From Persicobacter psychrovividus (lineage in GTDB: Bacteria; Bacteroidota; Bacteroidia; Cytophagales; Cyclobacteriaceae), in the NCBI RefSeq assembly GCF_036492425.1, contig NZ_AP025296.1, positions 1-64,000 of the forward strand: a DNA stretch of 64,000 nt, in the 5' to 3' direction. Each line of letters begins with the position of its first letter. Within the stretch, counting starts at the first letter, position 1. The notes below the pieces were generated by a model, which saw only the letters and a list, made by a program, of their open reading frames with translations, ran no database searches and was not told where the DNA came from. The translations under genes and the position numbers were made by a program. Shown piece by piece: positions 1 to 64,000 of the stretch.

Positions 1-545
1 CAGACATTACCTATATCAGTATTTTGGGGCGCCAGAGACACGCCTACTTACACCTGGTGACTGATCTGTATTCGAGAAAGATTGTCGGTTGGCAACTTTC
101 TGACAGTCTTGCTGCGGCTGATAGCATTAAGGCCTTAAAGATGGCACTCAAACAGCGACCAGACAAGGCGCAACCGTTGATCCATCATTCCGATCGTGGT
201 GTTCAGTATTGCTGCAACGCATATATCAAAATGTTGAGAAAGAATGAAATACAAGTGAGTATGACGGAAAGTTATGACCCCTATCAAAATGCCGTTGCAG
301 AACGAGTAAATGGTATTTTGAAACAAGAGTTTTACCTTGAAGCAAGTTTTTTAACGGTTGCAGATGCAAAGAAAAAAGCCACTTGGGCAATTGATATTTA
401 TAACCATAAAAGAAGGCATTGGAGTCTCGATTTGATGACACCGGAAGAAGCTCATAATCACCAAGGACTGATCAAACGAAAATGGAAAAACTATAGAAAA
501 AATAAGCGATTAGGAGCCGCTCCTTTTCAGCGGTGTAGTTCGTGC
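1..545 (+). mobile_element. Right-hand part of an IS3-family insertion sequence
   Basis: Only the distal part of the element is visible. The exact right terminal inverted repeat cannot be set without the left end. The family-like transposase sequence stops near 510 and unrelated palindromic sequence begins at 546, so the boundary is placed between them as an estimate. Confidence 0.6.
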
Positions 546-665
546 ACTTTTGAATTTGGGTTAGTGAGTTTTGGCAGGCTCGAGCCTGCCAAAGGAACTC
601 ACCCTAATTTAAAAGTTCCCCGCGGGAGCGCGGCGCCCGCGGCGACATCTCGAAATGTAACATAA
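1..665 (+). CDS. IS3-family transposase OrfB, 5' end outside window
   Basis: This is the C-terminal part of a DDE (rve-type integrase core) transposase that cuts and joins insertion-sequence DNA. The open frame begins before the window. The first complete codons read D-I-T-Y-I, so the first catalytic Asp lies at bases 3-5. The second Asp is in H-H-S-D-R-G-V-Q-Y and the catalytic Glu in N-A-V-A-E-R-V-N-G, the usual D-D-35-E order of IS3-type OrfB. The family-like sequence ends around K-W-K-N-Y-R-K-N-K-R (near base 510). The remaining roughly 50 codons read through GC-rich palindromic DNA and look non-native, so the normal stop codon may be lost or the end of the element altered. OrfA and the left end are not in the window. 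Confidence 0.9.
   Translation, partial: DITYISILGRQRHAYLHLVTDLYSRKIVGWQLSDSLAAADSIKALKMALKQRPDKAQPLIHHSDRGVQYCCNAYIKMLRKNEIQVSMTESYDPYQNAVAERVNGILKQEFYLEASFLTVADAKKKATWAIDIYNHKRRHWSLDLMTPEEAHNHQGLIKRKWKNYRKNKRLGAAPFQRCSSCTFEFGLVSFGRLEPAKGTHPNLKVPRGSAAPAATSRNVT
546..616. repeat. Long imperfect palindrome (hairpin-forming) next to the IS
   Basis: A perfect 24-base palindrome centred on ctcgag (570-593, core ggcaggctcgagcctgcc) sits inside a longer imperfect inverted repeat. The outer left arm starts acttttgaattt at 546 and the outer right arm ends aatttaaaagt at 616. The arms pair over about 33 bases with a few bulges. The structure resembles REP or MITE-like palindromic elements, or a strong terminator stem without a T tract. 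Its origin is unknown. Confidence 0.7.
620..642. repeat. GC-rich inverted repeat
   Basis: Seven-base arms ccgcggg (620-626) and cccgcgg (636-642) flank a GC-rich centre. This stretch is far richer in GC than its AT-rich surroundings and directly follows the 546-616 palindrome, so the two may be one composite element. Confidence 0.6.
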
Positions 666-876
666 AACACATACCTATTATAGTACAATTTACAAAGCAT
701 CCAATCAGACGAAAAAGCTGATAATAAGTGCCAAGTTATTTCAGGACAAGACAGATGAAAAGTTTCTAAATACTATTGCTATCTACCAGGTAAAATGCTT
801 TAGTTCAATGCATTATAAAAAGTAAAATCACGGCATAAAGATCCATTAAAAGATAATAATAAAATTGCTTCCATAA

Positions 877-908
877 AAAAACACCATCCTGCAATGAATG
901 GTGTTTTT
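877..908 (-). terminator. Rho-independent terminator
   Basis: Arms aaaaacaccat (877-887) and atggtgttttt (898-908) form an 11-bp stem. Read on the minus strand it ends in a run of T and lies just past the small gene at 930-1139. It also has a short T run on the plus strand, so it may work in both directions. Confidence 0.8.
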
Positions 909-929
909 GTGCTCAAAAAACTGATCAGC

Positions 930-1139
930 TTACTTTATTGCCGCATCAGTGTTATTGATCGATAATGAATCTGGGATATACACATTACTCTGACCTTTAG
1001 CCGATAATGGCTTACGGAGAAATGTAGAAGCTTTTAGCATTTTGGCATTTCTTTCCGCAGATTTATGAAAGTAAGAGTAACCTGCTGCGGTCATCATCAA
1101 GAAGGATGCACAAATACTGAGTTTGGTTAATTTAGGCAT
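930..1139 (-). CDS. Small protein with N-terminal membrane or signal segment
   Basis: A 69-residue product with one hydrophobic segment at about residues 7-23 (L-S-I-C-A-S-F-L-M-M-T-A-A-G), then a basic and polar tail. The segment may be an uncleaved anchor or a signal peptide. No family is recognised. Support for a real gene is its own ATG start, a sensible signal-like N-terminus, and a good terminator 20 bases after the stop codon. No Shine-Dalgarno sequence is obvious, which is common in Bacteroidota. Its function is unknown. Confidence 0.55.
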   Translation of the reverse strand: MPKLTKLSICASFLMMTAAGYSYFHKSAERNAKMLKASTFLRKPLSAKGQSNVYIPDSLSINNTDAAIK

Positions 1140-1679
1140 GTTGGTTCGGTAATAGGTTGGTTATTGTTTGCTGTTCAGGGTTCAATATAAAGCAAAACAA
1201 TTATTTTTCGCAAGTCTATATTTTGGGTTTAAACAGTGCACAGTCCGGTTGCATGCCCTGATTAATTCCGGTTGTTTGAATTGCTTGATAAAGAATCACT
1301 TACCCTTACTATTGGTAAACCAAAAGAGCCCGATTTTTAGAGCGCTCAGCCCATTGTCAAATCCATAAAAATTCCGAGAATGAGTGCTTTATTATCAATA
1401 AATTGGGACATCATTTTTCATTTTCATGATCAAAAAACCTGGGCAGTACTAAAACAAATTATTGAGTGCCGTGGGAAATACCGGAATGGCTTATTTTCTC
1501 AGCGTCAAATCAATACCGATAGCAAAATGATGGTCCCTGAAAACTGTTAAAAATCGGAACTAATATTGTTTGAACTGATCCCATCAATTTTTTTTATCAG
1601 CCTATCGATAACACCCATAACGTCACTTATATTCATCCAAAGAAATTCCGTTTGTCGACGTTTGCCATGCCTTCCAAAA
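1140..1679. other. Intergenic, 540 bp
   Basis: This stretch lies between the 3' end of the serine hydrolase gene and the start of the small gene. It is AT-rich. A 66-codon frame at 1168-1368 looks like chance. No clear promoter box, hairpin or repeat was found. Confidence 0.5.
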
Positions 1680-2720
1680 CTATGGCCTTACTTGCTCCCT
1701 TTCAAGAATGCGTATCAGCCTGCTATTAATAATTTCCGCTAAATTCCAGTTATACAGTTTGGCATCCGTGGTACTATAAAATGCCACTACAACTGCATCA
1801 AGGTCTTTATCATATTTTGCAAAACTCTGGTATCCGGGAACCCAGCCCGAGTGCTCATATTTGTAAAGCGAGGCATAAATTGCTGCCTCCTGCCGATCAA
1901 AAACAGCACCGTCATTCAAGGCCCTGATAAACGTTCCAACATCCTGTGCCGTAGCCAACATCCCCTGTTCGTTCGACTTTAGGTCCTCAGCATAACCCAC
2001 ATGGTAACCGCTCATGACCTCCCCCATATCTACCTGATCCAAAGAAGCAAAGGTATGCTGAAGATTCAGTGGTACTAATATTCGCTGCTGCTTAAAGCGA
2101 AAATTATCCTCCTGCAAAACATCATCCATCACCTTGTTGATCAGCAGATAATTTGTATTGCAATACTCCTGCTCTTCTCCGGGCGAAAAGTGGGCGGGTT
2201 GATCTAAAATCAATGCCAGACTTTCCTGATAATTTTTTGTCGGCTTGGCCCAAAAATTGGGGGTATCCGTAAAATTGGGGAGGCCACTTTTATGTTGAAT
2301 CAACAGTTTGAGGGTGATTTTGTCTGCGTTTTCAATCCGATCAGATAATTCAGGTAAGTAATCTGAAATCGTTTTATCCAAAGAGAGCCGGCCATCACTG
2401 ACCAATTTTGTAACCGCTACAGCGTCGTAAAGCTTACTGATGCTTGCTATTTTAAAAAGCGCGTGAGGTTTGGCGGGTATTTTTGCTTTTCGGTCGTGCC
2501 ATCCTGCGGCAAAATGTTGAGGACGCTGTCCCTTTTGCTCAACATAAACAATAACGCCATCAAAACCATGCCCAACCGCCTCCTCCAATTGTTCTTGAAT
2601 TGTGGCTGGCAATGGCAGAATCCAAGCTTTCACCAATAGCCAGGGCACAAAAAACAGGGATGTCACCGTGCCCACCAACAAGCAGGCTCTAACGATCCAG
2701 GTAGAACGTTTCACTTTCAT
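1680..2720 (-). CDS. Serine hydrolase of the beta-lactamase class C / DD-peptidase family
   Basis: A 346-residue penicillin-binding-protein-like hydrolase (PF00144 type). A hydrophobic segment at residues 10-34 should anchor it or direct it to the periplasm. The three family motifs are present: S-x-x-K as S93-I-S-K96, Y-x-N as Y186-C-N188, and H-S-G at 290-292 in the place of K-T-G. Members cleave or transfer acyl groups on peptides, esters or beta-lactams, and the sequence does not say which. It is a single-gene unit; its upstream neighbour is the divergent GH28 gene at 3006. Nothing links it to the glycan genes beyond position. The family call is firm and the substrate is unknown. Confidence 0.88.
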   Translation of the reverse strand: MKVKRSTWIVRACLLVGTVTSLFFVPWLLVKAWILPLPATIQEQLEEAVGHGFDGVIVYVEQKGQRPQHFAAGWHDRKAKIPAKPHALFKIASISKLYDAVAVTKLVSDGRLSLDKTISDYLPELSDRIENADKITLKLLIQHKSGLPNFTDTPNFWAKPTKNYQESLALILDQPAHFSPGEEQEYCNTNYLLINKVMDDVLQEDNFRFKQQRILVPLNLQHTFASLDQVDMGEVMSGYHVGYAEDLKSNEQGMLATAQDVGTFIRALNDGAVFDRQEAAIYASLYKYEHSGWVPGYQSFAKYDKDLDAVVVAFYSTTDAKLYNWNLAEIINSRLIRILEREQVRP

Positions 2721-2938
2721 GTTCAGTTAAAATTTTGATCATCAATTTATAAATGGAATATAAGCCTTTTTCCTGGAGAGATCTAATCGCCTGCCATTGA
2801 ACAAATTGGTCTTTCTTTTCTTTGCCAAGGCGATCGTTTTCAATTATAAAAATTGTGATTATCCCTTACGGTAACGCCTAAGCCCTATTTCTCTACCAAT
2901 CTTGATGTTTTTTCACCTCATGGGTGGGTATAGACGAT

Positions 2939-2946
2939 TACTTTTG
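2939..2946 (+). promoter_or_regulatory. Possible Bacteroidota -7 box (TAnnTTTG)
   Basis: TACTTTTG matches the Bacteroidota -7 consensus and lies 60 bases before the GH28 start at 3006. No TTTG or TTG is found at the usual 19-base spacing upstream, so this is only half a promoter by sequence. Confidence 0.35.
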
Positions 2947-3005
2947 AGCATCAATCTTTGATAGTTTATTTCTATTTCATTTTATATTTTTTTGAATTAA
3001 AAGAC

Positions 3006-4586
3006 ATGAGCAATAGCAAACTACTTTTACTTTTTAGCGGTCTCCTGTTTGGCTGTTTAGCTTGTAATGAGGCGGCACCACAGGACGATTTTGATCAGGG
3101 CGTTGCCCAGGTGATGAGCCATATTCAACGTCCTGAAATCAATGGGCCACATATTATTTTGTCAGAATATTGCGGACATCAGCCTGACCGCAAAGGGACC
3201 TACGATTTTCATGATGCCATTCAATCTGCAATTGACAGCTTATCGTCTATTGGCGGCGGTCATTTGATCTTCACCAACACTGCGGGGATGGAATCTTGGA
3301 TCAAAAGCACTGAAATTTATCGTTGTGTAGGTCCAATTGAATTGAAAAGCAATGTGGCTTTGGGTTTTGATCCTTCCACACGTTTGCACTTTCAGTTTGA
3401 CGAAAAGGCCTATTTGGGCAAAGATGGCCAAGGGGTTTTGCGTCGTTATGAAGGAACGATGCTTTACAGTTTTTCACCATTGATTTACGGGATGAATGTG
3501 GAAAATGTGGCGATTTATGCTACGGGACGAAATGGCGCGACACCGGTAATCAATGGTGATGGCGAGACATGGCTGGAGTGGCAACAAGCCGGAGAAAAAA
3601 GCCGTGTGGACAGAGGTTTGAAGCCTGCATATTTGGCACTGAGAGATGTGAATGAGGCTGCAACACCACTAAAAACGCGTATTTTCAATGATATCAAAGA
3701 GGATTTTTATCGTCCTCAGTTATTCTCCCTTTATTTCTCGAAGAATATTTTAGTCGAGGGGATCAAATTTGAGGAATCTCCTTTCTGGATGATCAACCCG
3801 GTATTTTGCGATAACCTGATCTTTAAAGATGTTGCATTGGAAGGTAATGTGGTTAACAATGACGGTATTGACCCTGACGGTTGTAATGGCGTTTTGATTG
3901 AGAATGTTTTGTTCAATACCCATGATGATAATATTGCATTGAAATCTGGTCGTGATAAAGAGGCCCGTGAAGGGATCAGTGTCGAAGGAACAGAAATCGA
4001 AGGGTTGAAAAACCCACATATTGTTCATGGAAAAGTGGGGCAATCCAAATGTGAAAATGTATTTATCACCAATTGCCACTTTAAAAATCACTATGCCATT
4101 TGTATCGGCAGTGAGATTGCTGCAGGAGCTAAAAACGTTTACGCTTTGGATAACTTCGCCTTGCAAGACATTAAAATGGGGGTTTTTCTGAAAAGTAACC
4201 GTACCCGTGGTGGGGTGATTGAGAATGTATACGTAAAAAACTTCCGGATCAATCAGGTGCCTCAGGGAGATGCTATTTGTGTGATTTCCAATTATGATAA
4301 TGATTCCACAAGCCCTTACCCACCGATGTTCAAAAATATAAAAATTGAGAATGTTACCGTTGAAAAAGCACACCGTGGTATTCGTATTTACGGGTGGGCA
4401 GATGCTGTTCTTGAAAATATTGAGTTGAAAAACATCAACATCAAAGAAATTGAAGAACCACAACATGCTTTGGAGTACAATTATGTGAATCACCTGACGT
4501 TGGATAATGTAAAAATCAGTGATAAAACATACAATTTCACTCAGGATAAAAAAGTTGCCGGATTAAATGCACCTCAGCAAGAATAA
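3006..4586 (+). CDS. GH28-family glycoside hydrolase, lipoprotein
   Basis: A right-handed beta-helix hydrolase of the polygalacturonase group, expected to cleave galacturonic-acid-type linkages in pectins, and probably surface- or periplasm-attached. The ATG at 3006 is preferred to the upstream in-frame start at 2958 because it gives a clean lipoprotein signal with lipobox L14-F-G-C17. Length is then 526 residues. Family motifs: N-N-D-G-I-D-P-D at 284-291 and H-D-D at 306-308. The usual G-H-G site is replaced by sequence around I-C-I-G-S-E, so specificity or activity may differ from true polygalacturonases. It is transcribed away from the rest of the locus and ends in its own terminator. No pectate lyase or pectin esterase accompanies it. 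Confidence 0.85.
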   Translation: MSNSKLLLLFSGLLFGCLACNEAAPQDDFDQGVAQVMSHIQRPEINGPHIILSEYCGHQPDRKGTYDFHDAIQSAIDSLSSIGGGHLIFTNTAGMESWIKSTEIYRCVGPIELKSNVALGFDPSTRLHFQFDEKAYLGKDGQGVLRRYEGTMLYSFSPLIYGMNVENVAIYATGRNGATPVINGDGETWLEWQQAGEKSRVDRGLKPAYLALRDVNEAATPLKTRIFNDIKEDFYRPQLFSLYFSKNILVEGIKFEESPFWMINPVFCDNLIFKDVALEGNVVNNDGIDPDGCNGVLIENVLFNTHDDNIALKSGRDKEAREGISVEGTEIEGLKNPHIVHGKVGQSKCENVFITNCHFKNHYAICIGSEIAAGAKNVYALDNFALQDIKMGVFLKSNRTRGGVIENVYVKNFRINQVPQGDAICVISNYDNDSTSPYPPMFKNIKIENVTVEKAHRGIRIYGWADAVLENIELKNINIKEIEEPQHALEYNYVNHLTLDNVKISDKTYNFTQDKKVAGLNAPQQE

Positions 4587-4618
4587 GAGGTCCTGATCAA
4601 TCTATTATCATCCTACGC

Positions 4619-4651
4619 AAAAAGCCCTGACTTCTCCATCAGGGCTTTTTT
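4619..4651 (+). terminator. Rho-independent terminator (bidirectional)
   Basis: Stem aaaaagccctga (4619-4630) with tcagggcttttt (from 4639), 8-base loop, and T run. It lies 32 bases after the GH28 stop. Because A and T runs flank both sides it could also stop transcripts from the GH43-like gene that ends at 4923. Confidence 0.9.
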
Positions 4652-4680
4652 ATTTACCTCATGTTTGAAAACCTCCCATC

Positions 4681-4693
4681 CTACTGCAAATTT
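4681..4693 (+). repeat. Dispersed intergenic motif, partial copy 1
   Basis: ctactgcaaattt matches the first 13 bases of the copies at 14399 and 28166 and is preceded by a similar tgttt-aaaa tract. It lies between the convergent GH28 and GH43-like genes, just after their shared terminator. Confidence 0.5.
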
Positions 4694-4922
4694 CAGGATA
4701 TCAACACAGGCCAAAGATCATTGCGCAATCTTTAATTGTTACTCAATTACTTTATCAGCAGGTGCTACTGATTCGCTCCGTTATTTTAGGACTGCCTGAA
4801 TCGGATATTACATACCATAAATATGCGCTCCCATTAAATTGCTCAGGAGGGAATTTCATTGTCATCTATCGCTCCGCAAATCATTCAGACAAGGCCATTT
4901 AATTATACAGGCCGATGTGGAT

Positions 4923-5921
4923 TTAGAAATTAGTAATCAATCCTGACCCGGGGCTTCCTATTTTCTGTCTGAGCTTGACCAGTTCCTGTCCAGAAACTTT
5001 CACCAAAGTGCCATGACGCATAATGTCTTGAAAGCCGTGCTTCAGCGGCACAAAATCCTTATTCCAGTCTTTCATGTTTTTGGTGGTGGCATAACGGTAA
5101 CCAAAGTAGCCGGGGTAGTAATCATAATACAATACCAAAGCGGTATCAGTTTTGACATACATTGGGCCTTCGGTATATTGAGCAGCCAAAGAAAGCGTAT
5201 CCGTAAACGGTCCCATCATGTTTTCAGATTGGGCCATCATCAAGTTTTTATGCCCTTTTCGTTCATCCTTGAAGAAGAGATAATATAAAGAATCCGTCTT
5301 GTAAAGGCTTCCATCGATGACCTGAAAATCTGGGTTCCAATATGATGCTGGAGGTGAAAAATGCTTAAAATCCACTGTTTTTGTATAATAAAGGCTATGA
5401 TTCCAGGTGGAGTTCCACCATTTTCCGGCCTCTTTCGGAGGGGTGTAATCTTCTCTCAGCGTACTTGACCAAATAATGTAGGTCGTATCCTGCTCAACAT
5501 AAAACTCCGGTGCCCAGACATTTGCAAAATCAAAGCCGCGCGTGCTATCGGAAACCGTGATGAATTTTTCACCTTGCCAATCTATGCCATCAGCGGAATG
5601 TGCATAACCAAAACCTGAAGAACCACAGGTCCAGACCATATGAAACTCACCCATTTTATCCCTGATAATACAGGGATCGCGAAAGACGCCAAACTCCCCT
5701 AATTGAGGGGCACAGATCTTTTGTTTGAGCAAATGCCAGTCATGCAAATTGTAACTATATGCGGCATACAGCCCGGCTTTCTCCCCGGCATTTCCCTCAA
5801 AATAATACAACAAGTAGGCGTCCTGATTACTTTCGACCTGTTGTGAATGAGTAGTGCAGGATGGTAGTCCATAAAGGAACAGGCCTAAAAAAATGGCTGC
5901 CAAAGCCCAAGAGTTTGTCAT
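4923..5921 (-). CDS. GH43-like five-bladed beta-propeller hydrolase, lipoprotein
   Basis: A predicted exo-acting glycosidase (arabinofuranosidase/xylosidase type) attached to a membrane. The ATG at 5921 is chosen because it lies 4 bases after the GH3 stop and gives a lipoprotein signal ending L-P-S-C22. Starts at 5939 and 6053 overlap the GH3 gene. Length 332 residues. Propeller motifs: F-R-D-P at 80-83, N-V-W-A-P-E at 134-139, V-I-D-G with D203, and T-E-G-P with E251. These fit the Asp/Asp/Glu set of clan GH-F, although residue roles are assigned by pattern only. It is the last gene of the SusC-SusD-GH3 unit, so it probably removes side-chain sugars from imported oligosaccharides. Confidence 0.78.
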   Translation of the reverse strand: MTNSWALAAIFLGLFLYGLPSCTTHSQQVESNQDAYLLYYFEGNAGEKAGLYAAYSYNLHDWHLLKQKICAPQLGEFGVFRDPCIIRDKMGEFHMVWTCGSSGFGYAHSADGIDWQGEKFITVSDSTRGFDFANVWAPEFYVEQDTTYIIWSSTLREDYTPPKEAGKWWNSTWNHSLYYTKTVDFKHFSPPASYWNPDFQVIDGSLYKTDSLYYLFFKDERKGHKNLMMAQSENMMGPFTDTLSLAAQYTEGPMYVKTDTALVLYYDYYPGYFGYRYATTKNMKDWNKDFVPLKHGFQDIMRHGTLVKVSGQELVKLRQKIGSPGSGLITNF

Positions 5922-5925
5922 TCGA

Positions 5926-8100
5926 TTAAAAAATAACATCGCTATTCTTATTAAGGTTAATGATTGCTGACTGATGAATATCCCGAGAGGAAGTCCCCAG
6001 CCTGAACTCGTAGGTACCTGGTTCCAATACCCATTGATTGGCTTTTTCATCAAAATACTTCAGTTCTTGCAGAGGTATTGTAATCTCAAGCGTCTTGCTC
6101 GCACCAGCTTCAAGCGCTATTTTTTCAAAGCCTTTCAATTCCTGTTCAGCACGCTCAAGAGCCGGCTGCTGCTTACTTACATAAAGCTGCACGACCTCTT
6201 TGCCCGCCATTTCACCAGTATTTGTTACTTGTACACTTGCTGTAATTTGATGCTCTTCCTGCTTGATTTTCAGCTGATCCACCTCAAAAGTAGTGTAAGA
6301 CAACCCGTGTCCAAAACAGAACGCTGGCGCTACATTGAAGGTATCGAAAAAACGGTAGCCGACAAAAATCCCTTCCGTATATTTTACAACCTCCTCTTTT
6401 CCTGGGAAGTGTGCCAGGTGGTGTGCCGGAGCATCGGCCAATTTTTTAGGGAAAGTCATCGGTAGTTTGCCCGAAGGGTTTACCTTCCCTGCAATAATTT
6501 CCGCCAGCGCATTTCCTCCTTCCATACCCGGATACCAAGCCTGAATCAATGCTTTGGTTTGTGGTAGCCAGTGGTTCATTTCCACAGGTCCTCCGCCCAT
6601 CATCACCACTACGGTTTGTGGGTTGGCTTTCAGTATTCCCATAATCAATTCCTCCTGATGAAAAGGCAATTTCATATTCGGCTTGTCTACGGCTTCGGAA
6701 TCGAAAGCATTATCTCGCCACGCGAAATCTTTCAAATCCCAGTTCTGAATCCATCCGCCGACATAAATCACCAAATCTGCTGCTTTGGCTGCATTAATGG
6801 CCTCTTGCATTTTTTGCTCATCCCGCTTTTGAGCTTTATTGACATCGTATCCCTGGCAATAGGTGATTTCCGATTCCTCACCAAAAATATTTTTTATCCC
6901 TTCCAATGCCGTTACTTCATACAACGCATTTACTTGCGAGCTTCCTCCGCCCATGCTTGTTTTTTGGTTGGCATTCCTTCCGATCACAGCAATCTTTTTC
7001 GGTGCATTCTTGATCGGCAACAGTCCTTCATTTTTCAGCAAAACAATGCCTTCTTCAGCCACTTTTTTGGCCACCAGCTGATGTTCGGTAGTATTTCGGC
7101 TGCCGGCAGGACGCTGTTCATTATTATTGAGCATATGGATTTTATCCATCACATAAAGGATACGCTCGACCTTGTCATCAACTACTGCCTCATCCACTTG
7201 CCCGCTTTCAATCATGGCTTTGGCAGGATCAGCCAAATATACTTTATCGTAATCATACTTTTTCATGTAGAGCTCGGTCCCCATCTCGAGGTCAAGGCCA
7301 TTTTCCAAGGCTTCTTTAGTGTTGTGTACCGCTCCCCAATCACTGACAACCAGCCCCTTGAATCCCCATTCATCTTTAAGTATTTGATTCAAAAGGTAAT
7401 CATGGTGCGAACAAAATTCTCCCCTGAGTTTGTTGTATGCCCCCATCAGGGTCAGTACATTTCCCTGCTGAACCGCTTCTTTGAATGCTGGTAGATAAAT
7501 CTCCCGCAAAGGTCTTTCAGACAATTCCACATCGACAGAATTTCGCCAGGTTTCCTGATTATTGGCCACCAAATGTTTAACACAAGCAGCCACGCCCTGC
7601 GATTGTACTCCTTTAATATAACCTACCCCCATTTTTTTGGTCAGGAAAGGATCTTCACTCAAATATTCAAAATTTCGACCGTTCAATGGTGTGCGGATAA
7701 TATTTACCCCCGGGCCAAGAATCACATCTTTTCCCCTTTCATTCGCCTCAGCACCCAAAACCTCCCCATATTTAAGGCCGAGATCCTTGTTCCATGTAGC
7801 CCCGAGGGTAATGCATTTGGGCAAATAAGTCGCCTGGTCGTCATAGGCGTTAATGCGCACATAATCTTCCCCATGCTCTACCCGAACGCCATAAGGCCCG
7901 TCGGACATGATAAGCGCAGGAATGTTCAGGCGTGGAACGGCCCCATTGGTAAAAGAGGTCCGGCAGTGGATCATTTCCAGCTTTTCATCCAATGTCATCT
8001 GACCGATTAAGGACTGATAACTTGGCGATTGACGCGTCGGCGTTGATTTACAGGCCATCAGTAAGCTTGCGACGAATAATACCTTTATTAACTTTCTCAT
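5926..8100 (-). CDS. GH3-family beta-glucosidase-like hydrolase, lipoprotein
   Basis: An exo-acting beta-glycosidase that would release terminal glucose (or xylose) from oligosaccharides, probably in the periplasm or on a membrane. The start at 8100 is chosen over 8148 because it gives the lipoprotein signal L14-M-A-C17. The product is 724 residues. The TIM-barrel domain carries K-H at 175-176 and the nucleophile D254 in V-V-S-D-W-G. It is followed by the alpha/beta sandwich and a C-terminal FnIII-like domain (E-V-V-Q-L-Y-V region). This is the usual three-domain length for the family. It lies 79 bases after SusD and 4 bases before the GH43-like gene, so it is probably co-transcribed with both. 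Confidence 0.93.
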   Translation of the reverse strand: MRKLIKVLFVASLLMACKSTPTRQSPSYQSLIGQMTLDEKLEMIHCRTSFTNGAVPRLNIPALIMSDGPYGVRVEHGEDYVRINAYDDQATYLPKCITLGATWNKDLGLKYGEVLGAEANERGKDVILGPGVNIIRTPLNGRNFEYLSEDPFLTKKMGVGYIKGVQSQGVAACVKHLVANNQETWRNSVDVELSERPLREIYLPAFKEAVQQGNVLTLMGAYNKLRGEFCSHHDYLLNQILKDEWGFKGLVVSDWGAVHNTKEALENGLDLEMGTELYMKKYDYDKVYLADPAKAMIESGQVDEAVVDDKVERILYVMDKIHMLNNNEQRPAGSRNTTEHQLVAKKVAEEGIVLLKNEGLLPIKNAPKKIAVIGRNANQKTSMGGGSSQVNALYEVTALEGIKNIFGEESEITYCQGYDVNKAQKRDEQKMQEAINAAKAADLVIYVGGWIQNWDLKDFAWRDNAFDSEAVDKPNMKLPFHQEELIMGILKANPQTVVVMMGGGPVEMNHWLPQTKALIQAWYPGMEGGNALAEIIAGKVNPSGKLPMTFPKKLADAPAHHLAHFPGKEEVVKYTEGIFVGYRFFDTFNVAPAFCFGHGLSYTTFEVDQLKIKQEEHQITASVQVTNTGEMAGKEVVQLYVSKQQPALERAEQELKGFEKIALEAGASKTLEITIPLQELKYFDEKANQWVLEPGTYEFRLGTSSRDIHQSAIINLNKNSDVIF

Positions 8101-8179
8101 CAAATTAAAAAATTGCGCTAAAAAAATACAGCTTGCAGGATCGCCCACAAACTGTATATAAAAACCTAAATTGTATTAC

Positions 8180-9649
8180 TTAATAATTAGGGTCCTGAAC
8201 AAGGATTCCCCCCGCTTTATCTATTTCCGCCAAAGGCACAGGATAATATTCTTTCCCTTCCTTAAAACGATCTCCGAGTACTTCTGAAAGCATCCCCCAT
8301 CTCCTGAGGTCCTGAAAACGATGACACTCAAAACAAAGCTCTCTGCGGCGCTCTTCTCTAAGCAGCTTAAATAATACTGCAGCAGAACTGTTAGGATTTG
8401 TCGGATTAAAATTCACTCCAAAAGCCCTTTCACGTACCATATCAATATATTTTACGGCATCGGTAAGGTTTTTATTTTGCTGAATGAGTGCCTCGGCATA
8501 CATCAGTAGCACGTCGGCATATCGCATCAACACGAAATTTTCATCGTTTCCACCACCGGCTTCAGGCTTGGAGGTTACCCCCTTCTGAATAACCGGTTGG
8601 TCTTTATCATAAATCTTTCCTGGATCCCAGATAATTTCTTCCCCTTTCTGACGGATAAAGGCTTGAAGTCTTTTGTCTCCGGGCTGATACTGGTTGATTA
8701 AATCCTCGGTAGGAATCAAATTTAGGTAGCCACCATAGGAGTTACTTTCAAGAAATAACAGACGAAGAGTTCCTTCAGAGGCCGTCGGGCCATCATCAAA
8801 CCATGGCAAAGAGCCCCCGCCAACTTTAGCGTTAAATTGTGCTTCGAAAATATTTTCGTTACCAATTTCGTTATTTTTATTACGGATCGTCCATATATCT
8901 TCAGGTGCTTCCACCAAAGAATAAGTATTCAGGTCGATGACCTGTTTTAGGTACTTTTCAGCATTGGCAAAGTCGGATTCAAACAGGAACATTTTACCCA
9001 ATAAAGACAAAGCAAACCCTTTGGTTACTCGGCCCTTCTCATGATACATTTCACCAGAATTTGTAACCGGTAGAATATCTTCTGCCAACACCTCCTGAAG
9101 ATCTGCGATAATAAAATCCATGACCTCCTCGCGACTCGTCTGCTCCACTACGTGCTCATCCAGGTTATCCTCTGTTCTTAAAGGAAATGAACGCCACATA
9201 TTGGCCATATGGAAATAATAGTAGGCACGAAGTACTTTCGCCTCCGCTTTGGCACGTGCCACATTTTCAGCATTAATAATCCGTTCGGGCGTATTCTTGA
9301 TCACATTGTTCGCCCGACGAATTCCTTTATAAAGGCGTTCCCACATGCCGTAGATTACCTGCGATTCCTGTGCAAAGTTAAACTGTGCATTATTGGAGAA
9401 ATCTGGTGCCGGCTCTGGCGTGTAAACATCATCAGACAATAAATCTCTTTGCAGGAAATAATCCTGAGAGTACATTCTAACATCACCGAGCGTAGAATAC
9501 GAGGTGGTTAGGGTTCTGAATAAATCATTATCCGTTTTGTAATAATCCGCTTCGGTAATCAGAGCAGTATTCGGAACATTCAAAAAATCTGAACAGCCTG
9601 ACAGCAACATTGAAGATGCGATCAAACCAGTATACAGTAGTTTCTTCAT
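8180..9649 (-). CDS. SusD/RagB-family glycan-binding outer-membrane lipoprotein (first copy)
   Basis: A surface lipoprotein that forms the lid of the SusC transporter and binds oligosaccharides. The ATG at 9649 is preferred to the in-frame TTG at 9658, and lies 9 bases after the SusC stop. The signal peptide ends S-G-C19. The N-terminal part shows the TPR-like helices of the family (for example A-K-V-L-R-A-Y-Y-Y-F-H) and the C-terminal part has the R-R-E-L-C-F-E, H-R-F-Q-D-L-R-R-W-G signature. Length is 489 residues, normal for SusD. Its tight pairing with SusC and the downstream GH3 and GH43-like enzymes indicates glycan uptake. Confidence 0.95.
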   Translation of the reverse strand: MKKLLYTGLIASSMLLSGCSDFLNVPNTALITEADYYKTDNDLFRTLTTSYSTLGDVRMYSQDYFLQRDLLSDDVYTPEPAPDFSNNAQFNFAQESQVIYGMWERLYKGIRRANNVIKNTPERIINAENVARAKAEAKVLRAYYYFHMANMWRSFPLRTEDNLDEHVVEQTSREEVMDFIIADLQEVLAEDILPVTNSGEMYHEKGRVTKGFALSLLGKMFLFESDFANAEKYLKQVIDLNTYSLVEAPEDIWTIRNKNNEIGNENIFEAQFNAKVGGGSLPWFDDGPTASEGTLRLLFLESNSYGGYLNLIPTEDLINQYQPGDKRLQAFIRQKGEEIIWDPGKIYDKDQPVIQKGVTSKPEAGGGNDENFVLMRYADVLLMYAEALIQQNKNLTDAVKYIDMVRERAFGVNFNPTNPNSSAAVLFKLLREERRRELCFECHRFQDLRRWGMLSEVLGDRFKEGKEYYPVPLAEIDKAGGILVQDPNY

Positions 9650-9658
9650 AACTCTCAA

Positions 9659-12600
9659 TTAAAAATTCATTTGTAATCCCAAAAGATAAGTTCTTGGCGT
9701 CGGGCGGGAACTGTTATTAAATTCCACACTCGGTACACCTGCACCGGCACCCAGGCCAATATTCCCACCATTATCCCATACATCTGGGTTGTAGCCTTTA
9801 TAGTTGGTCAGGATATAGGCATTATTAATCCCCGCATATACGCGCATCTTGGAAATTCTGCTGCTGTTAACCACTTTGGTCAGGTCGTAACCGATCTGAA
9901 TATTTTGGAAGTTCAGGTAGGCCCCTGACTGCAAGTGGCGATCTGAGAAGAAATTCGACTGCGCAATGGTATTGATTCTTGGGTAATCGGCATTTGGATT
10001 TTCCTCGGTCCAGGTGTTGCCATCCAGTTCCGCAAGGCGGTTTTCTTTGTCGGTAGTCAAAGAGAGTGCATACCTGTTTTGGTTGAATACCTGGAAGCCT
10101 GCTTTACCTTCGAGCATCATGGAAAAATCGAACCCTTTGTACTGCGCATCGAAGTTAAATCCGAAGTAGTATTTAGGAATAGAGTTCCCCAGGTTGATCC
10201 GGTCATCGCCGTCGATTTTACCCGAACCGTCGGTATCCACAAAGCGGATGTCACCAGGTTGTGCATTGGGCTGCAAGGGTGTTCCATCAGCATTTACGTG
10301 GTTGTCTACATCTGACTGATTGCGGAAAATCCCGGCAGTTTGGTAGCCATAAAAATACCACATACTTTCATTGGCATCGATACGCTGTGTGAAGGTATCA
10401 TCTCCGGCGGTAATGGGTACATCCTGCCCACCGATTTTGTTCAGCGCCGTAACTTTGTTGGTCACATAAGTGAAGTTACCACCAATGGCGTAAGTGAAAT
10501 CTCCTTCGAAGTTATCGTAATTGATACCAATCTCCACCCCGTCATTCACAATCGTTCCGATATTTCGGAAACCACCACCAATCTGGGTTCCACCACCAGC
10601 ATCAATATCCGTTCCCGTACCGGCATCAGCCATATGCTTCACATTCAGGATGGTGTTGTCGGATGTTTTTCTGAAACCTTCCACCACAAAGCGGAGCTTG
10701 TCATCAAAAAATCCGAGATCAATCCCGAGGTTAATTTGTTTAGAGGTTTCCCACTGAAGATTAGGATCAGGCTTTGATGCCACCACTGAACCATTGTTTG
10801 AGCTTCCGCCTGGGAATGGATAAAATACCCAAGGATACATCTGAGCTACATATCGTTCGGTGATAGACAAATCACGGCCAACTTCACCATATCCGGCACG
10901 GAGCTTTAAGTTGGACAGGTTTTCGAATTGCGCCATGAAATCTTCCTCTGCCAGCATCCAACCTACAGAAACAGAAGGGAAATACCCTGTTCGGTTGTTT
11001 TCTGAAAATTGCGAAGAGGCATCTGAACGTACCGAAGCGTTAAAGATATACTTGTCATCATAAGTATAGACCGCACGTGCGAAGCTTGATAACATCCGTT
11101 TGGTGAATTTATCTGACACCAAACTCTGGCGAACACCACCACTGGCAGATTCCAATCCGTCGCGATCACCGAATGACTTTCCACTAAGGTAGCTGAACTC
11201 TTCACTCGCTACTACTCCACCCACAGTGGCATTCAAATCACTTTTTCCTTTGCTATAACTATAATTGAAATAATTATCCCAGAATATCCCACTGAAAACC
11301 GATCTGTTTTCGCCATATTCTGTCATGATAGAAGCATGAAGGGCTGTTCCCTGATCAATTTCACGCTGAATATCAGTACGGTTACTGAAAGAGAAATTAC
11401 CGTTGATATTCGATTTGAAAGTCAGGCCTGGCCTGAACTCATATTGTGCCCATAAGCTCACATTGGTTCCGATTTTGTCATAATTGGAAGAACTTGTTTC
11501 CATGGAATAAATCGGGTTTTTGGTATTTACCTGACCGGAAAGTTCCGCAGTAGGAATACCATATCCGTTAGGTGCTGTAGGGTCAAAAACAGGAATCTGA
11601 GGAGCTGTGTTCATTACATAAGGGCCACCATAGTTTACACCGTTACGTGTCTGTTTGGCATAAGAGAACATCATGGTTTCGCCCATGGAGAAGCGCCCCG
11701 TTTTGTAGTTGGATTTCACGTTCATATTATAACGCTCGTAGCCCGTTTGGTGCTGCATCCCTTCCTGATTGATATAGCCCATAGAAACCCGGTAACTGCC
11801 ATTGTCGCCACCACCAGCGGCAGCAAAATTGTAACGCTGGATCGCTGCAGGCTTAAAAGTTTCCGCCGACCAATCTGTGGTCTGTGTAATATCATCATCA
11901 TACACCCAACGGTTTTGCTTGATGGTGTTCTCCTGCCCTGTTGTAAAAAGCGATTCGGCATAGCCCTTGAACTGCTGGGTGTTCATCATCTCGTACATCC
12001 GCATAGGAGTTTGCATGCCAAATTCTGCGGAAAAATTATATTTGACATCCCCTTTTTGACCGCCTTTTGTTTTAACGATCACCACGCCATTGGCACCACG
12101 GTTACCATAAATGGCCGCCGAAGAAGCATCTTTCAATACCGAAATACTTTCAATATCATTCGGGTCTACCCCCTGAAGGTTCCCTGTAATAATCCCATCG
12201 ATCACATAGATTGGATCCTGATTACCGGTAATGGTACTAACCCCTCGAATACGAACTTTAACGTCACCACCTGGTTCCGTAGAATTACTTACCTGAACCC
12301 CTGTCATACGTCCCTGCATCGCTTGCGACACATTCGAAACCGGCAACTTTTGCAAGGCTTCGGTCTTAACCATCCCTACCGATCCAGTAATATCGCGTTC
12401 TTTTTGTTCGCCATACCCTACCACTACTACTGCCTCCAACTGCTGAACATCAGTTTTTAGGTCTACATTAACGACATTTCGGTTCCCAACTTTTTCTTCA
12501 TGACTTGTAAAACCTACAAAAGAAAAAACTAAGATGTCCTCTGGCGTCGCAGAAAGCTCAAAGCTTCCATCCATGTTTGTAATAGTACCAACACCCGCTG

Positions 12601-12739
12601 ATCCCTTAATGGTTACATTTACCCCAGGCAAAGGGCTTGTGCCACTTTCAGTAACCTGCCCTGAAATTTTGCTTTGGGCAAATGATGCCACAGAACTAAT
12701 TATCAAAAAAAACAATATGCAAAACAGCTTTTTGAGCAT
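9659..12739 (-). CDS. SusC/RagA-family TonB-dependent outer-membrane transporter (first copy)
   Basis: A TonB-powered outer-membrane pore for oligosaccharides, working with the SusD encoded 9 bases downstream. The start at 12739 (M-L-K-K) is preferred to 12766 because it begins a clean signal peptide ending S-F-A-Q. Order of domains: signal, carboxypeptidase-D-regulatory-like beta-sandwich (G-Q-V-T-E-S-G...D-G-S-F-E-L), plug with the R-G-x(3)-I-x-G region and the S-A-A-I-Y-G-N-R-G-A-N-G-V signature, then a 22-strand type barrel ending with an aromatic C-terminus (Q-M-N-F). Length is about 1026 residues, standard for SusC. A hairpin lies 57 nt upstream (12797-12820). Confidence 0.96.
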   Translation of the reverse strand: MLKKLFCILFFLIISSVASFAQSKISGQVTESGTSPLPGVNVTIKGSAGVGTITNMDGSFELSATPEDILVFSFVGFTSHEEKVGNRNVVNVDLKTDVQQLEAVVVVGYGEQKERDITGSVGMVKTEALQKLPVSNVSQAMQGRMTGVQVSNSTEPGGDVKVRIRGVSTITGNQDPIYVIDGIITGNLQGVDPNDIESISVLKDASSAAIYGNRGANGVVIVKTKGGQKGDVKYNFSAEFGMQTPMRMYEMMNTQQFKGYAESLFTTGQENTIKQNRWVYDDDITQTTDWSAETFKPAAIQRYNFAAAGGGDNGSYRVSMGYINQEGMQHQTGYERYNMNVKSNYKTGRFSMGETMMFSYAKQTRNGVNYGGPYVMNTAPQIPVFDPTAPNGYGIPTAELSGQVNTKNPIYSMETSSSNYDKIGTNVSLWAQYEFRPGLTFKSNINGNFSFSNRTDIQREIDQGTALHASIMTEYGENRSVFSGIFWDNYFNYSYSKGKSDLNATVGGVVASEEFSYLSGKSFGDRDGLESASGGVRQSLVSDKFTKRMLSSFARAVYTYDDKYIFNASVRSDASSQFSENNRTGYFPSVSVGWMLAEEDFMAQFENLSNLKLRAGYGEVGRDLSITERYVAQMYPWVFYPFPGGSSNNGSVVASKPDPNLQWETSKQINLGIDLGFFDDKLRFVVEGFRKTSDNTILNVKHMADAGTGTDIDAGGGTQIGGGFRNIGTIVNDGVEIGINYDNFEGDFTYAIGGNFTYVTNKVTALNKIGGQDVPITAGDDTFTQRIDANESMWYFYGYQTAGIFRNQSDVDNHVNADGTPLQPNAQPGDIRFVDTDGSGKIDGDDRINLGNSIPKYYFGFNFDAQYKGFDFSMMLEGKAGFQVFNQNRYALSLTTDKENRLAELDGNTWTEENPNADYPRINTIAQSNFFSDRHLQSGAYLNFQNIQIGYDLTKVVNSSRISKMRVYAGINNAYILTNYKGYNPDVWDNGGNIGLGAGAGVPSVEFNNSSRPTPRTYLLGLQMNF

Positions 12740-12796
12740 ATTGATGCGAAAATAAAGTAAGTTCATATTGATAGTTGCAAAATGAAAAAATAAACA

Positions 12797-12820
12797 GGAA
12801 GCAGCATCTAAGCTGCTTCC
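12797..12820 (-). promoter_or_regulatory. Intercistronic hairpin between surface lipoprotein and SusC genes
   Basis: Perfect 9-bp stem ggaagcagc (12797-12805) with gctgcttcc (12812-12820) and a 6-base loop. On the minus strand it is followed by tgtttattttttcatttt, a broken T run. It could act as a partial terminator or mRNA-stabilising end that makes the lipoprotein transcript more abundant than the SusC part. Confidence 0.65.
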
Positions 12821-12832
12821 AATATAAAAATA

Positions 12833-13915
12833 TTAGTCCTCTCCGTGCGTCAAATCAGTCATCTCGAAACTATTGGTTACCAAGTTAAACTTGATTTTCA
12901 CACCCTGAATTGGTCCGTTGTTCAAGCCATTCATGCTGAATGATGAAAGTTTTGTATCGTCGGTACCATCCCAGTCACCACAATCCACAGGGTTTTCGAT
13001 TTTTGAACCTGAAGTCAAATCAATTTCAAAAGCTTTCAACCAGGCTGTTCCCTGAGCAGGCATATCAGTTACACCTGGAGCAATACCCCACTGCTTGGCA
13101 ATTCCTTTTTTGGTATCTTCGTCTACCATTGAATCTCCCCACTGTCCGGCTTTGTTCCAAACCAAAGTAAAACGGATGTTATTGTGATACTCACCATCCA
13201 CTTTCTGATTGTAAACATTGGCTTCGTAAACATTAGGATTGTCTTCTGAACGGAACAATGGAATTGGCGTAGATCCCCACCACTGCTGACCAGAATCGTC
13301 TCCGTTAACAGCACCAATCGCAAACAACATTGGGTGCTCTTTGGCATCGTCAGAATCCCATGCTTCACCATTCTCAATCATTGTGTAACGGGTCATGTCA
13401 TGATCAGAACACACATTGGCATCATCGAATTCCAGTGTATAGGTATTCTTCACCAAGTCAACAGTTACATTGGCCATATCTTTACCGTCTGCATTGGTAA
13501 CAATCAGGTTGTCATTACCACCACAATCTTCTGTAGCAATAAAAAGGTCTCCTTCAGCACCTGTTGCTGCGCCACCTTTTTCACCACCCCAGGAAGCATT
13601 ATCCATCGCTTCAGTATCGTAAACCATGAATTCCGCATTTTCACCACCTACGCGAATTCGGCCTACAAACTCACCGATACCTTGCCCTTCTTCAAGAGGA
13701 ATCAATCCTTGATTCTCTACCTCAATAAAAGCGACCATCGGTTCTTCTACTTCACATTTTTCCTCGCAAGACTCATGTTCTGGATTAGACTCGCAAAAAC
13801 AAGGAGTGCCTTCTACACAAGGATCTGGCTCCTTGGTTTCCGTATCGGAACAAGAGTACATAAAAAGTGAACCCATCGCCAGGGCCGTAAGCAAATTCTG
13901 TCTGATATTCATCAT
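12833..13915 (-). CDS. Surface lipoprotein of unknown family, likely glycan-binding (SusE/F position)
   Basis: A 360-residue acidic lipoprotein with signal ending Y-S-C22. Residues 33-54 hold five further Cys in a short linker rich in Cys, Glu and Pro, which may form a disulfide knot near the membrane. After it come two beta-rich stretches (about 57-165 and 170-355) with many Trp, Asp and Asn, as in carbohydrate-binding domains. It is the first gene of the unit, 93 bases before SusC. Usually SusE/F-like binding proteins come after SusD, so the position is uncommon. No family signature was recognised; a surface glycan-binding protein is inferred from context only. Confidence 0.7.
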   Translation of the reverse strand: MMNIRQNLLTALAMGSLFMYSCSDTETKEPDPCVEGTPCFCESNPEHESCEEKCEVEEPMVAFIEVENQGLIPLEEGQGIGEFVGRIRVGGENAEFMVYDTEAMDNASWGGEKGGAATGAEGDLFIATEDCGGNDNLIVTNADGKDMANVTVDLVKNTYTLEFDDANVCSDHDMTRYTMIENGEAWDSDDAKEHPMLFAIGAVNGDDSGQQWWGSTPIPLFRSEDNPNVYEANVYNQKVDGEYHNNIRFTLVWNKAGQWGDSMVDEDTKKGIAKQWGIAPGVTDMPAQGTAWLKAFEIDLTSGSKIENPVDCGDWDGTDDTKLSSFSMNGLNNGPIQGVKIKFNLVTNSFEMTDLTHGED

Positions 13916-14924
13916 AATAAAAAATTAGTTTGTTATAGTATAAATGAAGCAGTAGCTCCAAAACGGTAGTTCAAATATGAATAAAAAGGTGGGCGATCGT
14001 GGTGAAATATCTTTTATTAAGGAGTAAAAAAGTCCTTTTTTGGGGATGTCATCAATACGGTATTAAGACCCATAATCTGCTTCATTTTTTACCCAAATTT
14101 GGTGATCTGAAGCATCCTTAAAAAATACTAACCTCGACACAAATAACTCTGTATTTCAGCTTTTTACACCATAAATCATCCCATAATAAAGTGGTGAACT
14201 GTTGAAGGCAGTGGCATGAACAAAAAAATATGCTTACTTTCCTTCTTGGCCATTTGATCATAGCTGAAATTGAATATCTTTCGTTACTGATGCCCTTCAT
14301 CTCTCCGGCGTCTACCTAAAATTTAGGACTACACGATCCCCTACGTAATGCTGTATGGTGAATCATTTTTTTAAGGGCGTGTATAAAAAATTACCACCCT
14401 ACTGCAAATTTTAAGTTTTAAACATTCATAAATTGATCGGCATTATTTAAGCACTTGATTAAATATGATGGGGGATCAGTGCCTCCTGAGCGATAGATAC
14501 TCGTAAGCCAATCACCAGTCAGCTTCTTCCTGATCTCAGCGAACTTTTTGTTAAAGGATGCAATTACACCAGCTAAATGTGACCAAATACTTATCAATAT
14601 ATTTTAAAAAATATCCTCCTTACCGGTTCCCTCCAAGAATTCACAAAGGGTAATAGCTGCCTCATCGTAAACGGGAGATCATTATTTAGCACAATTACTC
14701 TTTGCTCTGCCTGAGCTATTCACTTCATACAATCCTTTATCAGCATTTCCGAAGGTCGAATTTTCTTAAAAATTTTTAGGCAAGCGCTGAGTTTCATAAA
14801 ATCCAGTCCATTATTTCCGCTGCAAAATAGGTTCATCAAAAAAATACTTTCCTATAACGGGAAAGCAACCACATGTTAATTCTCTTAAAAACAGTGTGTT
14901 ACTTAGTATTTAATTACCCATAAA
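13916..14924. other. Intergenic, about 1 kb
   Basis: AT-rich stretch upstream of the lipoprotein-SusC-SusD unit that should hold its promoter and regulator site. No TAnnTTTG/TTTG pair was found. One copy of a dispersed motif lies at 14399-14424. A 60-codon frame at 14118-14300 looks like chance. No RNA gene was recognised. Confidence 0.5.
14399..14424 (+). repeat. Dispersed intergenic motif, copy 2
   Basis: Begins ctactgcaaattttaagttt and is identical over 26 bases to 28166-28191. The 20 bases to its left are also similar in both places (gtgt-t-aaaaa...cc). A shorter version lies at 4681-4693. Confidence 0.7.
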
Positions 14925-14950
14925 AAAGCACCCAAATGTATGGGTGCTTT
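14925..14950 (-). terminator. Rho-independent terminator
   Basis: Perfect 10-bp stem aaagcaccca (14925-14934) with tgggtgcttt (14941-14950). On the minus strand a T run follows. It lies 26 bases after the stop of the FN3-repeat gene. Confidence 0.9.
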
Positions 14951-14975
14951 ATATGTTTTTTAAAGTTAATACTGA

Positions 14976-17900
14976 TTATTTAAACACAATCACTTCCGTC
15001 TTTATGATATCGTTAATTTTTACACGGAATATATATAAACCTGAAGGCAAATTCAATATCATAGTGGGTTTATTACAACTTCCACTGCGTATTTGCTGCC
15101 CTGACATATTCAAAATAGCATATTCTGCTGTTCCTGCTTCCTGAAAGGCGATGGTCATCTGACCAACAGCAGGATTGGGATACACTTTAAATTTGGCCTC
15201 TCTTGGAGTGCTTGAAAGGGGTTTATCTGTGGTGAAAGATACTGTTTCGCTCATGGCTGACTTGTTGCCTGCCAAATCCACCGCTACCACGGCAAATGAA
15301 TAGGTTGTTTCCGCCGTCAAATCCATCAACTCATAAACTGTTTCACTGGTTGAAGCCAGCATTTCCTCATTCAGATAAATAATATACTCCTTAATCCCTA
15401 CATTATCTTCTGCAGCATTCCAGCTTAAATTAGCACTGTTTATCGTAACTTCTGAGGCCACCACATTTTCCGGAACGGTTGGGGCGGTATTATCAGTCGT
15501 CATAACGGTTACTTCTTCAGAATAAGCGGAGGCATTGCCACTGGCGTCGAAGGCTGAAACGGATACCTCATAATTAGTGTACGGCTCAAGGTTGGTCACT
15601 GTAAGGGTGGTCGTCGCCACTTCCAACGGTTCGGCATCACCTACTTTTACTTTGTAGCCTACAACCCCCACGTTATCTGTCGAGGCAGTCCAGTTCAACA
15701 CAAATCCGGTCTCTGATATATCTGAAGCAATGAGATTCTGCGGAACGGTTGGGGCAGTTGAATCAATCGTTTGGAAGGTGAGTTGATCGCTATGCGTAGA
15801 CATATTTCCTGCGCGGTCAACGGCATATACATAAGCCGTGTTTTCCGATAACGGAATCAAGTCCATAATAGCCAAATTGTTGGTCATGCCATCCACTTCT
15901 ACCGCGGGGCCACCATTAACCACAACCATATATTTTGCGATTTGATCGTTGTCGGTTGAAGCCGTCCATGAAAGATCAGCGGTGGTTTCGGTTACATTTT
16001 CCACCATCAAATCTGTCGGCACGGTTGGATTTGTCTCATCAGTAGTCATAACATCAATCGCCGCAGAATAGTCAGATACATTTCCTGAATGATCCACTGC
16101 CGCAACCTTTACAGTATAAGTAGTGTATGCTGCCAAGCCTAAAACTGTATAACTATTGGTATGAACCAACGCAATGGTATCTTGATCACCGACCATTACT
16201 TTATAACCATCTACCTGTCCGCTATTATCCGTTGAACGATCCCAGCCTATGCTTAAGCTGTGTTCGTATCTTCCCAGTGCTTTCAGGTCCTCAGGAACCG
16301 AAGGAGCGGTCACATCAATGGTTGTTATCCGTTCAATATTGGTAAAAGAAGAAGCATTGCCTGCGGCATCATAAGCCGATATGCTGATACGGTAAACCGT
16401 ATTTGCTCTTAAATCTGTTAATTCAAAACTGTTGTCGGCAGCATCAAATTCCTCACTGTCAACCTTCACTTTATAGCCTGCAACTGTGCCACTGTTGTCC
16501 ATGAATGCCGGCCACTCCATTTTGATGCTTGTTTCTGTAATTTCGATCGCTTCAATTGCAAAATCCTCCGGAGGAGTTGGTGCGGTTTCATCGATAGTCA
16601 TTACTTCCAAAGCGGTTGAATATTCAGACTCATTACCACTCGCGTCATAAGCTGAAACTTGAACAGCATATTTTGTATAAGCTGTAAGGTCAGTGACGGT
16701 GTAAGTTGCTTCGTTTACATCTATTGCCGCTGCATCTCCAATTTTTACTTTATATCCCTCAACCATTCCACTGTTATCAGTCGATGCCGTCCAATTCAGG
16801 GTAAAGCCTGTTTCAGTTATTGCTGACGCTACCACATCGGCAGGAATACTCGGGTCGGTACCGTCAAGGGTTTTAAATGAAGTTGTTCCTTCTGCGGATT
16901 TATTGCCATTTACATCTACCGCTACAACAGCGACATTATATTCCGTATGATCTTCAAGGTTACTCAGGCTCAGCTGAGCATCTGAACCATGATAGTCTAT
17001 GGCTCCCCGATCATTAAGATAGATTAAATAATAGTCTACCCCGACATTATCCTCTGAGGCGGTCCAAGTCAATAATGCACTTTCAGCAGTGATATTACTG
17101 ACCTCCAAATCTGAAGGGGTGGTTGGTACCTCCTTATCAAGAATGATTTGAGTATCGGAATGCTTCGACGTATTTCCTGAGCCATCCGTGGTGTAAATAT
17201 AGGCCTCATGACTCACCTCAAGGTCTGCAAAAGTGTATTCATATGAGGTTACACCTGTTACTGTTTCTACTTCATTGCCATTGATAACAATATGGTAGGT
17301 AATGTCCTCGTCCTGATCAAAAACATCAATGATTTCTGCTTTGTCCCATGAAAGTGTTGTTTTTCCCTCCGCCTCAGTTGTTGCGCTAATATTGGTGGGA
17401 GCGTTTGTGGGAATAAGGTCAGCGGTTTCCTGTTTCCATCCGCTCCATTCGTTGGTGATGGCAAACATGGCAAATTCAAGCTCAGGTCGATATTCCCCAA
17501 TGGCAATGGTCAGGGTGTGAGTTTCACCTGCTTCAAAGGATTTGATAATTCCGCCTTTCGACCATTGAAACTTACTTCCTTTTCCATCTTGCTTAAAATA
17601 CAGGGAGGGAATTTCGGAGCTCCCATCCCAGTCCCAGGTAGCCCTGATTTCGCCTTGGCTGTTGAGTGATCGATAAAGCATTCCCAAGCCATAACTTCCG
17701 GCTTGGTTAAATTTAACTTTGTATTCCAAATAGGGCATAGAGACATTGTCGCCGTTGGTCTCTAAGCCCGAAGTACTTAAGATTTCTACTCCTTCGGCGG
17801 AGGTAGAAAATTGCCATTCTCCCTCTACCTCTTCCCCCTCATCAAGAATAATTCCTTTTTCATTGCTAAAGAAATCATTCACACTAAAAAAAGCTTTATG

Positions 17901-18020
17901 GTCTGAAGCTCCATCAATTTGATGGGTTTCATTCACGATGTTCTGAGCGAACAAATTTTGACTGATCAATAAAAAAAGCAAAAAGCTCATCAGTCTTTTC
18001 AAAGTAAAAATATTCATCAT
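14976..18020 (-). CDS. Secreted protein with eight FN3 repeats and T9SS sorting domain
   Basis: A 1014-residue protein without a recognised catalytic domain. Domains: signal peptide (ends L-F-A-Q), a beta-sandwich resembling a carbohydrate-binding module at about 25-205, eight fibronectin type III repeats at about 207-925 (each with the pattern L-x-W-x-A-S-x-D-N and Y-x-V-x-V-x-A-x-D-x-x-G-N), and a C-terminal T9SS sorting domain at about 938-1014 (V-Y-P-N-P, then L-P-S-G-L-Y). It is expected on the cell surface or released, perhaps as a glycan-binding tether or spacer. It sits alone between two terminators, so it may have its own promoter. The repeat units are similar but not identical, and no frameshift was seen. 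Confidence 0.88.
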   Translation of the reverse strand: MMNIFTLKRLMSFLLFLLISQNLFAQNIVNETHQIDGASDHKAFFSVNDFFSNEKGIILDEGEEVEGEWQFSTSAEGVEILSTSGLETNGDNVSMPYLEYKVKFNQAGSYGLGMLYRSLNSQGEIRATWDWDGSSEIPSLYFKQDGKGSKFQWSKGGIIKSFEAGETHTLTIAIGEYRPELEFAMFAITNEWSGWKQETADLIPTNAPTNISATTEAEGKTTLSWDKAEIIDVFDQDEDITYHIVINGNEVETVTGVTSYEYTFADLEVSHEAYIYTTDGSGNTSKHSDTQIILDKEVPTTPSDLEVSNITAESALLTWTASEDNVGVDYYLIYLNDRGAIDYHGSDAQLSLSNLEDHTEYNVAVVAVDVNGNKSAEGTTSFKTLDGTDPSIPADVVASAITETGFTLNWTASTDNSGMVEGYKVKIGDAAAIDVNEATYTVTDLTAYTKYAVQVSAYDASGNESEYSTALEVMTIDETAPTPPEDFAIEAIEITETSIKMEWPAFMDNSGTVAGYKVKVDSEEFDAADNSFELTDLRANTVYRISISAYDAAGNASSFTNIERITTIDVTAPSVPEDLKALGRYEHSLSIGWDRSTDNSGQVDGYKVMVGDQDTIALVHTNSYTVLGLAAYTTYTVKVAAVDHSGNVSDYSAAIDVMTTDETNPTVPTDLMVENVTETTADLSWTASTDNDQIAKYMVVVNGGPAVEVDGMTNNLAIMDLIPLSENTAYVYAVDRAGNMSTHSDQLTFQTIDSTAPTVPQNLIASDISETGFVLNWTASTDNVGVVGYKVKVGDAEPLEVATTTLTVTNLEPYTNYEVSVSAFDASGNASAYSEEVTVMTTDNTAPTVPENVVASEVTINSANLSWNAAEDNVGIKEYIIYLNEEMLASTSETVYELMDLTAETTYSFAVVAVDLAGNKSAMSETVSFTTDKPLSSTPREAKFKVYPNPAVGQMTIAFQEAGTAEYAILNMSGQQIRSGSCNKPTMILNLPSGLYIFRVKINDIIKTEVIVFK

Positions 18021-18127
18021 TAAAAAATTAGGTTACCCTCGAAATTGGTTCATTTTTACTTATTTTGAGATGAAAATTAATTATTATAAGCGTAAAAATC
18101 TCTAAAAATTGGCCGCTTTAGCCTTAA

Positions 18128-18159
18128 AAAAAGGCTCAGAATCGCTTCTGAGCCTTTTT
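18128..18159 (-). terminator. Rho-independent terminator
   Basis: Thirteen-base arms aaaaaggctcaga (18128-18140) and tctgagccttttt (18147-18159). It lies 31 bases past the stop of the multidomain GH9 gene and ends the GH9-FISUMP-GH28-GH9 unit. Confidence 0.92.
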
Positions 18160-18190
18160 ATCAACAAAAAATTTTGCAGGTAGGGTTTAT

Positions 18191-21100
18191 TTATTTTTTC
18201 ACCACTCGAAATGACTTGCGAGCTTGGTTTTCGAGTGTCAACTCAATGATATAAACACCTTGTGGTAATGCGGTTAACTCCAAATTCGTCGTTTTTGAAG
18301 GGGTAATTTCTTTCATCTGAATAGCTTTACCCACCACGTCAATGATTTTATAAGCATGGATTTTCAGTGGACTGCTCAATGTTAAAGTATTGGCAAATGG
18401 GTTGGGGTGCACCTTTGTATTTTGGAGCACATCGACATCCAAAATAGGTTCTTCAGGTTTTTCAACATCCTCCTCTTCAACAAGAACGGCAATTTCATCA
18501 TAGATATTTTCCGTCATTGCCGAGTAAGCCATGATCACCGTTTCCCCTTCTTTTATTGCGGTAACTTTTCCGTCTTCTGAAACGGTCGCGATGGTTTCAT
18601 CACCAGATTGGTAAATCACCTGTTCATCGCTCACATACAATGGCAGCACCGAAGCATTGATGGTTTTTTCTTCTCCAACTTCAAGCACCAAATCCATCTC
18701 TTCGTCAATGGTAACACTTGCCGGACGCACCCCTACGAGTTCGATATCATCCACGTAAATGGTCATCGGGGAAGAAGAACCCAAGCCTGGCTGAATAACA
18801 ATATCAGAGAATTCTTTCATGTCCCAGACCGACATCTCCATCAAAGGAACTTCAAGCGTTACCCATTGCCCTGCCGCAACATCTGCATCGAGGGTATAAT
18901 CTGCCTTTACGAAGCCCGGCAGATCGGAGTCCCCTTCCTGCAAGGAAACTAAAGTTTGCTGAAAAGCCACCGTAGAATAGATCTTAAATCTCAGGGTAGC
19001 ACTTTCAGCAATCTGAAAAAGCGGCACGCGGATAAAAAAGCCTCCGCCGGCATTGGAACCGTCACGCCCCCAATAGAAAACCTTTTCTGAAGGGTTACCC
19101 ACGGTCAGGATATTATCGACAATGGCGACATTTCTGCCCCCCCACCCAACGGCACCGTAGGGGTTCCAGTTGAGCACGATGTCTTCAAAATCCAAAATCC
19201 CTCTGACATTGGAAGATTTCCCACAGTCTTCTGCATGGGGGTTTTGCTTCAGGCGGACATTGTCCATATACAAGTCAGTGGCTGCATTTCCGGAAGTTTC
19301 CGGATAAATATAGATGGTCTTGATGAGCTTGTTGGCAGGCAAAGAATGGTTCAATGTTTGCCACTTATCCGAAGCGGTTACCAAAACAGAAAACTCCTCT
19401 TTACTTTCATCGATCATCTCGATCTCAAAGCGAAACTCGGTCAGGTGGGCACCAAAAAAATGGAACTCTATCTGATCAAAAGCGCAAGAGGAATAGGGTT
19501 CATTCAGGTTTGGCTGAAAGCCGAACACTTTGTACCCACCACTGGGCCGACTGTACTGTATCACCTTTTCCGATCCGTTGAACTCATCCTTGGAAGGATT
19601 ATCCACGCTGGCATACACTTGGCCTCCCGTACCAAAAAACCAGTTTTGCCCTGCTGCTGCAGGTCCTTGAATGACCGGGAGGTGCTCATCGCCATCGGCA
19701 ATAAAGAGAGATTCCCCTTCCTTGACCATCACCGTGATTTCATCCATGATCTCCGGAGAACTCACCGAGATGGCCTTTACTACTGTTGTACCAGCACCCA
19801 TCCCCATAATTTCACCATCTTTAATGATGGCTACCTGCTCGTCAGCACTTTCCCATCTGATGCTGCGATCTGCAGCATCTTCGGGCAAAACTTCTACCTT
19901 GACCATTCGGGTTTCCCCCTCGATCAATTCAATGGATTCTTCTGTAACTTTAACTTCTTCCACCGGACGATCCACCAAACCACTGTTAACCACAACAACT
20001 TCAGCTGTTACTGAACCATCCAAAGTAGAAACCGTGATGGTTGCTTCCCCATCCGCGATGGCTGTTATGCGGCCATTCTGATCCACATAAGCAACATCCG
20101 GATTACTTGAAGACCACTTCAAGGCCGAAATTGTAGACTTGGCATTATCATTGGCTACCGAGATCAGTCTGCTTTCTTTCAAATACTGGAAATTCGTGAT
20201 GTCCGTTTCTGAAGGAACCAAACTGCCGATTTTCTGTGCTGCGGTATTATTATCAAAATGTCTTCCGTTGGTAAAACCGTAGGAGATTGCCGCATGAACA
20301 GAGTTCTGGTGGCAGGTATTCTCCGATGCCATTGGAGAAATATAGTTGTTCGAATAACGCTCGTGTCCTGGCCAATCATGCACAACAGGGAACATCGAGA
20401 AGTTATGCCAATGCTCATTCCATGGACCTTTACCACCGATACGCTCAACGCCGTCTTTACCAGTGTGGGTCTGAACAATAGAGGAAATCTGATCTTCATA
20501 TCCTTCACGGAAACGCCAAGGGCCGTAAGGTACCCAGCCTGGGTAGGCATCCCAGTTGTCCATCAGGTGGCGCGCATCCAGCGAGAATCCACCATTCACC
20601 GGGCGAGGGCCAACATGCGTCATCCAGGTGGAGTGCTCAGGGTTGGTTCCCAGGAAATAATCACAGGTGGTGTAAACCGTTTCTGCAAACTTACTGTCGC
20701 CAGAAACGGCGTAAGCTACAACATTTTCAAACATCCAAGGGGTAGAGATATGACCGATCAACATCGGCATGTCAAAAATTCCTCCCCAGCGGGTGGCGCG
20801 TTTCTGTGCGGCATTCACGCCTGTATGTTCCGCCGTACCAGTAATCGCTGATCTTAGGCTGCTTTTCAGTTCCTCATCCACATCAAAATTATCGGCAAGG
20901 AAGTAGTTGTAAACTGCAAAACGCTCATCCTCTCTTAATGAAGAAGAGTTTTTCAGGTTGTTTAAGCCTTCTTTTGCATAGGAGTGGTATTTTTCTTTGC
21001 CCGTCAAACGGTAAAGATTAACGGCGGCATTGGTCTGATGTACCCATAGTGGGTGATCGTAATTCTTGCCACTTGCTGGCTGATGTGCAGGATCCACGGC

Positions 21101-22747
21101 CCAGTCGAAGGCTTCCTCTGCTTCTTTAATCCAGTTCACTTCTTCGTAAGTCATGTCCTCGAAATGCGCCGCATCCAACAATTCCACCATACCTTTGGTA
21201 GGGTCCTGCCCGTTTTTCAACAACACAATCGCCCACTGCGCAGCAATAGAAGAATAAGTGTAAGTCATGAAGGCATCCACTTGGGTAACGTAGGTATTAC
21301 GAGGATCTTGCCACGACGGTACGCCATTTTGTTCCGGTTCATGCCCTTCTGGGTCTGCACAAACACGTGCACCACCAACCCCACCATCGGAATATCCTTT
21401 GGCCATGAGTTCTTTACGCTGACGGTAATTAAATTTCACCAACCAGGAAGCTTCATCCAAAACATCCGGCAATCCATTGCCCGACTCCGGAATATCCATT
21501 TCATTATCAGCAAACATATTCGGCAGGTATTCCCAGGTAGTCATCAATAAAGAAGGGATACGCTGGTGAGTATAATAGGCATCCCAGTCACCGGCGTCAT
21601 GATACCAGCCAGAAACCTCCAAAGGATTGTCTTTTCCGGCATTGATGACATCCTGCTCGTTACCGGAAGCCAGGTTCGGGTCTTGCCATGACATGAATGA
21701 GAAATCAGAATATAGCACTTTTCCGGCATAGGAGGTTCCTTCAGGATCTGTTACCAATGGATTTTGGTTCACAGGGCGAATATAGGTCTGCTCTTTGGTT
21801 TCGCCGGTGTATGCATCGCGGGTAGTGAATTCATCTTCAATCCGGATACCGTTACGTTGAAGGTAAAGCGCACGGAAGGTATTTCTGTAGGCATCCCAAA
21901 CAGGATCCTCTCCGATCTTGAAAGGATAGGAAGCACCCATACCTTCAACCACCAATTTAAAGGTTCCTGTTCCTGTAAAGGCTGAGAAATCTGCTTCGTA
22001 GACATCTGAGCCCAGGAAATTATCATCTGGTGTTTCGATGGATTGTCCTGTTTCCGGATTGTCCTTGGCCTTACGGAAAGCAAGCTCACCGTCGAATACT
22101 TCGGCCCCTGTTTCATCTACCAAATAAAAAGGCTTTCCATCATAAGCGGAAAAATCGATGGCGCCCATGGTTCCTCCCCACTGGTAAACATACCCATATT
22201 TTACATGGTTTGGCCCATAGCCCAGGGTATTCACGTGAACAGCCTCAGAGCGAATATCCACCTCATTAAAGGTGAAAGTAATGCTTTCCTGGTCTGCATT
22301 CAGGTCAGGAAAACTAATGGTATATTCCTCGCCAGAAGTCAGGGATTTTGGCAGCTTCAAATAGATATAGTGGATCGAAATCCAGCTATCCTCATTGGGC
22401 TTCATTCCTTTGAGGGCGAAATCATAACTCAACCCCACCTGTGTATACTCACGACCTTTGGATTTTCGGCCAATCTGTTCGGGAGTAACCGTACCAAAGC
22501 CTGCTGCTTCGGAAGAAATACTGTAGGTGTTAAGCGTTTCGGCGAGGTCAATATTCAGTTCCTCTTTAAATATTTTGGTGTCCGCGGTAGATTGCGTTGG
22601 GTTTTCAACATAGCCCTCATCAAAATACAGGGCCACAACATCCTTTGTAATGGGTGTCAGGCTTAATTTCAATAAGTTTTGTGCCTGGGCGGAACTCCAC
22701 TGAAGGCATATAAAGGCCAACAGCAGTAAAAAAGTAAATTTTCTCAT
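18191..22747 (-). CDS. GH9-family endoglucanase, multidomain, T9SS-secreted
   Basis: A 1518-residue secreted beta-glucanase. Order: signal peptide (to about 22), N-terminal beta domain, Ig-like cellulase-N domain (about 170-280), GH9 (alpha/alpha)6 barrel (about 285-830), two Big_2-type Ig domains (about 868-1010), two beta-sandwich CBM-like domains (about 1020-1160 and 1170-1325), a third Big_2 domain (about 1328-1415), and a T9SS sorting domain (about 1435-1518, H-P-N-P and L-P-Q-G-V-Y). Catalytic pattern is complete: H383-D-A-G-D387-W-D, D-A-R-H727 and S-E809-N. It should attack internal beta-1,4-glucan bonds in cellulose, xyloglucan or glucomannan. It is the last gene of its unit, 68 bases after the GH28 gene. 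Confidence 0.93.
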   Translation of the reverse strand: MRKFTFLLLLAFICLQWSSAQAQNLLKLSLTPITKDVVALYFDEGYVENPTQSTADTKIFKEELNIDLAETLNTYSISSEAAGFGTVTPEQIGRKSKGREYTQVGLSYDFALKGMKPNEDSWISIHYIYLKLPKSLTSGEEYTISFPDLNADQESITFTFNEVDIRSEAVHVNTLGYGPNHVKYGYVYQWGGTMGAIDFSAYDGKPFYLVDETGAEVFDGELAFRKAKDNPETGQSIETPDDNFLGSDVYEADFSAFTGTGTFKLVVEGMGASYPFKIGEDPVWDAYRNTFRALYLQRNGIRIEDEFTTRDAYTGETKEQTYIRPVNQNPLVTDPEGTSYAGKVLYSDFSFMSWQDPNLASGNEQDVINAGKDNPLEVSGWYHDAGDWDAYYTHQRIPSLLMTTWEYLPNMFADNEMDIPESGNGLPDVLDEASWLVKFNYRQRKELMAKGYSDGGVGGARVCADPEGHEPEQNGVPSWQDPRNTYVTQVDAFMTYTYSSIAAQWAIVLLKNGQDPTKGMVELLDAAHFEDMTYEEVNWIKEAEEAFDWAVDPAHQPASGKNYDHPLWVHQTNAAVNLYRLTGKEKYHSYAKEGLNNLKNSSSLREDERFAVYNYFLADNFDVDEELKSSLRSAITGTAEHTGVNAAQKRATRWGGIFDMPMLIGHISTPWMFENVVAYAVSGDSKFAETVYTTCDYFLGTNPEHSTWMTHVGPRPVNGGFSLDARHLMDNWDAYPGWVPYGPWRFREGYEDQISSIVQTHTGKDGVERIGGKGPWNEHWHNFSMFPVVHDWPGHERYSNNYISPMASENTCHQNSVHAAISYGFTNGRHFDNNTAAQKIGSLVPSETDITNFQYLKESRLISVANDNAKSTISALKWSSSNPDVAYVDQNGRITAIADGEATITVSTLDGSVTAEVVVVNSGLVDRPVEEVKVTEESIELIEGETRMVKVEVLPEDAADRSIRWESADEQVAIIKDGEIMGMGAGTTVVKAISVSSPEIMDEITVMVKEGESLFIADGDEHLPVIQGPAAAGQNWFFGTGGQVYASVDNPSKDEFNGSEKVIQYSRPSGGYKVFGFQPNLNEPYSSCAFDQIEFHFFGAHLTEFRFEIEMIDESKEEFSVLVTASDKWQTLNHSLPANKLIKTIYIYPETSGNAATDLYMDNVRLKQNPHAEDCGKSSNVRGILDFEDIVLNWNPYGAVGWGGRNVAIVDNILTVGNPSEKVFYWGRDGSNAGGGFFIRVPLFQIAESATLRFKIYSTVAFQQTLVSLQEGDSDLPGFVKADYTLDADVAAGQWVTLEVPLMEMSVWDMKEFSDIVIQPGLGSSSPMTIYVDDIELVGVRPASVTIDEEMDLVLEVGEEKTINASVLPLYVSDEQVIYQSGDETIATVSEDGKVTAIKEGETVIMAYSAMTENIYDEIAVLVEEEDVEKPEEPILDVDVLQNTKVHPNPFANTLTLSSPLKIHAYKIIDVVGKAIQMKEITPSKTTNLELTALPQGVYIIELTLENQARKSFRVVKK

Positions 22748-22815
22748 AAAAATAGATTGATGTAAAAAATCAGGGAAGAAAAGCCCCCCGAAATGGAAGG
22801 GCCTTTTGCAGGTTA

Positions 22816-24435
22816 CTATTTCATCAGTTGTTTCATGTCTTTGCTCCAGTTGTTAAACTGAAAGATCTCGCTGCCCTTCACTTCGTCGGCAGTTTTCACT
22901 ACACCATTTAAGTTTCTGGCGTTATTGCCCGAAACCATGATCCCTTTGGTAGATTTACCTTCCACCTGAACCAAATTGTCAGCAGCATATTCCACAATGT
23001 TACCGGTGATGAAGGCGTCTGTTGAGTTGATCAAACGGATTGGTGTGATCGCTTTGTCACCTTTGAAATCCACATCACCCACCCGGATACCGTGAACATC
23101 ATCAAATACAAATGCGTGACGACTATCCTCTCCGTTGGTAATGACTTTCATATTTTTGAAAGATACGTTGTTGGCATGACGGACATAGAACGTATGTGCT
23201 GGGAATACGCCATAAATCTCTGGTGAAGGATACATCTTAGAGTTCTCAGGAACATTCAACATATTGTCAGGATTAAAACCGGTAAAGCCCTGTGTTTCAT
23301 ATACAATATTATCAAAAAAGATGTTCTCAATATTATAAGTAGGGATACCCATGATTGAAGAAGCATATTTTGAAATACCACGAACAGTGATGTTAGAGAA
23401 GGTCATGTTTTTACAGTCACGAACAACTTTATCCTCTTGCTCAGGGTATGACTTTCTCAAACGGTCTCCGATCTTGATATAGAAAGGAGTATCGGTATTG
23501 TTGATCACAATGTTTGAAAAGTTCATATTGTCAATCAACGTACCATCCACTGCCTCAATAGCAATACCACAGATCCCGTGCTTGGTACCGAAGAAAGTCT
23601 CACGGCCTTCTTGTGCAGGCTCGTTGATGGTGATGTTGGAGATGTTAATGTTGGTGAAGGCAGTATGGCTATCTGTACCAAATTTGATGGCGTTACAGTT
23701 TGTTTTGATCACACAGTTGGTGATCGTAACGTTGTCTGTCCCTACAGGTGTGGTACTTTTAAAACACAATACATCATCCTCACAATCGAAGATACAGTTA
23801 GAAACGACCATATTTTTACAGTCATCGATATCCAGACCGTCGTTGTTGGCTGCACCATGTGACTGAATGTAGAGCCCATCGAGGAATACATCAGTACAAG
23901 CGAGGTAATGCTGTAACCAGAAACTTGGCGAGAACAACTCTATACCCTGCATTCTGATGTTTTTACAGTTCACAAACTGAATCATGTATGGGCGCAACAT
24001 GTGCTTATCCGACTCGCGCAATACATCGAGTTTAGGGTGTTTACCATTACCGTTGATCTGCCCACCACCGAAGATTGAAAAATTCTCAGCACTATTGGCA
24101 TAAACCAAAGCGTGGTGTGCATACTCGCCCACGTTGGTTGGGAATTTGTGATCAATGAATGGGTAATCCGCAAGGTCAGTGCTCCCAAACAAGGTAGCGC
24201 CGGCCATCAGATTAATATGTACATTGCTTTTGATAAAGATTGTTCCCGTAACATAATCACCTGCTGGGAAAACAATTGTTCCTTTAGTCTCTGAACACTT
24301 GTCGATCAATGCTTGTATCGCCTTGGTATTGACGGTTTTGTTGTCCCCTACAATGCCGTAATCCAATACGTTGTAGGTTTCACAGAAACCATTCAGGCTA
24401 AAAAATGACAGTAAAACTATAAGTAAATTTCTCAT
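22816..24435 (-). CDS. GH28-family glycoside hydrolase, secreted
   Basis: A 539-residue beta-helix hydrolase with a signal peptide (ends about G-F-C-E-T at residues 16-20). Residues N197-N-D-G-L-D-I-D204 and E219-D-D221 carry the GH28 Asp triad. The following F-G-T-D-S-H region occupies the G-H-G site. The N-terminal D-Y-G-I-V-G-D motif is typical of pectin-lyase-fold proteins. Activity on galacturonan-type chains is the family expectation. It lies 31 bases after the FISUMP gene and 68 bases before the large GH9, so it is probably part of one transcript. It is a distant homologue of the lipoprotein GH28 at 3006, not a recent copy. Confidence 0.87.
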   Translation of the reverse strand: MRNLLIVLLSFFSLNGFCETYNVLDYGIVGDNKTVNTKAIQALIDKCSETKGTIVFPAGDYVTGTIFIKSNVHINLMAGATLFGSTDLADYPFIDHKFPTNVGEYAHHALVYANSAENFSIFGGGQINGNGKHPKLDVLRESDKHMLRPYMIQFVNCKNIRMQGIELFSPSFWLQHYLACTDVFLDGLYIQSHGAANNDGLDIDDCKNMVVSNCIFDCEDDVLCFKSTTPVGTDNVTITNCVIKTNCNAIKFGTDSHTAFTNINISNITINEPAQEGRETFFGTKHGICGIAIEAVDGTLIDNMNFSNIVINNTDTPFYIKIGDRLRKSYPEQEDKVVRDCKNMTFSNITVRGISKYASSIMGIPTYNIENIFFDNIVYETQGFTGFNPDNMLNVPENSKMYPSPEIYGVFPAHTFYVRHANNVSFKNMKVITNGEDSRHAFVFDDVHGIRVGDVDFKGDKAITPIRLINSTDAFITGNIVEYAADNLVQVEGKSTKGIMVSGNNARNLNGVVKTADEVKGSEIFQFNNWSKDMKQLMK

Positions 24436-24466
24436 CGTTATTTCTATAAAAAAATGCTTGATTTAT

Positions 24467-25129
24467 TTATTCTTTAATACATCTGACAGAAATGGCATTT
24501 TCCTTTCTGTAGCCCAAATCCTCAACGAAAGCTTCGTTATAACCTGCGGAGAAATCTACGCCCAAAGCGGATTGTTTGTGTGCTTCAGTAGATGACCAGA
24601 AGAAGGTTCTGTTTCCTTCTTGCCATAAGCGGTAAAGGATGTAAAACCGGTAACCTGAAGGCTCCACATTGAAACCGATCGGCTTGATGTTTTCTGCGAA
24701 TGGTTCTCTCCATTTGTCAGAGTGAGAGGTCAATTTTGCGCCCGCAACTTCTTTCCCACCAACGGTTTCAATCAACTCATTCCAATCGTCCATTGAAGGT
24801 AATTTCCATCCTGTTGGACACACTTGCTTGGCTTCTTTCCAGGTATAATACAAACCATAAGTGTCTGTATCTTCCTCACCCGAAAGTGGGTAACCTGCAT
24901 TCACATCAAAACCTACCTCATCCTGAATGGCTGTGTTTTCGGCAGCCAATGAAGTACCAGGATTATAGCGAAGGTTTTCGGCCATCCACCATTGTTTTCC
25001 CACTTTGATAATTTTATAGTTTTGGCCGTCTCGCTCATCGATAAGCGTTTTGGTTTTTACCTTCTGAGCCTGTGCCATAAAAGGTAAAGCGACCAATGCC
25101 AATAAGACTGCTAAAAAATTCCGTTTCAT
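24467..25129 (-). CDS. FISUMP-domain (Fibrobacter major paralogous domain) protein
   Basis: A 220-residue secreted protein with a signal peptide ending A-Q-A-Q and one FISUMP domain. The domain signatures are visible: D-G-Q-N-Y-K, W-W-M-A-E-N-L-R-Y, Y-G-L-Y-Y-T-W, C-P-T-G-W-K-L-P-S, D-W-N-E-L, and F-W-S-S-T near the C-terminus. The domain's biochemical role is not established; it occurs in many fibre-degrading bacteria in surface proteins. Here it is wedged between a GH9 and a GH28 gene with gaps of 49 and 31 bases, which suggests a role in glycan binding or enzyme display. Confidence 0.88.
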   Translation of the reverse strand: MKRNFLAVLLALVALPFMAQAQKVKTKTLIDERDGQNYKIIKVGKQWWMAENLRYNPGTSLAAENTAIQDEVGFDVNAGYPLSGEEDTDTYGLYYTWKEAKQVCPTGWKLPSMDDWNELIETVGGKEVAGAKLTSHSDKWREPFAENIKPIGFNVEPSGYRFYILYRLWQEGNRTFFWSSTEAHKQSALGVDFSAGYNEAFVEDLGYRKENAISVRCIKE

Positions 25130-25178
25130 AAAAAATTTATTTAATCTATTGAAAAAAGATGCTGTATTTAGTTTCTAA

Positions 25179-27662
25179 TTAAATCGGCTGTTGCTGGCTC
25201 GCCTGCGCTGCGAGGAACCCCCACACATAGGCATTTGGCGCCATGGTTTGCTGTGGTGTCCATTCGTTTTGTATCATCCATCGGTAGATGTCATGATAAA
25301 ATTCATAAGCCGGAAAATCTTTGGCCGCGGGGGTGTCCTGTTCGTTCAAATAATACTTCAGTGGCCAGGTGAAATAGGCGGAAAGCTTGGCTTCAGGATC
25401 AAACTGCCCATAGCACAGGATTCCTGCAGGCAGTTTTTGCCCTGTCAATCGGCTGTCTGGGTGATAGGAGTTTTTGATGCTCTTATCTGTCAGTCCACTC
25501 ATATAAACCAATCGCATCGGGTTGGCACCCAAGGCGTAATCTGTGCTTCTGAAAATTCCCTGAAGGTACTTTTGCTGATGGGTAAGACGATAAGCCCGAG
25601 CCATCTCCATCCCATGTGCTACGGAGAAATACCCAACCATAATGCTTCTCGATTTACCTTCAGCACCAATATTATAGGCATTTCCCTGCTGATAATGCAA
25701 CACACTGTCTGCCTGAGCGATCAGCATATCTTCTGCCTGCTTCACCAGTGGGTAATCTACAGATTTCAATAATTTTTGTGGTACCATCTGTAACAAGAAA
25801 AGGGCATCACTGCTGGCCTGCTGATAGGCTTCCGCATCCTTAAAGAAAGGCCATTTTTCATTGGCGTTACCTTTGGCCATTTTTTCCAGCGAAGGATTCA
25901 ACGCACTAAACTGTTTGAAGTCATGGAAGAATTTTCTATTGCCTGTCAGGCGATAAAGGTCCAAAGCCGCCTGGCTTTTTTCGGTAAATACCTCACGCTT
26001 CAGCGGCTGATCTGATTTTGCAGCATAAGCGGCACTGAAACGCCCTTCGCCCCATTGGTAGGCTTTCAATGCAGAAGATTTATATTCCGCAGCTAATTTA
26101 GCATCGTATTGTTCCACCAAATAGGAAAGTCTTGAAGCAACCCCCGCATAGATGAAACTTGACCACATATCGGGTGCATAAACAAAAGTTTCGTAAGATT
26201 CCTGATAAGAGGTTTCTCCCTCGCGCGGGTGATCTTCGGCTTCCAATCCACCGCAAATACCGCCCTCAGCAGTTTGCAGACTTTTATAGAAAGAGATATT
26301 GAAAATAACCTCGTCGATGATGTCCGGAATATTGTTCTTGCTTTCGGGAATATTTCCATTGAACGCTTCGAAGTAAGCGGGGTACAATTCAAAAAGCTCC
26401 AACATCAAGCGGCTGCAATACAAATGTTGAACGCGGCGATCCCAGTCTCCGGCATCATGGTAACCGCCGTAAGCGTTGATCGTTACCAATTCATCCGTTT
26501 TATGTTTGAGTAACTCCCCAAAGTTATCTTTATCCAGACCGCGGGCATTCAATCCGTTTCCGGTGTTCATTAAAGAAACCGCCGAACGGTACGTTTTAAT
26601 ATCTTTGTTGGGCAAATAAGCTTCCGGCCGTTTGAAGTCGGTATAAGGCTCCTTCATTTCCATATTCCCACGAATATGAAAGAATCCTTTCATGGCTACC
26701 TTGAAAGCATCCCTGAAAGTCGATTTCGAAATTTTGAAATGCTCACTGCGACCGAAAGATGGAATTTCAATATAATATTCTCCAGTGTTGGCCAACTCAC
26801 CAAATTTGAGCTGATACACATTGGTTTTTGCAAAATTATGATCATCAATATTGTATTCCACTTCATTTTCATCCAGTGCTTTCTCCACTTTTCCCTTGAA
26901 CACAACTTTGTTATCATTTGCACGGCGCACTTCAAAGTCATGGGCTTCGTCAAAGCTAAAACTCCCACCGGTACCCAACCAGGCGCTCAAATAAGCGGTT
27001 TTTGAAGGGTCATCCAACTGATAACCAATATCAGGTAACTGAAAAGCGAAATTCTCCACTTGCTCATTATAATCCCAGGCTAATTTTTGCGGGTCAACAT
27101 TGAGTCCTTTAGCTTCAAGCGTATAGTGGGCATTCGGTTTCATCCCGAAAGGGAGCTCGAAATAAAGGTCATGCAACATCATGAATTTACGGCTTGGCTC
27201 CACCCAGTTGTTGGCTTTACTTTTTTGATAAACCGCCAATGGGCTAACGCCCTCCAGACAACGGTCATCCTCTTTGGAGAAAACCTTGTATGCGGATGCC
27301 TGAGTAATATTTTCAGTCTTTAAATCCTGTCCCTTCATTTGCTGACCCATAGCCAATATTTCATGATGAGGCCCAGAAAGCCAGCCGATCTCTTTGCCAT
27401 TTCTGAATAAGGGGTAAGAAACCTCCAGATCGCGCAGTTTACTTTTTACAACTGCTACTGAATCCCCTTGCTGCTTGACATATTTCACTTGATAACCAGG
27501 AATCATCTCCCCCTCCTGAATTTGAAGGTGAACCACCTTAGGGCTCAAAACGCCCATATGCACCACCTTCGGCATAGGCTCAACATTTTTTGTTGACGAC
27601 TCGCAAGCCATCATAAAAGCCACCGACAGGCAACAACAAATTATACCACTTAAAAATCTCAT
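25179..27662 (-). CDS. GH9-family glucanase, lipoprotein
   Basis: An 827-residue membrane-anchored beta-glucanase. The signal peptide ends M-M-A-C20. An N-terminal region and an Ig-like cellulase-N domain (about 215-310) precede the GH9 barrel (about 315-827). The motif H402-D-A-G-D406-W-D holds the catalytic base, Y-H-P-D-S-R supplies the conserved His, and the proton donor is probably E800 in N-E-W-T-P-Q-Q. Unlike the other two GH9 proteins here it has no T9SS domain, so it is held by lipid, probably on the outer membrane. It is the first gene of the GH9-FISUMP-GH28-GH9 unit. Confidence 0.92.
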   Translation of the reverse strand: MRFLSGIICCCLSVAFMMACESSTKNVEPMPKVVHMGVLSPKVVHLQIQEGEMIPGYQVKYVKQQGDSVAVVKSKLRDLEVSYPLFRNGKEIGWLSGPHHEILAMGQQMKGQDLKTENITQASAYKVFSKEDDRCLEGVSPLAVYQKSKANNWVEPSRKFMMLHDLYFELPFGMKPNAHYTLEAKGLNVDPQKLAWDYNEQVENFAFQLPDIGYQLDDPSKTAYLSAWLGTGGSFSFDEAHDFEVRRANDNKVVFKGKVEKALDENEVEYNIDDHNFAKTNVYQLKFGELANTGEYYIEIPSFGRSEHFKISKSTFRDAFKVAMKGFFHIRGNMEMKEPYTDFKRPEAYLPNKDIKTYRSAVSLMNTGNGLNARGLDKDNFGELLKHKTDELVTINAYGGYHDAGDWDRRVQHLYCSRLMLELFELYPAYFEAFNGNIPESKNNIPDIIDEVIFNISFYKSLQTAEGGICGGLEAEDHPREGETSYQESYETFVYAPDMWSSFIYAGVASRLSYLVEQYDAKLAAEYKSSALKAYQWGEGRFSAAYAAKSDQPLKREVFTEKSQAALDLYRLTGNRKFFHDFKQFSALNPSLEKMAKGNANEKWPFFKDAEAYQQASSDALFLLQMVPQKLLKSVDYPLVKQAEDMLIAQADSVLHYQQGNAYNIGAEGKSRSIMVGYFSVAHGMEMARAYRLTHQQKYLQGIFRSTDYALGANPMRLVYMSGLTDKSIKNSYHPDSRLTGQKLPAGILCYGQFDPEAKLSAYFTWPLKYYLNEQDTPAAKDFPAYEFYHDIYRWMIQNEWTPQQTMAPNAYVWGFLAAQASQQQPI

Positions 27663-28026
27663 GACTGATAATTAAAAAATTGATCTGATGATCGGTGATG
27701 AATTAAAAAAGGCTTCCTATGGCTTTAGCTACCACTTGGCCTGCCCATTGTTTCCTCCGATCTGCTTTACAATACTATCCAATATTCTGTTAGTAGTAGA
27801 TGAAAAATATTTTAAAAAGAGTGAATATTAGCTAATGGACCATCCCGAAGAAACATCCTTAACCACCTACATAGCAACCCTTTACTCAACTTAAATATAA
27901 TTCTCCCACCACCTGATAGTCTGTATGGATGCTCCAACTGAAAAAAGTCCCCCCCTTTAAATCAAATGGCGCTCCCTGTAATTTGACCTTACCTTTCAAT
28001 GCCCGTTACCCATCAAAAATCTTGAC
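27663..28026. other. Intergenic, 364 bp
   Basis: Upstream region of the GH9 lipoprotein gene, ending at the symporter terminator. It should hold the promoter of the GH9-FISUMP-GH28-GH9 unit, but no clear -7/-33 pair was found. A 74-codon frame across 27929-28153 crosses the terminator and is rejected. Confidence 0.45.
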
Positions 28027-28071
28027 AAAAAAAAGCGAGGAAATGCACTTATACCCTGCACTTTCCTCGCT
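28027..28071 (-). terminator. Rho-independent terminator
   Basis: Arms agcgaggaaatgca (28034-28047) and tgcactttcctcgct (28057-28071) pair with one bulged base. On the minus strand eight T follow (28027-28034 as A on plus). It ends the symporter transcript, about 170 bases after its stop codon. Confidence 0.88.
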
Positions 28072-28165
28072 CAAAACATTAATAAACTATTACACTATTT
28101 CATTCAAATCACTTTGCCCAAAGGCAAATAGTGAACAATTATCTCGTGTTTAAAAATATGCCGTT

Positions 28166-28191
28166 CTACTGCAAATTTTAAGTTTTAAACA
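28166..28191 (+). repeat. Dispersed intergenic motif, copy 3
   Basis: Exact 26-base match to 14399-14424. It lies between the stop codon of the sugar symporter gene (28239) and its terminator (28027-28071), so on this side it would be transcribed as part of the 3' untranslated region. Confidence 0.7.
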
Positions 28192-28238
28192 CACGCTTCT
28201 ATATCGAATGGATTTTTATAATGGACAATAAATAATGG

Positions 28239-29612
28239 CTATACGTTTAGAGTAACCGTTTTTGGCTCCTCTTTTGAGTTATGCGCTTGTTGTTGCTCAA
28301 GGTCGCTTTTAATTTTCTCCAATTTTTCATCGCTAAGGTTGTACCAAAAGAAACATACGGCTGAAAGCCCCGCAAAAATCGCAGGATATACCGTCATGGC
28401 ACTTTTAATTCCCTGAAGGGCACCCGCTCCTTGTTCCACATTCGGCACATAACCATACCAGCTCAATACGGCCATGGTTGCTGAAGCGCCAATGGCAACG
28501 CCTGTTTTTTGGGCAAAAGTGGCGGCCGAATAGGCAAGTCCTGTTGCTCGGCGTCCGTTTTTCCACTCCGAATAGTCGGATGAATCAGCCAACATCGCCC
28601 ATAATAGCGGGAATGTTGGCCCAGAAGCCAATGAGAAAATGATTTGGGTGGCGAAGATCAGTACCAGATTTTCAGGCCCGGCGATATAATTTACGGCAAG
28701 CGAAGCTGAGATAATGATCAAGCAAGCCATCAAAACAGGTGCTTTACCGAATTTCTTTGATAAGTAATTGGTAGGGAATACTCCGATCAACACGCATACC
28801 GTTCCAATAACCATAAACATGGATGCCAAATCTTTACGACCGACAAAATACTGGAAATAATACATTACAGCGGAACTACGTACACCGATATAAATCAAAA
28901 TCAAGATCGAACTGAAGAACAAGACCAACCAAGGGCGATTACCCGTTAGGTCTTTGAAGTCTTCTTTGATCGAGTTAGAAGTTTCTTTTACCGGCTTCAC
29001 GCGTTCTTTGGTGGTAAAGAAAGCCGCCAAAAGCGCCGCCAAACAGATTACCCCAAGGCCTGCCATCGCCAATGGATAACCTTTTGAAGGATCGCCCTCC
29101 CCTAATTTTTCAACTACTGGAATCAAAAACCCCTGAACCATCAGCGTCGCTGCATAGGCGAAAACAAACTTGAAACTCGAAAGCGAAGTACGCTGTTCTG
29201 GGTCCGGCGACATCACGCCAATCAAGGCATTGAATGGCACGGCTACCATGGTATAGAATATCAGAAAAGAGAAATAAGTCGCATAAGCATAAAACAATTT
29301 CCCCGTAGCCGAAAGGTCAGGCACGGTAAACATCATCACGGCAGTAAATACCAACGGCAAAGCGCCAAGCATGATGTACGGACGGTATTTTCCCCATCGG
29401 GTATTTGTTCGGTCAGAAACCGTCCCCATGATTGGGTCATTCAATGCATCAAAAAATCTTACAACAAGAAACAAGGTTGCCGTTGATGCTGCTGGAAGCA
29501 TATAGACATCTGTATAAAATGCGGGCAAGAAAAACATTAATGTCTGCCACAGGCCACTGGAGGCCAGCTCGCCAAGACTGTAACCAAACTTCTCCTTAAA
29601 TGAAAGCTTCAT
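28239..29612 (-). CDS. GPH-family (MFS) sugar:cation symporter
   Basis: A 457-residue inner-membrane protein with about 12 hydrophobic segments. The signature D-R-T-N-T-R-W-G-K-Y-R-P-Y between segments 2 and 3 and the D-S-S-D-Y-S-E-W-K-N-G-R-R motif in the second half are typical of glycoside-pentoside-hexuronide transporters. It should import an oligosaccharide or sugar from the periplasm with Na+ or H+. It is divergent from the GH130 phosphorylase gene, 332 bases apart. This pairing suggests that beta-mannosyl-glucose is the cargo, which is an inference. Confidence 0.93.
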   Translation of the reverse strand: MKLSFKEKFGYSLGELASSGLWQTLMFFLPAFYTDVYMLPAASTATLFLVVRFFDALNDPIMGTVSDRTNTRWGKYRPYIMLGALPLVFTAVMMFTVPDLSATGKLFYAYATYFSFLIFYTMVAVPFNALIGVMSPDPEQRTSLSSFKFVFAYAATLMVQGFLIPVVEKLGEGDPSKGYPLAMAGLGVICLAALLAAFFTTKERVKPVKETSNSIKEDFKDLTGNRPWLVLFFSSILILIYIGVRSSAVMYYFQYFVGRKDLASMFMVIGTVCVLIGVFPTNYLSKKFGKAPVLMACLIIISASLAVNYIAGPENLVLIFATQIIFSLASGPTFPLLWAMLADSSDYSEWKNGRRATGLAYSAATFAQKTGVAIGASATMAVLSWYGYVPNVEQGAGALQGIKSAMTVYPAIFAGLSAVCFFWYNLSDEKLEKIKSDLEQQQAHNSKEEPKTVTLNV

Positions 29613-29944
29613 CCTAATATGATTATATTAAAAAAATAGTTCGTGTGTTGGGTACTGAGACCGCTTCCAGGCTCAGAAAATCAAAGTCACCACCAACTGA
29701 TGACTTCATTTCAAAAAAACGTCGTTGTTGCTCAACACATTTTCGATCCGTACAAAGGTTGCGGTTTGCGAGCGGCTTTGAGGTGTCGGATATTTATTTT
29801 TGTAACACAAATGGAGATGTGGGCTTTAAATTTTGCAAAAAACATATTTGCCCTTTTTTAAACTATCTGTTCACTGCCTTTAAAGATTTATCGCTTTGCT
29901 TTGCAGTGTTTACAATCATTTTTCAATATTCATATTTTTTAAAA
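29613..29944. other. Divergent intergenic region, 332 bp
   Basis: Separates the symporter (-) from the phosphorylase (+) and should hold both promoters. A TATTTTTG at 29795-29802 fits the -7 consensus for the plus strand, but no TTTG is found at a 17-23 base spacing. In-frame codons extend the phosphorylase frame upstream to about 29645, but that stretch is not family-like. Confidence 0.4.
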
Positions 29945-31150
29945 ATGGCGACTTTCAAAGAACAACTTCATAAAGTATATCAGCAATACTTCGAACTGAT
30001 TGCAACTCCAAATGCCCCAATCAATGACGAGGAAGGGTATGTAACAAGATATAAAAACCCCGTATTCACCGCAGATCATTTTCCTCCAAATTGGATGTAT
30101 GACCTGAACGAGGAAACCAACCCCTATTGCGCTAAGCGATTGGGCGTAAATGGTGTATTGAACCCTGGTGCTATTTACCTGAACGGTAAAACTTACTTGA
30201 TGCTTCGCGTTGAAGGTTATGACAGAAAATCCTTCTTCGCCATTGCTGAAAGTGAAAATGGTATTGATAACTTCAAAGTTTGGGAGCACCCAGTGGTCAT
30301 TCCTCAGCATGATAATGAAGATACCAACGTTTATGATATGCGCCTGACGCAGCACGAGGACGGATACATCTACGGTTTGTTCTGCTCGGAGCGCAAAGAC
30401 CCGAACGCACCAGATGGCGATGAGTCGGCCGCTGTTGCTGCCTGTGGGATCGTTCGCTCTAAAGACATGAAAAGCTGGGAGCGTTTGCCAGATTTGATCA
30501 CCTTCTCGGGTCAGCAAAGAAACGTAGTATTGCACCCAGAATTTATCGACGGCCAATATGGTATTTATACTCGTCCGCAGGATGGATTTATCGACACCGG
30601 TAAAGGTGGTGGTATTGGTTTTGGACTGACAAAATCAATGGAAAATGCGCAGGTGGACGAAGAGGTGATCGTTGATCCTAAGTGTTATCACACGATCAAT
30701 GAAGTGAAAAACGGTCAGGGACCTGCTCCATTCAAAACAGAAAAAGGATGGTTGCACCTTGCCCACGGGGTTAGAAATACGGCTGCCGGTCTTCGCTATG
30801 TGCTGTATATGTTCATGACTGACTTGAAAGATCCAGCAAAATTGATCGCCAAGCCATCAGGTTATTTCATGGCACCACAAGGCGCCGAGCGCATTGGTGA
30901 TGTGGGCAATGTATTGTTCGTTAATGGCTGGGTACGCCATGAGGATGACAGCATTTATATCTATTATGCTTCTTCAGACACCCGTGTTCACGTAGCCAAA
31001 AGTTCAGTAGATCAGTTGGTAGATTACTGCCTGAACACGCCAGCAGACCCATTGAAAAGCCATTTGTGTGTGGATCAGCGCATCGAATTGATTGACAATA
31101 ACAAGTCAGTGCACGAGGAAATGCTCAAAGCATTTGACGTATTGGTATAA
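29945..31150 (+). CDS. GH130 4-O-beta-D-mannosyl-D-glucose phosphorylase
   Basis: A cytosolic enzyme with no signal peptide that converts mannosyl-beta-1,4-glucose and phosphate to mannose-1-phosphate and glucose. The ATG at 29945 gives 401 residues, the usual family length, and starts right where similarity begins. The sequence closely resembles the characterised Bacteroides fragilis enzyme as I remember it: Y-K-N-P-V, E-E-T-N-P, D-T-N-V-Y-D-M-R-L-T with the acid catalyst at D131, R-N-V-V-L-H-P-E-F, and A-H-G-V-R-N-T-A-A-G-L-R-Y. It points to use of beta-mannan or glucomannan fragments. No cellobiose epimerase or mannanase (GH26 or GH5) gene is in the window. A terminator follows 22 bases downstream. 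Confidence 0.93.
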   Translation: MATFKEQLHKVYQQYFELIATPNAPINDEEGYVTRYKNPVFTADHFPPNWMYDLNEETNPYCAKRLGVNGVLNPGAIYLNGKTYLMLRVEGYDRKSFFAIAESENGIDNFKVWEHPVVIPQHDNEDTNVYDMRLTQHEDGYIYGLFCSERKDPNAPDGDESAAVAACGIVRSKDMKSWERLPDLITFSGQQRNVVLHPEFIDGQYGIYTRPQDGFIDTGKGGGIGFGLTKSMENAQVDEEVIVDPKCYHTINEVKNGQGPAPFKTEKGWLHLAHGVRNTAAGLRYVLYMFMTDLKDPAKLIAKPSGYFMAPQGAERIGDVGNVLFVNGWVRHEDDSIYIYYASSDTRVHVAKSSVDQLVDYCLNTPADPLKSHLCVDQRIELIDNNKSVHEEMLKAFDVLV

Positions 31151-31172
31151 TTCCCAAATTAGATTTAATCTC

Positions 31173-31206
31173 ACCCCACGGACTTGGTTTCGTGGGGTAT
31201 TTTTTT
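31173..31206 (+). terminator. Rho-independent terminator
   Basis: Stem accccacg (31173-31180) with cgtggggt (31191-31198) followed by tattttttt. It lies directly after the GH130 gene. Confidence 0.9.
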
Positions 31207-31255
31207 GCCCAAAAGTTGAGGCAAAAAAATAGTGTAACCTGTCAGGCTACACTAT
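31200..31255. repeat. Two further hairpins after the GH130 terminator
   Basis: The T run of the terminator also pairs with ggcaaaaaa (ttttttgcc...ggcaaaaaa, 31201-31228). A second stem, atagtgta-acctg with cagg-ctacactat (31229-31255), has one mismatch. The stems abut one another and may be a backup terminator. Confidence 0.6.
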
Positions 31256-31543
31256 CATTAGCGTACGATCATCTCACGCTATCAAAATCTACAAACCCTC
31301 TTTTCCCCCAAAAAGAGTGGCCATCTATTCAAAGCATAATAAACACTGAAGTAATTTATCGCTTGTGCATATAACAAAGATGAGGATTTGATGATACTTA
31401 AAGGCTCATAAATGATGATAAAAGGGGGAAAGATCGTCAATTATTGGAGTGCATAACCGTATGAAGGCAAACCTCTTTTTCCTAATGAGTGGGACGCTCG
31501 CGATTCAATACGCTCAGTTCGTTATGCACTCTTGTCAATTTAT
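31256..31543. other. Intergenic with widely spaced inverted repeat
   Basis: Contains gagtgcataac (31447-31457) and its exact reverse complement gttatgcactc (31521-31531), with 63 bases between. No T run follows on either strand. No gene is supported here; a 60-codon frame overlapping the hairpins (31192-31374) is rejected. Confidence 0.5.
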
Positions 31544-34500
31544 TTAATGAATCAGCACTTTTTTAGTATGGGTTATACCATCCATGCTGATTTGCATCAG
31601 GTAAGTGCCCGAAGGAAGTGAGATCTGCTGCGCCTGTTTTAATAAGCTTCGCTGCATGATTATTCGCCCCATCGCATCCAAGACTAACAGTTGATCAATA
31701 AGCTGACCATTGGAATCAATATATACCGTTCCATTAGAGGGATTAGGATAGATGACTACCGAAGGAGCGTCATTGACCAACACCCTTTGGTTGGCTAAAT
31801 CATTTTCCGGAACGTAATCCTGATCATTGGTCACGACGACCCTATCAACAGGGGTGCCATCCTCCCTCAAAAAAAGACTGATCCGCTGCTTTCCAACAGC
31901 CACATTGAATGTTACCGGCATTTTTGCCCACTTCCATTCCGTCAGCTGATCCGGCAGATGCCAACTGTGGATCAATTTACCATTCAAGGCTACATTGACG
32001 GAATTGTCCGTCCCATTTGGGGAACGATGACGCAACCACAGATAATGCACACCACTTTTCACAAAATCAATATCATAATGAACCCCCGGCCCTGTGGTCG
32101 AATTACTTACCATAATGTTTCCATTATCGGGCACCTGAATAAATTGCTCCTCACTTGCAGATACATCAGCAAAAATCTGCCATTGCATTCCATTTGCCAG
32201 CCCCTCTCCTTTCTGCGCATCCGAATATTTCTCTGCCTCAAAAATCACTACTCCATCTGCTCCTTGCTGATGAACAATTTCTGTTGGGCTAACAACAATG
32301 TTCGCTAACTCATAATCTGTGGCCTCCCCACCCGGTGCTATTGCCCGAACCCGAATTTCGTGCGTACCTACTGGGAACTCCTGCTCAAAAATATAGGGGG
32401 ACTCTTTCAGGTTGGCCAGCCAAATCCATTTGCCGTCGGTAACCCGAAAAACATTTACAATATCCACTGTGCCTGTTACGGTGGCTTCTATTTTTGTAGC
32501 CTCCCCTTCCTGGTAGGTCTGTCCTTCAAAAGGACTGACTAAGCTCACACTCATCGGTACTTGTTCCGGTAAAGCCGAAGGATCTAAATCGGGATCTGTG
32601 GCAATGACCAACCGATCGACCTGCGTGCCATCTTCCCGCATATAAATACTAAATGTTTGTTGGGTAGCAGAGGAGCTTTCAAATGTCAATGACGCCTTAT
32701 ACCACTGCCAGCCCTGAGCTTCGCGGAGGCTCCAGTCTCCTAAATTATTCCCTTCATGCGCAAGGATAATTGAATTATCTGAGCCCGTAGGTGCGTTGGC
32801 CCTAACCCAAACATAATGCGTACCCGTCTGCGTGAAATTAATTGTGTAATCCATCCGTGGACCATTAAGTGATCCTGCAGAATTCGAATTATTATTGTCC
32901 TGTACCATCATATAGGTGCCGCCACTTGCTTCAGGATCGCTGAACTCATACCAGAATTTATTCACAAACTTTCCCAGGCCATCATCACGATAACTATAAG
33001 TTTCGGCCTGCACATTAATGACTCCATTTGCATCCTGCTGATGCACTTGCCCATTACCCAAATCAATATCAGCAGTCGTACCATTGAATGCGACACTTTT
33101 GGCCGATACATTCCCCTCCTTATCCCGGGCTAAAACCTGTAAGCTATAAGTTGTATTCGGGTCAAGTCCATCTATTTCCAAATAAGCATCAGGGGTCTTT
33201 TGTCTTAAAACATTATCGATATATACTTCATAATTCTTGATCCCAGAGGCATCCGATGCCGGGCTCCAATGAAGTTGAAAAGAGAACGTTTCGATATTAT
33301 TTATGTACAAATTTGAGGGGACTTCCGGAGGAGTAATATCATCGCCGGGCCCCGCTTTAACGGTAACATATTTCTCTCCTTCCGAAGTAGGAACAGACCA
33401 TTGCCCTTTATGGTCAATCGCTACTGCAGTAACCAATACAGAGGTGCCGTCAGGTACCGGCGGATTCCAATTCAGTGCGAAGTTATTGGCTTTGTCTTCA
33501 CTCTCTCCAATAAAATGCCAATCGTAAAAATAACGGACAGCCCGGACGGTTGAGGAAGCATCAACCGTTAAATCCACACTGCTCAACCCGACCTGTTGCC
33601 CTTCAGTCAGGTTCAAACTGACCGTCGGTGCACTGGCAATTCGGTACACACCATTGGTTGTTGGATCCATCGCCTTTTGATAACCAAAGCCGTAAATCAT
33701 CGAATTATTTTGCTGATGAACCGTAAACTCCCCGCCCTGTACACTGAACTGATTCATAAAGGTTTGCTCTGCTCCCGGCCAACTCTGCGGATTGTCAATC
33801 AGATTGGGATAGGTCCCTCCCCTTGTCCAATATTCAGACGTGATCCCAATCGTGTACCAATAATCTGTTGTGGTAAAATAACTCGTCAGCCCAATATAGG
33901 GCAAACTTGGATAAACCATGCTGTTGCGGTCATTGCCCAGCCAGCCATTCGGATTAAAAATCCACTGATCCGACTGTTCGCCCAATCCCGAAAGGTAGGT
34001 CATGTTCAGTTGGTTGCCCCCCAAAACATAGTTCAATGAATTATGCACCACATCAAGGTATTTCTGATCACCTGTTAATTTATGAGCAAAAGGAACTAAA
34101 GTCAATCGAGGAGTATTCATCCCTCCCAACTGCAAAAACTGCCCAAATTCCGTTGCTATACGGAAAGCGTTTTTCTGATTATTCCATACTTTATAATTAT
34201 CTGCCTTGCTGATCACCTGTTCTTTACAAAGGTCTCGTGTATTCAGGTCAAGATTTGGATGGCTGTCATCAATAAGTGAAAATAAGGCGTAACAAACGTC
34301 GATGATATTCTGATTGGACCACTCCCCGTTGGCTTTCTGAGGTTCCCAGTCCAAGTAAGTTTTGAAATCATCCTGATACTTTACCTCACCCGTAAGGCGA
34401 AACAAAGCTGCAGCAGCAAACCCTTTGACCCGATATTCATTATTATTGACACTCGACAGATCGGTATCTTGAGGGTTAGCCTCAGCCCAGGCATAAGCTT

Positions 34501-36064
34501 CCTCCGCCTCTTTCAGCCAACTTGCCGATTCCGCATGACTCCCAGATGCGGTCAGCTGATGCCATTTGTCCAGGCAAATAGCATAATAAGCGGCCAAACC
34601 CGCATAATAATAGGTCTGCCAGGCAGACTCTCCCGAAAGGTACCAATCTCTATGATCATTCCAGGCCGTTGTGTTGTCTCCGGGCACCGCATTTTGCCCC
34701 ACATAACCGGGCACACCACCCGAAGCCCCATATTCCTCTTTGAGGATCGTTCGTGCACGTTTATAGTAATTAATCAACCATACCGCCTCATCAAGCAGGT
34801 CAGGAATTCCATTGCTTCCTTCATCAATCCAGGGGCTGTCAGCTGACAGGCGATACCGGTTATCAATATCACCATCATGAAATTTATCCGGCGCCAGATC
34901 GTAGAGCATCAACAGACTGATCGGCACTTTAGCATGGTGAATATAGCCATCCCAGTCACCAGCATCGTGGTAATATCCATAAATACCATTTACGGCCACC
35001 GCATTGCCTACATTAAACCCTTTATTGGAGTGATCTCCTCCAGGTAGATAGTCGTTGTCCCAAAGCCAAAGATTATCCTCATAATGGTGATCCCTTGGGA
35101 TAATTGAACCGTCATTCATTTCTTTATCAACACCCTGCCGCGACCAAAATAGGCCTTTCATGGCAAAATAAAACGGCTCTTTAGTGGCATCTCCCCCAAT
35201 TTCAAAAGGATAGGAACAACCCAGGTTATCCACCGAAAGTACGTATTCACCCTCAGCGGAGAAATCACTGAAATCACATTCAAAGACATCGGCATTTGAG
35301 TAGTTGTAGGTAGGTGCAAAATCCGTATTCCCTGACTCCCTGAAATCTTTCCGACGTCGTAGTGCAACCGTTCCACTGTAAACCACCTCTCCCGTTGCAT
35401 ATTTTACAATCCGGAAGGGCTGCCCGTCATATTGATCAAGCGTAAGCCCTCCGTTGGGGTGATCTGCCGTATTGAAATCCCCCATCCATTGAGATAAATA
35501 GCCATACTTGGGGCTCGCCGGGGCAAAGCCGACCATATTCACGTGAACGGTTTCGGAGCGAAGGTGCTTTGAATTGAAATTCAATGGCCACTCTTCCCGC
35601 CCTTCAACAATTTTTTGAATTTTAAAGTCATAATTTTTCCCCTCCTTTAGTGGGAAGGGTAACTCAATATACACCCAGTGCCCAAAGACATAAGGCACCT
35701 TTGACCACTGGTCATTATAATGAATTGCCTTGGATTTTCGGCCAATATTAATTGCTGTCTGTGGGCTCGAAAAATCCGGATCATCAACACTTGAAACCAT
35801 GTAATTTGCCGGATTAAGTAGCTGGTTTAAAGCTGCCGGATCATGATAAGTTTTATTTTGTGGTACGCCTTGCCCCTCTCCATAGGTATCGATGAAACCA
35901 TCTTCGATATAGACCAATACCATGGTATTGCTTATCGGTGAAATACGGATAAGTTCTGCCCCCTGAATGGGAAAAGCCATAAAGACTAATAATCCCATCA
36001 GCAATATCAGTTGCATGAATACCTGGGACCACCTGACGCTTAAACGTTCATAAAAATGAGTCAT
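31544..36064 (-). CDS. GH9-family glucanase with duplicated CBM-like modules, T9SS-secreted
   Basis: A 1506-residue secreted protein. Order: signal peptide (to about 36), N-terminal beta region, Ig-like cellulase-N domain (about 170-290), GH9 barrel (about 295-805), bacterial Ig-like domain (about 812-905), FN3 (910-1000), CBM-like module A (about 1006-1160), Ig-like spacer (1170-1260), CBM-like module B (about 1263-1420) and T9SS sorting domain (1436-1506, Y-P-N-P and L-P-S-G-T-Y). H366-D-A-G-D370-W-D and E779 are the likely catalytic residues. The His/Arg motif seen in the other two GH9 proteins is replaced by N-G-W-L-G-N-D-R without His. Modules A and B both start V-H-Q-Q and end in R-E-D-G-T-x-V-D-R, so they arose by duplication. 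It appears to be a single-gene unit. Confidence 0.9.
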   Translation of the reverse strand: MTHFYERLSVRWSQVFMQLILLMGLLVFMAFPIQGAELIRISPISNTMVLVYIEDGFIDTYGEGQGVPQNKTYHDPAALNQLLNPANYMVSSVDDPDFSSPQTAINIGRKSKAIHYNDQWSKVPYVFGHWVYIELPFPLKEGKNYDFKIQKIVEGREEWPLNFNSKHLRSETVHVNMVGFAPASPKYGYLSQWMGDFNTADHPNGGLTLDQYDGQPFRIVKYATGEVVYSGTVALRRRKDFRESGNTDFAPTYNYSNADVFECDFSDFSAEGEYVLSVDNLGCSYPFEIGGDATKEPFYFAMKGLFWSRQGVDKEMNDGSIIPRDHHYEDNLWLWDNDYLPGGDHSNKGFNVGNAVAVNGIYGYYHDAGDWDGYIHHAKVPISLLMLYDLAPDKFHDGDIDNRYRLSADSPWIDEGSNGIPDLLDEAVWLINYYKRARTILKEEYGASGGVPGYVGQNAVPGDNTTAWNDHRDWYLSGESAWQTYYYAGLAAYYAICLDKWHQLTASGSHAESASWLKEAEEAYAWAEANPQDTDLSSVNNNEYRVKGFAAAALFRLTGEVKYQDDFKTYLDWEPQKANGEWSNQNIIDVCYALFSLIDDSHPNLDLNTRDLCKEQVISKADNYKVWNNQKNAFRIATEFGQFLQLGGMNTPRLTLVPFAHKLTGDQKYLDVVHNSLNYVLGGNQLNMTYLSGLGEQSDQWIFNPNGWLGNDRNSMVYPSLPYIGLTSYFTTTDYWYTIGITSEYWTRGGTYPNLIDNPQSWPGAEQTFMNQFSVQGGEFTVHQQNNSMIYGFGYQKAMDPTTNGVYRIASAPTVSLNLTEGQQVGLSSVDLTVDASSTVRAVRYFYDWHFIGESEDKANNFALNWNPPVPDGTSVLVTAVAIDHKGQWSVPTSEGEKYVTVKAGPGDDITPPEVPSNLYINNIETFSFQLHWSPASDASGIKNYEVYIDNVLRQKTPDAYLEIDGLDPNTTYSLQVLARDKEGNVSAKSVAFNGTTADIDLGNGQVHQQDANGVINVQAETYSYRDDGLGKFVNKFWYEFSDPEASGGTYMMVQDNNNSNSAGSLNGPRMDYTINFTQTGTHYVWVRANAPTGSDNSIILAHEGNNLGDWSLREAQGWQWYKASLTFESSSATQQTFSIYMREDGTQVDRLVIATDPDLDPSALPEQVPMSVSLVSPFEGQTYQEGEATKIEATVTGTVDIVNVFRVTDGKWIWLANLKESPYIFEQEFPVGTHEIRVRAIAPGGEATDYELANIVVSPTEIVHQQGADGVVIFEAEKYSDAQKGEGLANGMQWQIFADVSASEEQFIQVPDNGNIMVSNSTTGPGVHYDIDFVKSGVHYLWLRHRSPNGTDNSVNVALNGKLIHSWHLPDQLTEWKWAKMPVTFNVAVGKQRISLFLREDGTPVDRVVVTNDQDYVPENDLANQRVLVNDAPSVVIYPNPSNGTVYIDSNGQLIDQLLVLDAMGRIIMQRSLLKQAQQISLPSGTYLMQISMDGITHTKKVLIH

Positions 36065-36529
36065 AATAATTTATTTAGGTAAAAAATATCGCCGCACTTT
36101 TTGGCGGACACCCTTAAATTAATGACCCTCTGAAGGTTACAGCGATGAAATATCTTTAATTTATTCGCATAGATGACCAAACATCAAAGGGGAAGAATAA
36201 CCAATCTTGATTGAGGCAGTCTATTCAAACTTTTAAATTATTTTTCATCCATAAATTTTTTGGGGAGGAAAAATCACTTTTAGCCAAATCACTTTTAACG
36301 CGCTCTTTTAGGTCGAAATTCAACCAACTAAAACCTAAGAACCTCTAATAAAGCATAATGCGTTTTTTAAGCCTGCCAATTTAATGATGAAGCCATACTT
36401 GCCTCTCATTATGGCATTCTGAGTTGCTATTCGATATTCGCCTCCTTTCCAAAATCCTGTCCCAAAGTGCTAAAAAAACCTTCTTATAACTCCTGAATGC
36501 GGATATTGGCCAAAAAAAGCACTTTGCTA
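36065..36529. other. Divergent intergenic region, 465 bp
   Basis: AT-rich, between the GH9 gene (-) and the receptor gene (+). No clear promoter for the GH9 gene, no RNA gene and no repeat were recognised. The receptor promoter follows at 36530. Confidence 0.45.
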
Positions 36530-36560
36530 TTTGGCACTCAAATAAAAATAGTTACTTTTG
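36530..36560 (+). promoter_or_regulatory. Bacteroidota-type promoter for the receptor/PepSY pair
   Basis: TTTG at 36530-36533 and TACTTTTG at 36553-36560 are separated by exactly 19 bases, matching the -33 TTTG / -7 TAnnTTTG consensus. Transcription would start near 36566, giving a leader of about 34 bases before the ATG at 36600. No Fur-type operator was recognised. Confidence 0.8.
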
Positions 36561-36599
36561 CGCCCGTTACTATTTTTAATCAGTCTAAATAAATATAAT

Positions 36600-38996
36600 A
36601 TGCTTATAAGGGTACTTTCATTATTCCTTTTGCTGATGAGCGGCACTGCAATGGCACAGCAATCTACCCTATCGGGTAATATCACCGACCAGCACCAGGA
36701 GGCGCTTATTGGAGTGAATGTATTGATCAAAGGAGCCCTCAAGGGTACGCAAACTGATGCGCAGGGGCACTTTGAGCTTGATCAGCTGAAGGCGGGGCGC
36801 TACACGCTCACCATTTCATATGTTGGCTATAAGGCACAGGAAATTACAGTGGATCTTGGACAGGCAGAAAATCATCAGCTTGGAGCCATTGCCCTTTATG
36901 AGGGGAATGAGATTTTGAACAATGTTGTTATTCAGGGTGAGCGCACCAATGCATTTTCCCGGAGTAAGACTGCCTATGTTTCCAAATTGCCTTTGAAGGA
37001 CATGGAAAATACGCAAGTTTACAGTACTGTTACCAATGAGCTGTTAAAATCTCAGGTGGTAACAAACTTTGATGATGCCCTAAAAAATGCCACCGGCGTG
37101 GAACAACTCTGGGCATCTACCGGACGCGGTGGCGACGGTGCAGGCTACTATTCATTACGTGGTTTTTCTGTTCAGCCTCAATTGGTCAACGGACTGCCCG
37201 GCCTTACCAACGGGACCATCAACCCCGCCAATATTGAACGTATCGAAGTACTGAAAGGGCCATCGGCCACCCTGTTTGGCAATGCGGTAAGCTCGTATGG
37301 CGGACTGATTAATGTGGTTACGAAAAAGCCTTATGTAGGCACCGGAGGTTCGCTTTCCTACACCACGGGGAGCTTCGGTCTGAACCAGATTGTGGGCGAT
37401 TACAATACACCACTTGGAGAAAACGAGGATATTTATTTCCGCCTGAACACCGCCCATACCAGGCAGCAGAGCTTTCAGGATGCCGGATTCCAAAATTCCT
37501 TTTTTATTGCTCCAAGCCTTTCCTATAAAGTCAATAACCGACTTTCCTTCTCGTTCTACGGAGAAATTACCCAAGCTGAGCAAACGAACCCGATGATGTT
37601 GTTCCTGAACAGAAGTGTGGAATCTCATGCGAGCAATCTTGAAGAACTCAATTACAACCGTCAGCTTTCTTTTACCAGCAACGACCTTACCCTGGAAAAT
37701 CCTACTCAGAATTACCGGATGGAGATGAGCTATAAATTATCTGATGCCTGGCAATCACAAACGCTGCTTTCGGCCAGTGGTACGTCCACCAATGGTTACT
37801 ATTCCTATTTATGGGAAACCGGCGGTACGGGAGACAATGAATTTTCGAGGTTCATCAGTAAGCAAAATGCCCACACCCAAACCACCGACTTTCAGCAGAA
37901 TTTTACGGGAGATTTTAAAATCGGACAACTGAGAAACCGACTCGTGGTTGGTTTTGACTACTTCACCTCTACGCAAACCAGCAACAACAGTGGCTACATA
38001 TTTTATGGCGCCATTACCCCGGATGGCCTGCGCAACGACAGTGCCGATTTTCCGCTGTCGCAGGCAGGTGTTGATCAGGCACTGGCTGATCAGCCCATAG
38101 GACACCTCAAATCAAGACACAGCATCATGAGCTCCTATGTATCGAATGTCATCAATTTCACCCCTCGCCTATCGGCGATGGTAGGTTTGCGCCTTGACCA
38201 TTTCAATAATGAGGGCGACCTCAATAACACTGATGACCGCTACGAGCAAACCACCCTTTCCCCAAAGGTTGGAGTGATGTATCAGCCAATTATGCATAAG
38301 CTGTCGCTGTTTGCCAACTATCAAAATGGCTTCCAGAATATTGCCCCACAGCTGGTCGGTGATCCGGAATCCGGTCCTCAGCAAATCGTTGTTTACAAGC
38401 CAGAGCGCGCCAATCAGTTTGAATTTGGTGTGAAGTCCAATTTCCTTGAAGATCGTCTGAATGCCACGGTCAGCTATTATAACATTGAAGTTTCTGACCG
38501 CGTGATGATCGACCCTGAGAATCCTTTCAATAAAATTCAGGATGGGGCCGTTCGAAGCGAAGGCGTTGAGATTGAGGTCAATGCCAATCCGGTAAAAGGG
38601 CTGAATCTCCGTGCCGGTTTCAGTCATAATGAAAGCACCACCACACAAACCGATGACCCGCTGATTTTGGGACAGCGCCCATTGGAGGCCGGCCCGAAGA
38701 TGCTCTTTAATTTTTGGTCAAGCTACCAGTTCAGCCATGGACCTGTTCAGGGGCTTGGAGCAGGTTTCGGACTGAATGGCGCCAGCGAACGATACGTGAA
38801 AAACTATACCACCACCGGCGACTTTATTTTGCCAAGCTATATGGTGGCGAGTGCCTCGGTATATTTCCAGAAAGACAGCTACCGCATCAGTCTGAAAGTA
38901 AATAACCTTTTTGATGAGGAGTACTATAAAGGCTGGACCACGATAACGCCTCAGGCGCCTCGGGCTTTTCTGGCTAATTTCACCTATTCATTCTAA
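36600..38996 (+). CDS. TonB-dependent siderophore-type receptor
   Basis: An outer-membrane transporter, probably for ferric siderophores. The ATG at 36600 starts a signal peptide ending A-M-A-Q; the upstream in-frame TTG at 36558 overlaps the promoter and is rejected. The product is 798 residues. Domains: carboxypeptidase-D-regulatory-like sandwich (about 22-105), plug with R-G-F-S-V, I-E-R-I-E-V-L-K-G-P and G-G-L-I-N-V-V-T-K-K-P, and a beta-barrel ending N-L-F-D-E-E-Y-Y-K-G and A-N-F-T-Y-S-F. The plug motifs are those of FhuA/FoxA-type receptors rather than SusC. It lies 50 bases before a PepSY-TM gene, a common iron-uptake partner. Confidence 0.93.
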   Translation: MLIRVLSLFLLLMSGTAMAQQSTLSGNITDQHQEALIGVNVLIKGALKGTQTDAQGHFELDQLKAGRYTLTISYVGYKAQEITVDLGQAENHQLGAIALYEGNEILNNVVIQGERTNAFSRSKTAYVSKLPLKDMENTQVYSTVTNELLKSQVVTNFDDALKNATGVEQLWASTGRGGDGAGYYSLRGFSVQPQLVNGLPGLTNGTINPANIERIEVLKGPSATLFGNAVSSYGGLINVVTKKPYVGTGGSLSYTTGSFGLNQIVGDYNTPLGENEDIYFRLNTAHTRQQSFQDAGFQNSFFIAPSLSYKVNNRLSFSFYGEITQAEQTNPMMLFLNRSVESHASNLEELNYNRQLSFTSNDLTLENPTQNYRMEMSYKLSDAWQSQTLLSASGTSTNGYYSYLWETGGTGDNEFSRFISKQNAHTQTTDFQQNFTGDFKIGQLRNRLVVGFDYFTSTQTSNNSGYIFYGAITPDGLRNDSADFPLSQAGVDQALADQPIGHLKSRHSIMSSYVSNVINFTPRLSAMVGLRLDHFNNEGDLNNTDDRYEQTTLSPKVGVMYQPIMHKLSLFANYQNGFQNIAPQLVGDPESGPQQIVVYKPERANQFEFGVKSNFLEDRLNATVSYYNIEVSDRVMIDPENPFNKIQDGAVRSEGVEIEVNANPVKGLNLRAGFSHNESTTTQTDDPLILGQRPLEAGPKMLFNFWSSYQFSHGPVQGLGAGFGLNGASERYVKNYTTTGDFILPSYMVASASVYFQKDSYRISLKVNNLFDEEYYKGWTTITPQAPRAFLANFTYSF

Positions 38997-39046
38997 TTTT
39001 CCCTGTGGGCACGGCCATCGCTTTGCCCACTTTAACTTTTCGGTTT

Positions 39047-40201
39047 ATGCGCATAAAAAAGAAGGTTTTACAACTCCACAAACTACTCGGACTGCTTACG
39101 GGTCTGGTGGTTTTTATCGTTTCGGTAACGGGCTGCTGTTGGGTGTTTAAGTCGGAAATTCAGCAACTTACCCAAACAGCGATTCACATTCCGGTGGAAA
39201 GTTCCCCTTTGCTTACCCCTACACAAATCGAAAAAATTGCCCATAAAAAATACCCCAATAGGTTGATTCACGGTGTAATTTATGGTCAGGCCGATGAACC
39301 CATCACGCTGGTTTATTATGAGTTTGAGCCTGAATTTTATCATAGCTTATATATTCACCCCTACACCGGAGAAATTCTGGCGGAGGAGAATCACCTTGGC
39401 GGATTTTTTGGCACTGTACTGCGGGGGCATGTGCGCTTGTGGCTTCCCAAAGCCATTGGTGAACCGCTGGTGAGGTGGTCTATTCTCATTTTTGTAGTGA
39501 TGCTTTTTTCGGGCATCATTTTGTGGTGGCCAAAAAAGAAAAAGCACCTGAACCAACGGCTTAAATTTAAATGGAAGCCATCTACTGGCTGGAAAAGGAA
39601 AAATTTCGACCTGCATGCCATTCTCGGGTTTTACATTTGCGGCCTTGCCCTGATCCTCTCTTTTACGGGGCTGGTGATGTCTTTTGAATGGATTCAGAAA
39701 GGGGTGTATTTCGGCTTGGGCGGAACAAAAAATCCAACTTATGAAATCCCACAACAGCTGTCGGAAGCCATTCCCGCGGACCGCCCAGCGATCGATCGAC
39801 TTCTCGGAATGATGCAAAAAGAATATCCCCAAGGGGAAAAAATCGAAATCCATTATCCGTATACCGACAAGGATTGTATTCTTGTAGAGGTGGTCCGGAC
39901 GGAAGGGGTAATTTACAATGCTGACTACCGCTATTTTGATCAGCGTACGCTTGAAGAAGTTAAAGGTAACACGATTTACGATGCCTATAAAAATGCCCAC
40001 TTGGCCGATAAAGTGCTCCGGATGAACTATGACATTCATGTTGGGGCTATTGGTGGCATTGCAGGAAAAATCATTGCATTTTTTGTGAGCTTACTCACAG
40101 CCACCCTACCCCTGAGTGGTTTTATGCTTTGGTATGGCCGACGCCATAAAAAGAGTCGCAAGAAATCATCCAAGGAAAAAAAAGCCCTTGAATTAAAATA
40201 A
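39047..40201 (+). CDS. PepSY-associated TM-helix protein (iron-uptake partner)
   Basis: A 384-residue inner-membrane protein with four main hydrophobic segments (about residues 12-34, 150-168, 192-212 and 344-366) and large periplasmic PepSY-like loops. The start at 39047 (M-R-I-K-K-K) is preferred to 39005 because it gives the normal short basic N-terminus before the first helix (V-L-Q-L-H-K-L-L-G). Proteins of this family are usually beside TonB-dependent siderophore receptors and some reduce ferric siderophores. That role is inferred here from the receptor encoded 50 bases upstream. Confidence 0.9.
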   Translation: MRIKKKVLQLHKLLGLLTGLVVFIVSVTGCCWVFKSEIQQLTQTAIHIPVESSPLLTPTQIEKIAHKKYPNRLIHGVIYGQADEPITLVYYEFEPEFYHSLYIHPYTGEILAEENHLGGFFGTVLRGHVRLWLPKAIGEPLVRWSILIFVVMLFSGIILWWPKKKKHLNQRLKFKWKPSTGWKRKNFDLHAILGFYICGLALILSFTGLVMSFEWIQKGVYFGLGGTKNPTYEIPQQLSEAIPADRPAIDRLLGMMQKEYPQGEKIEIHYPYTDKDCILVEVVRTEGVIYNADYRYFDQRTLEEVKGNTIYDAYKNAHLADKVLRMNYDIHVGAIGGIAGKIIAFFVSLLTATLPLSGFMLWYGRRHKKSRKKSSKEKKALELK

Positions 40202-40207
40202 TACAAT

Positions 40208-40251
40208 AAGCGATTGATCAATTTTAGGTGCACTAAGTTGATCAATCGCTT
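40208..40251 (+). terminator. Rho-independent terminator (possibly bidirectional)
   Basis: Perfect 14-bp stem aagcgattgatcaa (40208-40221) with ttgatcaatcgctt (40238-40251), followed by a T run on the plus strand. It separates the convergent PepSY and SusD genes and may end both transcripts. Confidence 0.93.
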
Positions 40252-40270
40252 TTTTGTTTTAGTCAGTGTC

Positions 40271-41719
40271 TTAATTATTCCACCAGATTGTCGCATTGAT
40301 GTCGTCCACGCCGTTCATTGTCCGATCGATGGCATTTCGCATATTTTCATGATTCGACATGGCCTCAAAAGATGGGTACATGAATCGTTTTGCAGGATAG
40401 TCACCATTGTTCACCTGTGCCGTATGGTCGAGTTTCAGGGCAGGGAATCCCGTTCTCTGGTAATCGAACCAGCATTCAAAAGGATTGGCAAACTGCGCAA
40501 TATATTTTTGAGTGAGCACCTGTTCCAGTTCACCGGAAAAGGCGACCTCCGCCTGTGCCAAATAGGCTTCAGGGGTTAGCCCACTTCCGCCATAGTTATT
40601 CCAAAATGCTATGGAAGAGGTTACCGCCCGGTTATAGTGGATTTCCGCCTCCCCATTAATCCAGTTTTTCAGTACCGCCTCCGCAAGCAGAAATTCCTGT
40701 TCAGCATAACTCATAAAAGTTGCGTTGGCATAGGCGCCGTTATCCAAAAAACTTTGGTTCAGGGTGGCGTAACGGTGATTTTGAGGGTCGGCATCGAATT
40801 GCGCAATGGTATATCCTATGGGGCAGCCAACCCATTCCGTTTCGCCCTGCGGACGTTCATAGTATGCTGAACGGCGGGGATCATTCAGCCCATTCATCAT
40901 TTCCGCCATGGTAACGGATAATCTCCTGAGGTTAAAATCCGTTTCCCGCCAGAGAAATACAGGGGAAAGGTCCGGCGCGACGCCCGAAAAAGTATACATG
41001 GCATTGGTGGTGAGCAAGGGACGCTGAGCGACCTCCGCAAATTGACTGATTTTGGAAGGGTCTTTGGTGATCATGCGTGCAAGAAGGCGCAACTGCAGGG
41101 CATTGCCAAAGCCTTGCCATGCTTCTACGTCGCCATCAAAGATAAAATCACCACCGCTAATCATCCCTGTTTCATCTGCCATAAACAACTGGTCTGCACG
41201 GTTCAGCTTCACTAAAAGGGAGTCATAAATAACCGCCTGAGGATCATAAGCAGGGCGAAGCAAATTTTCATCGAGCCGCCATGCCTGACGGTAAGGCACA
41301 TCGCCAAAAGCATCTGTGGCCAGACTCATCAGATAGGCCTCCATCACCAGGGAAGCCCCTTCATATGCTTTCTGTTCCAAAGCATGGGCTTTTTGATTCA
41401 TGTCCCGCACATTGGTCATGTTCAGGTAGATCATGTCCCAAAGTTCTTCGCCCGTATCCGGCGACCAGTTGAAATTTTCAAAGGAACGCTGCCCACCAAT
41501 TTTACCGGAGGAATACTGCACCACATCGGTCATAATGTCCATATTTCGATCGGCGAGGGTTCTTCCTGCCTCAAAAATAACATTTCCCAGAAGGGCGCCG
41601 GGGCTTACCGCCGTAGGGTCGTTTTTATCGGTATTGATTTCTTTGAACTGATCAATACAAGCGCTTAATCCCAAAACAAGGGTTACGCCAGCAGCAAAGG
41701 ATTTATATTTTTTAAACAT
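40271..41719 (-). CDS. SusD/RagB-family lipoprotein (second copy)
   Basis: A 482-residue outer-membrane lipoprotein with signal ending L-S-A-C, followed by I-D-Q-F-K-E-I-N-T-D-K-N-D-P, the N-terminal pattern of the SusD-like group in PF12771 rather than that of the first copy. Start may be 41719 or the ATG two codons upstream at 41725. It should be the lid and binding subunit of the SusC encoded 141 bases upstream. No enzyme gene follows, so the substrate cannot be inferred from context. Confidence 0.93.
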   Translation of the reverse strand: MFKKYKSFAAGVTLVLGLSACIDQFKEINTDKNDPTAVSPGALLGNVIFEAGRTLADRNMDIMTDVVQYSSGKIGGQRSFENFNWSPDTGEELWDMIYLNMTNVRDMNQKAHALEQKAYEGASLVMEAYLMSLATDAFGDVPYRQAWRLDENLLRPAYDPQAVIYDSLLVKLNRADQLFMADETGMISGGDFIFDGDVEAWQGFGNALQLRLLARMITKDPSKISQFAEVAQRPLLTTNAMYTFSGVAPDLSPVFLWRETDFNLRRLSVTMAEMMNGLNDPRRSAYYERPQGETEWVGCPIGYTIAQFDADPQNHRYATLNQSFLDNGAYANATFMSYAEQEFLLAEAVLKNWINGEAEIHYNRAVTSSIAFWNNYGGSGLTPEAYLAQAEVAFSGELEQVLTQKYIAQFANPFECWFDYQRTGFPALKLDHTAQVNNGDYPAKRFMYPSFEAMSNHENMRNAIDRTMNGVDDINATIWWNN

Positions 41720-41860
41720 GATCATGATTTTTTAGGAAGAGGAACGGACCCAAATGTATAAGCAAGGCATTGAACGCCATTGTTGGAGACGGCTTGGCGA
41801 TAAGGAAAACCTGACCTGCCAATGGGCTTCATGCACTGGGCTCATTTCCTCCATAAAGAT

Positions 41861-44800
41861 TTAGAAAGTCATATTGATATTGAAGCCAAAGTTGCGGGTG
41901 GAAGGCAGCTGCCCCACCTCAAAACCCGGAATGGTATAACCGGCATTCATGGTCATATTTTCGGGATCGATATAAGGTGTTTTTGACCACATCCACAGGT
42001 TGCGCCCAACGGCTGATACCCGCAGCGATTGCAGGCCTACTTTGGAGATCATCTGCTGAGGAAAAGAGTAGCCGATGGAGAGTTCCCGAAGCTTCACAAA
42101 AGTGGCATCAAAGGTATTGGCCTCCATATTGTTTCGGGCAAATTTCTCTGTATAATAGGTTTGCGCATCTACCTCATGTTCAAAAGTATGGAAATTCCCT
42201 TCGCTGTCGCGGTACACCCCATCGGTGATCAACACGCCTCCATTACGGCCCGGCAATGTTTCTTCCGCCAGGCCTGAAGCGTAGATATTGGAGTGGAAGT
42301 ACGAATAAATACTTCCTCCTTTTCGGACATCAAAGAGGGCGCTCAAATGCCAGTTTTTATAAGAGAATTCATTACGAAGCCCCATCGTCCAGTCAGGATT
42401 ATAATTCCCCCAAATTTCAGCTTCGTCTTTTCTCAGGGCCTGTCCGGCTTCATTATAAATGATCATGCCATGGTAGGGACTCGAAGGATCCTGCACCCGC
42501 TGATAGCCATAGCCCGAAAGGGCGCCCATTCTTTCGCCCACTTCAGCAATGACGGTCTGGGTTCCCGGCGAGGAACCTCCATCCGTAGGCCGTGCAATCA
42601 CATAGGCATCAATGTCCTGGGCAAGCGACTTGATCTCATTGAAATTTCGGGTAAAGTTTCCACTGAAATTCCACTTGAAATTTTCCCTTTCAATCAAAAG
42701 GGCATTCCAGGCAATTTCAATTCCCCGATTCTGAATATGACCAGCATTTAAAAGCGTTTCGGTATATCCGGTAGTGGTGGAAACCGGCGCCACGAGAATC
42801 TGATCCCTTGAATCCATATGATAATAGGTCAGGTCCATGGTCAGGCGGCTGTCGAAAAAATGGGCATCCAAGCCCAACTCAAAGGAGGTGGTCATTTCCG
42901 GTTTCAAATTCGCATTGGGGTTCAGGTTGGGGTTCGTGTTGGTCCCAGGCAATGCACCAGATACATAGGTGGCATAAGTCATATAGGGGTCGGTATCGTT
43001 CCCCACCATGGCAAAGCCTCCTCTAATCTTGGTATAATTCAAAAATTTAGGCATCTCAATCAACTCCGATAATATCAGGGAAGTGGACACCGAAGGGTAA
43101 AAGAAGGAGAATTTATTCTGATTTCCATTCTCCGCAAAAGGATTCACCAGTGTGGAAGACCAGTCGTTTCGGGCGGTAACATCTACAAACCAAACATCTT
43201 TAAAAGCCATTTGGGCCGTTCCATAAATGCCCATTATAGCCCGTTCAGTATTCAGTTGGCTTACTGTAGGGTTGCCCTTAAAGTTATTGATAGAATACAC
43301 TCCTGGGGTGGTCAGACCTACTCCATGGGTCATGGAGTTGGTTCTTTTCTGACGCATCATGTTCATTCCACCAACAAAAGTACCCTTCCAGTTGGGGCCA
43401 ATCTCCTCCTTATAAGTGGTAATCCAGTCGAAATTATTTTCCTGATAGCCATATTTCTCCTCCCGGTACATTCCTTCCAGATTTCGGGTTGAAGAAAAAG
43501 CCTCACGGCTTGTACGGTGTTCATTATAGTAATCTGTTCCTCCGCGCAGCATGGTGGCTACTTTCTCGGAAATTTCATAATTTAGATTGAAGTTGGCGAT
43601 CAGTCGATTTTTGTCGAGGGTATTTTTAAACTCATTGGCCACAAAATATGGGTTGTTACCCCCATTGGTGCCATCTTCCATAAAACGGGCGGAATACTGC
43701 TGATTGTGCTCCATGCCGGGCATCCAGTAATTTTTTCCCCAACTGACATCCGCATTCAGAGGAGTGAAACCGTTGCGGTCATAAAAGTTGTACATCACCG
43801 CCCCCGCACCATGTCCGACCGAAGTGATATTATCCGAACCAGAATGAATATAGTTCACCGTGGTGTTCAGGCTCAGTTTATTGGTCAGCTGATTTTTTGC
43901 AGCATAATTGATGCTGTTACGCTTCAGCTCATTGGAAGGGGTAATCCCTGTTTTATAGGTGTTGGTATACGATAGTCGATAGGTGTCTTGTCCGTTACCT
44001 CCAGAAATCGCCACATTGTTGGTGGCCGAAACCCCTGTTTCAAAAAAATCCTCGATCATCGTGTGCCCTCGGGAAATATTCGGCATCATCTCCACGCCCT
44101 GCGCTCCATAAACCGGACGAACCGTGCCATCCATTCGGTCTCCCCAGTGGCCGGTGAGCTTGCCTTCTGCCGGTCCGTACTGACCCTGAAACCGCGGCTT
44201 CATCAATAATGTCTCGAAAGTAATATTGCTGTTGATCTCCACCTGAAAGCGATCCTGTCCTTTTTTCGTGGTAATCATGATCACGCCATTGGCAGCACGA
44301 GAACCGTACAGCGCTGCGGCATTGGCACCTTTGAGCACCGTAATGTCCTCAATATCGTCGGAGGAAAGTTCTGAAGCACCATTGCCAAAATCTACGGGTA
44401 AATTTCCTGCGTTGGCCGCAAAATCTCCAGAGCCTTCGGTATTGTTTGATATCGGCACGCCATCAATGACGAACAAAGGGCCATTGGCTGAAAGGTTGAG
44501 GGAGGATTCCCCGCGCAGGGTGATTCGCGACGAACCGGCCACGCCGCCAGTAGAGCCGACCACCTGCAAACCTGCGACCTTGCCGGCCAGAGAGTTGGTG
44601 AAGTTGGTGGATTTTGTTTCTGCCAAATCGGCTGTCGGGACGATGGAAGCCGCATAGCCGAGCGACTTTTCTGTCCGCTTGATGCCAAGCGCTGTTACCA
44701 CTACACCCGACAATTCCATGGAGACTTCCTTCAGGGCGATATCCATGGCTGTTTGTGTCCCGACAATAATTCGTTCCGTCTCATAACCAATAAAAGAGAC

Positions 44801-45109
44801 AACCAAAGTGGCCGAGGCTTCAGCTTCAAGCTCGAAATTGCCTTCAATATCTGTAAAAGTTCCTGCCTGTGCGCCTTCAATGGCCAAGGTAACCCCTATG
44901 ATGGGCTCCCCGGTGGTGGCATCAATTACACGCCCTTTTACGGTGTGGCTCTGTGCGGCCACCGTATAACTATTTGCTGTTCGCTCAGGTGATGCTTCCT
45001 CTGCCACGGCGGATCCAAAGTTGAACATCCCCATCATGATGGACGCTGCAGTGCAGTGGATTAGCTTTCTTTTTGAAAACTGCAAAGGGTAAAAGTTTTG
45101 CAAACTCAT
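41861..45109 (-). CDS. SusC/RagA-family TonB-dependent transporter (second copy)
   Basis: A 1082-residue outer-membrane transporter. The N-terminus is long (basic residues at 13-15, hydrophobic to about 36, ending A-V-A-E-E), followed by a Ser/Thr-rich linker, a carboxypeptidase-D-regulatory-like domain at about 57-135 (V-K-G-R-V-I-D...G-N-F-E-L), plug with A-A-A-L-Y-G-S-R-A-A-N-G-V, and a barrel ending I-N-M-T-F. It pairs with the SusD gene downstream. The pair stands alone without glycosidases, peptidases or regulator. A hairpin lies 65 nt upstream (45175-45205). Confidence 0.95.
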   Translation of the reverse strand: MSLQNFYPLQFSKRKLIHCTAASIMMGMFNFGSAVAEEASPERTANSYTVAAQSHTVKGRVIDATTGEPIIGVTLAIEGAQAGTFTDIEGNFELEAEASATLVVSFIGYETERIIVGTQTAMDIALKEVSMELSGVVVTALGIKRTEKSLGYAASIVPTADLAETKSTNFTNSLAGKVAGLQVVGSTGGVAGSSRITLRGESSLNLSANGPLFVIDGVPISNNTEGSGDFAANAGNLPVDFGNGASELSSDDIEDITVLKGANAAALYGSRAANGVIMITTKKGQDRFQVEINSNITFETLLMKPRFQGQYGPAEGKLTGHWGDRMDGTVRPVYGAQGVEMMPNISRGHTMIEDFFETGVSATNNVAISGGNGQDTYRLSYTNTYKTGITPSNELKRNSINYAAKNQLTNKLSLNTTVNYIHSGSDNITSVGHGAGAVMYNFYDRNGFTPLNADVSWGKNYWMPGMEHNQQYSARFMEDGTNGGNNPYFVANEFKNTLDKNRLIANFNLNYEISEKVATMLRGGTDYYNEHRTSREAFSSTRNLEGMYREEKYGYQENNFDWITTYKEEIGPNWKGTFVGGMNMMRQKRTNSMTHGVGLTTPGVYSINNFKGNPTVSQLNTERAIMGIYGTAQMAFKDVWFVDVTARNDWSSTLVNPFAENGNQNKFSFFYPSVSTSLILSELIEMPKFLNYTKIRGGFAMVGNDTDPYMTYATYVSGALPGTNTNPNLNPNANLKPEMTTSFELGLDAHFFDSRLTMDLTYYHMDSRDQILVAPVSTTTGYTETLLNAGHIQNRGIEIAWNALLIERENFKWNFSGNFTRNFNEIKSLAQDIDAYVIARPTDGGSSPGTQTVIAEVGERMGALSGYGYQRVQDPSSPYHGMIIYNEAGQALRKDEAEIWGNYNPDWTMGLRNEFSYKNWHLSALFDVRKGGSIYSYFHSNIYASGLAEETLPGRNGGVLITDGVYRDSEGNFHTFEHEVDAQTYYTEKFARNNMEANTFDATFVKLRELSIGYSFPQQMISKVGLQSLRVSAVGRNLWMWSKTPYIDPENMTMNAGYTIPGFEVGQLPSTRNFGFNINMTF

Positions 45110-45174
45110 CTCAATAATTTAGAATAAATGCTGGCGAAATACGCCTTTAAAATATTGTGTTTATCATCATCCAA

Positions 45175-45205
45175 AAGTGAGTATTTCGCGATATTTTACT
45201 CACTT
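45175..45205. promoter_or_regulatory. Inverted repeat upstream of the second SusC gene
   Basis: aagtgagta (45175-45183) and tactcactt (45197-45205) form a 9-bp perfect stem with a 13-base centre. On the plus strand a T run follows (attttttttt), but no plus-strand gene precedes it. It is more likely an operator or a leader hairpin for the SusC gene that starts at 45109. Confidence 0.55.
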
Positions 45206-45846
45206 ATTTTTTTTGATGACACAATATTACCGCATTTAAAAAGTAAATAAGGCGAAGAATACCTTATCAAATTATCAACCTTAAATTAGGTCTGTTCGCC
45301 ATTCAAATTAAAAAGATTAGACCTGCTGTGGTTTCCCATTACATAAAAAGGACAAGGTTAAATATCCAACGGAATTTGTTTAGAAAATCATTCATTTTCT
45401 AATTCATGCTGAAGTTTACCCTTATTGATGTTACGCCTACTTTACCAAAAACTAAAACTGTTAATGATTTATTGAAGATTAACCTGTGATTGAGATGCCT
45501 AAATCAGGCCTGTAATTAAGATCACCACTTTGCGCATGTTGAATATCGTCACACCTAAACTGTTGATATCGTATGGAGTCTAAACCTGTCAAAACGCTCA
45601 TCTAAAATGTTCATTGGTGCATGTGATAAGTCGAGGGATTACGATCAGGCGATTCCGTCCTGGAATAGCAAAACGTAGCATGGCACATCACAAAAAGGCC
45701 TCGCTACATGGGCAAGGTGGATGGAAGTTCCATCAATATCAAATTGATATAATTATTCCAATATGTGCTGCAACAAAAATTGTTGAACATAGATTTAACA
45801 AGTATCACCATTTCAATATTTATTAAACCTATCAGATTGATTCAAC
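45206..45846. other. Divergent intergenic region with two AT-rich palindromes
   Basis: Holds the upstream regions of SusC (-) and the barrel protein (+). Palindromes atatcaaattgatat (45736-45750) and caacaaaaattgttg (45771-45785) have centres 35 bases apart and lie within 111 bases of the plus-strand start codon, so they could be operators. A 70-codon frame at 45614-45826 is judged a chance frame. No -7/-33 pair was recognised. Confidence 0.45.
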
Positions 45847-46422
45847 ATGAATAAATTACACTTGACACTACTTGTTATGCTGATTTTTGCAGGAGTTCTG
45901 AAGGCACAGGATCAGGGCACAAAGGGCATATCAGTAGGAGCGGGATTTTATACCACCAATGAAATACTGAATACTTTTGAGGACATTGCCAACGGGGCTT
46001 CCTTTGGCAATGTATCTGCCGGGCCGGCGATCAGTATCACTTACAAAGTGGCGATTAAAGACCGGTGGTTTGTATATGCTGATGCGGCCTACCAGTCAAT
46101 TTCTGAGGATATTTTCCTGAATGGCAACAAGGAAGGTGATGTGAGTCACCGATTTTTCACCGTGGGGTTTGGCACCGAATACCATTACGTCAGTGGCGAC
46201 CTGATACAGGCTTACAGTGGAGTCAGTATTGCCTATACTTCCCAAACCCACGACTATACCCTGCCACCAAATTCTGTGGTATCGGAGAGCAGTAACGATA
46301 ATTATGTCGGATTTCAGGTGAATGCATTGGGCATACGCGTGGGTAGAAAGTTGGCAGGTTTCCTTGAACTTGGATTTGGATACCGAGGGGTGGCGAACGT
46401 CGGCTTATCCTATCAGTTCTAA
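45847..46422 (+). CDS. Small outer-membrane beta-barrel protein
   Basis: A 191-residue protein with a signal peptide ending L-K-A-Q. The rest alternates hydrophobic and polar residues in strand-length stretches and ends in F (G-L-S-Y-Q-F), a typical outer-membrane insertion signal. This fits an eight-stranded OmpW/OmpA-like or OMP_b-brl barrel. Function is unknown. It is a single-gene unit with its own terminator. Confidence 0.8.
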   Translation: MNKLHLTLLVMLIFAGVLKAQDQGTKGISVGAGFYTTNEILNTFEDIANGASFGNVSAGPAISITYKVAIKDRWFVYADAAYQSISEDIFLNGNKEGDVSHRFFTVGFGTEYHYVSGDLIQAYSGVSIAYTSQTHDYTLPPNSVVSESSNDNYVGFQVNALGIRVGRKLAGFLELGFGYRGVANVGLSYQF

Positions 46423-46447
46423 AAAGATACCATTGTATATTTAAAGG

Positions 46448-46485
46448 AAGATCCATCAGTGTATTTGACTGATGGATCTTTTTTT
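46448..46485 (+). terminator. Rho-independent terminator
   Basis: Thirteen-base arms aagatccatcagt (46448-46460) and actgatggatctt (46468-46480) followed by a T run to 46485. It lies 25 bases after the barrel gene. Confidence 0.92.
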
Positions 46486-46603
46486 CGCCTTCAATGAGGC
46501 AGCAAAAGAGAGGTGCACCGTGGTGTGTTTTTCCTACAACAAACTTGAATCACAACTTACAATAAAGGCAATGCTCTCTCCCATTTTGCGCCTACATCAC
46601 CTG

Positions 46604-49600
46604 CTATTTTTTGATCAGTTTAAAGGATTTATCCCCTGCAATGACCACATGGTAGATGCCCGAAGGACAATGCGCAAGATTCAACTGCATTTCGCTGCCT
46701 GAGGCCGTAAGCTGATAAATCAACGCACCCGATGGGCTGAATACCTGAACTTCCACTCCTGCTGCCAGCTCCGTGATCGTCAGTTTTCCTGAAGTTGGGT
46801 TCGGGTAGACATGCCCCACCTGAGCAGCCTCATTGCTTAGGATCACCTCTTCAAATACCACCTTAAAGGTCGCATTGTCGGTGATTCTCGGTGTTTTCCA
46901 AGAGTACACCCCCTGCGAAATATTGAGATCTTCTTCGGGAATTTCCACCTCATTGAAATACACCGCCGCAAGTTCCGATTTTTCAGCAGCTTGGAACTCA
47001 AAGGTAATTTCACGCTTAATTTCTACTTCCAGCATGTCCTCCGTGAGCTCTTCTCCGCCGATCATCAGCAACCCAGGCCCTTCTTTTTCAACGGTAAGTT
47101 CATAGGTGATTTTTTCAAATGTTGCCGCAATGCTGTGTGCTGACATTACCTCAGAGAACGTATAAGACGTTTGCACCGCTACTTCAACACCATCAATCAT
47201 CAAACTTGCAATTCGATAATCGGCTTTGGGTTCAATGCTAAAAGTGATGCTGCCTCCCTCGATGACTGAAAGCTTCGTCGGGTTTAACAACTCAGCCGTA
47301 TTAATTGCGCCATTTTGATCCGAAGAAATCGTGATTTCGTGGGCGTGAATGAGTCCTTTCAAATAAGGTCTGATATTGAGATCCATAGCGGGGATCTGCG
47401 CTAAAAACCAGTCATTTTCAAAATCCCAATCCACAAAAGTAGTGTCGGTTGCTCCTTGCGCAAAGGCAACGGTAGGTAATCCAAACGAAACCGAATCGAT
47501 CCCTGCATTGGCATACACCCCTACGGTCTGAAAATCAAAATAGCTGTTCTTGGTAACCTCCAAATCGCTACCAGCAAATAAGCCGCCAGCACCATCGGTG
47601 CCAGAACCCACTGCCTTGCCATACACCTTTCCAGAAACCCAGCAATTTTCGATGTATATTGGGTCAGGGTCAATAGGGCCAGGAGGTAAGATATCAATCC
47701 AGGGACCAATACCACCGCCGGAAGCAGCATCTCCAGCAATACCACCAACATAGGAGGCACTGTAATCATTCCCTACCGTTCCGGTGACAAAACAATAGCT
47801 GACCGTGGCCCCCATTTCTCCAACAATCCCCCCGACAAGATTCATGGCATTACCGATAGTACCGTTCATAAAGCAGCGGCTGATCGGCGAATCGTTGTGT
47901 CCGGCTATTCCGCCAATTTTATTCGGTCCATCAAACTCTCCATCTTCGACGTTAACACCTAAGATCTCCCCACTGAATGAACAGCTTTCAAGCTTGGCCA
48001 TCGCAAAAACAGTATGCCCATGCGTACCGGCTATACCGCCCACGTTTTCATATCCCTGAATCAACCCATCGATATGGCAATGCATAATCTCGCCAAATTC
48101 ATTTTTACCAAAAATACCACCGACATTCTTTTTACCCAGAATATTCACTTGACTCAAGGTGAGGTTTTTCACTGATGAGGGCACTTCATTCATCGGGTCA
48201 AACCCAAAAGCCTCTGTAAAAAGACCTACATTTTCCCCTTCAGGAAGATTGATGTGTAAACCTGTGATGGTATACCCTTTACCGTCCAGTTTACTGTTCC
48301 AGTTTTGAATCGGCTTAAAGCCATCGCCCAAATGCCACTGTGCCGTTTCGGTCGCGTCAATATCCTGCGTAAGCTCAAAGTAGCTGTTACTGTATTGCGT
48401 GGTATGATAGCTCAGTTGTGCAAGATCCTCAACATCTGAAATCAGATACGGTGACGCTTCGGTACCCGCTCCGGCAAGATTAAGATTACTGCGCAAATGC
48501 ACTTCTACAGGTGCGATTTCTCCACCCTGATAGGTGAAAGTATAGGGGTTTTCAGTAACGAAATTATCATTGATAAACCAGGCATTGAAAGTGTACCCTG
48601 CAAGTGGCTGTACCTGAAGCACTACCTCATCTCCAATGTTTACCCCTCCTGCACCCGTAATAAATTTTACCGCCGGATTTTCTTCTACGGAAATATACCC
48701 ATCGTAAAGTAGCCATTGTAAAAGAGGGCGTGTGTTTACATCAAAGTCAGTGTCCGATTGAATCTCCCACTGGGCATCAAAATTGAAAAAATTGAACTGC
48801 TCCTCAGATTCAAAATCGGAGGTTTCCAAACCAAAGGATTCCTCACTTCCTGCAGAAAATTCCTGTCCTGTGGTGGTCTTGTCCCAGTAAGATAAACGGA
48901 TGTTTCCACCACCTTCCCCAGCAATACCGCCCGCATTCAGGCCATTGACCTCACCAGTGGCAAGGGCAAAAGTGATCGTCCCCTCTTCAATACCAGCAAT
49001 ACCGCCGACGTTCGTTCCTCGGGCATTCACTGAGGCCGAAGAAAAAACATGATCCATCGTGCTGCTCGATCCCTGCGACCGCCCCACGATACCTCCGACG
49101 GCATCATTACCTGCTACCGATCCCGACACCACCACCTGATGGATCTCTCCATTACTATATACACTACTTGTTCCAACCAGTGCACCGGTACCGTCGCCCC
49201 CATTAATGGCTACATCTTTCAAACAAAGGTAATCTACAGAGGCGCCATCTATATATCCAAAAAGTCCAACATTGGAAGCCTTGGGTCTGTTGATCGTCAG
49301 GCCGGAAATCACGTGCTTGTTGCCGTGCAATACACCCTTGAAAGGTTTGTCGGGATGTCCCGCAGGACTAAAGCCTAATCCCCCATTCCAATCCGCTGTT
49401 GCTGAGGCATCAATATCAGCCATTAATATAAAATATTTCTGATAATTGCCCTCTAAATTTGCCATATAGGCCAATTCTGACAGCGTTCTAATTTCAAAAG
49501 GGTCCTCATATGAACCATCACCACCACTGAACAATGGCCCCTGCTGTTCCTCAAACACTGCGGTGTATTTTGTCGAGCTCATCGCTGACAATGTGAAATT

Positions 49601-50716
49601 ATATGCTGCATCGGTAGAGATCACAGTCCCGTGGGCATCTTCCCATTGTACAAACTGGTACCCTCGGGATGAAGTCGCCGATAAAGTAACCTGATCATTC
49701 AGGTTATAGCCACCACCACCTGAAAGTACCGCTGCTCCAGATACCGGCTCCGAAGTAACCGCAACGGCCATCTCGTATAACTGCCACATGAAATAGGGCC
49801 GTTGATTGGTATCAACCTCAGGAAGGTTTCCATAATCCCATGTGGTCCCAATGCCTATCCCAAAGATATTGTTTTCATCCAAAAATTCACTGGTAGTTCG
49901 TCCGGTAATCCCTCGAATTGGGAACCCATCGACCTCTTCGGCCTGCCCTACCCCAGCGGTTTCCGCATCAAAGTAACATTGGGAGACACTACCCGAAAGA
50001 CCTGAAAGTGAAATAGTGAAGCCACCAATCAAGGCGTTAATATTTTCCGTTCCACTGGCATTACTCACTGGCCCAAAAGCATAAGACTGCATCAGGCTAC
50101 CACTGGAAAATTTTCCGATCAGCCCTCCGCCATTCTGCCAAGATTCCGAGCTCACACAGATGACCTCCGCCCCCGAGTAACAGTTTGAAACTACCCCGTT
50201 GGATACAGCAATCAGGCCTCCGACATTGGTACCCGAAATTCTTCCAGTGGTAAAACATTCCGAGATGGTAGAAGTGGACCCCATATAGCCAACAAGTCCT
50301 CCGGCATTCCCCAGAACGTTAATATCCAGCCCCGTCAGGCCAAGCTGATCCACCTTTGCGCCATTCAGTCCATAGAAAAAAGCGGCAAAACTTCCTGGTC
50401 CGTCATAATGGATATTTGAAATGGTATAGCCATTCCCACGAAAGCTTCCGCGAAAATAATAGCTCCCCCCAATAGGTGAAAAATCATCCCATTCGCTGCA
50501 ATCAATATCAGCCATCAAACTATAATGGAGGTCGAATCGCTCGGTGGAAGGTTCTTCGCCCACGGTTCCGAGCGACAACCATTTGAGGTGTTCAAGATTT
50601 TCAATCAGATAGGGATTTGCCTCAGAACCATCACCATTTACGGGCATGGTCTGAGCAAAACTGATCACCGACCAAAAGGTGGCCATCAGCAGTCCACAAT
50701 AAAACTTAAATTTCAT
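46604..50716 (-). CDS. Large GLUG-repeat surface protein with T9SS sorting domain
   Basis: A 1370-residue secreted protein with a signal peptide ending S-F-A-Q. It has three large blocks of GLUG-type repeats (G-G-L-V-G, G-G-I-A-G and variants) predicted to form a beta-helix. Each block starts with the same pattern, G-x-G-S/T-x-x-x-P-F/Y-x-I (near residues 28, 398 and 752). Between and after the blocks are bacterial-repeat/Ig-like domains with G-Y-x-F-x-x-W motifs. The T9SS domain at the end has V-Y-P-N-P and C-P-S-G-I-Y. GLUG proteins are commonly adhesins or proteolysis-linked surface proteins. It follows the SusD gene by 82 bases and is the last gene of the protease-SusCD array. Confidence 0.88.
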   Translation of the reverse strand: MKFKFYCGLLMATFWSVISFAQTMPVNGDGSEANPYLIENLEHLKWLSLGTVGEEPSTERFDLHYSLMADIDCSEWDDFSPIGGSYYFRGSFRGNGYTISNIHYDGPGSFAAFFYGLNGAKVDQLGLTGLDINVLGNAGGLVGYMGSTSTISECFTTGRISGTNVGGLIAVSNGVVSNCYSGAEVICVSSESWQNGGGLIGKFSSGSLMQSYAFGPVSNASGTENINALIGGFTISLSGLSGSVSQCYFDAETAGVGQAEEVDGFPIRGITGRTTSEFLDENNIFGIGIGTTWDYGNLPEVDTNQRPYFMWQLYEMAVAVTSEPVSGAAVLSGGGGYNLNDQVTLSATSSRGYQFVQWEDAHGTVISTDAAYNFTLSAMSSTKYTAVFEEQQGPLFSGGDGSYEDPFEIRTLSELAYMANLEGNYQKYFILMADIDASATADWNGGLGFSPAGHPDKPFKGVLHGNKHVISGLTINRPKASNVGLFGYIDGASVDYLCLKDVAINGGDGTGALVGTSSVYSNGEIHQVVVSGSVAGNDAVGGIVGRSQGSSSTMDHVFSSASVNARGTNVGGIAGIEEGTITFALATGEVNGLNAGGIAGEGGGNIRLSYWDKTTTGQEFSAGSEESFGLETSDFESEEQFNFFNFDAQWEIQSDTDFDVNTRPLLQWLLYDGYISVEENPAVKFITGAGGVNIGDEVVLQVQPLAGYTFNAWFINDNFVTENPYTFTYQGGEIAPVEVHLRSNLNLAGAGTEASPYLISDVEDLAQLSYHTTQYSNSYFELTQDIDATETAQWHLGDGFKPIQNWNSKLDGKGYTITGLHINLPEGENVGLFTEAFGFDPMNEVPSSVKNLTLSQVNILGKKNVGGIFGKNEFGEIMHCHIDGLIQGYENVGGIAGTHGHTVFAMAKLESCSFSGEILGVNVEDGEFDGPNKIGGIAGHNDSPISRCFMNGTIGNAMNLVGGIVGEMGATVSYCFVTGTVGNDYSASYVGGIAGDAASGGGIGPWIDILPPGPIDPDPIYIENCWVSGKVYGKAVGSGTDGAGGLFAGSDLEVTKNSYFDFQTVGVYANAGIDSVSFGLPTVAFAQGATDTTFVDWDFENDWFLAQIPAMDLNIRPYLKGLIHAHEITISSDQNGAINTAELLNPTKLSVIEGGSITFSIEPKADYRIASLMIDGVEVAVQTSYTFSEVMSAHSIAATFEKITYELTVEKEGPGLLMIGGEELTEDMLEVEIKREITFEFQAAEKSELAAVYFNEVEIPEEDLNISQGVYSWKTPRITDNATFKVVFEEVILSNEAAQVGHVYPNPTSGKLTITELAAGVEVQVFSPSGALIYQLTASGSEMQLNLAHCPSGIYHVVIAGDKSFKLIKK

Positions 50717-50798
50717 AAGCTAAAGGTTTAAGGTTAATATTTATTTCAGTAAAATGCCCGGCAGCGAATGATCCTCCAAAAGCCACCGAGCCAAACAA

Positions 50799-52319
50799 TT
50801 ATTTCAGCGGATTCTGATCCTGGGCATTAATCGCCGTATTGGCGTCAAGCTCCGATTGCGGAATCTGCATGATCCATTGCGGATCCCCAGCTCGGAGGTT
50901 CATCACCCGTGCCATTCCAGGGTCGTGGGTTTTATCCCTTTGCAGGTCTTCGCCATTTCTCATCATGTCAAAAAAGCGGTGCCCCTCTCCCCAGAGTTCG
51001 AGGCGGCGTTGCAGTAATATTTGTTCGATCAGCTGATCACCCGAGAGGATCCTTTCCGAATAATTGGCAAGCCTGTTTTGCATCAGCATCTTCAGGTCTG
51101 CACGGGCAGCAGCCTCGTCGCCCATATGGAAGGAAGCCTCCCCACGGTTGAGGTAAAGCTCCTCCATCCGCATCAGGACATAATCACCTTCCCAGGCTTG
51201 ATTTTTCAGTAAAAATTTACGGGTAGCCTGTGTTGGCCAGACGAAATTTCCTGCTGCATCGAGTTCATAATCGCGGTCAGCAAACACATTGTAGCGCACA
51301 TCGTTGGTGGTCAGTTCAGCATATAATGTTGCGGAGATTTTCTTCATCGAGCCCAGGGTAGCATAGCCGCCAGCAAAAGGGTCAATGTGAGAGAAGAAGG
51401 AAGCGTAAAGCGTCGTTTGTGCGCCGTTAATGGCCAGTCCCCATACCCATGCTGGGTTGTAGACGTTGTTAAAACCATCCAAATACGACTGTGCAGGCAT
51501 CACATAATGCCCCTGTTCCTGGGCAGAAGAGATGGCTAAATCAGCAAACTCATGCGCCTTTTCCCATTCATTGGTCACCAGGTACACACGTGAAAGCAGT
51601 CCCGCAACTACCGCATGACTGATGTGTGAATGGTGTTTGCGCGGCACCGAAACCACCTCGTCTTCCTTCTGGTCATTGTTTTCCGTTTTTTCTTCCAACA
51701 GATCAAGCGCCTCAAGGTAGTCATCTTTGATCTGATCATAGACGGTGGTCAGTGGTGCGCGCGGTAATTGCTCAAGCTCAGCCGTTAATTTGACAGGAAT
51801 ACCCGGGGCATTTTCATGCCCTACAAAAGTCTGCTGAAACACCTGCACCAAACGGTGGTGGCCATACGCACGAATAGCCAAAGCCTGCCCTTTCACATAA
51901 GCTTTTTCATGCTTGTTTCCTTGCGAAGTGTCAATAGAGTTGATGATTTGATTCGCCTGAAAAATCAGCTGATAATAATACGACCAGATATTGGCAGGAC
52001 GCCCGTGGGTTTCTGCTCTCGAAAATTCAATGCCATAATCGTTGGCAAACCAGTTATGCCCCAGCGAATGCAGGGCCATGTCATCGCAACGCAGGTCCAG
52101 GGCCAAATTAATCGCCATTTCTCCGAAAGTATCATGACTGCCAGCCAAATACATATAACGATACAACCCATTGAGGGCAATTTCCTGCCCCTTGACGGTA
52201 GAAAGCAGCTCGTCGGAGGGAATAGCATCAGAAGGGTCACGGTCGAGGTAATCCTTGGAGCAGCCCAGGGTAAACACCCCCATAGCCACCAATAATATGA
52301 GATATAATAATTTTTTCAT
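50799..52319 (-). CDS. SusD/RagB-family lipoprotein (third copy)
   Basis: A 506-residue outer-membrane lipoprotein. The start at 52319 (M-K-K-L-L-Y) is preferred to 52337 because it lies 4 bases after the SusC stop and gives a clean signal ending L-G-C20. The sequence then reads S-K-D-Y-L-D-R-D-P, with helices of the TPR-like core and the C-terminal R-R-L-E-L-W-G-E-G-H-R-F-F-D-M-M-R motif. Because the array also encodes a giant protease, its ligand may be peptides, as for RagB, rather than glycans. That is an inference. Confidence 0.94.
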   Translation of the reverse strand: MKKLLYLILLVAMGVFTLGCSKDYLDRDPSDAIPSDELLSTVKGQEIALNGLYRYMYLAGSHDTFGEMAINLALDLRCDDMALHSLGHNWFANDYGIEFSRAETHGRPANIWSYYYQLIFQANQIINSIDTSQGNKHEKAYVKGQALAIRAYGHHRLVQVFQQTFVGHENAPGIPVKLTAELEQLPRAPLTTVYDQIKDDYLEALDLLEEKTENNDQKEDEVVSVPRKHHSHISHAVVAGLLSRVYLVTNEWEKAHEFADLAISSAQEQGHYVMPAQSYLDGFNNVYNPAWVWGLAINGAQTTLYASFFSHIDPFAGGYATLGSMKKISATLYAELTTNDVRYNVFADRDYELDAAGNFVWPTQATRKFLLKNQAWEGDYVLMRMEELYLNRGEASFHMGDEAAARADLKMLMQNRLANYSERILSGDQLIEQILLQRRLELWGEGHRFFDMMRNGEDLQRDKTHDPGMARVMNLRAGDPQWIMQIPQSELDANTAINAQDQNPLK

Positions 52320-52323
52320 TTTC

Positions 52324-55300
52324 TTAAAATTTAACATCCAAACCTAATGACATCGTGCGAATGGGGTAATAGCCATTGTTCATATAGCCGTCCGCTGAAG
52401 CAGTGCCGGGGAAATAGCCCTGCATGGAAGAAAAGGTGAACAGGTTGTCCACGGCAAAACTAATTCGCAGATTATCCATGTGGATCGCTTTGGCGGTCCG
52501 CTCGGGGAGGGTATAACCGAAAGTGATATTTCTGATGGTGGCATAGCTGGCGTCGCTGAGGAACCTGCTCGAGGTACTCACCAAGTTGCTGTTGTCGATT
52601 TCAATTCTTGGCACATCTGTCACCTGCCCTTCTTCGCGCCAGGCATTTTTAATATCCGAATGCATAGCCACCCCAAAGCTTGGGTTCATTAACTGATGGT
52701 AACCTGAATTGTAAACCTCACCACCGAGCTGGTAATTGAGCATCACCGATAGGTCAAACTGTCGGTAGTTGAACCGCTGATTGATAAATCCGGTCAGGTC
52801 GGCCATTGCTGAGCCCACAAAATAACGATCGGCATCATTGGGGTCAGTGGTTACTCCCCTGCCGAGTCCTTCGCCCAAATCTTTGTAATACATGGCATCT
52901 CCGGTTTGTGGGTTTACGCCGGCATAGTCGAACATATAGAAATCGTAATAGGACCTGCCAACCTCCAGGCGCTTGGAAGAAGATAACATGACCACCTCTT
53001 GCGGTAGTTCCGTAATTTTATTCTTCATGTGTGTGGCTGCAAAATCCATGTTCCAGCGGAAATTGGTGGTTTTCAGCAGCGTCATGGAAAGGTTAAACTC
53101 CAGCCCGTAGTTTTTCATTCCTCCGATATTAGCCGACTGCCCACCCCAGCCATTGGAAGGGGCCACGGGCATGGTGAAGATCAAATCTTTGGAAGCATTG
53201 TTGAAGTACTCTATGCTTCCGGAAAATTTATTGTTCAGTAAGCTGAAATCCAGGCCAATGTTGGTCGCCTGCCGCTTTTCCCAGGTCAAATCGCGGTTGG
53301 CCAGATAGGTCATCCGGCCACCGTATTCCGAATTATTCGGGTAGGTGAGGTTATAATTGTCGCGATAGATATAATAATTCGTGCCCAGGTTTTCATTCCC
53401 CTGTTCACCTATCGAGCCTCGCAACTGCAAGCTGTTTACCCAACGGAGGGAATTCATAAAATCCTCTTTATGGAGCGCCCAGGATCCCCCTATGGCCCAG
53501 AAGTTGCCCCATCGCGATTCTGGTGCAAGCCTTGAGGTCCCATCCCGACGAAAGCTCAGTGAGCCAAAGTACTTTTCGTTATAGTTATATTCAAAGCGGG
53601 AAAGATAGGATTCAATCACGTGCTCATCCACCCACGAACTGGCAAAAGTAGGGTGAGAGCCCACGCCAAGTTCCGGAAGACCCGCCACGGGAAATCCCTG
53701 TGTGGTGCCGGTTAATCCTTTTTGTTGATAGTAGTAATTTTCATGTCCCACCAACCCACTGACATTGTGCTTTCCGAAGCTGTTCTGATAGGAAAGTAGC
53801 TGATTGACCGTCAGGGTGGTGTATTCATTATCGGTACGCGATGACCGGCCATCTACATTATCGGCATCGCCGTAGAGGCTGTTTTGATGGGTAATTGAAT
53901 TTCGGTTGACATAATCCAGCGTCACATTGGTACGGGCGGAAAAGTGATCGTTAAATTTCACATTCAGGTAAGTCCTTCCCGAAATAGCATTGTTGGTATA
54001 GCCAATAACATCGAGCGTGGTGGTACCTACCGCATTAGAATTGCCGAGGTAAGGACGTGATCCAGCGTAATCGTAAATCTTTTCTCCGGCATCGTCGAGC
54101 AGGAAGCTGCCATCCTCTTCACGCTGATATACCGGATAAATTGGTGCGATGGTATTGGCGAAGAAAAACGGATTGGAAGCCGTGGTATTGCCTGTACTTG
54201 CACCTCTGGATTCTGTGAAAGTATAAGAAAGGTTGGCACCGGCATTCAGCCATTTTTTGATGTCTGAATTTACATTTACACGCGTAGAAAAGCGTTCGAA
54301 GCCTGTATTTGTCGCCACACCATCTTCATTCAAATAGCCGAAAGAAACAAAATAATCCGTGGTGTTGGCAGCTCCGCTCATTGCAATTGAATACTCCTGC
54401 CGCAGTGCCGCCGAAAAAAGTTCATCCTCCCAATTGTCGCCATACAGAGCATTCGCACCGGCATTCATCTGTCCCGTTGTGGGGTCAATCAACAAGCTGT
54501 CGGCGACATCAAAAGCATTATAGCCCCCGAGTTGCTGCACGAGGTTTCTTCGGTAACCCGCAAACATTGGGTGTGAATACACCGGATGCTGCCCCGAGGC
54601 AATCAGGCGGGCATCTTCCTCGGCAATATCCGCTGCCATAAGGTTGTTTTTGTAACCTTCCCATTGTGCTTCATAATAATCTTTTTGCCCAAGGCGGTCG
54701 TAGCCTCTCATGGCCCGCTGTGCAATACCCGTTCGGGATTTAAACTGAATGGATCCTTGCCCACTTTTTCCTTTTTTAGTGGTGATCATCACTACCCCAT
54801 TTGCTGCACGCGAGCCATAAAGTGCTGTAGCTGCCGCATCTTTGAGGACCGTCATCGACTCAATATCCGCAGGGTTGAGGTTATTCATCGCCCCGCCAAA
54901 AGGAACACCATCCACCACATACAATGGTGCCGAGGAAGCATTTACGGAGCCAATTCCACGAATCTGGATGGAAGTCCCTGAGCCCGGCTGCCCACTCACC
55001 CCAGACACTTGAACCCCAGCTACGGCCCCCTCCAGGGCGTTCTGAACATTGGAAACCTGCAGTTTTTCGATATGATCCTTTTTAACCGTTGCGGCTGATC
55101 CTGTGAAAGATGATTTTTTTTGTTCGCCATAAGCGACCACCATTACTTCCTCAAGTTCGGTGGCGTCGGCATTCAGGTAAACTTGTATGTTGGACTGATT
55201 GCCCACCTTCACGACCTCGCTGGTATATCCTATAAATGAAAATGAAAGAACGGTTTCAGCAGCAGGCACCTCGAGCGTAAATGCACCATTGATATCGGTA

Positions 55301-55455
55301 ACGGTACCAGTAGCCGTTCCCTGAATAACAACATTTGCCCCGAGGATGGGCTCGCCACTTTCTTTATCGTTGACCTGCCCCTTGACCTGAATCTGGGCGA
55401 TCGTCTGCGTGATCCCGAACAGGGAAAACAGCAGGACTAAATATATTTTTTTCAT
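52324..55455 (-). CDS. SusC/RagA-family TonB-dependent transporter (third copy)
   Basis: A 1043-residue outer-membrane transporter. The start at 55455 (M-K-K-I-Y-L) is preferred to 55476 because it begins the signal peptide (ends T-I-A-Q). Then follow the carboxypeptidase-D-regulatory-like domain (G-Q-V-N-D-K...G-A-F-T-L-E-V), plug with A-T-A-L-Y-G-S-R-A-A-N-G-V, and barrel ending L-G-L-D-V-K-F. It lies 57 bases after the protease gene, 4 bases before SusD, and has a hairpin 26 nt upstream of its start. Confidence 0.95.
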   Translation of the reverse strand: MKKIYLVLLFSLFGITQTIAQIQVKGQVNDKESGEPILGANVVIQGTATGTVTDINGAFTLEVPAAETVLSFSFIGYTSEVVKVGNQSNIQVYLNADATELEEVMVVAYGEQKKSSFTGSAATVKKDHIEKLQVSNVQNALEGAVAGVQVSGVSGQPGSGTSIQIRGIGSVNASSAPLYVVDGVPFGGAMNNLNPADIESMTVLKDAAATALYGSRAANGVVMITTKKGKSGQGSIQFKSRTGIAQRAMRGYDRLGQKDYYEAQWEGYKNNLMAADIAEEDARLIASGQHPVYSHPMFAGYRRNLVQQLGGYNAFDVADSLLIDPTTGQMNAGANALYGDNWEDELFSAALRQEYSIAMSGAANTTDYFVSFGYLNEDGVATNTGFERFSTRVNVNSDIKKWLNAGANLSYTFTESRGASTGNTTASNPFFFANTIAPIYPVYQREEDGSFLLDDAGEKIYDYAGSRPYLGNSNAVGTTTLDVIGYTNNAISGRTYLNVKFNDHFSARTNVTLDYVNRNSITHQNSLYGDADNVDGRSSRTDNEYTTLTVNQLLSYQNSFGKHNVSGLVGHENYYYQQKGLTGTTQGFPVAGLPELGVGSHPTFASSWVDEHVIESYLSRFEYNYNEKYFGSLSFRRDGTSRLAPESRWGNFWAIGGSWALHKEDFMNSLRWVNSLQLRGSIGEQGNENLGTNYYIYRDNYNLTYPNNSEYGGRMTYLANRDLTWEKRQATNIGLDFSLLNNKFSGSIEYFNNASKDLIFTMPVAPSNGWGGQSANIGGMKNYGLEFNLSMTLLKTTNFRWNMDFAATHMKNKITELPQEVVMLSSSKRLEVGRSYYDFYMFDYAGVNPQTGDAMYYKDLGEGLGRGVTTDPNDADRYFVGSAMADLTGFINQRFNYRQFDLSVMLNYQLGGEVYNSGYHQLMNPSFGVAMHSDIKNAWREEGQVTDVPRIEIDNSNLVSTSSRFLSDASYATIRNITFGYTLPERTAKAIHMDNLRISFAVDNLFTFSSMQGYFPGTASADGYMNNGYYPIRTMSLGLDVKF

Positions 55456-55481
55456 AAAGTTGAATCTTAACGCCAAAAGAT

Positions 55482-55503
55482 GGGGAGGCAGGAATACCTC
55501 CCC
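55482..55503 (-). promoter_or_regulatory. Intercistronic hairpin between protease and SusC genes
   Basis: Arms ggggagg (55482-55488) and cctcccc (55497-55503) form a 7-bp GC stem with an 8-base loop. Only a short T run follows on the minus strand. It occupies the same place relative to SusC as the hairpin at 12797-12820. Confidence 0.6.
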
Positions 55504-55511
55504 TAAAAATG

Positions 55512-58500
55512 CTATTGCTTGATAATGTTTGCCTGGCCGATTACGGCCTGATCAGTGGAAATGCGGAGCATATACAAGCCTGAAGACAAACCAGATACCG
55601 GTACTTTAATCTGATTATTTCCGGAAATGGCCTGTGTTTGCTGACTCAACAGCAATTGCCCTGTGGTTGAAAAAATGTCGATAGTGGCTGTTGCAGCAGC
55701 CTCAATCCTGAAACTAACATTCACAAAATCCGTCGCTGGGTTCGGCGCTACCCCAAACTGCTGCTCCTCTTCGGTGTTCAGTGGGTTCAGTACATCAACC
55801 ATCACTTCGGTGTGGTAGGGGCGCTTCCACACAGGATCATTGGTGCGGAAAGTAATTTCAGCAGCCAAATAATCATCAACCTCTTTGGTGGCGTCAATCC
55901 TGAAATCAATGGTGCCCTTGGATTCAATATCAATCTCGCCTTCAGGACCACCGGGAAAAATCAGCCAACCGCCTTGCCCTTCGTGCTCGGCACCTACTTT
56001 AATTTGCCATCCGGCACCACCAAGTCCCACATAGTTGGAGTCAAACCAAAGCCCCTGGGAAATGATATAATCTTTTCCATATTCCCTGTTGCTTCTTCGG
56101 TCGAAAGCCTGCGGAAGAGCAATGCTTCGTGGATAAGTAAATTGTACATAGAAGTTTTCATAAGGAAGAATCTCTATTTCCTCCTCCAGCTCAATACCAA
56201 ACCAATGCGGCGTATTCTCTTCGCCATCATAGGTTTTTATGGCTGTTTGTTCATGAACCAGCTGCATGGTTTCAATGGTTGTTCCACGATAAACAGCTAC
56301 TTTGATTTCAACAATTTCCGTTTTCTCAATCTGGCAGAGGGTCCATACTTTTGACAGCCTACTGCCCTCTTCCGGTGCCTGAAATTTGGTGGCCGCCGAG
56401 AAAGGAACACCCTGCCCGAAACCGGTTACCGAAAAGGCATTATTTCCACGGATATTTTCAAAGAAGTGTACCAGGCCCTTATCCGAAGGAATATCGCCTA
56501 CTTCAGCTTCCTCCTCCATTTGTACCGCTCGTGCTGATTGATCCACTTCCGCAAAAAGCGTTGCGAATGGCAGACCTTCGGTGGTTTCTACATTTTCATC
56601 CTGCATCAGGCGAGCAAAAGGAGTCTCCTGACGATAGTATTCCACAGCCGCCTTGTACTGAAGTGGAGATTTCCCTTTTTCATTTGAGAGCGAAATGCTA
56701 TAGGATTTCCGCTCGCCACGCACAATTTCACTGCGGATGATTTCATCATGCCCTCCATAAACCGGCGCACTACCCAAAGCGGCCTTCCATGGAATGCTCA
56801 CCTGTTGCTCACTGCCTACCGCATCGAGCGCTCTCCAGGTGAAGTTCAGATTGGTAGCAAGGTTGATAAATTCATCGCTGACCAAATAATACTGACCGTC
56901 GACACGCTGTGCATATTCCGGAGAAATCTCGACATAAAAGTCGAAGAAATCCCCTGGGGCAATCTGTTTTGGCGTTGTAAAAACATAATCGCTGATCGGG
57001 GTGAAAATGTACAGACTTCCGCCATCGTAAATCTTCTCTCCAAAAACCTGCCGTGCTGAATTACGCTCAAGCCCACCACCTACAATTTCTATGGGAGCTG
57101 TTCCCGTATTGGTGATTCTCACCCGATGGTCAATGCCCTCCTGAATTAAAGGGTCAAGGGATTCATAGAAAATGATGCCAAGATCGACAGTCGATTCCTC
57201 GGGAGTAAATGCGCCCACACCTTCGATATTAACATGGATAGGGTGTTTGAAATCTTCCTCCGTACCCGGCTGATTGGAAAGCGCATGCAATACCCCTTCC
57301 ACCTCATAGGTGCCAATTTCACGGCTGTCTATCAACAGCTCGTAAGTCCCCGTTTCCATGGGCCCAAGCACAAATTTTTGCTGAGGTTTAAAAACGATCG
57401 ACATTTCATCGCTGATGTAATTTTCCATGAACGACAACTGGTAGCCCTGCATTTTATCCTCACTCTGAATACCAATAGAACCGAAAGCATCCAGAAAATA
57501 GATCGTATTGGAGGCATCAAAACCTCTGTCAGGCATCTGATACTGGAATTTGAAATTGCCCGTTGCGTAGAGGATCAGCTGAAAAGACATCGAGTACCCC
57601 ATGCCGAACATATCATTATACAGGTGATACTGAATCGTTACCTGGTCTTCTTCTTCAAGATAATAGACGCCGGCCGTCTTGGGAAATTCATAAAAATTCG
57701 GTGAGGTAGGGTGATATAAAGGAGCGATCATGGTCTGGAATCTGCTTTTATCATAGGGGATATAAGGAATCATTCCGGGATTGTCCCACTCCCTATTTTC
57801 TACCTCGTTGAAAGTCACAAAGCCAAAGGAGGCGATGTTGATCTGCTCGTAATGCTTGCCATAAAACTCAAAAGAAAATGGCAATTGCTTGTTGGCGAAA
57901 GGCTGACCCGTCCAGAAATTCAACTCAGGCATATATTCTGCCTGCGGGTGATCAGCAAGTTCCACCCAATCGTAAGAAGGTCCCCTGCGTCCACAAACTT
58001 CAATCAAATCAAAGCCCCCGCTTTGTTCCCACCAGCATTCCTGCTTTCCGGTTTCAAACTTGTAATCCACTTCGGAAACTTCTGAGCTGCTGCCCGTTTT
58101 AAGGACATTGAACCAACTGTCGGTATCAAAGAAGAAGGTCAGGTCTGAGCGCCCTTCATTTTTCACCGTAAAGGGTTCATAATGCAGGTCTCCTCGGTGA
58201 AGGTCCACGGTGGTTTGGTCATTTTCCCATTGCCAACTGAAAATCGGCACTTCCGTTACTTTGGCCGTCAGGTTGAAATGCAGTGGATCAATACCCGATA
58301 ACGCAACCTGCATGTCGGCACTATAATCGCCCACGTTTTCAGTATCAGCCACAATTTCAAGGTAAGCAGTTTCTTTAGGAGCAACGGTGGCACCGAGAAT
58401 GGATTGATTTTTAAGTACGAAGCCCGGGTTTGAAAATTCTACCCCATCAATCCTGAAAGCAGACGTTCCGGTATTGTTGACTGGAATATACTTGGACTCG

Positions 58501-61500
58501 AGCTGCTGATTTAGCACCGCATCAAAGTGAATATCTTCCACAATGGTTTCGACACCTGGCGTACCTCCAGAAACAATATTCATCTTTACATGAACACCCT
58601 GAGAGGTATTGACAGGGTCGTTGGAAACCACCGCAATATATTGCTCAAACTCGCCTTCAAACCATTGGGAAGGATCGATATCGAAGGTAATTACTTCCTC
58701 TTCACCTGCCAGCAAAGTGCCGTGGGTGGTGTTGAAGTTTTCCGCCAGGTTGACGCCAGGGTTCCGAAATTGCAGGTAATAGCCCAGGGCCGTTTTATCC
58801 AATGCTTCGGTATCCTCAGGATCTATCGTGCCATAGCCCAGTTCTGGAAAATGGTTCCATTTTTTGAAAAGCAAACCATCCTCCTGCTGTGGTTCTTCAA
58901 TAGCCACATAAGCGAACGTTCTCAGGATATAGCCATCGGTACCCTCGGCAGGCCACGAGCTGTCATATACAATATCAATGTCGCCACTGCTGTAAATTAC
59001 ATACTGAAAACTAAAGGCTTTATTGTAGGTTGAGGCATTGGCTGTTTTCACCTGATCGTACTGCACGGTCAGTTTACCCTGTTCCTGCAAGTAAAGCAAC
59101 CGTCCGCCATCATTGAAAGACAGGTTTTCAAAGAGGCCTGAGATGTAGCCTTCGGGCATATAGGTATCCCTGAAGCTTGGTGTAGCATTGAAAGCATGAT
59201 CACTGAAACACAGGATGCCGTACTTGCTCAGATAGATATGTCCATAGTATTCCCCAAAAAACGGGAAGGCAAAACCGATATCAATACGCTTGTTAAGTTG
59301 TGAACTTACTCGGATTTCCTCTGTAATATCCTGTGTTGAAACATGATTGGAAATATCACGAAACTCGGGTGCATCCTCTGCGGGATCATGTGACAGATTG
59401 CTGTTTTTAAAATCCGTTTTATAGGTATAGCCAAACAGGTTGCTGCGTTCATAATCCGGAATATCCTTGTCGGAGTATTTAGCAATAACATATTGCAGGG
59501 CAGCATTGCCATCATTCATGATTTTGAAAGTGTTGCCGATATGTTTCGGATCATTCAGATCCGTGTCAGGCAATACAATTTCCGCAGGGGATAATTTCAA
59601 AACACTTGGTGCGATCCCGCTGCCAGTAAGTACCAGTCGCAGCTTCCGATCTGTGCCCTCCATGCTTGCGATTGCCGTAGCGTTGTATTCTCGCTGTTCG
59701 GTGGGCTTGAAGGTAAAAGCAAATTTGTTCCGGTATCTTGCAGGAAGATCTGAAGGTCCTGTTACCGTGAAGGCATCGTCGGAAATTTCCCATTGAAGGT
59801 CCTTGGCGTCGGCGTAGCCAATATTCGAAATATACAAATCATGAGTGGTTGTTCCCCCTTCAAATATTCGCCCAAAATCTGTTACTTCATCCACTTCAAG
59901 CTGTGGCTGTACATTGATCAGGTTAAAATCTACCAGAAAATTGTGATAGGTTTGGTCTTTTTCATTAGTGAGAAAAGTGTGGGTAAGCTCATGCTCGCCC
60001 GCCTTCACGCTGTCCAGGTGTAACTGAATAGGGATCTGCACCTGTTCGCCGGCCTCCAGAATACCTTCGGTAACCGTTGGCTGTAGTATTTTCTGGGACT
60101 GATATACATAAGGCATCACCATGACATCAAACACACTGCCATAAAATTGCGGTAAATCTGATTCGAGCGCTTCGTTCAGGTCTTGCCAGTTTTTTCCACC
60201 ATCAAAAGACATCATGGAGGTTTTATCGTGCTGAACCCCTGCCCAAGTACCGATAAACATCGGTGAGGCATTGAATTTCCCCGCAGGATGATGCACCACC
60301 ACCCAGAAGTTTTCGCCTTCTTCAAAAATTAATTTGTTGGGTAAATATGCCCGACGAGTCATTGTCAGTGGCGCATCGTAATCTGAGGTCGTCCCACTTG
60401 GATTAAATTCCTGCGCATTGAATGCCGCCACACGCTTGGCGGTTTCCAGCGAGGAACCAAGATATATTTCCACCGATTCCGTGCCATAAAAGTCGGGACG
60501 GCTGCTGGCCCTGAAGGTCACATAATCTATCGTATATTGCCCGCTTTCTGTCGCCGGAACGGTAAAACGCTGCGCCTGACTGTTGGTCAGGTATCTTGAG
60601 CCATCTCCTATGGAAGTATACAACGTTTCATAAGGATCGCCCATTAAATGCAAGTAAGGGTCGGTGGTATTTTTAGGGTCGATAGCACCGATATAGTTCG
60701 GGTCCGAAACATTATTGGCTGCTGCGGAAATCGCAACATTGAGATCACTTCGCTCGAGTAACTGATTGGTCAGTGTCACCGAAACTCCTGCTGCCGATCG
60801 AGCGCGAGGGGCATTAAAACTCGCTGGCACTTCTGCCATTTCAGCGGCTTTTTCAGCCATAGCATTCAATTCCAAAGTTCCCGAAACAAGTTGCCATTTC
60901 AGGGCCCCACCTTCAGAGGCCGAGGCCATATTTTTTACTTTCAGCCATGGGGTCGAGGGGTTAAGAAAATCCGCTGTAATCAAATGATGCCCATCCGCAT
61001 TTGAATCATGAAATTCCACTGTAAGTTCAGGAGACCTTTTAATTTCAGACGCAACAGTTACCGATTCCTCATTGGTATTCCCCCAGCGGTCGATGGCTTT
61101 TATTTTGGCAAAAATCGGTGTGCCGAAAGGAAGGTCGTCAAGCTTTTTCAAATCAAATTGCATCTTTGTTCCTGCCTGTTGATTATTGTTTTTTATGGTG
61201 ACCGTTTCCGCATTTGAAAACTGGGCGTCGGTGGCCCAGGTAAAATGGTATTCTTCGGGATAGATATCCACCACATCGGAAGGTACCGACCATTGGTAGC
61301 TCACCATATCGAAAGAGCTCCCTACGGCAATAAAGTCGGTAATATTTTCAGGGCCATTTCCGTCGTCAATTCGCAAAGCATATTCTGTGTCAATATATCC
61401 GCGTCCAAGCTGCCCAGCATATCCCGAGGCATTGTACTGATAGATATCACGGACAGAAGTCAGGATAATATTTCGGAGACCTTCACTGTCAAGTTTCCCG

Positions 61501-62906
61501 AAATTTTCCGGATGCGAAAGTACCAAAGCGGCAATTCCCGACACATGAGGGCAGGCCATTGAGGTCCCTGCAAAGTAGGCATAACCATCACTTGGCGCCA
61601 GGCTCAAAACCTCGGTAATCCCGTATCCGTCCCCTCCTGGGGCAAACACATCAAAATATTCCCCAAAATTAGAGTAGGATGCTTTGGTGAAATCTGGAGC
61701 CATGGCACCCACAGCCACAACCTCATCATAAGCACCAGGATAAAACCTAAAGTTCACATTGCTATTCCCAGGAGCAAAGAATACCAGGCCTCCCTTCATA
61801 GGACTTCCTTCATAATCTCCAGCTTCCGCAACAAAATACTTGATGGCATCATGAATCACCTCTTCCTTGAAATCTGGGCTGGTGTATCCCCAAGAATTCT
61901 GTGAAATCACGGCACCATTATCCGCGGCATAAATATAGGATTCAGCGATACGCTCGGCCGTAGATCCTCCTGAAAGAATCTGACAAACCATCACTCGGGC
62001 ACCGTCACCATTCCCCGATCCGCCAGCAACACCCGACACACCCACGCCATTGTTGTTTACCGCAGCCACAGTTCCCGCAACGTGCGTGCCGTGCGGGTCT
62101 GGGGTGATTTCAGGACTGTTTTCTCCAAAATTAAATCCGTGGATATCGTCAATATAACCATTGCCGTCTGTATCTTTTCCCACTTCCATTCCTGTGTTAG
62201 ACTCCCCTGAATTGACCCATAAATTGGCCTTCAAATCTTCATGCTCAATGTCAATCCCTTCATCGTGCACCGACACAATCACCCGGGAATCCCCATAAAC
62301 CTGATGGCGTTCCCATGCTTCAAACAAATTAATATCGGCTCCCGCAACCGCCTGATCATGCCATTCTCCGGTATTATGATAATGCCACTGATCAACCAGC
62401 GAGGGGTCATCCATGGGCATCGACTCATTATTTCGGCTGCGCATAGCGTTCAGGTCTGCGGCAATCATTTTACCCTGATCAAACTGCTTCTCATAATTGG
62501 CCTCTGCCCGCTCAATTTCTGCCAACTGCTCAAAATGTGTTATCATGGTTGCGATATCCTGAGTCGGATCTCCGATCACCTCATACCACAAATGCAGTCC
62601 GTGTTTCCTAAGTTTGGCCTCATTGCCTCCTTTGGCTTCAAAAACCCGCTTAACTTGAGTGGCTCCAAACTGCACATTGATCTGATCAAAGGCCGCTACG
62701 CCTGTCTGTATAGCCTCGCCGCTCGTTCTGGCGTTAGAAAAATAGGCTGGCTGATGGCCCTCCTTAAATTTCACACGGACAACACCCCTGCGCATACCGT
62801 CCATAAATTGGGCTTGGCTAAAGGCCCATTGTGTACTGAAAGTGCATATAAGCAACCCTATTACAGACACAAATACCTTATAGTACCTGTATAAAAAATT
62901 TGACAT
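55512..62906 (-). CDS. Giant subtilisin-like (S8) surface protease with T9SS sorting domain
   Basis: A 2464-residue secreted serine protease. Signal peptide ends A-F-S-Q (about 31), followed by a propeptide-like region (about 40-140) and the S8 domain (about 190-515). Catalytic residues by motif: D215 in V-H-D-E-G-I-D, H272 in H-G-T-H-V-A-G-T, oxyanion N381 in P-G-N-S-N and S449 in G-T-S-M-A-C-P-H. FN3-like, ASH/choice-of-anchor (about 1005-1100 and others) and two related beta-domains (about 1180-1385 and 1640-1835, with P-F-F-G-E-Y-Y and S-F-E-F-Y-G-K) follow. T9SS sorting domain at about 2383-2464 (A-P-N-P and S-S-G-L-Y). It should digest extracellular protein at the cell surface. It precedes SusC by 57 bases and follows a 47-residue gene by 42 bases. 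Confidence 0.92.
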   Translation of the reverse strand: MSNFLYRYYKVFVSVIGLLICTFSTQWAFSQAQFMDGMRRGVVRVKFKEGHQPAYFSNARTSGEAIQTGVAAFDQINVQFGATQVKRVFEAKGGNEAKLRKHGLHLWYEVIGDPTQDIATMITHFEQLAEIERAEANYEKQFDQGKMIAADLNAMRSRNNESMPMDDPSLVDQWHYHNTGEWHDQAVAGADINLFEAWERHQVYGDSRVIVSVHDEGIDIEHEDLKANLWVNSGESNTGMEVGKDTDGNGYIDDIHGFNFGENSPEITPDPHGTHVAGTVAAVNNNGVGVSGVAGGSGNGDGARVMVCQILSGGSTAERIAESYIYAADNGAVISQNSWGYTSPDFKEEVIHDAIKYFVAEAGDYEGSPMKGGLVFFAPGNSNVNFRFYPGAYDEVVAVGAMAPDFTKASYSNFGEYFDVFAPGGDGYGITEVLSLAPSDGYAYFAGTSMACPHVSGIAALVLSHPENFGKLDSEGLRNIILTSVRDIYQYNASGYAGQLGRGYIDTEYALRIDDGNGPENITDFIAVGSSFDMVSYQWSVPSDVVDIYPEEYHFTWATDAQFSNAETVTIKNNNQQAGTKMQFDLKKLDDLPFGTPIFAKIKAIDRWGNTNEESVTVASEIKRSPELTVEFHDSNADGHHLITADFLNPSTPWLKVKNMASASEGGALKWQLVSGTLELNAMAEKAAEMAEVPASFNAPRARSAAGVSVTLTNQLLERSDLNVAISAAANNVSDPNYIGAIDPKNTTDPYLHLMGDPYETLYTSIGDGSRYLTNSQAQRFTVPATESGQYTIDYVTFRASSRPDFYGTESVEIYLGSSLETAKRVAAFNAQEFNPSGTTSDYDAPLTMTRRAYLPNKLIFEEGENFWVVVHHPAGKFNASPMFIGTWAGVQHDKTSMMSFDGGKNWQDLNEALESDLPQFYGSVFDVMVMPYVYQSQKILQPTVTEGILEAGEQVQIPIQLHLDSVKAGEHELTHTFLTNEKDQTYHNFLVDFNLINVQPQLEVDEVTDFGRIFEGGTTTHDLYISNIGYADAKDLQWEISDDAFTVTGPSDLPARYRNKFAFTFKPTEQREYNATAIASMEGTDRKLRLVLTGSGIAPSVLKLSPAEIVLPDTDLNDPKHIGNTFKIMNDGNAALQYVIAKYSDKDIPDYERSNLFGYTYKTDFKNSNLSHDPAEDAPEFRDISNHVSTQDITEEIRVSSQLNKRIDIGFAFPFFGEYYGHIYLSKYGILCFSDHAFNATPSFRDTYMPEGYISGLFENLSFNDGGRLLYLQEQGKLTVQYDQVKTANASTYNKAFSFQYVIYSSGDIDIVYDSSWPAEGTDGYILRTFAYVAIEEPQQEDGLLFKKWNHFPELGYGTIDPEDTEALDKTALGYYLQFRNPGVNLAENFNTTHGTLLAGEEEVITFDIDPSQWFEGEFEQYIAVVSNDPVNTSQGVHVKMNIVSGGTPGVETIVEDIHFDAVLNQQLESKYIPVNNTGTSAFRIDGVEFSNPGFVLKNQSILGATVAPKETAYLEIVADTENVGDYSADMQVALSGIDPLHFNLTAKVTEVPIFSWQWENDQTTVDLHRGDLHYEPFTVKNEGRSDLTFFFDTDSWFNVLKTGSSSEVSEVDYKFETGKQECWWEQSGGFDLIEVCGRRGPSYDWVELADHPQAEYMPELNFWTGQPFANKQLPFSFEFYGKHYEQINIASFGFVTFNEVENREWDNPGMIPYIPYDKSRFQTMIAPLYHPTSPNFYEFPKTAGVYYLEEEDQVTIQYHLYNDMFGMGYSMSFQLILYATGNFKFQYQMPDRGFDASNTIYFLDAFGSIGIQSEDKMQGYQLSFMENYISDEMSIVFKPQQKFVLGPMETGTYELLIDSREIGTYEVEGVLHALSNQPGTEEDFKHPIHVNIEGVGAFTPEESTVDLGIIFYESLDPLIQEGIDHRVRITNTGTAPIEIVGGGLERNSARQVFGEKIYDGGSLYIFTPISDYVFTTPKQIAPGDFFDFYVEISPEYAQRVDGQYYLVSDEFINLATNLNFTWRALDAVGSEQQVSIPWKAALGSAPVYGGHDEIIRSEIVRGERKSYSISLSNEKGKSPLQYKAAVEYYRQETPFARLMQDENVETTEGLPFATLFAEVDQSARAVQMEEEAEVGDIPSDKGLVHFFENIRGNNAFSVTGFGQGVPFSAATKFQAPEEGSRLSKVWTLCQIEKTEIVEIKVAVYRGTTIETMQLVHEQTAIKTYDGEENTPHWFGIELEEEIEILPYENFYVQFTYPRSIALPQAFDRRSNREYGKDYIISQGLWFDSNYVGLGGAGWQIKVGAEHEGQGGWLIFPGGPEGEIDIESKGTIDFRIDATKEVDDYLAAEITFRTNDPVWKRPYHTEVMVDVLNPLNTEEEQQFGVAPNPATDFVNVSFRIEAAATATIDIFSTTGQLLLSQQTQAISGNNQIKVPVSGLSSGLYMLRISTDQAVIGQANIIKQ

Positions 62907-62948
62907 TAATAATAAAGGTTAAAATGGATAATGATGATATAATTATTA

Positions 62949-63092
62949 CTATTTTTTGGGAGTGCTCTTATCTAAAGCACGTACCAATTTTTTAAGGGCA
63001 TTATTGAGTACAATTCTTTTTTGAATTTTTTTTCTCAAATGATCTTCAAAATCGGAATCTGTTTTGGTGTTTTCTTTCTTGTCTTTTTTCAT
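62949..63092 (-). CDS. Small lysine-rich protein, 47 residues
   Basis: The frame starts at an ATG (62.. minus strand, base 63092) and ends TAG at 62949-62951. The product begins M-K-K-D-K-K-E-N-T-K and has a predicted helix with alternating basic and hydrophobic residues (H-L-R-K-K-I-Q-K-R-I-V-L-N-N-A-L-K-K-L-V). A ggagg-like ribosome site lies 12 bases upstream. It has no signal peptide. It is 42 bases before the giant protease gene and very likely co-transcribed. Family and function are unknown; the amphipathic basic helix could bind nucleic acid or a membrane. Confidence 0.6.
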   Translation of the reverse strand: MKKDKKENTKTDSDFEDHLRKKIQKRIVLNNALKKLVRALDKSTPKK

Positions 63093-63674
63093 ATATAATT
63101 AACGCCTCCCAAATGCAATTATACATCGATATCTCATTCTCTTCTAATTCTTCACCCTAACGAAAACACTACCTGAATCACAGTGGCTACTACACAGCGA
63201 CACAAACACCACTCAAATAGCGTTAACTCACTTTTTATCAGCGATAATAACACACATTTAGAAACCTTAAAAAATGAACTACAAAGAGTTTATTCTTCTT
63301 AAATTCTACTGAATCAGCCTTAATTAAAGAGGATAATCTGTATCGAAAGCCTATTTAGCATACCAAATTTAATTCTTCATTTCAGCCTGAGAGCAATTGA
63401 TATATAGGTGAAATTGGTGAATGAAAGTAAAAATCGTGTTAAACACACAACCCCCAAAAGGATGAGGCTACGGGTCTTTCATTCCTTACATTGTCTGTAA
63501 ATACTTAATGTATGCTGATGTAATTTTATCAAATATCACAAAACAATATATTTAATAGATGAATGTATCCCAAAGCAAAATTCGCCCTGACTTTATCTGA
63601 TGATTTCTTAGGTTATAAAAAGTTATCATTATCTTTAAGCCTGCAACAACTTTCATTCTTTCAGCAAGCATATC
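63093..63674. other. Divergent intergenic region, 582 bp
   Basis: Separates the protease array (-) from the partial gene at the right edge (+). A CAAATTTA at 63364-63371 is a minus-strand TAnnTTTG match, but its -33 element (CAA at 63394) is 22 bases away and the leader would be about 270 bases. No clear operator was found. Confidence 0.35.
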
Positions 63675-64000
63675 ATGCATAAATTTTATATCCTTACAAG
63701 TATATTAATCATATATACTAACACCAGTATTGCCAGGCAACCTTTAAATATCGACAGCCTGCTGGTCGTGAGCAATACCGCTGAATCCCCATTGGTTCAA
63801 TGTGAATCGATATTGTTACTCGCACACCATTATGCCTTCGATCAAACCGAAAAATCCAAAAAATATAGCCGACGATTGCCCGAACTTATCTCGCGAATTC
63901 AAGAGGCTGCTCACCGCGCAAAACTTCACAGCAAATATGCTGCTTTACTATTTATCAGCAATCAATATGTCGCTGCTACGGAGGAGTACCTGAAGAGCCG
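63675..64000 (+). CDS. Start of a secreted or membrane protein with TPR-like helices (partial)
   Basis: The frame is open from the ATG at 63675 to the window edge (108 codons, no stop). It starts with a hydrophobic signal or anchor (F-Y-I-L-T-S-I-L-I-I-Y) followed by helices with N-I-D-S-L-L and A-K-L-H-S-K-Y-A-A-L-L-F. This looks like the sensory N-terminus of Bacteroidota TPR-containing regulators or histidine kinases, but the effector domain lies outside the window, so the role is open. Confidence 0.6.
   Translation, partial: MHKFYILTSILIIYTNTSIARQPLNIDSLLVVSNTAESPLVQCESILLLAHHYAFDQTEKSKKYSRRLPELISRIQEAAHRAKLHSKYAALLFISNQYVAATEEYLKS

Follow-up and report, generated by a model that had tools for sequence, protein, structure and literature searches.

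Can a bacterium carry, in one compact block of DNA that strains may exchange, what it needs for feeding on protein? This question is raised by a stretch of 64,000 nucleotides from Persicobacter psychrovividus (the window), in which an initial annotation had picked out five minus-strand genes at 46604-63092 as a candidate protein-utilisation locus. ORF calls on the window confirmed all five genes and their gaps of 42 (microprotein/subtilase), 4 (SusC/SusD) and 82 nt (SusD/GLUG), while the subtilase/SusC gap, previously given as 57, is 56 nt. The array does not end at 63092 as had been proposed, since a divergent regulator gene belongs to it too. It is thus a real array of six genes, the sixth of which extends beyond the window end:

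46604..50716, minus strand: GLUG/InlB-repeat T9SS protein, 1370 aa
50799..52319, minus strand: SusD/RagB-family surface lipoprotein, 506 aa from the second ATG (longest ORF to 52337)
52324..55455, minus strand: SusC/RagA-family TonB-dependent transporter, 1043 aa from ATG (longest ORF to 55476)
55512..62906, minus strand: T9SS subtilase (S8), 2464 aa
62949..63092, minus strand: basic microprotein, 47 aa
63675..64000, plus strand, continuing past the window to C5:65363: divergent TPR-TM-coiled coil-HTH regulator, 562 aa

Domain searches of the five array proteins and of the regulator found no CAZyme family, which places the locus outside the definition of a PUL and bears out the earlier remark that the array holds no glycosidase. 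Scanning the window for Rfam families and tRNAs returned nothing.

The six genes are found in the same order in Persicobacter sp. JZB09, so the neighbourhood whose lack of conservation would have spoken against the original proposal is in fact conserved, and outside these genes the JZB09 locus has no strong match to the window side. Comparison with G072, a genome of the same species, delimits the block:

46456..64000 in the window (C5:46456-65748 in full, 19.3 kb), no strand: strain-variable cassette

At this site, G072 has instead 4.4 kb encoding a TonB receptor and a phytase, between flanks that are 98% identical, which indicates that the block was swapped as a unit; the cassette junctions fall between genes. 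These comparisons support the view that the six genes are one conserved unit, and in this respect the array stands as first described, although the regulator, the conservation of the microprotein and the strain-variable nature of the cassette had been missed.

Our preferred reading, to which we give a probability of roughly 60%, is that the locus is a self-contained, exchangeable protein-foraging cassette. A membrane-anchored regulator, whose TPR domain is probably extracytoplasmic, would sense an envelope or peptide signal and turn the leftward operon on. The subtilase would leave the cell via Sec and the T9SS and cut protein at the cell surface, SusC/SusD would import the resulting peptides, and the GLUG protein would keep cells on the substrate. 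The microprotein, in the cytoplasm, would have as its target the nascent protease (in folding, export or translation) or, less likely, the regulator.

The window subtilase matches Peptidase_S8 (PF00082, 3e-39) and Peptidase_S8_N (3.3e-30), has its catalytic Asp, His and Ser motifs intact, as does the JZB09 protein (starts at residues 215, 272, 335 and 447), and ends in a T9SS C-terminal sorting domain (TIGR04183, 7.4e-11) that makes it a predicted T9SS type A cargo. SusC matches TIGR04056 at 8.7e-241, and SusD matches SusD-like_3 (4.9e-20) and SusD_RagB (1.6e-17), with a Cys at residue 20 that is invariant in 36 aligned SusDs. Structure modelling covered SusD and the regulator, and the AF2 model of SusD (pLDDT 85.5) shows a SusD fold; by profile matches and model alike, the pair is a predicted SusC/SusD outer-membrane importer.

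What this importer carries is less easily read from its nearest relatives. In the comparison with RagB that had been suggested, RagB is the closest neighbour neither by structure, where it appears at ranks 11, 15 and 17 behind SusDs most of which have no known ligand, nor by sequence, since matches to 3lew, 3kez, 3snx and 3mcx were far above it in a profile search. RagB is not singled out, and the nearest-structure argument for a peptide cargo stays weak. Many SusDs bind glycans, the left part of the window is rich in glycoside hydrolases (GH28, GH3, GH9, GH130) and one SusCD relative (L055) lies near GFO/IDH/MocA and xylose-isomerase-like genes, all of which would suit a glycoprotein or glycan locus, in which the subtilase strips protein from a glycoconjugate (algal/plant cell wall, mucin-like) and SusCD imports the glycan or glycopeptide. 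However, the six cassette genes are devoid of CAZyme families and the glycan genes to the left are not part of the present/absent block, and we regard this alternative as unlikely.

Protein foraging through such importers has precedents. According to extracts from the literature, RagAB of Porphyromonas gingivalis and BT2263-2264 of Bacteroides thetaiotaomicron are SusCD importers of oligopeptides (PMC10132118, PMC11817032). The locus shares with them the SusC-SusD pair and the working idea of surface proteases feeding peptides to it. The gingipain genes of P. gingivalis lie apart from ragAB, whereas here protease, importer, surface protein and regulator form one block, in which SusD is not specially close to RagB. 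SusCD-peptidase loci with a proposed role in oligopeptide uptake are already published for Zunongwangia profunda (PMC2864250) and Flavobacterium collinsii (TRV642_0198-0209; PMC10132118), and these, as extracts of the reports describe them, resemble the window in having SusCD adjoining peptidases. The F. collinsii peptidases are given there as S9, S37, M24 and M43, unlike the S8 enzyme of the window, and the same extracts make no mention of a giant T9SS subtilase, a GLUG protein, a microprotein or a TPR-HTH regulator in the locus. With PULs, the locus has in common SusCD, a surface enzyme, a surface protein and a local regulator, but it lacks a CAZyme and its enzyme is a protease. Protein feeding of Bacteroidota is less worked out than glycan feeding; a single exchangeable block that unites regulator, protease, importer and surface protein offers a testable unit, and the same species naturally supplies one genome with it and one without.

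The association of protease and importer extends beyond this locus. A SusCD pair lies close to a giant subtilase in 9 of the 58 rows of a subtilase tree, spread over three lineages of the enzyme, which supports a link between the two, whereas the remaining 49 have no pair counted as adjacent (some fetched stretches stop close to the gene), so a dedicated importer is seemingly not needed by the protease. The rows are mostly best-scoring places, to the exclusion of other places in the 66 matching genomes, and the ends of contigs or stretches truncate several subtilases (e.g. L086, L039, L049 and L002, half of a split stretch); SusC matches at L039 (5.4 kb off) and L090 (3.1 kb, with the regulator gene between) were left out of the pair count. 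The family-sample searches scored the first few candidates per genome, and a subtilase scan of genome contigs confirmed no relative. A second S8-SusC-SusD copy, which no GLUG gene follows, is present at contig C2 of the same genome and is found in G072 as well. The window SusC is 78% identical to that of JZB09 and 61% to the C2 paralogue (73% and 53% for SusD), and type A and type B SusDs form separate clades in a SusD tree. In other genomes, relatives of the window SusCD are mostly lone-looking pairs with mixed neighbours (16 loci, by eye). What holds of the protein-utilisation locus first proposed is hence the conserved unit and the protease-SusCD association in three lineages; that peptides are the cargo is something we infer.

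The surface protein at the other end of the array had been labelled a GLUG protein, a label that fits in part: the window protein falls short of the PF07581 threshold (E 0.46, 11.5 bits vs 20.5, four stretches), but the motif is significant in its JZB09 orthologue (L124:26224-30219; 8.1e-11, 42 bits, six stretches), while InlB-type repeats (Flg_new_2) are significant in both. A T9SS C-terminal sorting domain is also present (TIGR04183, 1.5e-08), and a role in substrate/cell attachment is plausible and presumed. Identity between window and JZB09 is 41% over aligned residues for this protein and 45% for the microprotein, against 63-78% for subtilase, SusC, SusD and regulator. Surface recognition proteins diverge fast, and a GLUG protein diverging much faster than these four, in a strain-variable cassette, would fit defence or competition, with other cells or their proteins as the targets of subtilase and GLUG protein, and with SusCD as a salvager of debris or only a passenger. 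The sixth-ranked fold match of SusD points the same way, as it is 8ypt, the BfUbb-ButCD complex, which handles the protein BfUbb, an antagonist according to an extract of its description. However, no immunity-like gene was identified (outside any dedicated search), and conservation within the cassette is highest for SusC and SusD, in keeping with a role in nutrition. We find this explanation quite improbable and retain the protein-foraging cassette.

The link of a microprotein family to a single clade of giant T9SS proteases, seen at every locus found, raises the question of what use a cytoplasmic protein of ~50 residues is to an exported giant enzyme. The "small basic protein" of the initial annotation is a real ORF, but its membership of a conserved family had gone unnoticed. 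In a family sample, it occurs at 23 places in 19 of 295 genomes, 22 of them directly before a subtilase; the remaining one, a match in G219 (E 0.004) that is out of frame within another gene, was rejected. JZB09 adds one locus, and at all 23 resulting loci the microprotein is directly upstream of a subtilase; the 22 microprotein-linked subtilases placed on the tree all belong to one clade. The alignment shows a conserved core and variable tails, Ka/Ks is 0.12-0.34 in close pairs with finite Ks, and pS exceeds pN in 188 of 190 pairs. As judged from these comparisons, the family is under purifying selection, which together with its conservation rules out a chance ORF. Scans of 20 members against Pfam and NCBIfam gave scattered weak matches and no family, and four PDB matches, the best with E 0.0039 over 12 residues of the 60-residue chain TP2, were taken as chance; as far as sequence goes, this family without a Pfam or NCBIfam match is the new part of the finding.

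The window microprotein has no signal peptide or TM segment, none of nine measured has a hydrophobic segment (highest 19-residue mean 0.10), and helical amphipathicity of the core is mixed (p < 0.05 in three of nine). We favour a cytoplasmic partner of the protease, rather than of the regulator, because the microprotein remains immediately ahead of the protease even where the regulator gene shifts position; the two likely candidate roles are export partner and regulator partner. It is missing from the type A copies of C2 and G072 and also from L073 and L090, and is thus not indispensable. Its position directly before the subtilase, with frames that touch or overlap in L035 (-4) and L071 (-1), might also befit a short leader that matters through its translation (coupling or attenuation) rather than a partner protein, but selection acts on the amino acid sequence, whose core is conserved while the tails vary, and the gaps are mostly 18-108 nt, which makes a leader rather doubtful. 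At L082, the ORF caller places the subtilase start within the microprotein (gap -89), and in one alignment the L114 row, which served for display only, is one codon out of register.

TPR-HTH homologues occur at all 23 microprotein loci (at L081 as a 123-aa piece only) and adjoin the microprotein in 22; at 22 loci measured, 19 are directly upstream in tandem, two directly upstream and divergent, and one past the distal end of the subtilase gene. Only two homologues in the genome match the regulator over most of its length, both beside a microprotein-subtilase pair. This constancy points to a predicted regulator-microprotein-protease module, found more widely in the family, to which SusCD and GLUG have been added here. 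At its N-terminus the regulator has a hydrophobic, signal peptide-like stretch, followed by TPRs and then a TM helix (by eye) before the HTH, an order that makes the TPRs probably periplasmic. In the NprR-NprX and PlcR-PapR (RNPP) circuits of Bacillus, a TPR-HTH regulator, a small ORF and a secreted protease likewise lie side by side, but the window microprotein lacks a secretion signal and the TPRs are probably not cytoplasmic; a peptide quorum-sensing circuit was rejected on the hydrophobic stretch and TM helix of the regulator and the absence of a hydrophobic segment in nine microproteins. A tentative, more specific possibility is a lineage-specific Cyclobacteriaceae-type system with a membrane TPR-HTH sensor, a helical cytoplasmic microprotein of ~50 aa and a T9SS subtilase of ~2,500 aa that would need the microprotein to be made or exported safely, and which, in Persicobacter relatives, would have gained SusCD and an adhesin and so turned into a mobile cassette for eating protein.

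A single putative operon is supported by the short gaps between same-strand genes and by inheritance as a block; it has stem-loops in two of the gaps and one promoter-like site:

63364..63396, minus strand: Bacteroidota-type promoter-like site (TTG...TAAATTTG), weak evidence
55482..55503, minus strand: GC-rich stem-loop in the S8-SusC gap, z -3.3 to -4.4 across copies
50756..50791, minus strand: stem-loop in the SusD-GLUG gap, z -0.71, not significant

The promoter-like site is the only one on the minus strand in the intergenic part of the array; such sites occur at 2 of 22 loci (0.85 expected) and argue weakly for a single transcript. The regulator-microprotein gaps of window and JZB09 share no conserved block above 10 bases. 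Transcript levels may differ among the subtilase, SusCD and GLUG segments as a result of the stem-loops that separate them. The S8-SusC hairpin is present in all four copies examined, with a primary sequence that differs among window, JZB09 and C2, and the SusD-GLUG stem-loop, equalled in the window by 43 of 200 shuffles, has a counterpart with z -5.0 in the same gap of JZB09.

All five open reading frames of the minus-strand array that the initial annotation had placed at 46604-63092 are present, with one gap of 56 nt rather than 57. According to Pfam and NCBIfam, they encode, besides a 47-aa microprotein, a 2464-aa subtilase of peptidase family S8 with a T9SS tail (its catalytic motifs are intact), a SusC/RagA receptor and a SusD-family lipoprotein, whose genes are 4 nt apart both here and in Persicobacter sp. 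JZB09, and a T9SS surface protein with InlB-type repeats. The GLUG motifs for which the latter had been named fall short of the threshold in the window copy and reach significance in the orthologous protein, and the array is indeed devoid of glycosidases, the same two databases finding no CAZyme family among its proteins. A sixth, divergent gene runs past the window's end (C5:63675-65363, on the same contig) and encodes a 562-aa protein with TPRs.

These six genes form a conserved block that is exchanged as a unit. The expected conservation of the neighbourhood was borne out in JZB09 (CP012852.1, L124), where gene order and orientation are identical and identities to the window proteins, over aligned residues, are 63% for the regulator, 45% for the microprotein, 64% for the subtilase, 78% for SusC, 73% for SusD and 41% for the GLUG protein; no ORF of that locus outside the six genes strongly matches C5:36000-74000. 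In a genome labelled as the same species (G072), the flanks match at 98% and 4.4 kb stands in place of the 19.3-kb C5:46456-65748, with both junctions falling between genes. The replacement DNA carries:

L110 (G072:C22), 12585-16440: TonB-dependent receptor and phytase (Phytase, 1.5e-77), the alternative cassette of this site

A DNA search of window 44100-64000 against G072 returned, beyond the left flank, diverged pieces only, the longest (65% identical) at the copy of the type found on C2, another contig of our genome. Replacement between 98% flanks, with only diverged pieces elsewhere, makes the cassette a strain-variable block. Its G+C content is 46.1%, versus 44.8% and 41.5% in the flanks.

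The more original result is the conserved module formed by microprotein, regulator and protease. Homologues of the 47-aa ORF have 39-77 aa, precede giant subtilases and are under purifying selection, with pS exceeding pN in 188 of 190 pairs and Ka/Ks of 0.12-0.34 (close pairs with finite Ks). No Pfam or NCBIfam family was found in the 20 members scanned, and a profile gave no convincing match in the PDB. A whole-genome search of the 295-genome family sample found 23 places in 19 genomes, 22 of which directly precede a subtilase of the window's kind (in G085, the contig ends within that subtilase); the remaining one was rejected as an out-of-frame piece. With the JZB09 locus, 23 loci are thus known here. 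Among 395 genomes of the class sample, G000 and G144 were the only ones with matches at E 1e-4, and they are members of the same family. Eight close members of the microprotein family, used as queries against named genomes, gave seven loci, with hosts including Mariniradius saccharolyticus, Cognataquiflexum aquatile and Aquiflexum gelatinilyticum.

The subtilases of all 22 microprotein loci placed in the tree (without G072's orthologue of our own C1 copy) belong to one 26-member clade (support 99/98), whose four members without a microprotein are the type A copies of C2 and G072, L073 and L090; the last two loci do have the regulator. Clade subtilases share a homologous C-terminal region of 1,730 residues, on which complete members score at least 253 bits and outside subtilases at most 168 (302 and 108 bits for the truncated rows L002 and L086).

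TPR-HTH homologues occur at all 23 microprotein loci (in L081, only a 123-aa piece matched). Where placement was measured (22 loci), the regulator lies in tandem upstream in 19 (161-1071 nt), is divergent in two and in one sits ~3 kb past the subtilase end on the opposite strand; the G072 C1 copy is in tandem upstream as well. In our own genome, two places match most of the regulator, both adjoining a microprotein-subtilase pair, and four further places match its C-terminal part only. This C-terminus weakly matches a LuxR-type HTH (E 0.018; 0.0062 for the JZB09 orthologue), and the sequence itself shows a TM stretch. The predicted structure (pLDDT 81.8, pTM 0.54) consists of a TPR superhelix, a single long helix and a C-terminal part that is also helical, with best fold matches to TPR proteins in general, including Rap-type peptide sensors.

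A possible regulator site is the following motif, found in 7 of the 21 TPR-microprotein gaps examined:

TTATTCAAAGG: motif at a conserved position, 76-78 nt upstream of the microprotein start, in L037, L074, L076, L080, L082, L083 and L086

These are seven of its eight occurrences in 1.99 Mb of fetched loci (some overlapping), but all are from one subclade, whose close relationships limit the weight of the motif. TTAAGG-like words lie further upstream in several gaps. A strong stem-loop occupies the subtilase-SusC gap of each of the four type A copies examined (z -3.3, -4.2, -4.2 and -4.4), with a primary sequence that differs between window, JZB09 and C2 (C2 and G072 are near-identical); in the SusD-GLUG gap, z is -5.0 in JZB09 and a non-significant -0.7 in the window. 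Such stem-loops, with SusC and SusD 4 nt apart, suggest that segments of the transcript may have their own stability.

Four giant subtilases are encoded in our genome: two in type A order (S8-SusC-SusD; window and C2), one in type B (C2:600-614 kb) and one, on C1, without SusCD. Two arrangements other than type A were seen, of which type B recurs in L087, L088 and L093:

L087, L088, L093, L019: type B, SusC-SusD-lipoprotein-giant S8, a second conserved arrangement
L089, 2608-18515, one strand: SusC-SusD-DUF4843-PKD_2-BSP peptidase-giant S8, three genes separating SusCD from the subtilase

In type B, the lipoprotein encoded between SusD and S8 carries a Fib_succ_major domain in both loci tested (L019 and L093). 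L093 also has a confirmed AraC-type regulator, and L087 and L093 each have a lipoprotein-like gene of ~560 aa before SusC. SusCD-linked subtilases make up three separate lineages (9 of 58 tree rows), and type A and type B SusDs are separate clades in a tree that omits the L089 SusD. For the other 49 rows no SusCD pair was counted alongside, which speaks against an obligate protease-SusCD link, bearing in mind that some fetched stretches stop near the gene and that L039 and L090 have a more distant, uncounted SusC.

Protein foraging is the best reading of the cassette, at a probability of about 60%, in which SusCD would import peptides, the surface protein would mediate attachment and the cassette would be regulated. 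In the SusD model (pLDDT 85.5), nearest folds are SusD-family proteins titled just so or as putative carbohydrate/sugar binders, with ButD of B. fragilis (BfUbb-ButCD complex) ranking 6 and RagB 11, an order that does not discriminate between cargoes. Relatives of this pair look mostly like lone pairs (16 loci, by eye). Two leads come from their neighbours, (i) a D-Ala-D-Ala ligase gene in L055, L060 and L068 and (ii) a possible link to hydroxyproline (collagen or extensin), the use of which the following genes would presumably suit:

L060, 2027-12192: SusCD relative beside proline-racemase-family, DHDPS-family and aldehyde-dehydrogenase genes

There are precedents in the accessible parts of the literature: 12 of 19 SusD-TonB operons of Zunongwangia profunda adjoin glycosyl hydrolases or peptidases (PMC2864250), oligopeptides were given as the substrate of a Flavobacterium collinsii SusCD locus that contains five peptidases (PMC10132118, where RagAB and BT2263-2264 are also cited as oligopeptide importers), and RagAB takes up gingipain-cleaved peptides (PMC11817032). 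No such cassette appears in the parts seen of PMC6246565 and PMC9723794, on peptidases in marine Bacteroidetes (for Persicobacteraceae background, see PMC10645730), or in titles and abstract starts among the matches listed by full-text searches, microprotein terms and most subscription journals being outside the scope.

Left of the cassette and separate from it, window 2958-36064 is a glycan-use region, some genes of which have T9SS tails. It is followed by a further importer, in a part (43045-46455 compared) that is 98.5% identical in G072:

2958-4586, 22816-24435: GH28
5926-8148: GH3
8180-12766: SusC/SusD of the glycan-use region
18191-22747, 25179-27662, 31544-36064: GH9
28239-29612: MFS sugar transporter
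29645-31150: GH130
40271-46422: adjoining the cassette on its left, a gene for a small outer-membrane beta-barrel and a SusC/SusD pair of the SusD-like_2 type

At the contig start, the open-ended ORF 3-665 resembles, by eye, an IS integrase/transposase.
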